Shown here one piece after another: positions 1 to 38,793 of a stretch of DNA of 38,793 bases. Source of the stretch: an uncultured Flavobacteriales bacterium. Its GTDB lineage: Bacteria > Bacteroidota > Bacteroidia > Flavobacteriales_D > Parvicellaceae. Numbering within the stretch: position 1 is the first letter of the stretch; each line of letters opens with the position of its first letter. The notes under the pieces were generated by a model. The model was not told where the DNA came from, searched no databases, and saw only the letters and a program-made list of their open reading frames with translations. The position numbers and the translations under genes are program-made. The DNA lies in contig CAJWDP010000030.1 of NCBI GenBank assembly GCA_913030835.1, positions 1 through 38,793 of the forward strand, in the 5' to 3' direction.

Positions 1-37
1 CTAAATTATCTAACTTAGTTTAGACGCACCGTTGTAC
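1..37 (+). repeat. attC-like palindromic repeat, copy A (cut by window edge)
   Basis: The window opens inside a repeat that matches copy B (1061-1118) almost base for base. Both contain CTAAATT, three variable bases, then TAACTTAGTTTAGACGCA, one variable base, and CGTT. CTAA (1-4) and TTAG (16-19) form the top of a stem, as in copy B. GTT at 31-33 would be the R'-like core where an integron crossover occurs. The left arm lies outside the window. Calling it attC-like is inference from the structure and from its position just upstream of a cassette-sized gene. Confidence 0.5.
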
Positions 38-49
38 GCAATTAAGATT

Positions 50-1051
50 ATGAAAAGCCTAATTCCTTTAATCCTTGTAAGTTTAATCATTAGTTGTGCT
101 AATGAAGAGCACACAAATAAGCAAGATCAGTTTAATAATAAGAATGAAGAAACTGTAAACCCGCTTAAAAGAATAGACTCTCTCCAAAATATAATAGATT
201 CACAAAGAGAAAAAAGAAATACACTGCTTAAAGACTCAATTAAAAAAGCCAACTTAAATAATCAAATAAAGCATGATATTTCAGAAGACATCTTGCTAAA
301 TGGATATAAAGAAGTCACCAGAAAAAGTATCGAGGAAAAATTAGAACTACCAGATAATTCAACTTATATAGATGAAAGAGGTAGAACAATTTCTTATGAC
401 CGTTTTGAAGAGGATTTTCATGGAGCTATTGGATTTTATAATAAAGGTGGCCTAGCCTATATTTTATTGGATCAAACATTTGATCATTATAGAATTGAAA
501 ATGAATCTATAAGCTATAATAATCTAGACTCTATTGTTGTAAAACATATTGCAAAGGAAAATATCCTTCCATTGGTTTACTCAACTGAAGATCCCAAATT
601 GAATGATTCAATAGAGATTCAATTAAAATATTATCAAAAAGATGATAGCTATATAGTTCATTTATGTTTTACGAATGAAACAGAAAACAAATCTTATATA
701 ATTACTCAATGGAATTTAAATCAAGAAGGGCCAATGTATGATAACATACCTAAGATTAATCAAATACACATAAGCCCTATGGGGAATGTAAATGTTGAGA
801 TATCTGAATATTCTATTGGTGAGGATATGGTTGGACATGCCGAATTCTATTATATTTCAATTATCGATTTATTAGAACATAAAATAGATATTGATATTTC
901 AAAAGTAGAATTCATGTTACATGAAGATGACAATAAATATATTGATGAATTTTTTAAAGATGAACCACAAAAATTGAAGCTTCTAAGAGCTCTTACAGAT
1001 GACCCTTTAAATGACTCTCTAAAAAGAGAATTAGTAAATATTTATCATTGA
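50..1051 (+). CDS. Orphan lipoprotein in a putative gene cassette
   Basis: I do not recognise a family for this 333-residue protein. The ATG at 50 is preferred over an in-frame TTG at 32, because it places a short charged N-terminus directly before a hydrophobic stretch and a lipobox (LIISC), so Cys16 should be lipidated. The early mature region is rich in Lys, Asn and Glu and looks like a flexible or coiled-coil linker. The rest alternates hydrophobic and charged residues and should be globular. The gene is visibly more AT-rich than the housekeeping genes at the right of the window, which suggests acquisition. It starts 17 bases after repeat copy A and ends 9 bases before copy B, a typical gene-cassette layout. 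No promoter box is seen in the leader. Confidence 0.75.
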   Translation: MKSLIPLILVSLIISCANEEHTNKQDQFNNKNEETVNPLKRIDSLQNIIDSQREKRNTLLKDSIKKANLNNQIKHDISEDILLNGYKEVTRKSIEEKLELPDNSTYIDERGRTISYDRFEEDFHGAIGFYNKGGLAYILLDQTFDHYRIENESISYNNLDSIVVKHIAKENILPLVYSTEDPKLNDSIEIQLKYYQKDDSYIVHLCFTNETENKSYIITQWNLNQEGPMYDNIPKINQIHISPMGNVNVEISEYSIGEDMVGHAEFYYISIIDLLEHKIDIDISKVEFMLHEDDNKYIDEFFKDEPQKLKLLRALTDDPLNDSLKRELVNIYH

Positions 1052-1060
1052 GTAATAAAA

Positions 1061-1118
1061 ACTGCGCACAACACAGTATAAACTAAATTGCATAACTTAG
1101 TTTAGACGCAACGTTAGC
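1061..1118 (+). repeat. attC-like palindromic repeat, copy B
   Basis: An imperfect palindrome lies between the two orphan genes. TAAACTAA (1079-1086) pairs perfectly with TTAGTTTA (1097-1104) around a 10-base loop. Outside that, TGCG (1063-1066) pairs with CGCA (1107-1110). A CGTTAGC end (1112-1118) supplies the GTT core expected on the right of an integron attC. The left core is degenerate (CACAAC rather than GCTAAC). The right half is shared with copy A. Function is inferred; attC sites are defined by fold more than by sequence. Confidence 0.55.
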
Positions 1119-1127
1119 AAATATGAT

Positions 1128-1787
1128 ATGATGAAATTTTCCTTACTCACACTAATTGGTCTTCTATCTTTTAGTATTACTTGCTACGATCAATTGAGGG
1201 TTGGGTCTGTAGGTTACTGGGGATCATTAGACTCGGCAGAAATAGAACAATTCAGTAATGTTTCCGATGAGTTCAGGGCCCTCTATAAATACGGTGGTTA
1301 CAGAAGAACGAATGAAATATTCCCTAATTGCTCATTCATTGGTATGAGGATTAATCATGTTCCACCACCTTCCAACTTTAGTGCACTGTATATTTCTGAG
1401 GATGGAAATATTTTGCCTACAACGAGGGAGCTTCTAGATAGCCTGTTCATGAAGGCATTCTTAGACTCTAGTTTTAGCGTAGAAAGGGATGAAATACCCC
1501 TCTACTATATGCTATTCACAAGATCGGGTTACCTTGTCAGTGAATCTTCGGATCTGATGAGCTTTCAGCCAAGCATTAAAGATGAATTTGACAAGTATCG
1601 AAAGGAACACGAGAATATCTTGTCTGATAGTTCTAATATTCAAACAACAATAAAGTATTCGTATAACAGAGCATTTAGAACAATTTATGAATATCGATTC
1701 TTTACTAATAATAAGGGAGATTGGGTACTTCCTCCTGAGAAAATGGAAATATTCAAAGAGGTTGGACCTTTAAATTATTGGAGATAA
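1128..1787 (+). CDS. Orphan secreted protein in a putative gene cassette
   Basis: This 219-residue protein is not one I recognise. It starts with Met-Met-Lys and a hydrophobic stretch ending SITC, so it is secreted and possibly a lipoprotein; Thr just before the Cys is a poor lipobox match. The mature part is rich in Tyr, Ser and Phe with no obvious repeat. The ATGs at 1128 and 1131 are both in frame and either could start it; an ATG at 1123 is out of frame. The gene begins 15 bases after the GTT core of copy B and ends 6 bases before copy C, so it fits one cassette of about 730 bp between crossover points. It has no visible promoter of its own, as expected for a cassette gene. Confidence 0.7.
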   Translation: MMKFSLLTLIGLLSFSITCYDQLRVGSVGYWGSLDSAEIEQFSNVSDEFRALYKYGGYRRTNEIFPNCSFIGMRINHVPPPSNFSALYISEDGNILPTTRELLDSLFMKAFLDSSFSVERDEIPLYYMLFTRSGYLVSESSDLMSFQPSIKDEFDKYRKEHENILSDSSNIQTTIKYSYNRAFRTIYEYRFFTNNKGDWVLPPEKMEIFKEVGPLNYWR

Positions 1788-1793
1788 ACATTT

Positions 1794-1849
1794 GCTAACA
1801 AAACCTATGCGCAATAACCTACGGGACACTGCGCATAGCCAAACCGTTA
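1794..1849 (+). repeat. attC-like palindromic repeat, copy C
   Basis: This is the best-formed copy. CTATGCGCA (1805-1813) pairs perfectly with TGCGCATAG (1830-1838) across 16 bases. Outside it, TAAC (1796-1799) pairs with GTTA (1846-1849). The order R''-L''-loop-L'-R' and the total length of about 55 bases match the shortest known integron attC sites. Its stem sequence differs from copies A and B while the GTTA core is kept, which is what attC sites of unrelated cassettes do. It closes the array: the next gene is on the opposite strand. Confidence 0.6.
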
Positions 1850-1872
1850 ACTTTATAATTGTTTGAAAAACA

Positions 1873-4317
1873 CTACTCGTTTGCAGCAAGGCGTTTCTTT
1901 AGTTTCTTATAGCTGGATACCGTATCAAAGAAGTAAATCAATTTCATGGTTATGGTGTTTTGCTGTCTTTGGTCAAGCACAGATCCAAGGTTGTTGATGT
2001 AGCTGGTAATGATTTCACTTTCATCCGTCTGTAGCGCATTTTTGTACACCACATTCAAAAAACTACCCGGAGCAAATTGCCATGCAAATATTAAGTCTGT
2101 ATTGAATGCATTGAAATTAAAGTCCGAGTCTCCTGTAAAGTCTTCGTCCGGAACAATAAACCCATCCTCATCCAAATCGCCATAGTATCGATAAATACCG
2201 TACGACCAGTAATGCCTGATCCGGAGTGTTAGCGACAAGTTGTTTTTGAACAAATATTTGCCTTGGAGAATATTCTCTACCGTATAGACATCTCGAACTC
2301 CATATTTGGGTTGGTTGTTAAAGTATCCTGCAAAGCCGGCTCCTCGTTTGAATGCGGTATATTCTGATGATGGCGTAAGTGTTAATTTATCGCTTAATCT
2401 GACGATGGGACTTAGCTCAACATTGAAGTACGAATTCTTGATGTAGTTTGAAAAGTAAGCATATCCAAAGCCAATGTTTCCATCCACGGCAATTTTCTTT
2501 CGGTAATCACTAGAGATGCCGATCCCATTGAAGTACCATTCAGGAACAATGAATTTTTGTCCCGGAACCCTGGATTCGAACAGATCTATTCCGTCTCCAA
2601 TTTGTGAGCTCATATTAACAAAAACGGAATTAAAGCTGGGAAATGTCCAAAAATACCGAGCATCGTATTTCTTATTCAATACTTCGCCCGTTGTGTAGTT
2701 TTGATTGATGCTAAATGATACTCGGTTGTAGGCGTTATTCAAAATCCAAAAGGGATTGTATTTGTTGTATTGAAGGTTGACGGCATGAGTTCTTACATTG
2801 GAAACAAAGTTCACGCCGAGGTCATTTGGATTAAAATTAGGCGACTTGTTTTCAGTGGAAAAGCTGTACTTGAAATTGCCTTGGATTTTTCCAACACTGA
2901 ACGAATAGCTCAATCCATCACCTCCGTCATACCTTGCAATCGACTCAATTAGATTGGTGTCTCGCTGGGTAAGCTTTATATTTCCCGCTATGGAGTATTT
3001 CGAGTTTTTTGATATCAGGTTTGCTCCGGCAGAGGTTACATTTGCATCTATGTTTGTTCCAAACCTTACCGTACTCAAATTGATCAGATAGATCGAGCTG
3101 TTGTTCTTTAAATTTTTATCGAATGAAAGAATGTTGTAATTGGTAAGCGGGTCTGTTTCTACTTCTTTTATCCTTCCGGTTACCGTGTCTTGAATCAACG
3201 CCTTAGTTGAGGCCGTAAGCGCATTCATAAACCCAATTCCCAGCCCATTTTTATTCCTCCCCGATATCTTGGCAACGTTCAATAGTTGTGAAGCAGCCGG
3301 ATTATCAGAAACAACTTCATTTGAGTCTAGATCAGCGTAGGCCGAAGCCCTATTGATCGGAGGGCCACCTATTCTTCTGGAGTAGAAAAGCTCCCCTAAA
3401 TTAAACAGGTCAACTCCTTCCTGGAAGAAGGGTCTTTGTTCCTCGAATATAACTTCAAATGCACCCAGATTTTTCACAATATTATCTGATCGAACCTGCG
3501 AGAAATCAGGAAGCAGCGTCATGTCAAGCGTGAAACTTTCATTGAGGCCAAGTTTAAGATCGGCCCCGGCGCCATACCCAAAAGTGGCCTCTCCATTTTG
3601 TGTTTGCACAAAGGAGGACACATATGGTGATAGCGATAGTCTAAGCGGGTCTTTGATGTTATTCAACCCTTTCAGCGTTCCCCAATAATTGAGGGGCGTC
3701 TCTGTGTTTTTAGGAACAAGAGACCACTGAACTTCTGTTCTTGAGCGACGGATTTCGCGAGAAAACTGAACTTTCCAATCCTGCTTTTCTCCCTTTGGAA
3801 AACGAATCGCGTAGTAAGGAATTTTCATTTCAACCATCCAGCCATCTTCCACCACAGCAGTTGCACTTTCCCACACAGCATTGAACTCCGGGTCGGATAT
3901 TCTAGAATCGGACTGCACTCCAGAAGCAGAAACCGAGAATGTAAAAGCATCGAGCATTTTATTGTAGGGGTCTAGTGATACGCTGAACAAATCTGCATTC
4001 AGCTCGTCGTCTCGCTCTCCAAGCTGTGTCAAAATACTGTCGGGGTTGTCATCATAACAATGGCCCAGAAAGTAGAGGTTGTTGTCGTCGTAAATTACTT
4101 TCACTTCGGTTTTGAACCGAGGCCGCTTGCCTTCCGTTGGATTCCGCTCTAGAAAATTTGTGGCTACCTCTGCTTCATCCCAATTGGCCTCCATATTAAG
4201 CCCATCGATCAATATTTTCTCCGTTGCTCTGGTGGCGCTGACGGTTTTACTTTGCCCCCAAGTTGTAATGCACGTTGAGATCATTGCAAGAACTACTATT
4301 TCCCTTATCAACGTCAC
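1873..4317 (-). CDS. DUF5916 outer-membrane protein with N-terminal CBM9-like domain
   Basis: This 814-residue protein has a signal peptide (residues 1-21, ending TTWGQ). A family 9 carbohydrate-binding-like domain follows at about 25-210, recognised by the IDGxxxEANWDEAE opening and the LYFLGHCYDDNPD strand. The rest (about 215-814) is Tyr/Asn-rich alternating sequence typical of the DUF5916 family and probably forms an outer-membrane beta-barrel. The family is widespread in Bacteroidota and its ligand is unsettled, so a sugar-related role is only suggested by the N-terminal domain. The length is normal for the family. It is transcribed alone from a probable promoter at 4343-4350, and its 3' end abuts the attC-like array. 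Confidence 0.85.
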   Translation of the reverse strand: MTLIREIVVLAMISTCITTWGQSKTVSATRATEKILIDGLNMEANWDEAEVATNFLERNPTEGKRPRFKTEVKVIYDDNNLYFLGHCYDDNPDSILTQLGERDDELNADLFSVSLDPYNKMLDAFTFSVSASGVQSDSRISDPEFNAVWESATAVVEDGWMVEMKIPYYAIRFPKGEKQDWKVQFSREIRRSRTEVQWSLVPKNTETPLNYWGTLKGLNNIKDPLRLSLSPYVSSFVQTQNGEATFGYGAGADLKLGLNESFTLDMTLLPDFSQVRSDNIVKNLGAFEVIFEEQRPFFQEGVDLFNLGELFYSRRIGGPPINRASAYADLDSNEVVSDNPAASQLLNVAKISGRNKNGLGIGFMNALTASTKALIQDTVTGRIKEVETDPLTNYNILSFDKNLKNNSSIYLINLSTVRFGTNIDANVTSAGANLISKNSKYSIAGNIKLTQRDTNLIESIARYDGGDGLSYSFSVGKIQGNFKYSFSTENKSPNFNPNDLGVNFVSNVRTHAVNLQYNKYNPFWILNNAYNRVSFSINQNYTTGEVLNKKYDARYFWTFPSFNSVFVNMSSQIGDGIDLFESRVPGQKFIVPEWYFNGIGISSDYRKKIAVDGNIGFGYAYFSNYIKNSYFNVELSPIVRLSDKLTLTPSSEYTAFKRGAGFAGYFNNQPKYGVRDVYTVENILQGKYLFKNNLSLTLRIRHYWSYGIYRYYGDLDEDGFIVPDEDFTGDSDFNFNAFNTDLIFAWQFAPGSFLNVVYKNALQTDESEIITSYINNLGSVLDQRQQNTITMKLIYFFDTVSSYKKLKKRLAANE

Positions 4318-4342
4318 GCTATTTTTGGTTTGGAATCGACCG

Positions 4343-4350
4343 CAAAATTA
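4343..4350 (-). promoter_or_regulatory. Predicted Bacteroidota -7 box for the DUF5916 gene
   Basis: Read on the minus strand this is TAATTTTG, a match to the Bacteroidota -7 consensus TAnnTTTG, 25 bases before the ATG at 4317. A TTG on the same strand (4368-4370) lies 17 bases upstream and could be the -33 element. Prediction only. Confidence 0.45.
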
Positions 4351-4467
4351 GATGTGTATTTGGAAGACAATTCCAGGATTCGCTTAAAGGTTGAAATGAT
4401 ATACGAGTGGTTCATAGAGTTGACCAGAAAGAATTTTTTCAACCTCATCATGCACAGGGACCGTTGT

Positions 4468-4950
4468 TCACTTTGTGTTTACGAATTTATCTTCAAAATA
4501 GAGGGTCCACTCTCCGTTTGTATTCACCTCTCCGTACTCCCTAAAACCATTATCACCATTAGATTCAAAAATGAACCTTTTCGTTTTGCTGGCATGAACC
4601 GTCAGCTTTTGATCGTTCAGGTTTGCTTTTAATCTGCGGCTACCTTTTTCTGAAAAAGGGGTGTAGTAATAGCAGCTGTCCGTTTGACTGTAATTGATTA
4701 TAGTATGGAGCTTCAATGATTCGGTGTTTAGTTTGATCACCAATATTGCTCCATTCAGATCGTAGGAAATTTCTTCGAAAGCGGGTTCTTTGGAGCTAAT
4801 TTTTTCTCCTTTGAACAAAGTTGATTCCCCAACCCATTCGCCTACCAAATAGCTTAGCTTGGCCATTTCCGGATGTTTGGTCGACTGAGTATGGCCACTA
4901 AGCGCTGTAAGTAGAAAGCCAATACTAAAGAAGTGCTTTAACGTGAACAT
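4468..4950 (-). CDS. Small secreted lipocalin-like protein of unknown function
   Basis: The protein has 160 residues with a signal peptide (about 1-21, ending GHTQS). The mature part opens with LSYLVGEWVGES, the G-x-W motif near the first strand of many small beta-barrel families (lipocalin / FABP-like, DUF1579-like), and continues as short alternating strands. That suggests a secreted ligand-binding barrel, but I cannot name the family with confidence. It stands alone: about 150 bases separate its stop from the start of the DUF5916 gene, and a divergent kinase begins upstream. No promoter box was found in front of it. Confidence 0.65.
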   Translation of the reverse strand: MFTLKHFFSIGFLLTALSGHTQSTKHPEMAKLSYLVGEWVGESTLFKGEKISSKEPAFEEISYDLNGAILVIKLNTESLKLHTIINYSQTDSCYYYTPFSEKGSRRLKANLNDQKLTVHASKTKRFIFESNGDNGFREYGEVNTNGEWTLYFEDKFVNTK

Positions 4951-5050
4951 GTTATTCTAATAATCAATGATTGTAACGTCTGAAGCATTGAAAAGTTCAG
5001 CGTTTCATTCCTGCCGATTCTATTTAGAAAGTCAAAAAGAAAAGAAAGCT

Positions 5051-5067
5051 AACCCGTAGGGCGGGTT
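5051..5067. other. Short GC-rich hairpin in the divergent intergenic region
   Basis: AACCCG (5051-5056) and CGGGTT (5062-5067) form a six-pair stem with a five-base loop, followed by TTTC on the plus strand. It resembles a small terminator or leader hairpin, but no plus-strand gene ends just before it. It sits upstream of the TPR kinase promoter and its role is unclear. Confidence 0.25.
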
Positions 5068-5113
5068 TTCTAAGCGATAAACCCAAGTATTCTACCCCTA
5101 CAAACAGAAATCT

Positions 5114-5121
5114 TATCTTTG
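5114..5121 (+). promoter_or_regulatory. Predicted -7 box for the TPR histidine kinase
   Basis: TATCTTTG matches the Bacteroidota -7 consensus TAnnTTTG exactly. A start of transcription about 7 bases downstream would lie near 5128. That rules out the TTG at 5119 as start codon and favours the GTG at 5140. No clear TTG -33 element is found at the usual spacing. Confidence 0.5.
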
Positions 5122-5139
5122 TTTAAACCTGCCGCCAAA

Positions 5140-6978
5140 GTGTCTCTCAACTCAGCCCTTAAAATTCGTCAGGACCTAGAGTCAAAGCTAAGCTGTTCAA
5201 CAAATGATTCAGAACAGCTAGAGCACATTGTTACCTTCTGTCAGCGGCATTATTATGACGTGCACAAAGACGCGATTCTCTTTATCAAAAAAGGTCTCCA
5301 GATTGCCGAACAACTGCAACAAGAAAAAGAGAACAATATCCTTAAAACCTATCAAGCATTTCATTTGTGGCACGATCAAAAAATTGAGCCTGCCAAAGAA
5401 TTGGCTTCCTCTATCCTACCTTATCTTCTGGAAAACAAATGTTATCGTGAGCTTGGGCTAGCCGTTATCGTCATTGCTTTGATCGAATGGTCAAAAGGTA
5501 ATCTGGAAAACGCATTTAACGTCGTGAATCGCACCCTTTATGACCTTCACAACAAACGAAACAAAAATGAAGCTGTAGCTCGTTTGAACTGGGCATTGGG
5601 TACCTTTTACTTTGATCTGGGAAGCCTGGGCCGATCCATGAGCTGCTATCAGAAATGCGAGAGGTTAAGCCCCGAAACGGACGACCTGAGCCTTGACCTG
5701 TATACCAAGATCGGCTATTCCAGCATCTACAAAAAGAAGGGAGATTTCGATAAGGCCATACCCATACTTAATGAGGTCTTGACAAAATGTAAAGATTTCA
5801 ATATGTGGATGATCGAGTCCCGGGCACTGTTTGAATTGGGCTCGATTTATTTGACCCTGCATAAGTTAGAGGAGGCCCGTTACGTTTTAGAGAAGAGCTG
5901 CCAAATAAGAAAAGAAAACAAAGCTCTTCCTGCCGTGGTATCCTGCCTGGAAATGTTAGCCACAATCAGCATGGAAAAGAACAGCTTCAATGATGCAAGG
6001 GATCAATTAAAAGAAGCGATACAGATCTGTGAAAAAAACGGGTTAAAGGGAAAGCTCTCCTCCGTAATGCGCATTAACGCACGATTTGAAGAAAGCCAGA
6101 ATAATTTCGAGCTGGCCCTGGAAAGCTTTAAGAAACACATGACACTCGAAACGGAGCTGACCATGATGGAGCGAGAAAATAGAAATCAATACCTAAAGCT
6201 CAATTTTCAAGCAAAAAAAATACAGGAGGATAATTACAAGCAACGAACGCTGAATCGGGAGCTTAAGAGCGCATTGAATCAGGCAAGGGAGCTCAGTGAT
6301 CTCAAGTCCAGATTTGTAAGTGTTACGTCCCACCAGTTCCGAACACCTTTGGCAATTATCCAATCCAATACTGATCTGGTAAATATGGCTTCGGAAAAAA
6401 GCAGTGACACGATCAAGCCCCTATTGAATAAGGCCACGAAACGAATCCGAAAAGAAATCGGGAATATGGTTGAGCTCATGGATGATATCCTGATCTTGGG
6501 TCGAATCAGCGAAGGAAACAGCTTGAGTTTAAAGAAGCAATCAACTGACCTGGTTGAATTTTGTGAGGGAATTGTTGCGGAATTTGATGAAATACACAAC
6601 AATGGACTCGAGATTGAGTTTGAAGTCGCGGGAACTCAAAAAGAAATGCCTATCGACAGAAAGCTCATTCATCATGCTTTGGTTAACCTGCTTTCTAATG
6701 CCTTGAAATATTCAATTGATACCAACCCAATATTGCGCCTCGAATTCGACAACACCTCCGTGTTGCTAAAGGTTATTGATAAGGGCATCGGCATCCCGGC
6801 AAGCGACATGCCTAATCTATTTCAACCGTTTCAACGAGCGGGTAACGTTGGCGCAATTAAAGGAACAGGTTTAGGCCTTTCCATTTCTAAAGAATACGTT
6901 GAGCTCCATGGAGGGACTATGAAAGTAGAAAGCAAGCTCAACGAGGGCAGCACCTTTACGATCGCCTTACCGGTCTGA
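5140..6978 (+). CDS. Soluble TPR-containing sensor histidine kinase
   Basis: This is a cytoplasmic histidine kinase of about 612 residues. The first 340 or so form TPR-like helical hairpins (alternating A/L/Y/G positions, for example the LGTFYFDLGSLGRSMSCYQ unit). A coiled coil leads into HisKA with SHQFRTPL (His398 from this start) and a HATPase domain with an N box (NLLSNALKYS), DKGIGIP and GTGLGL. There is no membrane segment or signal peptide, so it senses an intracellular or protein signal. No in-frame ATG is found near the 5' end. A TTG at 5119 is possible, but it overlaps the -7 box, so the GTG at 5140 is chosen. No partner regulator is adjacent; its core belongs to the same subfamily as the three kinases at 17204-24514. 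Confidence 0.88.
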   Translation: MSLNSALKIRQDLESKLSCSTNDSEQLEHIVTFCQRHYYDVHKDAILFIKKGLQIAEQLQQEKENNILKTYQAFHLWHDQKIEPAKELASSILPYLLENKCYRELGLAVIVIALIEWSKGNLENAFNVVNRTLYDLHNKRNKNEAVARLNWALGTFYFDLGSLGRSMSCYQKCERLSPETDDLSLDLYTKIGYSSIYKKKGDFDKAIPILNEVLTKCKDFNMWMIESRALFELGSIYLTLHKLEEARYVLEKSCQIRKENKALPAVVSCLEMLATISMEKNSFNDARDQLKEAIQICEKNGLKGKLSSVMRINARFEESQNNFELALESFKKHMTLETELTMMERENRNQYLKLNFQAKKIQEDNYKQRTLNRELKSALNQARELSDLKSRFVSVTSHQFRTPLAIIQSNTDLVNMASEKSSDTIKPLLNKATKRIRKEIGNMVELMDDILILGRISEGNSLSLKKQSTDLVEFCEGIVAEFDEIHNNGLEIEFEVAGTQKEMPIDRKLIHHALVNLLSNALKYSIDTNPILRLEFDNTSVLLKVIDKGIGIPASDMPNLFQPFQRAGNVGAIKGTGLGLSISKEYVELHGGTMKVESKLNEGSTFTIALPV

Positions 6979-6996
6979 GTTGGGCCTTGGCCAAAA

Positions 6997-7629
6997 TCAA
7001 AATCGGCTCGTATCTTCCATTTCCATCAATGCATCATCTACCTCATCGATGATCGGTTGTATTTTTTTGGCCGCCTTTCTGTTCAAAATAGTAACGACAA
7101 CAAAAACCCCCGCGACAAAGATCACTACAAAGACCAGAACCAGAGGGCCTGCAGCTTTAACAATCCCTGATTTATCCGGAGAAAACATGGATGCTGCTCG
7201 ATCCCAAAATCCAATCAAAAAAGAGAGTAGGATCGGTCCTATGTACCAAAAGAGAACGTTGCGAAGTAAATTTCTTTGCCTGACCAAATAGTTGCGTTGT
7301 ATTCTCAAGAACTCGATCGTCGGGAGTGTGTAGATATTCTTGCCCGGTCTTTTTCCCCAATACAATACCGCAACAATTAACACACAAGCAGCCAACATTA
7401 CCCAGTTGGCTATTGTTTTTGATGTACTCAGGTCACTAAAAATAAGCTGGTAGCAGTAGATGACAAACAACACAACTGCTGCTGCCGCTTCGCGAAAGTC
7501 TCGTAAAATGATGTCGCGATTAAAGCTCGATAGTTTTTTCTCAATATTCCCTGAAAACCGATTCGCGTCAAAACGCACCCAATCCTTGAATGTGACACTT
7601 TCGTAAACTGTTTTTAGCTGTTCTTTCAT
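6997..7629 (-). CDS. Four-helix membrane protein encoded after an ECF sigma factor
   Basis: The protein has 210 residues: an N-terminal cytoplasmic part of about 45 residues, then four hydrophobic helices in two pairs (about 46-66, 75-92, 122-142, 155-178), and a short acidic C-terminal tail. Its start lies 3 bases after the sigma-factor stop, so the two are almost certainly cotranscribed. In this position one expects an anti-sigma factor. The usual single-helix anti-sigma layout is absent, but the soluble N-terminal segment could bind the sigma factor. I do not recognise the family. It converges on the TPR kinase with 18 bases between stops. Confidence 0.75.
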   Translation of the reverse strand: MKEQLKTVYESVTFKDWVRFDANRFSGNIEKKLSSFNRDIILRDFREAAAAVVLFVIYCYQLIFSDLSTSKTIANWVMLAACVLIVAVLYWGKRPGKNIYTLPTIEFLRIQRNYLVRQRNLLRNVLFWYIGPILLSFLIGFWDRAASMFSPDKSGIVKAAGPLVLVFVVIFVAGVFVVVTILNRKAAKKIQPIIDEVDDALMEMEDTSRF

Positions 7630-7632
7630 GAC

Positions 7633-8139
7633 TTATTGTTTTATGCATTTTAATAGTCTGCCTTTGATTCTTTTTATTTTTACCGCGATGTGGTTCTCAC
7701 TTAATCCGGTTACCTCTCCTATTTCCCGGTACGACTGATCTTCCAGATAGAGTAAGACAATCGATTTATTCACCCCGTCAAGCTTTTCAACACACGCCCG
7801 AAGCTTTCTATATTCATCGCTCCTGTCCTCGGTCATTTCTTCTCCCCTATTTTCAAGCTCCACACCATCCAGTTTCACCACTACTTTTTTTCCTTTCGAT
7901 GAAAAATGTCTGGCCCGCAGGCAAATGTTAACGGTCACCCTGTAGATCCATGTGTTGACACTCGAGTTCCCTTTAAAGCTTGGAAGGGACTTCCATATGT
8001 TGATCAGAACTTCCTGAAAAAGGTCCTCAGCATCTTCCGTGTTGTCAGAATACGACCTGCAAATCCGAAAAATCTTTTCTTTGTTCTCGGCAAATGCTTC
8101 CGTAAATCGGTGTTCTAATTCCTTGTCCATTTTGTTCAA
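7633..8139 (-). CDS. ECF-type RNA polymerase sigma factor
   Basis: This 168-residue sigma-70 family protein has only the two ECF regions. Region 2 is at about 10-80, with DAEDLFQEVLINIWKSL and a STVNTWIYR-like -10 recognition helix (SSVNTWIYRVTVNICL). Region 4 is at about 105-165, with the helix-turn-helix SYREIGEVTGLSENHIAVKIKR. It should direct RNA polymerase to a small regulon. It lies in an operon between the serine hydrolase (16 bases upstream) and the four-helix protein (3 bases downstream), the latter being the best candidate regulator. Met1 and Met4 are both possible starts. Confidence 0.92.
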   Translation of the reverse strand: MNKMDKELEHRFTEAFAENKEKIFRICRSYSDNTEDAEDLFQEVLINIWKSLPSFKGNSSVNTWIYRVTVNICLRARHFSSKGKKVVVKLDGVELENRGEEMTEDRSDEYRKLRACVEKLDGVNKSIVLLYLEDQSYREIGEVTGLSENHIAVKIKRIKGRLLKCIKQ

Positions 8140-8155
8140 TTAGACTGGTCCTATT

Positions 8156-9229
8156 TCAATTCAGACCTTTCAAAATTTCTGCTTCCAGGCCATACAACCC
8201 TTCAACCTGCTCCTGATTAGCTGCATTCATAATGATCACAATGGCAAAGTTCTTATCGGGAGCGACCTGTGTATGACAAAAAAATGTGCCTGTACTACCA
8301 TCGTGAGCACTTACTTTTGTTCCGTTTAGTTCTCTGTTTCCCCAGCCATAGGCATACTTTTCTTTTCCGAAGTGCATTTCCTTAAAATTAGCACTATTTA
8401 CATAGCCTTCTTCACCGTTCAGACCATTTAGGTGCATCTGTATCAAGTCCGCATAGTCTAGAATGTTCATGGAAACATCACCTGCTGCCAACATGTAATC
8501 CTCTAGACCATAGGGAAAATCCGGAGAGAGTGCTTGTTGCATAGAGCCTGGCCCAAAGTGACCCCAAGGAGCGTTTTTGTCTGTTTGATTCGGAAATCCT
8601 ATGGTGTAGTTGTAGTTCAGCTCTTTCATGCTTTGCGCAATCAATTCTTCAAAGCTTGTTTCGGCAACCGTCTCAAGCATGAGGCTTGCAATTGCGTATC
8701 CTGCGTTAGAATAGCCCCATCCTTCGATCGGTTCTTCATTCAACACAAATTTTGCAAAAGCCTTTCGCCGCTCCTTGGGTGTCCCCACCAGCTCAGGAAG
8801 CTTTTGAGAATCAGCGCCATCCGTGTAGGGCTGTACTCCGGCATTATGAGAAAGCAGGTCTCCCAATGTAATGGCCGAATACGTCTTTTTTATTTTTCTT
8901 TTCAGCTGCGGAAAAACATCCAGAAAGGTTGTGTTCATGCTGATCTGTCCTTCCTCGACCATGCGCATGGCGATGAGTGAGGTAATGGCCTTCGTATTTG
9001 AACCCAAATGATACATGTCCTTGAGTTGTGCGTCACGACCTACGTTGATCTGTGTCTTTCCTCCTATTCCAAAATAACAGGAGTCGTTTGTAATATATCC
9101 CACTACCATGGAGGGAATTTCATGTGCCGCGATCGTTTCACTGATCAGGCTGTCCAACCGGGCATCTGTTCTTTGGGCGTTTAAAGCGATTGTATTAAGT
9201 AGTAAAATTATGGTTACTATTCGTTTCAT
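8156..9229 (-). CDS. Secreted serine hydrolase of the beta-lactamase / class C family
   Basis: This 357-residue protein has a signal peptide (about 1-19, ending LNAQ) and the three motifs of penicillin-recognising serine hydrolases: SNTK (nucleophile Ser77, Lys80), YSN (Tyr173) and HDG (309-311) in the KTG position. The HxG form and the overall sequence point to the class C-like esterase/peptidase group (PF00144) rather than a true cephalosporinase. The substrate is unknown; D-amino-acid peptides or esters are usual in the family. It is the first gene of an operon with the ECF sigma factor, so envelope stress is a reasonable but unproven context. Confidence 0.88.
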   Translation of the reverse strand: MKRIVTIILLLNTIALNAQRTDARLDSLISETIAAHEIPSMVVGYITNDSCYFGIGGKTQINVGRDAQLKDMYHLGSNTKAITSLIAMRMVEEGQISMNTTFLDVFPQLKRKIKKTYSAITLGDLLSHNAGVQPYTDGADSQKLPELVGTPKERRKAFAKFVLNEEPIEGWGYSNAGYAIASLMLETVAETSFEELIAQSMKELNYNYTIGFPNQTDKNAPWGHFGPGSMQQALSPDFPYGLEDYMLAAGDVSMNILDYADLIQMHLNGLNGEEGYVNSANFKEMHFGKEKYAYGWGNRELNGTKVSAHDGSTGTFFCHTQVAPDKNFAIVIIMNAANQEQVEGLYGLEAEILKGLN

Positions 9230-9585
9230 GATTTCTCTGTTTTTTGAGTTTACTTGTTGTTTCTATCTTATTAGTTACCGGACTTTGAGAAATATGACAG
9301 TTTTAATGCGGTTTTTTTTGAAAAAACCCGCAAGTGCCTGATTTACTGAGTGTTTAAACCCATAGGGTAATTGCTATACAGCAGACGCTTTTGGTTGTGC
9401 AGCACTAAATCAAACAATCAATCGCTTTTTAAGTAATGAAGAGATTGAAGTGATTTCTATTGGTTTTGATTTTGATTCAACAAGAATGGAGTTCTGCTAT
9501 GCGCGTCATTGAACAGCGGGAGGCGTTATAGATGCCAACAATGCTTTTTTAAACATTACAGCTGGAATTGCCAAAACTTTACTGT
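9230..9585. other. 356-base region without an intact gene
   Basis: This lies between the start of the serine hydrolase gene and the stop of the STAS-like gene. I found no promoter box of the TAnnTTTG type for the hydrolase. The right-hand part holds a possible decayed reading frame (listed separately). Nothing else is supported here. Confidence 0.5.
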
Positions 9586-9602
9586 TTAATTATTGTTTTT
9601 AA
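9366..9602 (+). pseudogene. Possible decayed gene fragment
   Basis: One plus-strand frame reads protein-like for 48 codons (including IEVISIGFDFDSTRMEF), stops at a TGA (9510-9512), then continues in the same frame for about 29 protein-like codons (GGVIDANNAFLNITAG) to a TAA at 9600-9602. There is no start codon at the 5' end, and the tail overlaps the stop of the STAS-like gene on the other strand. This could be a remnant with an in-frame stop, or chance. No homologue is recognised. Confidence 0.2.
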
Positions 9603-9966
9603 TCATTTCTAGCCCCGCCGGGATATCATTAATTAAGTGTACATTTTTTGCCCTAGCTGCCGAAATAATAAATTTCGTAGTAATCCACATAAGGGGTTTG
9701 TTGCCAACATAAACATACGTGGACAAGATGGCACTTCTCATATTAAGGTACTTTTCCTTAACCGTAACTCGCACATCACGCTTCGGAGGTGATGATTCAG
9801 ATAAATCAACGATTAAATAAAACGGTTTATCATTGGATAGATTTGCAGCTTCATCCCAAAGTAAACTTGATGTTTCCGCAGTTTGTTCTTCTATTTCTTT
9901 TAAAAGGATAATGGGAAAATCTTGTTCCCACCCAATGATTTTTACTCTTTCCTTAGCTAAATTCAT
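9586..9966 (-). CDS. Small STAS/SpoIIAA-like protein of unknown function
   Basis: The protein has 126 residues with no signal peptide. The pattern suggests a small alpha/beta fold like STAS/SpoIIAA: a central strand FYLIVDLSESSPP, a helix around KEKYLNMRSAIL, a strand STYVYVGNKPLMW, then a helix and a final strand VHLINDIPAGLEMI. A clear phosphorylatable Ser/Thr as in RsbV is not evident. The fold call is by eye and uncertain. The gene stands alone and has a likely promoter at 10055-10062. It could act in a partner switch with the SpoIIE-type and RsbW-type proteins elsewhere in the window, but nothing here links them. Confidence 0.6.
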   Translation of the reverse strand: MNLAKERVKIIGWEQDFPIILLKEIEEQTAETSSLLWDEAANLSNDKPFYLIVDLSESSPPKRDVRVTVKEKYLNMRSAILSTYVYVGNKPLMWITTKFIISAARAKNVHLINDIPAGLEMIKNNN

Positions 9967-10054
9967 TTTACAATGCTATGACAATGCTCAAGGCAATTCT
10001 GTTCCCGATTCGTTTGTTTCTTGTTTGGGCTGGAGCCGTCAAAACTGTATGAAA

Positions 10055-10062
10055 CAAAATTA
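10055..10062 (-). promoter_or_regulatory. Predicted -7 box for the STAS-like gene
   Basis: On the minus strand this reads TAATTTTG, matching TAnnTTTG, about 90 bases before the ATG at 9966. No clear -33 element accompanies it. Confidence 0.35.
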
Positions 10063-10245
10063 GTTTTTTTGTTTAAATAAGTTCTCTTTTTTAATGGATT
10101 CAACCACACAAAAAAAGGACCTGGGATAGGGAGTGGCTACGTTCTTTTACCTAAAATTGCCGATGTGAAGATTAATCCTTAAATTTCCTTGTATCACTTC
10201 GGTTCGCTTATCGGTAAAGAAGTGTTGCCGCCTAATAGTAACGCC

Positions 10246-11292
10246 ATGAAAACAATCTTTTTATCCGCCATTTCTATGGCGCTATTTTCAATTTCCCCTA
10301 ATTTATCTTGTCTTGCACAATGTGGAAATCTACTTGTAAATCCGGGTGCAGAATCCGGCTTGTCGGGGTGGAATTTTTCAACAGGAACAGGCACCGACTG
10401 GGCCATTCAGGGGAGCCCATTTGGCAGCTCAAGCTTTGTTGCTTCTTACAATTGGTCCACAAAAAACCAAACGGTAGATCTTGTTTCTTTAGGATATTCT
10501 GCAAGCTATCTGGATTCAGAACCAATGGTATATGTTCAGGAGCTATTTACGGGGCACTCCGTAAATTTTGCAGATGAATATTATTTTCATGTTGAGCTAA
10601 GAGACTCCTCCGGAAACGCAATTGCAAGCTATGATGCAGGAACCCAATCCAGCCCGCTCATTGCAGACACTTCGTGGCAAACGGCAAGTAATACCTTCTC
10701 TTCGTATGGTCCCGGCCTACGCTCTATTTACATAGAATCCGGTGGAAATGACGCAGAATACTGGGCGGGACATTACGGCACAAAAATGGACGAGGCCGAG
10801 GTTTCTTTTGCCAACCCGGTCAATGTCACTGTAACGAATACGTCCCCTACTCTAACGGCAAACGCAATAGGAGCCACATACCAATGGTTGAATTGCGACA
10901 GTGCTTTTGCTGTGATTTCGGGGGAGACCGGCCAAAGCTTTGCTCCTTTAGTTAACGGAAATTACGCTGTGGAAGTAACGGAAAACGGATGTGTAGACAC
11001 CTCGGCTTGCGAGATCGTTTACAATGTAACCGTAATGGAAGCTGAACTAATTAAGCTCTTTCATTTATATCCGAATCCAACGCAAGGAAGTATCTCCATT
11101 TCGGTTCCTAATGAAACGAAAGTAACCGCGGCTAAAGTTCGAACACTAAGCGGCAGGGTCGTTTTAGAAAAGACATGGGAATCGGAAGGGCAATTTACCT
11201 TGAACCTTGAGGGTGATGCCGGCGTGTACTTCGTCGAGCTATATAATCAATCGGGCTTGGTCGGGGTGGAAAGAGTTTTGCTGACTAAGTAA
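10246..11292 (+). CDS. T9SS-secreted protein with a eukaryote-like F-box-associated (FBA) glycan-binding domain
   Basis: The protein has 348 residues from the ATG at 10246, which gives a clean signal peptide (1-24, ending CLAQ); an in-frame TTG at 10189 adds 19 unlikely residues. Residues 28-188 match the FBA domain of Fbs1/FBXO2 motif by motif: NLLVNPGAESGLSGW, SYNWSTKNQTVDL, FTGHSV, YGPGLR and SGGNDAEYWAGHYG. In Fbs1 this beta-sandwich binds high-mannose N-glycans, and the Tyr-Trp pair that stacks on the sugar is present here (Tyr172-Trp173). Residues 195-270 form an Ig-like repeat common in T9SS cargo (YQWLNC, GNYAVEVTENGC). A type A sorting domain (YPNPTQGS) ends the protein. Secretion to the cell surface and glycan binding are inferred. 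It converges with the next gene, 4 bases apart. Confidence 0.88.
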   Translation: MKTIFLSAISMALFSISPNLSCLAQCGNLLVNPGAESGLSGWNFSTGTGTDWAIQGSPFGSSSFVASYNWSTKNQTVDLVSLGYSASYLDSEPMVYVQELFTGHSVNFADEYYFHVELRDSSGNAIASYDAGTQSSPLIADTSWQTASNTFSSYGPGLRSIYIESGGNDAEYWAGHYGTKMDEAEVSFANPVNVTVTNTSPTLTANAIGATYQWLNCDSAFAVISGETGQSFAPLVNGNYAVEVTENGCVDTSACEIVYNVTVMEAELIKLFHLYPNPTQGSISISVPNETKVTAAKVRTLSGRVVLEKTWESEGQFTLNLEGDAGVYFVELYNQSGLVGVERVLLTK

Positions 11293-11296
11293 CTTT

Positions 11297-12799
11297 TCAA
11301 TCGCAACTCAATTTAATCAGTTTGAGCTCTACCCCTTTTCCTGTCAAATCCATTGCTCTCAAATAATACATTCCGTCTTGGAGTTCTGATAAATCTATTC
11401 TTTCAGTTATACGGTTTTTTTGGAACACCAATTTACCGTTTAGACCAACTACCTGTACTTTTTTGAGCTCCTCTTTGATGTTGAAAATTCCGTCATTTGA
11501 AGGATTTGGGTAAACTTTAACTTTTTCGCCGAATTCCAAATCGTTCGTCGATAGGGTTGTGCCGTCAGCATTTAGCTTGGTTACATGAAAGTTACCAAAG
11601 TCCAAAGCCCCTGAGTACCTATTAACCATTCCCGCCAGAAGTATATTGTCATCACTATCAACCAAAACTGAAGTGAGTAATCTGTATTGTCCATGTAGCA
11701 TGTCGGTTCTCCATTTCGGGGTTCCATCCGGTTGCACGCACCAAATGCTATATCCCCCATCGGTGTTAGTGGCCCACTGACCGACATCAAAGTCATAAGA
11801 GGTGCCTCCGATGATGTAATCTCCTGAAGAGTTAACTCCAAAACAACCACCGGGTGCAATCGCGTTAGAGTGACCCATATCGTCTACAACGAAAGAGTTT
11901 AGAACTTCAAGTTCATCATCAATGTATTGATACTCTCTTACTCGTATGGCACATCCTGAACTAATCGGAGGCTGAGATAAGGAGTCCTCTATTGCGATAA
12001 ATGAAGTATCAGAAATTGGTTGAAATAATTTGCTTGACATGAAGCATGGTGCCTGAAAACTGGCAAAGATCGTATCCAGAGCAACAGTCGCGGAATCCAG
12101 CACCGCCAGTTCAAGTTTTTGCCAAATATCATTCGGGTCTTGCATCTGACTGTGACCACCAAAAAATATTTTACCCCTTTGCTCGAAAATATTGTGGTTA
12201 CTAAATGTTATGTCCAAACTATCACAACTGATCAAATTCAGCGAATTGTCAAAGACACTTACTACCTCATAAAAGTTCATTGAAGTATCTAAATACCGTT
12301 CAGAGATTAAAATTCGATTTGCGCTGGAAACAAATCCCGCTGTACTCCATAAAAAAGAAGGTTCTTCATAAACATCAACTACTGACAAGTTAGAATCCAA
12401 TTTGAGTAGTCTTGTTTTTTTACCATCCAAGGAAGGTAACAATGGGTGTGTCCATCCAATCTTGTTTCCCACTGCAATCAGTGTGTCTTCATACACAAGC
12501 ACATCTGCCAACAACATTGAATCCAAAACGATGCTGTCCTTTGCTATCCCATTTTTGCCCATTTTGTACAGGATAGATTTTCTGTTACTATAGACACTAT
12601 CTACATAGTCTTGAGAAGTAGTGGAAACAAAATATCCCGACGAATACTCGTCGAGGGAAACGACTACGTCGTAGTTATCCGTCTGCCTTTCAAAAGGGAA
12701 CTGAGCCTGCGCCGATGCACCAGCGGTCAAAAAACAAAGCAGCAATATTGTGCGAAATTCAATCCCTTTCACCTGTATTCTTTTGGTCTTTCCAATCAA
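11297..12799 (-). CDS. T9SS type A sorting domain protein, probable beta-propeller
   Basis: This protein of about 500 residues has a signal peptide (ending ASAQAQ), a long region of repeated short strands (units such as GGTSYDFDVGQWAT and ILLAGMVNR, like delta-60 or propeller repeats), and a C-terminal T9SS sorting domain (KVYPNPSNDGIFNI to the end). It is therefore exported and probably surface-attached or released. The ligand is unknown. The first codon of the longest frame is TTG (12799). A GTG at 12772 gives a more usual signal-peptide N-terminus and may be the true start. It stands alone, with 100 bases to the upstream gene and no recognisable promoter box. Confidence 0.82.
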   Translation of the reverse strand: MIGKTKRIQVKGIEFRTILLLCFLTAGASAQAQFPFERQTDNYDVVVSLDEYSSGYFVSTTSQDYVDSVYSNRKSILYKMGKNGIAKDSIVLDSMLLADVLVYEDTLIAVGNKIGWTHPLLPSLDGKKTRLLKLDSNLSVVDVYEEPSFLWSTAGFVSSANRILISERYLDTSMNFYEVVSVFDNSLNLISCDSLDITFSNHNIFEQRGKIFFGGHSQMQDPNDIWQKLELAVLDSATVALDTIFASFQAPCFMSSKLFQPISDTSFIAIEDSLSQPPISSGCAIRVREYQYIDDELEVLNSFVVDDMGHSNAIAPGGCFGVNSSGDYIIGGTSYDFDVGQWATNTDGGYSIWCVQPDGTPKWRTDMLHGQYRLLTSVLVDSDDNILLAGMVNRYSGALDFGNFHVTKLNADGTTLSTNDLEFGEKVKVYPNPSNDGIFNIKEELKKVQVVGLNGKLVFQKNRITERIDLSELQDGMYYLRAMDLTGKGVELKLIKLSCD

Positions 12800-12899
12800 T
12801 GATACATCAATTGCCTCTATTCCAAGGTAGATTCAGGTTTATTTTGAATGAAAAATATACAGGTCAGAAAGGTATAGTAAAAAGGTTGAATTGAGCTGC

Positions 12900-14366
12900 T
12901 TAAGGCTGAACGATCAGTTTTTCGGTTCGCACAGTCTTTTCTGCTATCAGGCTTACCATATAGATTCCTGCCGGCCAGCTTGATACGTCTATTGGTTCAA
13001 AGCCATCGCCAATATTGGCAGTGCTGAGCACCATTCTTCCTCCCACGTCCGTAATGAATAGTCGACACCGTGAACAGCTTCCCATTTTATGCGCAACTGT
13101 AATTGTTTCTGAGGATGGATTCGGATATATATTAAAGCTCGCATTCGGCTCACGGTCTTCGATGGAAAGCGACTCGCTTATGGTTGCATACCTCACTTCG
13201 TTCGTGCTCACTTCCGACCACACCACATGATATTTGCCATTTCCGTAACAAATGTCCGGTTTTGACTGTGTTCCGGTCGCATCGGTCACATTGAGGATGT
13301 TGATCGAATCCAAGCCTGCAACACCGGAAGTTGACCAGTTAAAAAAGATATCGGGATCGGCTCCTCGTCCTTCCCACACTGCACCTAAATTTCCGGATGA
13401 GTAAGTTATTTGCGGGTAGTTTGGAGTTACTCCGGTACCTAGTGATAGTTCTGACGTGATAATTGAACTGTCGGCTAGCAGATCGTACTCATTAATGAAT
13501 ACTCGATTAACTCCGGCTGAACGAGATCGATAGGCTGTTATCATTACATCTGTGCCAGAAAATGCAGCGTCAGGTCCGCTGCTCGGACAGGACATGATCG
13601 TCCAAAGGTGATCGTCGACCACCGCAGCATTGGTGAATGTGGCTCCTCGGTCGTAAGAAACTACCGCCTTTACGTCGCGAACGTTGGAATCGTTATTTCT
13701 GAAAAACACAACCACATACTTGTCGTTCACGATGATTTCAGGTTGACAGCAGTCGCAGGCCTCGTCGCCAAGTATTGCGCTTACGTCCACAGCGGGTTCA
13801 AATGTTGCTCCCCCGTCAAGCGATCTGGCAACTACGTATTGTGGGTTTAATCCGCCGGCATCGTGGTCCATGAATGTGACAAAAACAGTGTCATTCGACA
13901 CGGCAACATCCGGGTAATTGGCATAACCCGTTGACAAGTTGTCTACCCGAACCGTATCACCAAAAGATATCCCATTGTCCATTGATCTTACCAAATAAAT
14001 GTGGCCTGTTGAGTATCCGAATTCTTTAAATACAACGTAAATGTTGTCTTGCCATATTGCCAGATCAGGACCACTCCACCCGTAGGCCTGCAAAGGAAGT
14101 CCTGTCGGATTCAGCTGCAATGGTGGCTCAAATCCAGAAACGCCATCGTATCTTGAAAAGTACAGATTTTTCAATGTCGCGCTCGTCCACAAGATGGCGG
14201 GTACATTGTCGTTGGTTAGTTCAATTTGGGGGTGATAATTTCCAAGGGAGTCGGGCAAGGCAATTGGGGTTGAAACCGACATTCCCTGCCCCCATAAATA
14301 TGGAGTAAAAAAAGCGCTCAGTATCAAGAAGTTTAATTTGAACCTTTTTCTCATGTTAGCGTTCAT
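12900..14366 (-). CDS. T9SS-secreted sialidase-like protein with Asp-box repeats
   Basis: The protein has 488 residues: a signal peptide (ending YLWGQ), then a six-bladed-propeller-like body with at least three Asp-box/BNR motifs (SMDNGISF, SLDGGATF, SYDRGATF), and a C-terminal type A sorting domain (IYPNPSSETI). Asp-boxes mark the sialidase fold, but catalytic Arg-triad residues cannot be assigned by eye, so it may bind rather than cleave glycans. A DACDCC-like Cys cluster (EACDCCQPE) sits in the middle. Its ATG overlaps the stop of the ydcF-like gene (ATGA, 14363-14366), which implies translational coupling to the signalling operon. An alternative Met lies at 14354. Confidence 0.85.
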   Translation of the reverse strand: MNANMRKRFKLNFLILSAFFTPYLWGQGMSVSTPIALPDSLGNYHPQIELTNDNVPAILWTSATLKNLYFSRYDGVSGFEPPLQLNPTGLPLQAYGWSGPDLAIWQDNIYVVFKEFGYSTGHIYLVRSMDNGISFGDTVRVDNLSTGYANYPDVAVSNDTVFVTFMDHDAGGLNPQYVVARSLDGGATFEPAVDVSAILGDEACDCCQPEIIVNDKYVVVFFRNNDSNVRDVKAVVSYDRGATFTNAAVVDDHLWTIMSCPSSGPDAAFSGTDVMITAYRSRSAGVNRVFINEYDLLADSSIITSELSLGTGVTPNYPQITYSSGNLGAVWEGRGADPDIFFNWSTSGVAGLDSINILNVTDATGTQSKPDICYGNGKYHVVWSEVSTNEVRYATISESLSIEDREPNASFNIYPNPSSETITVAHKMGSCSRCRLFITDVGGRMVLSTANIGDGFEPIDVSSWPAGIYMVSLIAEKTVRTEKLIVQP

Positions 14367-15091
14367 TGATCAATTCCATTATCCGATTGAGGTGTTTCAT
14401 TCCAGTCAATATGCATCCCCATCGTTCCCCGCAGTCTATACATCAGACTTTGCGACTCTGTAATATTAATGAAATTGGAATCAATTGCTGTATTGTAATC
14501 AATTTTGTACTCTGTTTTCGGTGCGCTTTTAATTGAATCAAGAATGGCCGGCAGTAAAATTACGTTGGTGCGTCGTTTCCTGTTCAATTTTCTGACGAAT
14601 GCTTTCAGGGCTTTTGCCTGATATGGATCGGTGGCCAATGCTATTTTTTCCAATCCATTTTTTCGCGCTAAACAATGCGAGTAAAACACATTTTCGGTGC
14701 TGTGCTGCGCTCTGTTTTCCAGAAATATGTGTTCGTCTGGAATCCCCATTTCGATTGCGTAAAGTCTCATGATCTTGGATTCAGAATATGGCGTGTATAT
14801 CGCTCCCCCAGATAATATCAGGTTTTTCGTTATGTTTTCCTCATACAGGTGTAAAGCCCAACGCATTCTTAGCTCCATTACCCTGCTCCACGCGCTGTCT
14901 TCAAAAGGCACTCCCGGAACGATGATCGCGTCTAGGGGTTCATTTTGTGCTCTCGCCTCGTCATAATAACGTTGGGCATTCCGTATCGTACAGCCAGCGG
15001 TTATACCCATCAAAACGCAACCCGCCAAGAATAGGCGCAAGCCCAGAAAGTTCCGGAAATGAGTTTTGCTAGGTGAATCCGGAGCGATCAC
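14363..15091 (-). CDS. YdcF/SanA-family (DUF218) lipoprotein
   Basis: This 242-residue protein has an N-terminal hydrophobic segment ending in a lipobox (ITAGC), followed by a DUF218 / ElyC-SanA-YdcF domain: LDAIIVPGVPF, LILSGGAIYTPYSESKIM, a conserved acidic/His pocket segment (ENRAQHSTENVFY) and a strand-helix (KIALATDPYQAKAL). Family members act in envelope or peptidoglycan-precursor homeostasis in enterobacteria; the biochemical role is unsettled. It overlaps both neighbours by four bases (start ATGA at 15091-15088, end ATGA at 14366-14363), so it is cotranslated with the receiver-phosphatase and the sialidase-like gene. Confidence 0.85.
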   Translation of the reverse strand: MIAPDSPSKTHFRNFLGLRLFLAGCVLMGITAGCTIRNAQRYYDEARAQNEPLDAIIVPGVPFEDSAWSRVMELRMRWALHLYEENITKNLILSGGAIYTPYSESKIMRLYAIEMGIPDEHIFLENRAQHSTENVFYSHCLARKNGLEKIALATDPYQAKALKAFVRKLNRKRRTNVILLPAILDSIKSAPKTEYKIDYNTAIDSNFINITESQSLMYRLRGTMGMHIDWNETPQSDNGIDQ

Positions 15092-16290
15092 ACTTCAATA
15101 CCTATCAGGGTAATGTCATCGGTCTGCTCCTGTTTGCCTTTCCATTCGTTGAGTAACGATTCAAGGTGCTCCTTTTGGTCTTCAATCGGTTGCGCACTCG
15201 TAGCGAGCAACGCTTTTCGCAATCTTGATCGATTGAACTTCTTGTCTTTAGGCCCACCAAATTGATCTGTATATCCGTCTGAAAACAAGTACAATCTGTC
15301 GTTCTCCTGTACAGGAATGGTTTGCTCTGTGAAATTGTGTTTGCTGTTGGACGCGCCAATAGAATAGATGTCTCCTTTCACTTCGTAAAGGTTTTTACCT
15401 TTCTCTTCGTCATGCTTTACAATGGTTTCGCTCTCTACAAGCTCCTGATCGGTTATGATGTACAATGGCCTTGCAGCCCCGGAGAATACAACGCTCTTCT
15501 TATCGCTGTCAAACTCGCAAAGAGCGATGTCCATTCCATCTTTTATTGGTATGTCCTTTTGATTGGCCAGCATAAAATCATAGATCATGCCGTTCACCTT
15601 TGTCAGTAACTTGCCCGGCGAGATCGATCTGTTCTCGGCAGACACTGCATTCAGCTTATCGTAACACACCATGCTCAACATTGCGCCGGGCACACCGTGA
15701 CCGGTGCAGTCTGCTACAGCAAAAAACGCAGTGTTATTCTCTCGTTCCTTTAGCCAGTAGAAATCGCCTGAAATCACATCCCTAGGGCGATAGATCTTAA
15801 AGTGGTCTTTGAACTGATCTTCCAAAGCCGAATCCATCGGTAAAATGACGTCCTGGATGTGTTTAGCATTATTGATGCTGTCTTCTAATGACTTCTGACC
15901 ATCCGTCAAGGACTTGACCCTTTTCAGCCTCATCTCAATCGCTGCCAGTAGCTCTTCATTTCTGAAGGGTTTGATCAGGTAATCGTCTGCTCCGGCACCA
16001 AGGCCTTTTCTGAAATCCAGGTGTGATGCCTTGGCAGATAAGAATAAAAACGGGGTGGCAACCATTTCTTTGTTTTCCCGCACTCGTTTTGCTACTTCGT
16101 AACCATCCATAATCGGCATCATGATGTCGCAGATAATCAGGTCCGGTATGTGTGCTTCGGCACTTTTTATACCCTCTTCCCCGTTGATCGCTGTAGTAAC
16201 GTCATATCCATCCAAAGAGAGAATGGTTTCGAGGGTGTCTCTTATGCCCTCTTCGTCATCAATTACCAGTATTTTTTGTTTGCTATTCAT
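15088..16290 (-). CDS. Response regulator with SpoIIE/PP2C phosphatase output (RsbU-like)
   Basis: The protein has 400 residues. The receiver domain is at 1-122, with acidic pocket DDEE (11-14), phospho-acceptor Asp55 (ICDIMMP) and the Lys of the LIKPF motif. A helical linker (about 125-165) follows, then a SpoIIE/PP2C-type phosphatase domain (about 170-400) with the metal-binding motifs FAVADCTGHGVPGAM and LYLFSDGYTDQFGG. Phosphorylation should switch a Ser/Thr phosphatase whose target is probably an anti-sigma antagonist (STAS) or another phosphoprotein. It lies 30 bases after the LytTR regulator and overlaps the ydcF-like gene by four bases, so it is one receiver in the H-NOX/kinase cluster. 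Confidence 0.92.
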   Translation of the reverse strand: MNSKQKILVIDDEEGIRDTLETILSLDGYDVTTAINGEEGIKSAEAHIPDLIICDIMMPIMDGYEVAKRVRENKEMVATPFLFLSAKASHLDFRKGLGAGADDYLIKPFRNEELLAAIEMRLKRVKSLTDGQKSLEDSINNAKHIQDVILPMDSALEDQFKDHFKIYRPRDVISGDFYWLKERENNTAFFAVADCTGHGVPGAMLSMVCYDKLNAVSAENRSISPGKLLTKVNGMIYDFMLANQKDIPIKDGMDIALCEFDSDKKSVVFSGAARPLYIITDQELVESETIVKHDEEKGKNLYEVKGDIYSIGASNSKHNFTEQTIPVQENDRLYLFSDGYTDQFGGPKDKKFNRSRLRKALLATSAQPIEDQKEHLESLLNEWKGKQEQTDDITLIGIEV

Positions 16291-16320
16291 TGGCAGTGAC
16301 CATCTGAGTTGAGTGGCTAC

Positions 16321-17097
16321 TTATGACCCCAGAGCGGCCAATACAATTTCTTTTTTTCGGGCTGAGACAGCAACACTACTACCATCCGTCAGAACGAGGT
16401 ATCCCCCTTTTCCTCTTACATACGTTTCTACACATTCCATGTTAACAATGTATGATTTGTGTACACGAATGAAGCCGGATTGTTCCAGCTGTGCTTCAAA
16501 CTCTTTCATTGGTTTTGAAACGAGTATCTTTTCTCCTGAAGTAAGGTAAAAATTACAGTATGCTCGTTCCGCTTCACATTTCAATACGTCAGTCAGCTTA
16601 ATGTATCGGATTCCTTCACCAACCGGGAGGCCAATTTTTTCATTTGTTGGTTGCTGCGCGGGGGGCTTATGTCCGGAATCCTGATTCGCCCCTTGTCCAT
16701 GATAATCTAGTAGAGTCTGTCTCTTTTTTAATCTCATCTCTATCGATGCTAGAAGATCTGTGCTGACAAATGGTTTAAGGATGTAATCGTCAGCGCCCAA
16801 TTTAAGTCCTTGTTTGATGTCTTCCAGTTGGACCCGAGCCGTTAAGAAAAGAAATGAAGGCATCAGCTCTTCAGACATTCGTTTGTTAACCGTACTTAAC
16901 ACCTCATAACCGTTCATTTTAGGCATGTTGATATCGCATATAACCAGGTGAGGGCTATAATCAATAATGGCATTGAAGCCGTCTAGTCCGTCTTTGGCTG
17001 TCTGGACTTCGTATCCATTGATCTCAAGAAGCTCCGCCAAAGTAGTTCTCAACCCGGGCTCATCTTCAATTACTAGAATCTTATGCTGCTTATCCAT
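16321..17097 (-). CDS. LytTR-family response regulator
   Basis: This 258-residue protein has a receiver domain (1-120; EDE 11-13, Asp55 in VICDINMP, Lys in LKPF), a Gln/Pro-rich linker (about 140-160), and a LytTR DNA-binding domain (about 160-258) with IRYIKLTDVLKCEAERAYC and FIRVHKSYIVN, the conserved HKSYIVN segment of this family. It should bind DNA and regulate transcription when phosphorylated. Its two closest neighbours are a PAS kinase upstream (106 bases) and the receiver-phosphatase downstream (30 bases). The receiver is closely similar to that of the phosphatase, suggesting duplication and shared kinases. Confidence 0.93.
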   Translation of the reverse strand: MDKQHKILVIEDEPGLRTTLAELLEINGYEVQTAKDGLDGFNAIIDYSPHLVICDINMPKMNGYEVLSTVNKRMSEELMPSFLFLTARVQLEDIKQGLKLGADDYILKPFVSTDLLASIEMRLKKRQTLLDYHGQGANQDSGHKPPAQQPTNEKIGLPVGEGIRYIKLTDVLKCEAERAYCNFYLTSGEKILVSKPMKEFEAQLEQSGFIRVHKSYIVNMECVETYVRGKGGYLVLTDGSSVAVSARKKEIVLAALGS

Positions 17098-17203
17098 ACT
17101 ACTAATTTATTATTTGGGTAATTCGATACAAAATGTTGTTGCTATATTTTTTTGTTTCCTGTTATTCGACCGTTCTAATCTATTTGCGTCTATTACTTCG
17201 TCA

Positions 17204-18682
17204 CTAAGGGACCAATTGATCTACAAAATCTTCCGTATTTTCAATCTTATATTTTTCTTCATTTATCCCATAAGGGTCATTCTCCAATCGAATAGTCGCC
17301 TTCGTGCCTTCGCCGAGAGTGCTCGTAACTTCTACGCTTCCTCCACATTGACTTACGTATTCTTTTACTAAGTTCAACCCTAAGCCATTTCCTGGGACGT
17401 CTGTGACATTTTCGGACCTGAAAAAAGGCGTAAACAGTTTATTCAAGTCTTCTTCCGAAATTCCAATGCCTTCATCAAGAACGTCTATTCTAACACGATC
17501 TTTTTGGTAACAAATATTGATTTCGGCACCCTTGTTATTAGAAAACTTATGAGCGTTGGACAGTAGGTTAATTATTGACTTTTTCAATAGATCTTTGTGG
17601 GTAAACAGGTTCTGTGTCTGACCCGAAACATTGATAGAAAACTGGCCATCCATATCATCAGGCAGGTACATACTTTCCACCGCCTTGGAAATCAAATCAA
17701 CAAGATCAAATTCATTTTTCTCCTGTCTGAATTTCCCGGTGGAGACCTTTTCCAATAGGAGCACCTCATCCATCAAGTTCGAAATATTACTTATCTCACT
17801 TTGTATTCTATTGATGTATTTGGCACACTTATCCTCTACCGATCCTGGAGTTTGCTCAGAAAGCATGCTAATTAACTCTGTATTCGATCGTATGATGGAA
17901 AGGGGTGTCCGGAACTGGTGAGATGCCATCGTAATAAAGCTGGATTTCATATCACTTAGCTCGACTTCTTTGGCCAGTGCTTTTTCCAGACTTCTTTGAT
18001 AATTGGCCAAGTCTGTAATGTCCAGTATTACCCCTATTGAACCGACGGGTTGGTTTTGATCATCTGACAGAGGGATTCCCGCCGTATAATATCTTCCGTT
18101 TGAACCATTTTTGTGCGTAATGGTGCGTTCATATAGTTCCGTTCTTTTGTTCTTTCTGGCCTTTATTTTCTCCCCTTCATTTATTCCATGATCACCAAGC
18201 ACATCGGTTGCTTTGACCCCGAGAAGATCAAGTTCATTATACCCCGTTTTATTTTTAAACTCTGAGTTGCATGCGAGTATGATTCCTTTGTCATCAACTA
18301 CTAAAACACCGAGATTGAATTTTTCCAAAATATGCAAACTCTTAAAGTCTCCACCTAATCGTGAAAATTGCTTTGAACTGAGCGAGTATTTGCCAGGATT
18401 ATTAACGATACTTTTTTTTATGCTCACAATGTAGTTTTCCTTTGAAGGTCTCATTGTCAATATGGTTTCGAAGATCAGAGTAATGAGCCCAACACATAGA
18501 AAAAGTACTACCCAAAGCAATAGTCTCAAAGAATCTGTTGGTCGTGCAAAAACTTCCGCCGCATCCTCTTCAAGCACAAATAAATTGTAGTCCAACAATA
18601 ATCCAAAAAGTAATAAGCACCCGGTTACCGCCCCAATTCGATAGCTTCTTCTTGATATAATATTTGCAATCCTATTATCCAT
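17204..18682 (-). CDS. Membrane PAS-domain sensor histidine kinase
   Basis: The protein has 492 residues. Two membrane helices (about 14-38 and 51-76) enclose only about 12 periplasmic residues, so sensing is unlikely to be extracytoplasmic. A PAS domain (about 110-230; LVVDDKGIILACNSEF, the NGSNGRYYTAG strand) follows, then HisKA with ASHQFRTPL (His255) and HATPase (NLLSNAHKFS, DEGIGIS, GNGLGL). It has no receiver domain, so it must signal to a separate regulator, most simply the LytTR protein encoded 106 bases downstream. It starts 40 bases after the HAMP kinase stop. Confidence 0.92.
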   Translation of the reverse strand: MDNRIANIISRRSYRIGAVTGCLLLFGLLLDYNLFVLEEDAAEVFARPTDSLRLLLWVVLFLCVGLITLIFETILTMRPSKENYIVSIKKSIVNNPGKYSLSSKQFSRLGGDFKSLHILEKFNLGVLVVDDKGIILACNSEFKNKTGYNELDLLGVKATDVLGDHGINEGEKIKARKNKRTELYERTITHKNGSNGRYYTAGIPLSDDQNQPVGSIGVILDITDLANYQRSLEKALAKEVELSDMKSSFITMASHQFRTPLSIIRSNTELISMLSEQTPGSVEDKCAKYINRIQSEISNISNLMDEVLLLEKVSTGKFRQEKNEFDLVDLISKAVESMYLPDDMDGQFSINVSGQTQNLFTHKDLLKKSIINLLSNAHKFSNNKGAEINICYQKDRVRIDVLDEGIGISEEDLNKLFTPFFRSENVTDVPGNGLGLNLVKEYVSQCGGSVEVTSTLGEGTKATIRLENDPYGINEEKYKIENTEDFVDQLVP

Positions 18683-18722
18683 TGTTTTTCAATCGAAATA
18701 AACTCCGCCGTCTTATTTCGCG

Positions 18723-20201
18723 TTAGCTCGCCCCCATTTGTTCTTGCATTTTTTCTTTTCGATTTTCAACTGAAAGAGGGAAAGTAACTGTGAATTTTGC
18801 GCCCTCATTTTCTTTACTTTCCACCCGAATATGCCCACCGTTCAGATCCGTATATTCTTTGGCAATTGCAAGGCCAAGGCCCGTACCAGAAATATCTTCG
18901 ACGTTATATGCCCGATGAAATGGCTGAAATAAATTGTCAATTTCATTTTCCGGAATTCCTATCCCATTATCTTCTACTGAAATCGAAATCGTCTTCTGTC
19001 TAAATGTCAACTTCAGTTTCGGGTTTTTCTCTTTTGAATACTTGAATGCGTTAGATACCAAGTTTTCAATCACATGCTGGACAAGCTTTTCGTCGAGCAG
19101 GGCCTTCACCGCATTTCCCTCAATTTCCATCTCCAGCTGACGTCCATCCGGTTGAATTGAGCTTGTGTGTGTTTGTATTTCGCTGACCAGCTCAACAAGA
19201 TCCAATTCTTTAGGTTCTGCCTGTAAATGTCCCGAACCAATTTTCCCGAGTATTAGCACATCGTCCATCAGCTGGGTCATTCTCGAGATTTCTTTGCCTA
19301 TTCGAGTTGACGTTTTTATCAATTTTTCCTTTTGTGATTCGGCCTTCCCATTGTTAACGATCATTGCCAACAATTCACTATTGGATTGAATAATTGCTAA
19401 TGGTGTTCTGAACTGATGCGAAGCCATGGAAACAAAATGACTTTTCAACTCGCCAATGTGCTTTTCTTTATTTAGCGAACGCTCCAGATTGTCAAGTAAC
19501 ATTTCATTGTTTTCTTTTTCCTTTTGAAGACTATCGCTTAGTTCATCTATGGAATTCGCCAATGATTCAACTTCTTTTATGGAAGAGTTGGAGGAGACCT
19601 CTACCTTCCCATATTCATTATTTTTTAGTCCCTCTGTTTTATTTTTTAAGTCTTTTAGAGGGGAAGATATCATGTTTGCTAAAACGTAAAATGCAATGGA
19701 AAGGACCGCGAATACTGATGCGAGTACGATAAATATCTGGACATTTCCCTCCCAAATTTGATCTGTAATTCTGTCATTTTTTGATGCTACAATAATTTTA
19801 CCCCGAAATATGTCGGATTTGAACTCGGCTTCTCCGATTGAAAAGTTCTTCTGGTCTTCTATTGGATTGGTTTCAATCTCTGAAAAACGGCGTTCAATGA
19901 ATAGTGGATCGTTTACATAATCCTCTGATGATCGAATTGCAATATAATCTACCTCATTACTACTTCCTGCCCAGTCAATCGATTTTTGAATTCCCTCCAG
20001 ACTCTTTGTTTCATCCCCTGTTGTGAAATTCAGCTCCACTCCTAGCGCAACAGTTTTTGCAACATTTTCAATTCGGGCCTGATTATTAGACAGCAAAAGA
20101 TCCGTCTGACTTTGAATCCTCAAAAAGGCAACAATTGCACCAATTATAAACACAGACAATGTGAACGGAAGCCATATTCGAAATGTCAGGGATCTCCACA
20201 T
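18723..20201 (-). CDS. Membrane sensor histidine kinase with periplasmic sensor and HAMP domain
   Basis: This 492-residue kinase has membrane helices at about 10-28 and 150-175, a periplasmic sensor of about 120 residues between them, a HAMP domain (about 175-228), a coiled coil, HisKA (ASHQFRTPL, His262) and HATPase (NLVSNAFKYS, DNGIGIP, GTGLGL). The kinase core is strikingly similar to that of the 945-residue kinase two genes upstream, including shared stretches such as MTQLMDDVLILGKIG and LDEKLVQHVIENLVSNAFKY. It starts 3 bases after the PstS-like gene, so the periplasmic protein may deliver the ligand signal to this sensor. That link is inference from gene order. Confidence 0.93.
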   Translation of the reverse strand: MWRSLTFRIWLPFTLSVFIIGAIVAFLRIQSQTDLLLSNNQARIENVAKTVALGVELNFTTGDETKSLEGIQKSIDWAGSSNEVDYIAIRSSEDYVNDPLFIERRFSEIETNPIEDQKNFSIGEAEFKSDIFRGKIIVASKNDRITDQIWEGNVQIFIVLASVFAVLSIAFYVLANMISSPLKDLKNKTEGLKNNEYGKVEVSSNSSIKEVESLANSIDELSDSLQKEKENNEMLLDNLERSLNKEKHIGELKSHFVSMASHQFRTPLAIIQSNSELLAMIVNNGKAESQKEKLIKTSTRIGKEISRMTQLMDDVLILGKIGSGHLQAEPKELDLVELVSEIQTHTSSIQPDGRQLEMEIEGNAVKALLDEKLVQHVIENLVSNAFKYSKEKNPKLKLTFRQKTISISVEDNGIGIPENEIDNLFQPFHRAYNVEDISGTGLGLAIAKEYTDLNGGHIRVESKENEGAKFTVTFPLSVENRKEKMQEQMGAS

Positions 20202-20204
20202 AAT

Positions 20205-20651
20205 CTAGTCTTTCAAATCAATTTTTAGTTTTTCGGAGACTTCAAATCCTTTCGAAATCAAGCCAATAGCACCTTCATTGTTGGACACAAACTTGGCAAT
20301 TTCTTCATCCGAATCCAGAAAGTGAGGAGGGCTAAACCTCCCCTGAAAAACCAAAGACAACCAAAACTTCTTGACTCCATAAAACGATTTATTGTAAATC
20401 AATTTTGAAATGGCCTCCGCATGCTCGTTCTTGGAAGATGGCAGTACAATTAGAACCTCGCTATCCGTTTCCCAGCTGGCGTGCTTTCCTTTGAACCGAT
20501 TCCGAAGCTCACCCAGCGAAATCTGGGTTATTCCCGCATCGTTGGCAATGACCTGATAACCAGATACAATTTCTTGCCCTTGTGCCTTTACTTCAAATGG
20601 AATAGAAAGGAACAGCAGCAGCACTAAACAAATGACAGATCTAAAAACCAT
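20205..20651 (-). CDS. Small PstS-like periplasmic binding protein
   Basis: This 148-residue protein has a signal peptide (about 1-23, ending VKAQ). The mature part is a single PstS-like domain: ISLGELRNRFKGKHASW, then VLIVLPSSKNEHAEAISKLI, a KKFWLSLVFQGRFSPPH segment, and EIAKFVSNNEGAIGLIS, the order seen in phosphate-type binding proteins. It is about half the length of a classical PstS and has no ABC transporter genes nearby, so a sensory role is more likely than uptake. It overlaps the barrel gene upstream by 11 bases and lies 3 bases before the HAMP kinase. The true ligand is unknown; phosphate or another oxyanion is only a family-based guess. Confidence 0.82.
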   Translation of the reverse strand: MVFRSVICLVLLLFLSIPFEVKAQGQEIVSGYQVIANDAGITQISLGELRNRFKGKHASWETDSEVLIVLPSSKNEHAEAISKLIYNKSFYGVKKFWLSLVFQGRFSPPHFLDSDEEIAKFVSNNEGAIGLISKGFEVSEKLKIDLKD

Positions 20652-21687
20652 AAGCCACCTGTATTTTAAATTCCAGCTTGGATTCTTCCCTTGCCATATG
20701 CGAAATGTTATTGTCGTAATATTCCACTTGAGTCTTGATATTAATCAAGGGGGTGAATTCGTGACGATAACCCAAAATATATTTGGATCTGAATTGGCCC
20801 ATGTTCAATAAGTCCGAGTCATCTACAGACAAAAAATCAAACCCTATAAAGGGAATAAATCGCTCTTTAATCGGAATGCCGAGATATATATAATTCGAAA
20901 AATTCTCTGCTAAACCCAGCGAATCCGTATTGGTTATATTCATGGAAAACTCATTCAACACATGCACTTTCTCCCCAAAATTGGCAAATGAAAAATTGAT
21001 CAGACTAAACCCGGTTTTCTCTGAAGGCATATTTGACCCATGAGAATGGCTATGACCACTCAAGTCCTCATGCTCGTAGTTTTCGTGAAACAACCCAAAT
21101 CCTATTCTCATTTGATCTTTTGGCTTGATGTGAGCAGCAACCGTTACGGAAGGAGCAGTTGAATTGTCAAAGATCAATCCAGTCGTCGTTGTGTTCCCTA
21201 TTACAACATCATAACCAAAATTCAACTTGCCTAAATTTTGTCCCTGCAGCCGAAGGCCTATCACATGAATTGGAGTAAAATAAGAAAAGGCCAAGGGTCG
21301 ATCTATCGTTGGGAAAAATACTCGGCCATGATGGTAAACGTCATTCCAATAGCTGACCGGAGTGTGCATTCTTCCAACAATTATGCTGTGGTTTTTGAAG
21401 TATCTAAATTTAATCCTTGCTCTTTCTATAGCGGGGACAAAGCCTAAAGAGGAACCGCTGCTTGGCTTGACCACCATCTCACTTAAAAACGATATGTTCT
21501 TAGTAAAGGTTGAGGTGATAAACAAGTCGTGCTCCCCTATGTTCATGAAAGCATCGGAGGCCCCATTCTCTTGCTCGTAGGTAAAATCTATGTGGCCGTA
21601 GCCATTTATCCTTGTTTTGCTTGTTTGAGCGTTGCCTGCCACTACCCAAAACAGCAAACAAAGAGTTATTATTTTTCTATCCATCAT
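20641..21687 (-). CDS. Outer-membrane porin-like beta-barrel
   Basis: The protein has about 348 residues from the Met at 21687, chosen because it places a normal signal peptide (MMDRKIITLCLLF to AGNAQ) at the N-terminus; an in-frame ATG at 21747 adds a basic stretch inside the upstream kinase gene. The mature part is alternating aromatic beta-strands ending in Phe, typical of a 14-16-strand outer-membrane barrel (opening INGYGHIDFTYE). A predicted loop is His-rich (HENYEHEDLSGHSHSHG) and could bind metal. The start overlaps the kinase stop (21677) by 11 bases and the stop overlaps the PstS-like start, so all three are cotranslated. It may admit the ligand that the periplasmic protein binds. 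Confidence 0.82.
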   Translation of the reverse strand: MMDRKIITLCLLFWVVAGNAQTSKTRINGYGHIDFTYEQENGASDAFMNIGEHDLFITSTFTKNISFLSEMVVKPSSGSSLGFVPAIERARIKFRYFKNHSIIVGRMHTPVSYWNDVYHHGRVFFPTIDRPLAFSYFTPIHVIGLRLQGQNLGKLNFGYDVVIGNTTTTGLIFDNSTAPSVTVAAHIKPKDQMRIGFGLFHENYEHEDLSGHSHSHGSNMPSEKTGFSLINFSFANFGEKVHVLNEFSMNITNTDSLGLAENFSNYIYLGIPIKERFIPFIGFDFLSVDDSDLLNMGQFRSKYILGYRHEFTPLINIKTQVEYYDNNISHMAREESKLEFKIQVAYGF

Positions 21688-24514
21688 GTTCAACTCTATT
21701 TTTTGACGCTCTTTTCGTCTTGTTCGCTTTTTTTTGTGGTTGTTCATGAACCAGTCCTATTGGAAAAGTAACCACAAATTTCGTCCCTTCATTTACTTTA
21801 CTTTCCACCTGAATATTCCCGCCGTTCAGTTCCGTGTATTCCTTGGCTATTACTAGCCCAAGACCAGTGCCCGGGATGTCTGCTACGTTATCCGCACGGT
21901 GAAATGGCTGAAATAACTTATCTAACTCGTTTTTAGGAATTCCTATGCCCTTATCTTCCACCGAAATTGATACCGTCTTTTGCTTGAAGCCTAGTGTCAA
22001 CTTTGGATTTTTATCTTTTGAATACTTAAATGCATTAGACACTAAGTTTTCAATCACATGTTGAACGAGTTTTTCATCAAGCAGGACTGTAACAGGATTT
22101 CCCTGTATTTCCAGATCCAACTTACGATCGTCCTGTTGAATTGAGTTTGTGTGCGTTTCTATTTCAGTTATCAGTTCAGCTAGATTCAATTCTTTCGGGT
22201 CTGACTCTAAATGTCCTGCTCCAATCTTTCCTAGTATGAGCACATCATCCATCAGCTGGGTCATCCTTGAAATTTCAGAGGTAATGCGACCCGATGACTT
22301 ACTGAGTTTTTCTTTTAAAGATTCTCCTGAGTCCTTTTTGATAATCATAGACAGCAACTCACTGTTGGATTGAATGATTGCGAGTGGAGTTCGAAATTGA
22401 TGGGAAGCCATTGCAACAAAATGACTTTTGAGTTCCCCAAGCTCTTTTTCCTTTTGCAACGAGTTTTGAAGCCTTTGTTGTAATTCTTTTTCCTCAGATA
22501 CGTCAAAGCTGACTGCAACGTATTTCTCTATCTCTCCACTGACATTGAAAAATGGCACCACTGTTTGATGCAGCCAAAAATCATGACCGTCTTTTGCCTG
22601 ATAGATTACCTCACCTTTCCAAATATCACCTTTTTCCACCCCACCCCAAAGACCTATGATGGATGCAATGTCCTGAGAAGAGGAATGCAGATCTGCAAAT
22701 TGCTTACCTATAAGTTCGGGCAGTGAATATCCTGAAACTTTACAGAAGATGTCATTTGCATAGGTAATTATCCCTTCCGTGTCGATCGTGGAAACTAAAG
22801 CAATTTGATTTAATGTATCCACCTGGTGGCTAAGCTCGTTTTGAGATATTTCAAGCATGGCTGTTCTGTCCTTTACTTGATCCTCGAGCTCGCGAGTAAA
22901 CTGTTCTTTTAAGTTTTCAGACTCCACCTGGCTGGTCTTGTCCATCAAAACTCCATATATCCTCAATAATTTTCCTGAAGAGCTGAATTCCGAGTTGGCT
23001 CGCATTTCCAGAAATATTTTCCGCGATGTAATTACTTTCAGTCTGAATTGAACATGAATTGACCTTTGAGATGCCATTAATTGTTCAATCTTCTGCAAAA
23101 CCAAGTCTCTGTCGTCCGGATGCACTATTCCTGCCAGTTCGTTAAACCCCGACATGGAAGAAGGAGCCTTTACATTAAATTTTTCGAGAAATAGTTCTGG
23201 CCCTGAAAATTTCCCTGTTTTATTCTCCCATTCCCAGCTGGCAAGGTTGGCTATATTTTGCGCCTCTTTCAGCAGGTTTTCACTTTTGGCTAGCTCGCGA
23301 TTCGCCACAACGTTAGCTGTTATATCCCTGATTATTGCTCCATGCTTAAAGTGACCTTTTCGATCATCACTAATGGGAAAAGCTGATACGTGTACAAATA
23401 TTTTACTGCCATCCTTATGTTTTCTCTCGGTTTCGTAAGAAAAGCTCTTGCCGCTATTTAGCTTCGCCAAAACTTTCGCCTGTTCCTCAATCATCTCAGG
23501 GCCTCCGTTCCCAAGAATAGAAGCGCTTTCTCCTATTATTTCCAATGATTTATAGCCAAACAATTTTTCCGCAGCTTCATTCCAGCTAAGTACTATTCCA
23601 TTTTCATCGGTACTCATTATGGCGTCTATAGACGAGTTGATCAGTAAAGCTCTCTCTTGATTCAGTAATTCAAGCTGCCTTCTTGTTGTAAGGTCTCTAA
23701 AAATTAATGTTGTCGAAGTATGAATGCCCGCTTCAAAAATCAAGTTGACTGATACTTCGTAATTCAATTTGGTGCCGCTTTCCAATTCAAACTGAATTTC
23801 TAAATTTTCCTTGCTGTTTCCACTATTTTTTGCTGAATTGGCTATTAAATCAACCAATTTGGTTGCGCTTTCAGCCGATAGATACGGGAATATCTTTTCG
23901 TGATTTTTTGCTCGGCCCATTTTAGTTTTCCAAGCCTCATTGGAATATATAATTTTACCCGTTGGATCTAATGAAACAATAAGATCTGACCCTCCATCTA
24001 ACATCGCATCCAGTTCATTTTGATGTTTTCTCAGCGATTCTTCAACTCTCTTAAAATTAGTTTGGTCAAATCCGTAGATATTTACATATTCTTTGCCGAC
24101 AACAGGTGTTATGGTTAAAAGGGTATATTCATCTCCTAAATCAAACCCCATTTGCTCAGGATTTCTTGATCTTAACACCTCTTTTACCTTATCAAATAAT
24201 TTGTGATCATCATTCTGATTCAGCTTCTTGAGGAATGCCCTGGCTGGTGAGTTTGAATATATTAACTCTCCTTCAGCGCTGTACCGCATAACTGGGGCGG
24301 GGTTTTCCCGGGGAAAAGCCGTTAAGTCTACAACTTGCATCGACTCTGCTTCCAGTTTAATTGCAAGCTCCTCGTTTAGCCGTTGAACTTCTTGATAGGC
24401 ATTATAGATCTCCATACTCTTGATCTCGAGTATTTGCTCTGCATCTTTTCGCGATTGTTTTTCGCGAGCCAATGCTCTCTCCAATATTGCAATTCTTTTT
24501 TCTTCTTTCGTCAT
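21677..24514 (-). CDS. Soluble multi-PAS histidine kinase, likely H-NOX partner
   Basis: This 945-residue kinase has no signal peptide or membrane helix. An N-terminal coiled coil (about 1-58) is followed by about five PAS domains (roughly 60-165, 165-285, 290-410, 415-540 and 560-685; for example IDAIMSTDENGIVLSWNEAA and TIDTEGIITYANDIF), a short coil, HisKA (ASHQFRTPL, His705) and HATPase (NLVSNAFKYS, DKGIGIP, GTGLGL). The basic C-terminal tail (about 920-945) is unusual. Its ATG overlaps the H-NOX stop (ATGA, 24511-24514). In characterised systems such as Shewanella HnoK and Vibrio HqsK/HahK, an H-NOX encoded next to a cytoplasmic kinase inhibits it when NO is bound, and this layout fits. 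There is no receiver domain, so transfer must go to a separate regulator. Confidence 0.93.
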   Translation of the reverse strand: MTKEEKRIAILERALAREKQSRKDAEQILEIKSMEIYNAYQEVQRLNEELAIKLEAESMQVVDLTAFPRENPAPVMRYSAEGELIYSNSPARAFLKKLNQNDDHKLFDKVKEVLRSRNPEQMGFDLGDEYTLLTITPVVGKEYVNIYGFDQTNFKRVEESLRKHQNELDAMLDGGSDLIVSLDPTGKIIYSNEAWKTKMGRAKNHEKIFPYLSAESATKLVDLIANSAKNSGNSKENLEIQFELESGTKLNYEVSVNLIFEAGIHTSTTLIFRDLTTRRQLELLNQERALLINSSIDAIMSTDENGIVLSWNEAAEKLFGYKSLEIIGESASILGNGGPEMIEEQAKVLAKLNSGKSFSYETERKHKDGSKIFVHVSAFPISDDRKGHFKHGAIIRDITANVVANRELAKSENLLKEAQNIANLASWEWENKTGKFSGPELFLEKFNVKAPSSMSGFNELAGIVHPDDRDLVLQKIEQLMASQRSIHVQFRLKVITSRKIFLEMRANSEFSSSGKLLRIYGVLMDKTSQVESENLKEQFTRELEDQVKDRTAMLEISQNELSHQVDTLNQIALVSTIDTEGIITYANDIFCKVSGYSLPELIGKQFADLHSSSQDIASIIGLWGGVEKGDIWKGEVIYQAKDGHDFWLHQTVVPFFNVSGEIEKYVAVSFDVSEEKELQQRLQNSLQKEKELGELKSHFVAMASHQFRTPLAIIQSNSELLSMIIKKDSGESLKEKLSKSSGRITSEISRMTQLMDDVLILGKIGAGHLESDPKELNLAELITEIETHTNSIQQDDRKLDLEIQGNPVTVLLDEKLVQHVIENLVSNAFKYSKDKNPKLTLGFKQKTVSISVEDKGIGIPKNELDKLFQPFHRADNVADIPGTGLGLVIAKEYTELNGGNIQVESKVNEGTKFVVTFPIGLVHEQPQKKANKTKRASKNRVEHDG

Positions 24515-25050
24515 GACTTGACCAAAGTGTACTTTATTTTTGAACCGTCCTTTTCAAGGTGTGTTTCGGAAACAACAACTTCCTCTTTATAATGGCTGAT
24601 GGTTTGATCAATTAGGCCTCGTGCTAAATCCCCCATTTTTCTTTCAGAAGTGTAAACCAATTCCAACTCATTGTCATTTACCCAATTCGGCTTAAAGCCA
24701 GGCACTTTTGCTCCTGGATATAATTTCAACGCCTCAGGATGGATATAATCATCCAAAGAAGCCAAAAACTTTAAAGCACAATCGTGCTTTTTGAAAAAAT
24801 TCGTGTAGGTCAAATTGAGCATGCTAAAAAAACACCCTGAATAGGCCGCCAACATTTGTTTCGTATTCAACCCGGTAATTTTCCCCAATTCAGCAAGAAT
24901 TGAGTAGATCTCCGAATCCGGATAGTCCCCAACAGCAGTATACGCCCCGCCGGATTCCAAATTCGCGTTTTCAATCACCTCATCTAATACTTCCAGACCA
25001 AACTGATCCTCAATCATATTAACCAATTCCGTAAATACTACACCTTTCAT
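24511..25050 (-). CDS. H-NOX haem-based gas sensor protein
   Basis: This 179-residue stand-alone H-NOX (HNOB, PF07700) domain starts at the canonical MKGVVF; a TTG two codons earlier is not used here. The proximal haem ligand is His104 in IHPEALKLYPGAKVP, and the haem-propionate motif Y-x-S-x-R is intact (YTSER, Tyr133, Ser135, Arg137). The position aligned with the distal Tyr140 of the thermophile Tt H-NOX and with Ile145 of soluble guanylate cyclase beta1 appears to be Leu142, which predicts NO selectivity without stable O2 binding. It is cytoplasmic and should control the overlapping multi-PAS kinase. The gene follows the AraC-type regulator by 165 bases, a gap that contains a palindrome and A/T repeats. 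Confidence 0.94.
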   Translation of the reverse strand: MKGVVFTELVNMIEDQFGLEVLDEVIENANLESGGAYTAVGDYPDSEIYSILAELGKITGLNTKQMLAAYSGCFFSMLNLTYTNFFKKHDCALKFLASLDDYIHPEALKLYPGAKVPGFKPNWVNDNELELVYTSERKMGDLARGLIDQTISHYKEEVVVSETHLEKDGSKIKYTLVKS

Positions 25051-25139
25051 AATCAAAAATTTAATTGGGTTGCTTTTCTCAAATAATTCAAAAGAAATTA
25101 GCTCATAAATTTGGGCTATTTAATCGGCTCAGATTTTAA

Positions 25140-25158
25140 TTGGTCAAAATATGACCAA
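25140..25158. promoter_or_regulatory. Inverted repeat upstream of the H-NOX gene
   Basis: TTGGTCA (25140-25146) and TGACCAA (25152-25158) form a perfect seven-base inverted repeat around AAATA. It lies about 90 bases upstream of the H-NOX start, in the gap after the AraC-type regulator. This is the expected place for an operator of the H-NOX operon. The binding protein is unknown; the adjacent AraC-type or LytTR regulator is a candidate. Confidence 0.45.
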
Positions 25159-25196
25159 AAATTGAAAACAATTGACTGAAAATTGAAAATTGAGTT
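25159..25196. repeat. A/T-rich iterated ATTGA-type repeats
   Basis: The sequence contains four close copies of an AATTGA-like unit, with the phrase AAAATTGA recurring and an 8-base step in AAAATTGAAAATTGA. They sit between the inverted repeat at 25140-25158 and the stop of the AraC-type regulator. AraC-family regulators often bind direct repeats, so these could be part of the operator, or simply low-complexity sequence. Confidence 0.3.
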
Positions 25197-25215
25197 TTGA
25201 ATGAAAATAGATAGG

Positions 25216-25965
25216 CTAATTTTCGCTTGGATTTTTGCCAAAATGTTCTTTAAAACTCTGAGAAAAATACGACAATGTTGAGAAGCCTGTTTTCGTTGCG
25301 ATTTCAGATAAGGTTCCATAATTAACTCCTATCATATCTTTTGCTTTTTTCAACCGAAACTCTTTAATAAATTGATTCGGAGACAAGCCGGTCAGCTTCT
25401 TTAACCTCCTGCTGAACGTAGAAAGGCTCATGTTCAGTTGAGCCGCTAAATCCTCGGTTGATAGGCTCGTATTTTCCAATTGCTCTTCTAGTGATAGGTT
25501 TAGTTTTTTTAGGAAGACAGTGTCTTGCGAATGCTCTTCCACTGACGATGGATCTTGCAGTTTTTGTTGCGCATATCTCTCTTTTGTAAGCAACAGGTTT
25601 CTAACCTTTAAATTGAGTTCCCTGAACTCGAATGGTTTTGTAATGTAACCGTCAGCACCGAGCTCCATCCCATGTAATTTTGATTCCAGCTCAACTTTCG
25701 CTGTAAGAAAAATAAACGGGACGAGTCTTGTCTTTGGGTTTGCGCGTATTCCTTTGAGAAACTCATAACCGTCAACTTCTGGCATCATTACATCCGATAT
25801 GATCAAGTCTGGTGTTTTTTCGCAAACCTTTTCCAACCCGACTTTACCATTTTCGGCACTTCTAACAGAAAACCCGGTAATTTCCATCAAATCCACAAGG
25901 GAAGTGCGAATTGCCAATTCATCTTCCACTATTAGGATATCGTAGCTTTCAATGTTCTCCAACAT
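25216..25965 (-). CDS. Response regulator with AraC-type DNA-binding domain
   Basis: This 249-residue protein has a receiver (about 8-125; EDE 14-16, Asp58 in IISDVMMP, Lys in ITKPF) and an AraC/XylS-type double helix-turn-helix (about 155-249; SLSTEDLAAQLNMSLSTFSRRLKKLTG and IATKTGFSTLSYFSQSFKEHFG). It is the first gene of the minus-strand run that includes H-NOX and three kinases, with 165 bases to the H-NOX start. It is probably one transcriptional output of the cluster and may also regulate it. The upstream region holds a predicted -7 box at 26037-26044. Confidence 0.93.
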   Translation of the reverse strand: MLENIESYDILIVEDELAIRTSLVDLMEITGFSVRSAENGKVGLEKVCEKTPDLIISDVMMPEVDGYEFLKGIRANPKTRLVPFIFLTAKVELESKLHGMELGADGYITKPFEFRELNLKVRNLLLTKERYAQQKLQDPSSVEEHSQDTVFLKKLNLSLEEQLENTSLSTEDLAAQLNMSLSTFSRRLKKLTGLSPNQFIKEFRLKKAKDMIGVNYGTLSEIATKTGFSTLSYFSQSFKEHFGKNPSEN

Positions 25966-26036
25966 AGATTTTACAGTTTTTAACTATTAGCTATTCTGCA
26001 CTTTTCGATGGGAAGACAACGCATTGTCGGTCTTTC

Positions 26037-26044
26037 CAAAAATA
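26037..26044 (-). promoter_or_regulatory. Predicted -7 box for the AraC-type response regulator
   Basis: On the minus strand this reads TATTTTTG, an exact TAnnTTTG match about 72 bases before the start codon at 25965. No convincing -33 TTG at the usual spacing. It may drive the whole H-NOX operon. Confidence 0.4.
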
Positions 26045-26254
26045 CAAATTTCTTCTAAAGAAACGGGTTGTTCATAAGCATCATGCCAATTAAGTTGTGT
26101 TGGTTTAGAATATGAGCAGGTGGTTTTGAATGTCCAGATAATTAATGTCTAAAAATAATCTGTCGCACAGAACATATAAAAAACCGGGTTGAGATGACCA
26201 TTCAGTTCGAGTAGTTGTGTATTGTTTACAATGAACGATTCGTCATAATTTAGT

Positions 26255-26262
26255 TACTTTTG
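26255..26262 (+). promoter_or_regulatory. Predicted -7 box for the CotH lipoprotein gene
   Basis: TACTTTTG matches TAnnTTTG and lies 16 bases before the ATG at 26279. A transcript start near 26269 would fall next to the in-frame TTG at 26270, which favours the ATG as the true start. No good -33 element. Confidence 0.45.
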
Positions 26263-26278
26263 GCGAGTTTTGGAACGC

Positions 26279-29251
26279 ATGAAACAACTACAGATTTACT
26301 ATTTGATGTTTTGCCTGGTCCTTTCGGGCTGCTCGCCTTCCAGCAATCAGGACACAATCCAGGCTCCTGAAATTTATGCCTGTGACGCTGAGCAGGTTAG
26401 CTTATCCATGACCGGAAAGGTATTTCTAGGGGGAGGAAATACGTTCTCAAGGGGAGACCTGCAAACCAATGAAGCTGCTCGGTCAGGACAGCATTCATGC
26501 AAACTATACAAGGGTAATGATATCGGAATGTCCTGCAGGTTGCAAGACCTCATTCCCGGAGAGTACGTCGAGGTTTCGATCTGGATGTTCGGTGATGAAG
26601 GCCTTGGTAGTATTGTTTTGTCTCACGGTTCAGACTATTACAAAAGGATATTCGTTCCCGTTGTTGTTGATTCCTCTGGCTGGCAAAAGCTAAGCTATAA
26701 TTTGGCGGTTATGGAGCCCATTGATGAGCTCGTTGTTTATGGTTATAATGCGGACACCACTCCGGTTTATTTCGACGATCTGCTTGTAAAACGTCTTCCC
26801 GAACGACCAACTTATTACCCCGCCGATTCGGCCATTAATATTTCGGTTCCTAAAGCCACCTTGTCGCAGCTTGATTCTTTTCGGATGGTTGCTTTACGAA
26901 ACGGAGTAATTGACAACTCTCTTAAAACCTACTTTGACGCAGCGATCTTTCAAGGTGAGGACTCCATTCCCATTAAGCTTCGAATAAAAGGAGACTGGAC
27001 GGACCATCTGGAGGGAGATAAGTGGTCATTCCGAATCAAGGTCCGAAAGGGATATTCCTTCAACGGTCTAAAATCATTCTCGATTCAAAGTCCTCATACG
27101 AGGTCTTATCTAGAAGAATATGTTGCTCATAAACTATTCGAACGCGAGGATGTCCTCACAACCAGATACGACTTTTTACCGGTCAAATTGAATGGAAAGA
27201 ACCTTGGACTCTATGCCATCGAAGAGCATTTCGACAAGCAGTTGGTTGAGAGTAAAAACAGACGGGAAGGTCCCATTATAAAGCTGGATGAAGACGGGCA
27301 TTGGGAAAAAGTTCGTTTTGACCTAAACAACGAAAACAAAGTTACGATTCCGGTTTATCGTGCGGCTGCTATTTTGCCTTTCAAACAAAAGCGAACGTCT
27401 TCGTCCAAACAGCTTCTTGGCCAATTTATGATCGCTCAGAATCTGTTGGGTCAATATAAAAACCTCAGTGAAAATCCGGAGGATCTGATTGACATGAATT
27501 TAATGGCAAAGTATTACGCGCTTATGGATATTTGTGGCATCCATCATTCCATTCATTGGCACAATCATCGATTCTACTACAACCCTATTACCGCTCGTCT
27601 TGAACCCATTGCTTTCGATTGTCATGCTGAACCGCTACCCAATGTTGTTCGCCTTCCTATTTGTGGTTTCAAACACGTTCACGGCTGGAAAAATCCGTCT
27701 TATGAAAACCTGCTGTTTTATCATGTTGCGAACAACCCCGGTTTCCAAAAGTTATATGCGTTCCATCTAAAAAGGTTCTCATCGCCGGATTATCTGGCTT
27801 CATTTTTCGATGAGATTCATAGCGACCTGGTGGATCGTGAAACGCTTATCGGAAATGAATTTGGCGGATACCAAATAGACAGGTTAAAATATGTGAGCAA
27901 TGCTGAGAAAATTAGGCAAGGGCTGCCTGCTTATGAACAAGCTTGCAGAGAAGGCTCCATTGGGTTTGTTGCTGCTGAACCATTCTATTCTTCAGACCTG
28001 CCGGATTCAACTTATTTCAGCCAAACCGGACTAAAAGCCTACCTGTCTTCCTTTGCCGACTCTACTTCAGTAGTCGAGGTTGTCAACTTCAGCTTGTCTG
28101 AAATTGAGATAGAAGGATATTCCTTAGTTTCTGAATCCGACTCTATAATCAAACTGTCCTCTCCTACCCTGCTAAGCAGCTACTCAGGCAATAACGAGTC
28201 TTATAGTTTGTCATTACCCGGTCATGTTGCGTCTCTTTGGTTTCGACCAAAAAATGGACAGCTTGTCAGCTCCAAAAAGAAAGTGCTCCAGTGGCCAAGG
28301 CCAAATTCGAAAAACCCAAGGAAAGAGCTTGAAAGAACAATTTTAAAAGACTCAAAGTATTGGACGATTGAAGACTCCATTATCACCTTTAAAAAAAATA
28401 TGTACTTAAATATTGTGCTGTTTATTCCCGCAGGGTATCATGTCGAAATTCCTCCTGGTGCCCGAATACTATTGGGGCCCGGCGGGGGGATCCTCAGCTA
28501 TTCACCAGTTAATGCTAACGGAATTCAGCAATCTCCAATTACAATCAATGCTCAGAACAATAATAATCATGGCTTCCAGGTCCTTTCTCCAGCTGGTAAA
28601 TCCACACTTAACTGGGTTGAGTTTACCGGAATGAATACCCTCAACTATAAAAGCTGGTCATTAACCGGTGGGGTTACATTTTACGATGCCCAAGTAGATT
28701 TAAACCAATGTTCTTTTTTGGGTGGTGTTTCAGAAGATGCGCTGAACCTAGTCCGATGCTTGTTCAACCTTTCCAATTTAACCGTTGTCAATTGCGCTTT
28801 TGACGGATTTGATGCGGATTTCTGCAACGGTGTGGTATCCAATTCTCGGCTCTCAGGAACAGGAAATGACGGGTTAGATTTTTCAGGGTCGAATATCCTT
28901 GTTGTGAATTGTTCACTTAGTGAAATTGGTGATAAAGGTATTAGCGGCGGAGAGGCCTCTGAAGTACATGTTGATTCCTGTTCAATTGAAAACGCAGAGA
29001 TGGGTATCGTTTCTAAAGATCAATCCAAGCTTGAAATTTTTAATACGGAATTAAAAAATTGTAAAGTGGGATTAGCTGCATATCAAAAGAAAGACGAATA
29101 TGGTCCTGCTATCGTTCAATCGCAACAAGTCCAGATTTCTGAAACCAAAAAAGATTTTCTTTTGGGCATAGGATCAAACATTTCGATTAATGACTCAGTT
29201 TATATTGGTAAAAAACAAATTGACGTTGATTCACTCTATTTTGACCAATGA
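26279..29251 (+). CDS. CotH-kinase-domain lipoprotein with C-terminal beta-helix
   Basis: This is a large lipoprotein (990 residues) with lipobox LSGC (Cys18). About 25-175 form a beta-sandwich resembling carbohydrate-binding domains (GQHSCKLYKGND, WMFGDEGLGSIVLSHG, VYFDDLLV). About 185-540 are a CotH-like atypical kinase domain: KLRIKGDWTDHL, WSFRIKVRKGYSFNGLKSF, YGLYAIEEHFDK-like (LGLYAIEEHFDKQL), IIKLDEDG and the active-site segment PIAFDCHAEPL. About 540-700 are a linker with a lamin-tail-like stretch, and about 700-970 a right-handed parallel beta-helix (repeating short strands, NCSLSEIGDKGISGGEASEVHVDSC region). CotH kinases phosphorylate spore-coat or surface proteins in other bacteria; the substrate here is unknown. 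The ATG is favoured over the TTG at 26270. Confidence 0.85.
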   Translation: MKQLQIYYLMFCLVLSGCSPSSNQDTIQAPEIYACDAEQVSLSMTGKVFLGGGNTFSRGDLQTNEAARSGQHSCKLYKGNDIGMSCRLQDLIPGEYVEVSIWMFGDEGLGSIVLSHGSDYYKRIFVPVVVDSSGWQKLSYNLAVMEPIDELVVYGYNADTTPVYFDDLLVKRLPERPTYYPADSAINISVPKATLSQLDSFRMVALRNGVIDNSLKTYFDAAIFQGEDSIPIKLRIKGDWTDHLEGDKWSFRIKVRKGYSFNGLKSFSIQSPHTRSYLEEYVAHKLFEREDVLTTRYDFLPVKLNGKNLGLYAIEEHFDKQLVESKNRREGPIIKLDEDGHWEKVRFDLNNENKVTIPVYRAAAILPFKQKRTSSSKQLLGQFMIAQNLLGQYKNLSENPEDLIDMNLMAKYYALMDICGIHHSIHWHNHRFYYNPITARLEPIAFDCHAEPLPNVVRLPICGFKHVHGWKNPSYENLLFYHVANNPGFQKLYAFHLKRFSSPDYLASFFDEIHSDLVDRETLIGNEFGGYQIDRLKYVSNAEKIRQGLPAYEQACREGSIGFVAAEPFYSSDLPDSTYFSQTGLKAYLSSFADSTSVVEVVNFSLSEIEIEGYSLVSESDSIIKLSSPTLLSSYSGNNESYSLSLPGHVASLWFRPKNGQLVSSKKKVLQWPRPNSKNPRKELERTILKDSKYWTIEDSIITFKKNMYLNIVLFIPAGYHVEIPPGARILLGPGGGILSYSPVNANGIQQSPITINAQNNNNHGFQVLSPAGKSTLNWVEFTGMNTLNYKSWSLTGGVTFYDAQVDLNQCSFLGGVSEDALNLVRCLFNLSNLTVVNCAFDGFDADFCNGVVSNSRLSGTGNDGLDFSGSNILVVNCSLSEIGDKGISGGEASEVHVDSCSIENAEMGIVSKDQSKLEIFNTELKNCKVGLAAYQKKDEYGPAIVQSQQVQISETKKDFLLGIGSNISINDSVYIGKKQIDVDSLYFDQ

Positions 29252-29466
29252 ACAATCAGTCAAACTGAAAAATGAATGGAATTGCTTCAAAATTAATCCG
29301 CACCTTCACAGAAAACACCTAAGTTTCTGTATTTCAATGTTTTAAGTTGTTTTTTGGCGCGGCACTCATATTTGAACGCTAGGAGGACAACCAAGTTTTT
29401 TGGTGTTATTACTCCAAAAAAGCCTTTAAACCCGCTTAAATCGTATTAAAATGCGAATTTGTAGAG
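29252..29466. other. Intergenic region between convergent genes with an AT hairpin
   Basis: The 215 bases separate the CotH gene (plus) from the methyltransferase (minus). TTTTTTGG (29396-29403) and CCAAAAAA (29414-29421) form an eight-pair stem with a 10-base loop and T or A runs on both sides, so it could act as a weak bidirectional terminator. The stem is AT-rich, hence the low confidence. Confidence 0.3.
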
Positions 29467-30351
29467 TCAAGAGGAGGTTTTCTTTGCCAAAACATAAATT
29501 TGGCTCGAGTAGGTGTTTGATTTTCGATTTGCTTTTAGGTTGGATCGCCATCCATTGAAAAATGCATTGATCAGATTGCCTCCTTTGTATTTTTCAGACA
29601 ACATACTAACATAGAAAGAATCGTATTTCATAGGAATTATTTGTTCCACAACCAAATCGTGCGCAATTGCCAGCCTTTTCAAGTCAGCAGGTCGAAAATG
29701 ATACAGGTGAATTGGAAGGTCATAAGCAGCCCAGTATTTGCCATACTTTTGGGCATCATAAGAAGAGCAATTTGGCACCGCAATGATAAGTCTGCCATTG
29801 TTGGTTAGGGACGAACATATTTTTTCAAAGTCCCTTTTTAAATGATAGACGTGTTCCAACACGTGCCACATGGTAATGACGGAAAGGCTCTCCTTTCTTA
29901 CTTCATGCAGCCGATCTATATTATCTACTTTCACCCCTTTTTCAGCGCAAATACTTCTTGCTCCTTGGTCCGGTTCCAGCCCGGAACATTGCCATCCTTT
30001 TTCCTGACAATATTTCAAAAAATCACCCGTACCACAGCCTATGTCCATCAAGACTTTTTCAGCACCAAAAGACGCAATCAGTTTCTCCTTCTTTTTAATT
30101 GCCCTGTTCCGCACAACATGATAAACTTTATTCATAATTCCCTTTTTGGAATCTGAATGAGAAATATAATCTTCCGACTCGTAGTACTCCCCTATACGAT
30201 CTTCAGCTGGAACAGGTGAGGTATAACGAAAATTGCAATCTTCACATTCGCGGATTACAAACTCCTCCTTCGAGGTAGAATAATCCATTGATTCCAAAAA
30301 GATCTTGGATTTCTTGCTGTCACAAATTGGGCACTCTTTTCTGTTTACCAT
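29467..30351 (-). CDS. Class I SAM-dependent methyltransferase with N-terminal zinc ribbon
   Basis: The protein has 294 residues from the ATG at 30351; a TTG at 30375 is part of a parS palindrome and is not used. An N-terminal four-Cys knuckle pair (Cys7, Cys10, Cys36, Cys39; ECPIC and RECEDC) precedes a class I methyltransferase domain: glycine-rich SAM motif MDIGCGTGDF (about 94-103), GLEPD, and ITMWHVLEHVYHLKRDF, a family marker. Homologues often modify glycans or small molecules and many lie in polysaccharide loci; the substrate here is unknown. It is the last gene of the mnmG operon, starting 32 bases after the mnmG stop. Confidence 0.88.
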   Translation of the reverse strand: MVNRKECPICDSKKSKIFLESMDYSTSKEEFVIRECEDCNFRYTSPVPAEDRIGEYYESEDYISHSDSKKGIMNKVYHVVRNRAIKKKEKLIASFGAEKVLMDIGCGTGDFLKYCQEKGWQCSGLEPDQGARSICAEKGVKVDNIDRLHEVRKESLSVITMWHVLEHVYHLKRDFEKICSSLTNNGRLIIAVPNCSSYDAQKYGKYWAAYDLPIHLYHFRPADLKRLAIAHDLVVEQIIPMKYDSFYVSMLSEKYKGGNLINAFFNGWRSNLKANRKSNTYSSQIYVLAKKTSS

Positions 30352-30358
30352 ATTCCTA

Positions 30359-30374
30359 AGTTCCACGTGAAACA
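30359..30374. promoter_or_regulatory. Degenerate ParB parS site
   Basis: AGTTCCACGTGAAACA matches the parS consensus TGTTTCACGTGAAACA at 14 of 16 positions, with the CACGTG core and right arm intact. It sits in the short gap between mnmG and the methyltransferase. A perfect copy lies 1.9 kb away at 32260-32275. Paired parS sites around mnmG are known near bacterial origins. Confidence 0.65.
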
Positions 30375-30383
30375 AACCCGGGA

Positions 30384-32258
30384 TTACCGGCCTAAATACA
30401 CCATTAAAATTGAGATGTCTGACGGCTTAATTCCGCTTATTCTTGACGCCTGGCCCAATGTTGTGGGCATAACAGCGCTTAACTTTTCTTTGCTTTCCGA
30501 AGATAGGCCTGCGAATTTACTGTAGTCTATATCTAAAGGGATCACCACCCGCTCTAGCCTAACCAGCTTTTCCACTTGTTCTTCTTGTTTGTTGATATAA
30601 CCTGAATATTTCATTTCGACTTCCGCCTGCTCTAAAATTGCTTCAACATCTCCATCCAGTCGTTGGATTTTTTCTGACAACAACATCGAGGATCCTGCAA
30701 TTTCCCTAAGCGTAATATGGGGTCTTTTGATTACGCTTTCCAGCTTCACTTTTTGAGAAAGCTGTGACGAACCTTTGCCAATAAGCAATTCATTAATCTC
30801 GTTTGGGTCGACACTTGTTTTTTTGAAAAAATCAATAACCTCTTGTGTGCCTTTCACTTTCTGATCTACCAATTTCATTCTCTCATCAGATGCTAGGCCA
30901 ATGGAGTGGGCGATAGGCGTTAACCGTAAATCAGCATTATCCTGGCGTAGCAACATTCTGTATTCCGCCCTGGAAGTAAACATGCGATAGGGTTCTTTTG
31001 TGCCTTTCGTTATTAGATCATCTATCAACACCCCAATGTATGCTTCGTCCCGAGTTAGAATGAATGGTTCTTTGCCCTGAACATCCAAGGCAGCGTTAAT
31101 ACCGGCAATTAGGCCCTGACATGCTGCCTCCTCGTAACCGGTGGTTCCATTGATCTGACCCGCCAGGTAAAGGCCCTGAATCAACTTGGTTTCCAATGTG
31201 TGCTTTAGTTGAGTAGGGGGGAAGTAGTCGTATTCTATTGCGTATCCCGGACGAAACATTTTAACGTTTTCAAATCCGTCAATACTTCTCAATCCTTTTA
31301 GTTGAATCTCTTCAGGAAGTGAAGTGCTAAACCCATTAACATATATTTCTACTGTATTCCAGCCTTCTGGTTCTACAAAAATCTGATGCCGGTCTCTTTC
31401 TGCAAATCGATTGAGCTTGTCCTCTATACTTGGACAATATCGTGGTCCGACAGACTTTATCGAACCATTGAACATAGGGGACTTATCAAATCCTGAGCGA
31501 AGTATGTCGTGAACCTCTTGATTCGTATAGGTCATGTGGCAGGGAAGCTGTTCCTTCAAGCACTCAGTTTCATTAGAATAGGAAAACTTACCCGGAGTAT
31601 CATCACCCGGCTGAACGGTCATTCTAGAATAATCTAAGGAACGGCCATCAACACGTGGGGGAGTGCCGGTTTTCATTCTCCCGGATTCAAAACCAAGACT
31701 TACAAGTTCTTCCGTTATTCCTTTGGCCGCAGGATCACCTGCTCTTCCGCCCCCAAAGTTCTTTAGCCCTAGGTGTATGATTCCATTCAAAAATGTTCCG
31801 GAATTAAGGATGACCTTTTTGCCTTTGATCTCTATCCCCATTCCAGTCTTTACTCCAACTACTTTTTCCCCTTCCATCAGCAAACCAGTAACCATGTCTT
31901 GCCAGAAATCTAGACCATTTGTGCTCTCAAGCACAAGTCTCCATTCTTCTGCAAACCTCATCCGATCATTCTGACTGCGCGGAGACCACATTGCGGGCCC
32001 TTTGGATCGATTCAAAAGCTTATACTGAATTGCGCTTTTGTCCGCGACAATGCCCGTGTACCCTCCAAGAGCATCGATCTCTTTTACGATCTGTCCTTTA
32101 GCAATTCCACCTATTGCGGGATTGCACGACATCGTGCCAATCGTGCTCATATTCATCGTAATGAGTAGGGTAGTGCAGCCTAACTTTGCTGATGCCGCTG
32201 CCGCTTCATTGCCGGCATGACCACCTCCAACCACTATTACATCGTATTCCTGAAGCAT
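30384..32258 (-). CDS. mnmG: tRNA uridine-5-carboxymethylaminomethyl modification enzyme MnmG
   Basis: MnmG (GidA) works with MnmE to put the carboxymethylaminomethyl group on U34 of several tRNAs, using FAD, NADH and methylene-tetrahydrofolate. The protein has 624 residues from the ATG at 32258. It shows the FAD-binding [17 protein letters not shown] near the N-terminus, the [22 protein letters not shown] signature segment (cut to its core CNPAIGG), and [16 protein letters not shown]. The C-terminal helical domain ends in the usual [14 protein letters not shown] six codons earlier (32276) would translate a perfect parS site into MFHVKQ and is rejected. It is cotranscribed with ybeY (23-41 bases upstream) and the methyltransferase. 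Confidence 0.97.
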
Positions 32259-32259
32259 T

Positions 32260-32275
32260 TGTTTCACGTGAAACA
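32260..32275. promoter_or_regulatory. Perfect ParB parS site
   Basis: TGTTTCACGTGAAACA is a perfect 16-base palindrome and equals the universal chromosomal parS consensus. It overlaps no coding sequence, being between ybeY and mnmG. ParB spreads from such sites and loads SMC. Its presence suggests this part of the chromosome is close to the replication origin. Confidence 0.93.
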
Positions 32276-32299
32276 ACCGTGTAGTTGCCTCTTTTTCAG

Positions 32300-32719
32300 T
32301 TACTTATACATTTTAAGGGCGTGCGACTCACCTTTTCGCATGGCTGCAATCGAAGCCTCATCCTTGTCATCAAAACCCAAGAGGTGAAGCAATCCGTGAG
32401 CCATAACCCTTCTCAATTCCTCCGCGAAATTACAATGAAATTCTTTTGCATTATCCTCAACCCGGTCAACACTAATAAAAATATCCCCATTTATGACCTT
32501 TCCCTGCACGTAATTGAAGGTAATCACATCCGTATAATAGTCGTGATTAAGGTGCTCGATGTTCATTTTTAACAGGTACTCGTCAGAGCAAAAAATAACG
32601 CTCAAATCCCCGCATTTGAACCCGTGATGGGCAATTAATTCAACTAACCAGTCGGAATGTTTTAATTGATCGGAAAGAATGAACTCGGATTGCTCCGAGC
32701 AGAAATCGATGTCGCCCAA
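32300..32719 (-). CDS. ybeY: Endoribonuclease YbeY
   Basis: YbeY is a metal-dependent endonuclease for 16S rRNA 3' maturation and ribosome quality control. The 139-residue protein has the UPF0054 core [11 protein letters not shown] and the metal site [14 protein letters not shown]. His108 and His112 are present and the third ligand position is Asp rather than the His of E. coli, a substitution I believe is usual in this phylum. The length is normal for a Bacteroidota copy. It lies 10 bases after the RsbW-like gene and just before the perfect parS site. Confidence 0.92.
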
Positions 32720-32729
32720 TGTTCCCTTT

Positions 32730-33155
32730 TTAGTTGGCTATAATTTGAAATTTCAGCTCAACCACTCTCCCTTCTTCATGAAACACTACTTCGTCCGCTA
32801 AGTTTTTCATTAGAAAGACCCCACGACCTGTTGGTTTTTCTATGTTCTTAGGGTCGGTAGGATCCGGTAAATTTTCAAAGTCAAAACCTGAGCCTTCATC
32901 TTTTACCATGAATTCGATGGTGTTTTCTCCACTGTGGTACTCTACCGTAACGTTTTTGTTTGGGTCGCTACTATTGCCATGCATGATGGCATTATTTACA
33001 GCTTCGGTAAGGGCAATTAATAAATTTCCGTATTGGTCTTCGTGAATGGCGTGCTTATCGCAGAGGTCATTGATCAAACGCTCAACAACGATAATGTTCT
33101 CTGATTTGGATTTGAAATCTATTCGTTGGGCAGTTTCCATATCTAATGCGTCCAT
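32730..33155 (-). CDS. RsbW-like ATP-binding regulatory protein
   Basis: This is a 141-residue single-domain GHKL ATPase (HATPase_c_2) like the anti-sigma kinases RsbW and SpoIIAB. It has an N box (LLIALTEAVNNAIMHGN), G1 (KDEGSGFDF) and G2 (GRGVFLMKNLAD). It should bind ATP and either phosphorylate a STAS partner or sequester a regulator. No STAS gene or sigma factor is adjacent; its neighbours are DUF4175 (4 bases upstream) and ybeY (10 bases downstream). The SpoIIE-type phosphatase at 15088-16290 and the STAS-like protein at 9586-9966 are possible partners, but unproven. Confidence 0.87.
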   Translation of the reverse strand: MDALDMETAQRIDFKSKSENIIVVERLINDLCDKHAIHEDQYGNLLIALTEAVNNAIMHGNSSDPNKNVTVEYHSGENTIEFMVKDEGSGFDFENLPDPTDPKNIEKPTGRGVFLMKNLADEVVFHEEGRVVELKFQIIAN

Positions 33156-33159
33156 GGTA

Positions 33160-36100
33160 TTAATCCACTTTGTTGAAATACTCGTTAATCTTGTTCTTGT
33201 AGTACTGCTTTAGATCCGGCGGAACCGTCTTCAGCATTTCTACCTCTTTTTCCTTCCTCCTCTTATACTCAAAAAACTTATTTGGGTTACTATATTCTTC
33301 GTTTTTTACGCTTTCGGATTTTCTCTTATCATCAAAGTCCTGTTGCCTTGTTGCTTTTTCGTGCTCCAAAAGTCTGCTTATGATGTCCTTTTGACGCATC
33401 AATGATTCATTACTAAGCCGGTCGTTCACAATCTCTTCCTCCAGTTTTTCCATGTCTTTCGCGATCTTTTTTAACCCATTACCCAAGCCCGACCCGTCTT
33501 CATTAAGCTCCTGAGATAATCGCTGAATCTCCTTTCTAATCGCCTCTTGTTGCGCCGCCAACTTTGCTAGCTCTTCACTGTTAGCCGGCATTTGTCCTTG
33601 ACCGCCTTTTCCGTTTTCCCCCGGTTTTTTTCCGCCTTCATTCTTATCTCCCGGGTTTTTACCTTTCTCCATTGCGTCTTTCATCTTTTCCAGCTGCTTT
33701 TGCATTTGCTTCCTCATTTCGCTGAGTGATTGGCTCGGGTTTCCGGAAGAAGGCTTTTTACCCATGCCGCCCGGCTTTTCACATTGTCCGGTTCCCGGCA
33801 TTTTGGAAGCCATTTGCTGCTGCATGCTCTGTAGCGCTTCGTCTAAAAGTAACGCCAAGTTGTTCGCTGCGGTCATGGTGTGTTGCTGTCTGTTTCTAGC
33901 TTGCGGAGTCTGGCGTTCTTTAATGTGTTCAATAGCATTTGTGATCCCATGTTTCATGTCTTTCAATTCATCACCAATTACGTTTGCCACCATAGCCTGT
34001 CTTTTTGCTAATGCCCGCAAAGAGTCCTCAAGTATTTTTGCGTCATCCATAAGCTTCCGTTGCTCTCTTCCCAGCTCAACATACTTTGGGTCCTTGGTGC
34101 TTAGGGATTTCAACTCCTCCATGACGGTTTCCTGATCAAATGAAAATGTGATCAGGTTTTCAAGCAGCATTCTAAGCGCCTGCATGTCTTCTTCCGCTTT
34201 CTGCTGCTGGCTGCTGGCCAGCATGTCTTTCATCTTTTGGGCTGATTCCTTCATTTGCTCTGCTGCCGACTTTTGGCTGGATGCTGCCTTCTTCTTTTTG
34301 TTATTCTGAAGCTCCTCTGAACTTTTTTGCATTTCATCTTCAATTGACTGCATGTCCTCTTTGGGGTTGTCCAGGTCATGCTTGTTTTGAAGCTCATCGT
34401 TCAGCTGTTCCAGCTTTTCCACATCCTTCTTGACCTCCTCGAATTCTTTGTTGAGCTCCTCCTGCTCTTCTTTCAGCTGCTCACTGTTGCTTTTCTTTTC
34501 TTCAGATTTTTTCGACAGCTCTTCCTGTTTTTTGGCTAAGTCGTTTAGCTTTTCGGCCACATCCTCCACCTTCTGCTCGAACTCAAACTGTTTGAATAGC
34601 TCCAGAGATTCATCCATGCTTTTTTCAATGTCTTCCTGATTCCAATTCATCTCCTCTAGCTTTTCGTTCACTTTATCCTTATTTAGCTCTTCGATGAGTT
34701 TTTCAAGTTCTTCAAAGAGCTTTTTCATTTCATCGTCCATGATCTTATCAAACAGCTCTTCCAGCATCTTTTGCTTTTCCAGGATCTCTTGGCTCAGCTC
34801 TTTGTATTGTTGTTGCTGCTGATTGTTTAGCTTATTCTGGTTTTGCATTTTGTTGACCTTTTCCTCAAGCTGTTTTTGGCGATTCATCAATTCTTCAATT
34901 TTGTTTTTGTCCTGCCAGCTCATGTTTTTCTTGTTCAACAAGTCTTTTTGCGCATCACGCATCTCTTTTCTTATATTTCTTGCTTCCTTGATGCTCTCTT
35001 CCAGCTCCTTTTTAATCTCATCGTTTGCTTTATCCGCATTACTTGAAAGCTCTTTCTTTGTTGGTGCTTTAAATCGCCGCGCTTGTGTTCTTGCGTTCTT
35101 TGGTCCATTCACTGCGTCGTTGTCCCAAACTGAAAAGTAGTATTCAATCTGATCCCCGGGCCTTAGCTTGATCTCCGAGATATCCCAGAAATGGTAAAAC
35201 TGATCCCGATTGTAATCGCCGTTAATTTTAATCCTTTGGGTGGCCTGGTCTTCTTGTTTGATGGAGTCTGAGTTTCGTACTATTTTGTAGTTAAAGGTTA
35301 AGTTTGAGAATCCATAATCATCTGAAATATCGCCTGAAAAATACTTGTGCTTATTATTGTTTGAGTCCGTTTTCTCCTCTAGTGTTATTTTCGGGTATTC
35401 ATCTTTGATTACATTCAGAAAGTAGTTGACTTCCATTTTGTTTGTGATGAATTCATTCTTAGTTTTTACCGTATAGTTGGTGCTCTTGAACATCCTTTTT
35501 TCTAGCTCGAACTTTCCCGCTATTGTCTCCCTCAGGAGTAGTGTTGAGTCGTCAATTGCAAACTGCACCTCGTTTGTGTTGGTTGTTTTGAATTTCCATT
35601 TCACCCGCGTGCCTTCAGGAATAATTAGGTCCCCCGTGTTTTTAATGGTCTGGTCTATTCTGTTGGTATATTCCGGGTAATCTATGTCGACCTCGAAATT
35701 CAGTATGACAGGGTTTGGAATCACTTTTAGCTCGTACCCTTTCGACTTAAAGTCTTCCGCCGAAAAATGGAATTGCATGTCTTCGCTCACATCCTTGATA
35801 GTATATCTGAAAGTCACCGCATTTTCTTTGTCCATTTTTGAGAGCTTGTCCCCCGCGCTAATGAACACTTTTTCCGGGGCATAGTTCCCTTCGATCTTTA
35901 AAACAACATTGAAATCTTCTTTTTCAATTACCTCAAGGCTGTCATTTTCCAAAATAAATGTAAATGGTGCAGACTTTTCGTAGTGTGATCCGTGATGCAA
36001 CAAGCGGTCGGTTGATTTTGTGATGATCTCAGAATTTAACAAGTAGATGGCTCCGAATATCACAACCGGTACTAAGGCCCACCACAAGTGTCTTTTGTTT

Positions 36101-36564
36101 TGTGAGAGGTCAATTGCAGAATTAAATGGAATCGGCTTTAAAGATTGGGTACGCTGGCTAATACTGGCCTGAACCAACGCATATTGTTCAGGAGAGGTTT
36201 CTTCTAACATCTTACCAAGCTGTAGTGTGTTAAGGATTTTATCCTGTACGTCAGAAAAATGGTCACCAACTATCTTTGCTGCTTGCTCGTAGGAAATCGT
36301 TTTGCCCATTCTTGCCAGTTTAGTCGCTGGCATCAGAATGTACTTTCCAACGACAAAAGAGGCCGATAACACAAGGCACCAAAAAAGAGTTGTTCGTCCC
36401 CCTGTTTCAAACTCACCAACATATTCAAGTGCAGTCGTTAGCAGAAAAAACGCAACCAATAGACCAGTGCTATAGATCAACCCTTTAATTAGCTGGTTCT
36501 TGTAGTACTTTCGAATGAAAGCATCCAGCTTGCTATGTAAAGATGTCCTGTTTTCTGGTTTCAT
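33160..36564 (-). CDS. DUF4175 family membrane protein with long coiled coil
   Basis: The protein has 1134 residues from the ATG at 36564 (a GTG at 36585 is also in frame). Two hydrophobic helices near the N-terminus (about 28-50 and 58-83) and a third (about 160-180) anchor it. Beta-rich Ig-like segments follow (about 190-510), then a very long Glu/Lys/Gln coiled coil (about 520-820) and a Gly/Pro/Lys/Gln-rich stretch (about 925-1000) with a final helical region. DUF4175 proteins are large membrane proteins of unknown role in Bacteroidota and Alphaproteobacteria. It heads an operon with RsbW-like, ybeY and mnmG, and is divergent from gltX. Confidence 0.85.
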   Translation of the reverse strand: MKPENRTSLHSKLDAFIRKYYKNQLIKGLIYSTGLLVAFFLLTTALEYVGEFETGGRTTLFWCLVLSASFVVGKYILMPATKLARMGKTISYEQAAKIVGDHFSDVQDKILNTLQLGKMLEETSPEQYALVQASISQRTQSLKPIPFNSAIDLSQNKRHLWWALVPVVIFGAIYLLNSEIITKSTDRLLHHGSHYEKSAPFTFILENDSLEVIEKEDFNVVLKIEGNYAPEKVFISAGDKLSKMDKENAVTFRYTIKDVSEDMQFHFSAEDFKSKGYELKVIPNPVILNFEVDIDYPEYTNRIDQTIKNTGDLIIPEGTRVKWKFKTTNTNEVQFAIDDSTLLLRETIAGKFELEKRMFKSTNYTVKTKNEFITNKMEVNYFLNVIKDEYPKITLEEKTDSNNNKHKYFSGDISDDYGFSNLTFNYKIVRNSDSIKQEDQATQRIKINGDYNRDQFYHFWDISEIKLRPGDQIEYYFSVWDNDAVNGPKNARTQARRFKAPTKKELSSNADKANDEIKKELEESIKEARNIRKEMRDAQKDLLNKKNMSWQDKNKIEELMNRQKQLEEKVNKMQNQNKLNNQQQQQYKELSQEILEKQKMLEELFDKIMDDEMKKLFEELEKLIEELNKDKVNEKLEEMNWNQEDIEKSMDESLELFKQFEFEQKVEDVAEKLNDLAKKQEELSKKSEEKKSNSEQLKEEQEELNKEFEEVKKDVEKLEQLNDELQNKHDLDNPKEDMQSIEDEMQKSSEELQNNKKKKAASSQKSAAEQMKESAQKMKDMLASSQQQKAEEDMQALRMLLENLITFSFDQETVMEELKSLSTKDPKYVELGREQRKLMDDAKILEDSLRALAKRQAMVANVIGDELKDMKHGITNAIEHIKERQTPQARNRQQHTMTAANNLALLLDEALQSMQQQMASKMPGTGQCEKPGGMGKKPSSGNPSQSLSEMRKQMQKQLEKMKDAMEKGKNPGDKNEGGKKPGENGKGGQGQMPANSEELAKLAAQQEAIRKEIQRLSQELNEDGSGLGNGLKKIAKDMEKLEEEIVNDRLSNESLMRQKDIISRLLEHEKATRQQDFDDKRKSESVKNEEYSNPNKFFEYKRRKEKEVEMLKTVPPDLKQYYKNKINEYFNKVD

Positions 36565-36619
36565 GTGTATAATTACCCTTGACACGTTTGCGCGTTCATT
36601 CTATGCGCATGTCGATAGT

Positions 36620-36633
36620 TTTACTAACGTAAA
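36620..36633. promoter_or_regulatory. Small inverted repeat between DUF4175 and gltX
   Basis: TTTAC and GTAAA surround TAAC in the divergent intergenic region. It could be an operator or just chance in AT-rich DNA. An 8-base palindrome ATGCGCAT lies nearby at 36603-36610. Confidence 0.2.
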
Positions 36634-36743
36634 GTTATGTGATTTGTTCCTTAAGTAACTGTTAAAATTTCATCCTTGGTGTTTTCTTTGTTTTTCTCTC
36701 CGAGCGCGGGATTGGGGCCATTTTTTTTTGGGAGATAATCGAT

Positions 36744-36751
36744 TATCTTTG
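36744..36751 (+). promoter_or_regulatory. Predicted -7 box for gltX
   Basis: TATCTTTG, an exact TAnnTTTG match, lies 22 bases before the gltX ATG. It is identical to the box in front of the TPR kinase at 5114-5121. No TTG at the standard -33 spacing. Confidence 0.5.
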
Positions 36752-36773
36752 CCCGACATTTTTTTGACGACAA

Positions 36774-38291
36774 ATGGAGGATAGGAAAGTACGTGTGAGA
36801 TTTGCTCCAAGCCCAACCGGGCCGCTTCATATTGGTGGTGTTCGAACAGCCCTTTACAACTACCTTTTTGCACAAAGCCATAACGGCGATTTTGTATTGC
36901 GTATCGAAGATACCGATCAAACGCGATTTGTGCCCGGAGCTGAAGACTATATTATTAACTCCCTGAAATGGTGTGGAATCCAGCCCAATGAGGGGCAAGG
37001 GTTTGGAGGAGAAAAGGGACCCTATCGTCAAAGTGAACGGAAAGGCCTCTATAAGGAATATGTTGACCGTCTGATTGACTCCGACCATGCATATTACGCT
37101 TTTGACACTAGTGAAGAGCTTGACCAGATGCGTGAAAATGCCAAAAAAATGAAAATGCCGAACTGGCAGTACAACGGGGTTACCAGAGGCAGCATGAAAA
37201 ATTCGCTAACCCTTCCTGCTGAAGAAGTTAAGCAGCGAATTGATTCCGGAGACGATTATACTGTTCGGATCAAAATGCCTCGCAATGAAGAGGTGAGGTT
37301 TCACGATGAAATCAGGGGTTGGGTGATTGTCAACACCAACAACATGGACGACAAGGTACTGTTTAAGAGTGACGGCATGCCAACCTACCATATGGCCAAT
37401 GTAGTTGACGATTACCTTATGGAAATCACACATGTGATAAGAGGGGAGGAGTGGTTGCCCTCTGCTCCGCTTCATGTGTTGCTTTATCGGTTTCTGGGAT
37501 GGGAGGCTGCTATGCCTAAATTCGCACACCTTCCTTTGATTCTAAAGCCCGATGGGAATGGCAAATTGAGTAAGAGAGACGGTGATCGGCTTGGCTTTCC
37601 TGTGTTTCCCCTCGAGTGGACGGACCCAGCGACAAAAGATATCTCGTCGGGCTACAGAGAAAATGGATATTTTCCAGACGCCTTTATCAACATGCTCGCT
37701 TTTCTTGGCTGGAATCCAGGAACGCCTCAGGAAATTTTCGATCTAGATCAACTTACAGCAGCGTTTTCATTAGATCGAGTCGGTAAAAGCGGGGCCAAAT
37801 TTGACCCGGAAAAAACCAAGTGGTTCAACCAACAATATCTCCGGTCTAAATCCGATGATGAGCTAGGTAAAATACTAGCCGGCTTTGTGGAGGGGGAGTT
37901 TGACCCTTCATTTCTAGCCAACGTTGCGAGCATGATGAAAGAGCGGGCTTCATTTCCAATAGAATTGGCAAGTGGGGAGTACTTCTTTCAGGCGCCGAAA
38001 GAATACGATGAAAAAACTCAACGAAAGAAATGGAAGGCAGAAACTCCGGATCGAATGAAGGCCCTGGCGCAAACCTTCGAGGGGGTCGAGCCGTTCAGCT
38101 CAGACAACATTGAGGCCTCATTCAAACAATTTCTTGAAGATAATGAGCTTGGTATGGGCGCTGTGCTCCCTAATTTTCGATTGCTGCTAACCGGGAAAGG
38201 TGTTGGCCCTTCTATGTTTCGTATTGCGGAGCTCATCGGCAAAGAGGAAACCATTAAGCGCATAGCAACAGGAATCGACAGACTAGCTTAA
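36774..38291 (+). CDS. gltX: Glutamyl-tRNA synthetase
   Basis: GltX charges tRNA-Glu with glutamate in the cytoplasm. The 505-residue protein has class I signatures RFAPSPTGPLHIGGVRTALY (the HIGH-type motif is HIGG) near residue 7 and KLSKRDGD (KMSKS) at about residue 264. The Rossmann core, insertion and helical anticodon-binding C-terminal part are complete. The ATG at 36774 gives the standard MEDRKVRVRFAPSPTG opening. folB starts directly after its stop with no gap, so the two are cotranscribed. Confidence 0.97.
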   Translation: MEDRKVRVRFAPSPTGPLHIGGVRTALYNYLFAQSHNGDFVLRIEDTDQTRFVPGAEDYIINSLKWCGIQPNEGQGFGGEKGPYRQSERKGLYKEYVDRLIDSDHAYYAFDTSEELDQMRENAKKMKMPNWQYNGVTRGSMKNSLTLPAEEVKQRIDSGDDYTVRIKMPRNEEVRFHDEIRGWVIVNTNNMDDKVLFKSDGMPTYHMANVVDDYLMEITHVIRGEEWLPSAPLHVLLYRFLGWEAAMPKFAHLPLILKPDGNGKLSKRDGDRLGFPVFPLEWTDPATKDISSGYRENGYFPDAFINMLAFLGWNPGTPQEIFDLDQLTAAFSLDRVGKSGAKFDPEKTKWFNQQYLRSKSDDELGKILAGFVEGEFDPSFLANVASMMKERASFPIELASGEYFFQAPKEYDEKTQRKKWKAETPDRMKALAQTFEGVEPFSSDNIEASFKQFLEDNELGMGAVLPNFRLLLTGKGVGPSMFRIAELIGKEETIKRIATGIDRLA

Positions 38292-38651
38292 ATGGGTGTC
38301 ATTAACGTAAAGAATATTGTTTGCTATTCACATCACGGGTGCATGGATGAAGAGGCTCGCGTCGGCCAACAGTATCTGGTAGATGTTGAGCTAAAGGTGG
38401 ACTTTTCAGCAGCTGCAGATGAGGACGACTTAAGCAAAACAATAGACTATTGCGACATTAACCGTATTGTGCAAGAAGAGATGTCCGTTCGGTCCAAACT
38501 TATCGAACACGTTGGTCAGCGTATATTAAAACGGTTTAAAAATGAACTTTCCACTATGGAGTCGGCAACTGTTGAAATAAAGAAGCCCAACCCACCCATA
38601 AACGGAAATGTAGAATATGTTTCTGTTGTTTTAAGTGTTTCCCAAACCTAG
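38292..38651 (+). CDS. folB: Dihydroneopterin aldolase
   Basis: FolB converts 7,8-dihydroneopterin to 6-hydroxymethyl-dihydropterin and glycolaldehyde in folate synthesis. The 119-residue protein has the family length and the conserved N-terminal YSHHGCMDEEARVGQQYLVDV (Glu in the pterin-binding position) and the segment SKTIDYCDINRIV; the catalytic Lys is in KKPNPPI near the C-terminus. The ATG begins on the base after the gltX stop, so translation is probably coupled. Confidence 0.95.
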   Translation: MGVINVKNIVCYSHHGCMDEEARVGQQYLVDVELKVDFSAAADEDDLSKTIDYCDINRIVQEEMSVRSKLIEHVGQRILKRFKNELSTMESATVEIKKPNPPINGNVEYVSVVLSVSQT

Positions 38652-38695
38652 GGTGTAAATTCATAAATAATTTTAGGCATAAAACGGAGCTAACA

Positions 38696-38726
38696 TTGTC
38701 TGTGCTCATTTAAAATTTTAAATTTG
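38696..38726 (+). promoter_or_regulatory. Bacteroidota promoter for tRNA-Cys
   Basis: TTG (38696-38698) and TAAATTTG (38719-38726) are separated by 20 bases, a full -33/-7 match. The -7 box ends 7 bases before the tRNA 5' end, so transcription would start at or next to the first base of the tRNA. This is the best-formed promoter in the window. Confidence 0.7.
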
Positions 38727-38733
38727 CCTTACT

Positions 38734-38793
38734 GGTCACGTGGCCGAGCGGCTAGGCAGTGGTCTGCAACACCATCTACAGCGGTTCGAATCC
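38734..38793 (+). tRNA. tRNA-Cys (GCA), truncated by window end
   Basis: The visible part covers the 5' acceptor strand GGTCACG (38734-38740), D arm GCC/GGC, the anticodon stem GTGGT/ACCAT and the loop CTGCAAC with anticodon GCA (38766-38768), and the start of the T arm (GGTTCGAATCC). The GCA anticodon reads Cys codons. The 3' acceptor strand lies beyond the window, so pairing of the acceptor stem cannot be checked. Confidence 0.9.

Follow-up and report, generated by a model that had tools for sequence, protein, structure and literature searches.

A probable two-module signalling island encoding an H-NOX sensor and a predicted transenvelope cassette in a Flavobacteriales bacterium

Gene organization of the run

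We analysed a 38,793-nucleotide stretch of DNA from an uncultured Flavobacteriales bacterium (the window). The ORF list and Pfam matches gave a run of ten tightly spaced minus-strand genes at positions 14363–25965, and all ten consecutive genes of the original prediction were present. The features are listed below in run order, together with the gene that follows the run.

25216–25965, minus strand: AraC-type response regulator (REC + HTH_18; PF00072, PF12833)
24511–25050, minus strand: H-NOX gas sensor, 179 aa (PF07700, 1.1e-38; ATG at 25050)
21677–24514, minus strand: soluble multi-PAS histidine kinase, predicted direct H-NOX partner (PAS/HisKA/HATPase)
24362–24502, minus strand: H-NOX-linked N-terminal helical tag of the multi-PAS kinase (own-genome match, 4.0e-21)
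20641–21687, minus strand: predicted outer-membrane beta-barrel (alignment A6; longest ORF starts at 21747)
20205–20651, minus strand: one-lobed PstS-fold protein with a hydrophobic N-terminus (structure model, pLDDT 87.4)
18723–20201, minus strand: membrane receptor kinase with two TM stretches, periplasmic sensor and kinase core (HisKA/HATPase; TM-like at 5 and 149)
17204–18682, minus strand: third kinase with two TM-like stretches, PAS, HisKA and HATPase (Pfam; TM scan)
16321–17097, minus strand: LytTR response regulator (PF00072, PF04397)
15088–16290, minus strand: response regulator with SpoIIE-type (PP2C) phosphatase (PF00072, PF07228)
14363–15091, minus strand: DUF218/YdcF-like membrane protein (PF02698, 7.5e-19)
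12900–14366, minus strand: secreted T9SS protein (PF18962, 1.3e-11, T9SS sorting tail; weak PF13088, BNR_2)

Pfam matched eight of the ten proteins of the run (DUF218; REC + SpoIIE; REC + LytTR; PAS + HisKA + HATPase; HisKA + HATPase; multi-PAS + HisKA + HATPase; HNOB, PF07700; REC + AraC HTH) and gave no match for the barrel and the PstS-like protein. The AraC regulator is separated from H-NOX by 165 bases when the H-NOX ATG is placed at 25050. The following junctions are −4 (H-NOX/multi-PAS kinase), −11 (multi-PAS kinase/barrel, with the barrel ATG at 21687), −11 (barrel/PstS-like protein) and +3 (PstS-like protein/membrane kinase). Below the membrane kinase, the gaps are +40, +106 and +30, and the SpoIIE regulator overlaps ydcF by 4 bases. 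These recomputed values agree with the four overlaps, the 3-base spacing and the gaps of 30–165 bases given originally. The ydcF gene overlaps the gene at 12900–14366 by 4 bases, beyond the run end set by the original prediction, and a secreted-protein gene whose product shares 57% identity also follows the SpoIIE regulator in the relative G037. Because of this overlap and this recurrence, the run is probably longer than ten genes, with 12900–14366 as a further member. The DUF218/YdcF gene is absent between the two genes in G037.

Promoter and terminator scans were at the chance level (32 found versus 33.8 expected, and 13 versus 14.3), and a Bacteroidota-type consensus promoter pattern gave 0 matches versus 2.5 expected. 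The G+C content of the run (0.405, versus 0.413 for the window) showed no sign of recent acquisition.

H-NOX sensor

The HNOB domain is covered nearly whole (PF07700 positions 1–162 of 163, 1.1e-38), and the protein is the only HNOB match in its own genome. The proximal His, a Pro and the YxSxR motif are heme contacts of H-NOX. The corresponding His106, Pro119 and Tyr135/Ser137/Arg139 (YxSxR 135–139) are kept across alignment A3, the Arg nearly so; these numbers follow the 181-aa ORF and equal the ATG-based numbers plus 2. The window residues align to His102 and Tyr131/Ser133/Arg135 of the 3nvr chain. The distal hydrogen-bonding Tyr is missing, and Leu144 aligns with Tyr140 of 3nvr. The closest solved relatives are 6bdd/6bde (5.8e-34), entries for the H-NOX of Kordia algicida; this comparison was made at the protein level. 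An excerpt of an earlier study ties Tyr140 to O2 sensing in H-NOX (PMC7356049). By analogy with characterised H-NOX/kinase pairs, the window H-NOX is a predicted nitric-oxide sensor. A zinc-cysteine redox H-NOX was considered and rejected: the window protein has two Cys in all, versus the 3-Cys motif that the zinc class carries according to an excerpt of a review (PMC8738867).

Multi-PAS kinase and its N-terminal tag

The multi-PAS kinase contains no TM-like stretch, and its gene overlaps that of H-NOX. Its N-terminus carries a tag of about 45 residues that the other two kinases of the run lack, and the tag profile gave a single match in its own genome (4.0e-21). In the fetched loci, the tag was found on 85 of 87 kinase ORFs directly downstream of H-NOX versus 0 of 50 other kinases, a count that took only downstream ORFs scoring as a kinase or bearing the tag (85 tagged kinases; 2 untagged, L072 and L148; 2 tagged ORFs with no kinase match), leaves out H-NOX genes with other downstream neighbours such as L068 and L069, used a profile iterated on the same loci, and includes two contigs that, from their length and layout, are apparently in duplicate (L049/L134 and L077/L176). 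All 11 tag places in 39 genomes of the window's family lie directly after H-NOX, 6 of them from rows that built the profile. Among 395 genomes of the class, 31 of the 33 tag matches with E ≤ 1e-9, window included, lie directly downstream of H-NOX; as far as can be told, the window's is the only one of these matches that was among the rows used for the profile. The tag is absent at 43 of the 78 H-NOX places in the class, a number that includes one place scoring under the cut-off and one gene broken in two. The tag is thus a feature of some H-NOX systems and not of the whole family.

The absence of TM stretches, the adjacency and the H-NOX-linked tag support, at the sequence level, the original assignment of this kinase as the direct H-NOX partner. 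An excerpt of the 2022 review states that there is no high-resolution structure of H-NOX with its partner (PMC8738867). The tag offers a testable handle, a short sequence that would predict which kinase an H-NOX of the class addresses.

Barrel, one-lobed PstS-fold protein and receptor

The predicted barrel shares 34–64% identity with 15 relatives in alignment A6. Pfam gave one weak Porin_O_P match (0.002) and one DUF3187 match (4e-5) among the 16 members, and none for the window protein. Within 16 residues the window protein has 5 His and the 15 relatives have 2 to 4; this histidine-rich stretch is not claimed as a metal site.

The PstS-like protein has 148 aa. Residues 31–148 of its model match 1qui 78–211 (Z 11.0) and 4lat 109–216 (Z 13.4); Foldseek gave E 6.4e-6 and VIA gave Z up to 13.4. 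Like PstS (PF12849), the protein has the fold of one lobe (Z 9.7–13.4 to PstS and DING-type chains), whereas the other lobe is absent, only 78–211 of the 321 residues of 1qui being covered. The PstS likeness of the original prediction was recovered in the model for one lobe, and a pair of lobes around a ligand cleft was not. PBP_like_2 (PF12849) is matched by 5 of the 16 relatives and not by the window protein. The most conserved residues in alignment A1 are W60, W97, F102, G104 and P109.

In regards to the membrane protein named a HAMP kinase in the original prediction, the kinase was confirmed; HAMP was not called by Pfam in the window protein and was called (PF00672) at the matching place in same-receptor relatives (L066, L247, L251, L253, L254, L255 and L256). 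The receptor model (pLDDT 79) matched the WalK model 9a5d (Z 13.8, rmsd 4.1, 236 aligned) and the LapD-type 4u64 (Z 10.4, rmsd 3.5, 117 aligned), with unrelated ribosomal chains close behind (Z up to 10.0). We take these fold matches to give a putative PDC/sCache-like receptor with two TM stretches, and no more. Its predicted periplasmic domain covers about residues 31–148.

The complete triad of adjacent barrel, PstS-like protein and receptor was found in 39 of the 51 loci examined, which suggests that the three belong together as one unit, as originally proposed. Since the first 20 loci (19 complete) supplied the members for all three profiles, the 31 other loci are the fair test, and the triad is complete in 20 of them. 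Among the weak class matches to the PstS profile, some are longer proteins of an ordinary kind (L263, 329 aa). Elsewhere, the same receptor type is coupled to other kinases, to SpoIIE phosphatases or to a cyclase, and it is fused straight to SpoIIE in L253, L254 and L256 (Pfam) and in L099 (profile only). A recurrent cassette of barrel, half-PstS and receptor with exchangeable outputs provides a second testable handle.

Comparison of the kinase cores

The membrane receptor and the multi-PAS kinase have cores that are 76% identical, against a maximum of 51% with kinases outside the run. Their DHp domains share 78% identity, versus at most 65% for the other kinases found in the genome. The core tree joins the two as sisters (97/92). 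Six stand-alone cassette receptors were included in it, and they fall outside the clade of 38 holding the island kinases. A single clade of the four island receptor cores was rejected (p 4e-46), and a pairing of the G000 and G037 receptor cores was weakly rejected (p 0.035). Because this last rejection is weak, a graft of the core and gene conversion are both compatible with the tree tests.

The core of the third kinase is 41% identical to that of the membrane kinase. Its place holds no kinase in G037 and two other kinases in G002; a G037 kinase of like build (39% identical) lies further up. The third kinase does not clearly belong to either branch.

Conservation and output regulators

The gene order is kept in the same genus (G037 and, to the limit of its contig, G038) and partly in a second genus (G002 and G004). 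The synteny check proposed originally therefore gave a conserved order, in two genera only. The relative G001 has the same H-NOX/kinase/LytTR/SpoIIE run with no barrel, PstS-like protein or membrane kinase. Therefore, the island appears from its gene content to be two modules, an H-NOX/kinase module and a transenvelope cassette, and G002 and G004 against G001 form a natural plus/minus pair for the addition of a second sensor to a relay by reuse of a kinase core. The PstS match of G004 contains two stops. In L050 and L052, two island kinases are each split over two ORFs.

The union of H-NOX and cassette was found only in the window's family, in 2 of its 9 genera, and no second union was seen in the 395 class genomes. 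Both families occur in six of these genomes, in five on different contigs, so a broken assembly could hide a further union; in the sixth (G510) they lie about 12 kb apart on opposite strands. None of the 80 named H-NOX loci among the matches listed has the PstS-like gene (flanks up to 10 kb); one has the barrel, and that locus looks like the contig of G038.

The LytTR regulator is kept in G037 (79%), G002 (51%) and G001, as is the SpoIIE regulator (64% in G037, 42% in G002, and G001). Both lie downstream in all four islands readable that far (the window, L048, L051 and L075). L156, an H-NOX island of related kinases, has LytTR and lacks SpoIIE up to the contig end. The AraC regulator of the window has a counterpart at the same place in G038 (L049, 75% identical), and these are the two cases seen; upstream in the second genus, a single-REC gene and a gene for a small protein stand there instead.

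Proposed mechanism and alternatives

We consider that the run is probably a fan-in signalling island of two joined modules. In characterised H-NOX/kinase pairs, NO-bound H-NOX mostly inhibits the kinase. In the window, H-NOX would bind NO and act on the soluble multi-PAS kinase; the gene position, the tag and the missing distal Tyr were observed, and NO binding and the sign of the effect are predicted. The putative barrel and the one-lobed PstS-fold protein may report envelope state, or that of a presumed ligand, to the periplasmic domain of the receptor through a predicted contact. By sequence and tree, the kinase core that carries this receptor closely duplicates the one already in the island. 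Since the two cores are so alike (76%), we infer fan-in, in which both sister kinases would phosphorylate the same neighbouring regulators; this pairing draws on neighbourhood and DHp likeness. The LytTR output would lead to transcription and the SpoIIE output to a PP2C-type partner switch. These features suggest that two different signals are read into one response.

Another reading is that two independent systems are neighbours, an ordinary H-NOX/kinase relay and a barrel–PstS–kinase system served by a separate one of the three regulators, with no integration. Of the 39 complete triads, 5 lie beside H-NOX and the other 34 have no H-NOX in the fetched stretch, and no H-NOX locus examined beyond the family carried the cassette. 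However, the genes interleave and overlap (kinase/barrel −11), and the cassette precedes both the LytTR and the SpoIIE regulator. The receptor core also closely duplicates the partner core, which is not so for the six stand-alone receptors in the tree. The conservation of union and order in two genera weakens this reading further, and we regard it as unlikely. In a further reading, which we find quite improbable, the nearly identical DHp domains would let the receptor and the multi-PAS kinase heterodimerise, and the envelope signal would tune the H-NOX partner directly and not at the regulators. The DHp identity, unmatched by the other kinases found in the genome, and the recurrence of same-core kinases in sister islands are in its favour, but paralogous kinases usually insulate their dimers, and the G037 pair shares 48% over its common 521 residues, PAS part included.

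The cassette could also be an uptake or sensing unit for phosphate or another anion, with H-NOX only linking nutrient state to NO. The modelled PstS fold and the PBP_like_2 matches of five members (the window's not among them) are consistent with this. PstS lobe I carries part of the ligand site, and the part matching lobe I is absent, which weakens the case for a classical phosphate-binding protein. Moreover, Pfam found no Pst/ABC transporter domain in the ten run proteins or in the two neighbours at 11297–14366, and the conserved W60, W97, F102, G104 and P109 form no phosphate-site pattern known to us. We give this explanation little credence.

Beyond the fan-in island of two joined modules, a broader reading is put forward tentatively and is somewhat doubtful. 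The barrel, one-lobed PstS and two-TM receptor would form an undescribed transenvelope sensory cassette, with the barrel as gate or primary sensor, the half-PstS as a moving messenger and not a ligand trap, and a receptor output that is freely exchanged (kinase, hybrid kinase, SpoIIE phosphatase or cyclase). In the window's family, it would have been rewired into the H-NOX circuit via the partner's kinase core, giving a coincidence detector for envelope state and NO, and the tag would be the H-NOX docking site. Among the matches listed in the open-licence literature, no paper dealt with a PstS-like/porin branch joined to H-NOX or with a tag on H-NOX partners, which is weak evidence of absence.

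Comparison with known systems

LuxP/LuxQ and TorT/TorS are receptors driven by solute-binding proteins. As in these systems, a periplasmic protein of solute-binding fold is encoded in the window beside a transmembrane receptor; unlike them, the cassette has one PstS lobe, a steady barrel partner (39 of 51 loci) and exchangeable outputs. An excerpt of an earlier paper describes the stimulation by solute-binding proteins of kinases, chemoreceptors, diguanylate cyclases/phosphodiesterases and Ser/Thr kinases as a known principle (PMC9602780).

According to excerpts of the respective reports, a stand-alone H-NOX is encoded with a cytoplasmic histidine kinase and acts on it in Shewanella oneidensis HnoX/HnoK/HnoB (PMC8846402) and in Vibrio H-NOX/HqsK (PMC6759604). 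The window H-NOX likewise adjoins a cytoplasmic kinase, on which its action is predicted. Unlike in both systems, the window outputs are AraC, LytTR and SpoIIE, and a second kinase has its own envelope module; unlike in HnoX/HnoK/HnoB, Pfam found no c-di-GMP domain (EAL, GGDEF) in the ten run proteins. In the Flavobacteriaceae H-NOX island L181 (REC, H-NOX, kinase, FIST/NosP-like, kinase, 105-aa protein and LytTR), the second branch is a FIST protein, and no barrel or PstS-like gene was found, in contrast to the window. The two islands have in common an H-NOX paired with a tagged kinase, a further sensor gene and LytTR as output.

Gene order of the H-NOX island

The window is a single contig (C30, 38,793 bases); the genome that it belongs to totals 3.14 Mb and is split into 86 contigs. 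The original prediction described ten minus-strand genes as one operon joining a gas-sensing and a periplasmic branch. All ten ORFs were present at the predicted coordinates, the junctions agreed on re-measurement, and the domain content was matched for 8 of the 10 ORFs. The run is real, and we refine the island to two modules that are tied together by a common kinase core; one of the two is a portable cassette. The features discussed are as follows.

24511–25050 (−), H-NOX
21677–24514 (−), multi-PAS kinase, predicted soluble H-NOX partner
20641–21687 (−), predicted outer-membrane barrel
20205–20651 (−), PstS-like (half-PstS) protein
18723–20201 (−), membrane receptor kinase
12900–14366, protein with a type IX secretion sorting tail
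26270–29251 (+), predicted lipoprotein or secreted protein of 993 aa, divergent from the run
5119–6978 (+), TPR histidine kinase, core 49% identical to the island receptor core

H-NOX and the PstS-like protein each gave one match in genome-wide searches of the window's genome. Membership of the island is less secure for the AraC regulator and the third kinase. The run may extend beyond ydcF to 12900–14366, because the two genes overlap by 4 bases, the latter product carries the sorting tail, and a 57% identical counterpart follows the SpoIIE regulator in G037, a genome of the same genus.

We surveyed 39 genomes of the window's family. An HNOB match was found in 13 and a PstS-like match in 4, in all of which the latter lay in one run with H-NOX.

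Island layouts in family relatives
L048 (G037, same genus; contig starts inside H-NOX): H-NOX / multi-PAS kinase / extra kinase / barrel / PstS / membrane kinase / LytTR / SpoIIE / secreted protein
L049 (G038, same genus): AraC regulator / H-NOX / kinase / extra kinase / barrel, then contig end
L051, L052 (G002, two copies) and L050 (G004), another genus: REC / 147-aa or 162-aa protein / PAS kinase / H-NOX / short kinase / barrel / PstS / membrane kinase / further kinases; LytTR and SpoIIE close L051, and the L050 and L052 stretches stop before that point
L075 (G001, genus of G002): REC / kinase / H-NOX / short kinase / two kinases / LytTR / SpoIIE

The gene order was kept in the same genus and partly in a second genus. 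Barrel, PstS and membrane receptor are all missing from the G001 island, and the PstS-like profile had no match in this genome (88% complete; second H-NOX contig cut). Across these layouts the barrel–PstS–receptor trio is gained or lost as one unit inside an otherwise steady H-NOX island, being present in the G002 and G004 islands but not in that of G001.

The two G002 copies (L051 on C18, L052 on C23) are alike in layout and scores, one having an additional 739-aa kinase as in G004; they represent either a true duplication or a mixed assembly. TPR kinases also occur within sister islands (G004, 739 aa; L210, 646 aa). Upstream of the PAS kinase, the G004 island encodes a 162-aa DUF7793 protein (L050 5480–5968) with a SpoIIAA-like match only below the cut-off; such a protein might fit an output that works through SpoIIE partner switching.

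The union of H-NOX and cassette was not seen outside the family in 395 class genomes and at least 80 named H-NOX loci. The PstS-like profile matched in 21 and H-NOX in 72 of the class genomes, the window's own included in both counts, and six others contained both families. The two genes lay on separate contigs in G328, G368, G400, G402 and G490, where they may yet be linked; in G510 they sit on opposite strands with some 12 kb between them. Among the matches listed, none of the 80 named H-NOX loci held the PstS-like gene and one, L134, held the barrel; L134 equals the G038 contig in both length and layout.

The barrel, half-PstS and receptor cassette

The structure model of the PstS-like protein (pLDDT 87) matched PstS chains (Foldseek E 6.4e-6), superposing on 4lat with Z 13.4 and rmsd 2.0 over 103 aligned residues and on 1qui with Z 11.0. 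It covers only 1qui residues 78–211, which is one lobe. The receptor has two TM stretches flanking about 120 residues, and its model is PDC/sCache-like with moderate confidence (pLDDT 79).

We examined the cassette in 51 loci, comprising all 33 PstS-like places of an order scan (299 genomes) and 18 of the 25 class-scan places outside the window; the 7 left out were mostly weak. Barrel, PstS and receptor stood in order on one strand in 39 loci, that is, in 19/20 of the first loci, which had supplied the profiles, and in 20/31 of the others. Contig ends cut five loci (L067, L234, L241, L246, L257), and seven loci did not fit or were undecidable (L245, L258–L263). H-NOX was in the stretch for 5 of the 39 complete trios, all in the window's family.

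Several outputs are attached to the cassette receptor domain, whose E values ran from 1e-42 to 1e-70 in the six proteins checked: histidine kinases, SpoIIE phosphatases (L253, L254 and L256, plus L099 by profile only), a class III nucleotide cyclase (L255 6620–8062) and, again by profile, hybrid kinases at loci including L236 and L238. The SpoIIE- and cyclase-fused receptors adjoin the same barrel and half-PstS. In L258 a chemoreceptor lies beside the PstS-like gene, yet its sensor domain had no match to the cassette receptor domain.

The H-NOX partner kinase and its N-terminal tag

The multi-PAS kinase begins with about 50 residues of charged helical sequence (the tag), found within the window in this kinase only. 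In the fetched loci it was present in 85/87 kinase ORFs directly downstream of H-NOX, 1/8 directly upstream and 0/50 other kinases, and in 1/14 kinases of loci without a called H-NOX ORF. These loci had been chosen by H-NOX, a bias, and the tag was therefore re-tested genome-wide in the 39 family and 395 class genomes. All 11 family tag places, one in the window's genome, were directly downstream of H-NOX; the tag was not found in the remaining four H-NOX-bearing family genomes, G008, G010, G011 and G014. In the class genomes, 34 of 39 places lay directly behind a same-strand H-NOX (31/33 at E≤1e-9, window included). Both strong exceptions (G056:C1:1784540 and G404:C1:518921; L265, L266) are hybrid kinases with no adjoining H-NOX and a LytTR gene behind each, the layout of many H-NOX-linked kinases minus H-NOX. 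The tag marks only part of the H-NOX family, since 43 of 78 class H-NOX places lack it.

The multi-PAS kinase has no TM-like stretch, versus two in each of the other two window kinases. H-NOX keeps the heme contacts and has Leu144 in place of the O2-linked distal Tyr140, so NO is its likely signal.

A shared kinase core

The receptor and the H-NOX partner kinase share 76% identity in their cores, versus up to 51% for kinases outside the run; for the phosphoacceptor domain the values were 78% and at most 65%. In the tree, from which the L054 (length filter) and L065 (no match) receptors were left out, the two cores were sisters (97/92) and the island kinases fell within a clade of 38 (97/92), with the six stand-alone receptors included in the tree (L053, L055, L057, L060, L064, L066) outside it. 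The receptor core of the second genus again grouped among island kinases, in a clade of 25 (G001, G002, G004, L156, L210; 99/100). Constraining the four island receptor cores to one group was rejected (p 4e-46); with the constraint limited to the pair from the window's genus, the result was borderline (p 0.035). In G037 the receptor has the partner kinase's PAS region as well as its core (521 residues, 48%). In sister islands, too, one core family carries other sensors (TPR, multi-TM and PAS kinases). Most simply, the cassette sensor was put onto the local kinase core, once or repeatedly, or conversion kept the cores alike; in either case both signals would meet at kinases of one type.

In L210 (3322–13656), six kinases from a single clade, differing in their sensors (TPR, multi-TM, PAS), come after H-NOX, and a DUF218 gene lies two genes upstream.

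Proposed mechanism and related islands

Gene order, PstS fold, tag association and core likeness are shown here; beyond them, we propose that NO on H-NOX would change the multi-PAS kinase. Inhibition of the kinase by NO-bound H-NOX is described for Shewanella and Vibrio pairs (PMC8846402, PMC6759604), but the Caulobacter kinase is not inhibited by its NO-bound H-NOX. Because Caulobacter differs, NO could act on the window kinase in either direction. Envelope state would change the receptor via the barrel and half-PstS, and both kinases would set phosphate on the LytTR and SpoIIE regulators, which are present in all four islands readable that far. The SpoIIE regulator is a likely common output of both branches, because the same receptor type is fused to SpoIIE elsewhere.

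The island is a variant of H-NOX/kinase islands. Among the matches listed, neither cassette nor tag was found described in open-licence literature, and earlier publications may exist; each may merit description in its own right.

A FIST (NosP-like) gene lies between two kinases in a Flavobacteriaceae-type H-NOX island (L181 12524–13657). L183, L189, L191, L202 and L206 have a like-sized gene at this position, the FIST domain call coming from L181 only. Such FIST-bearing islands would hold two putative NO sensors in one run.
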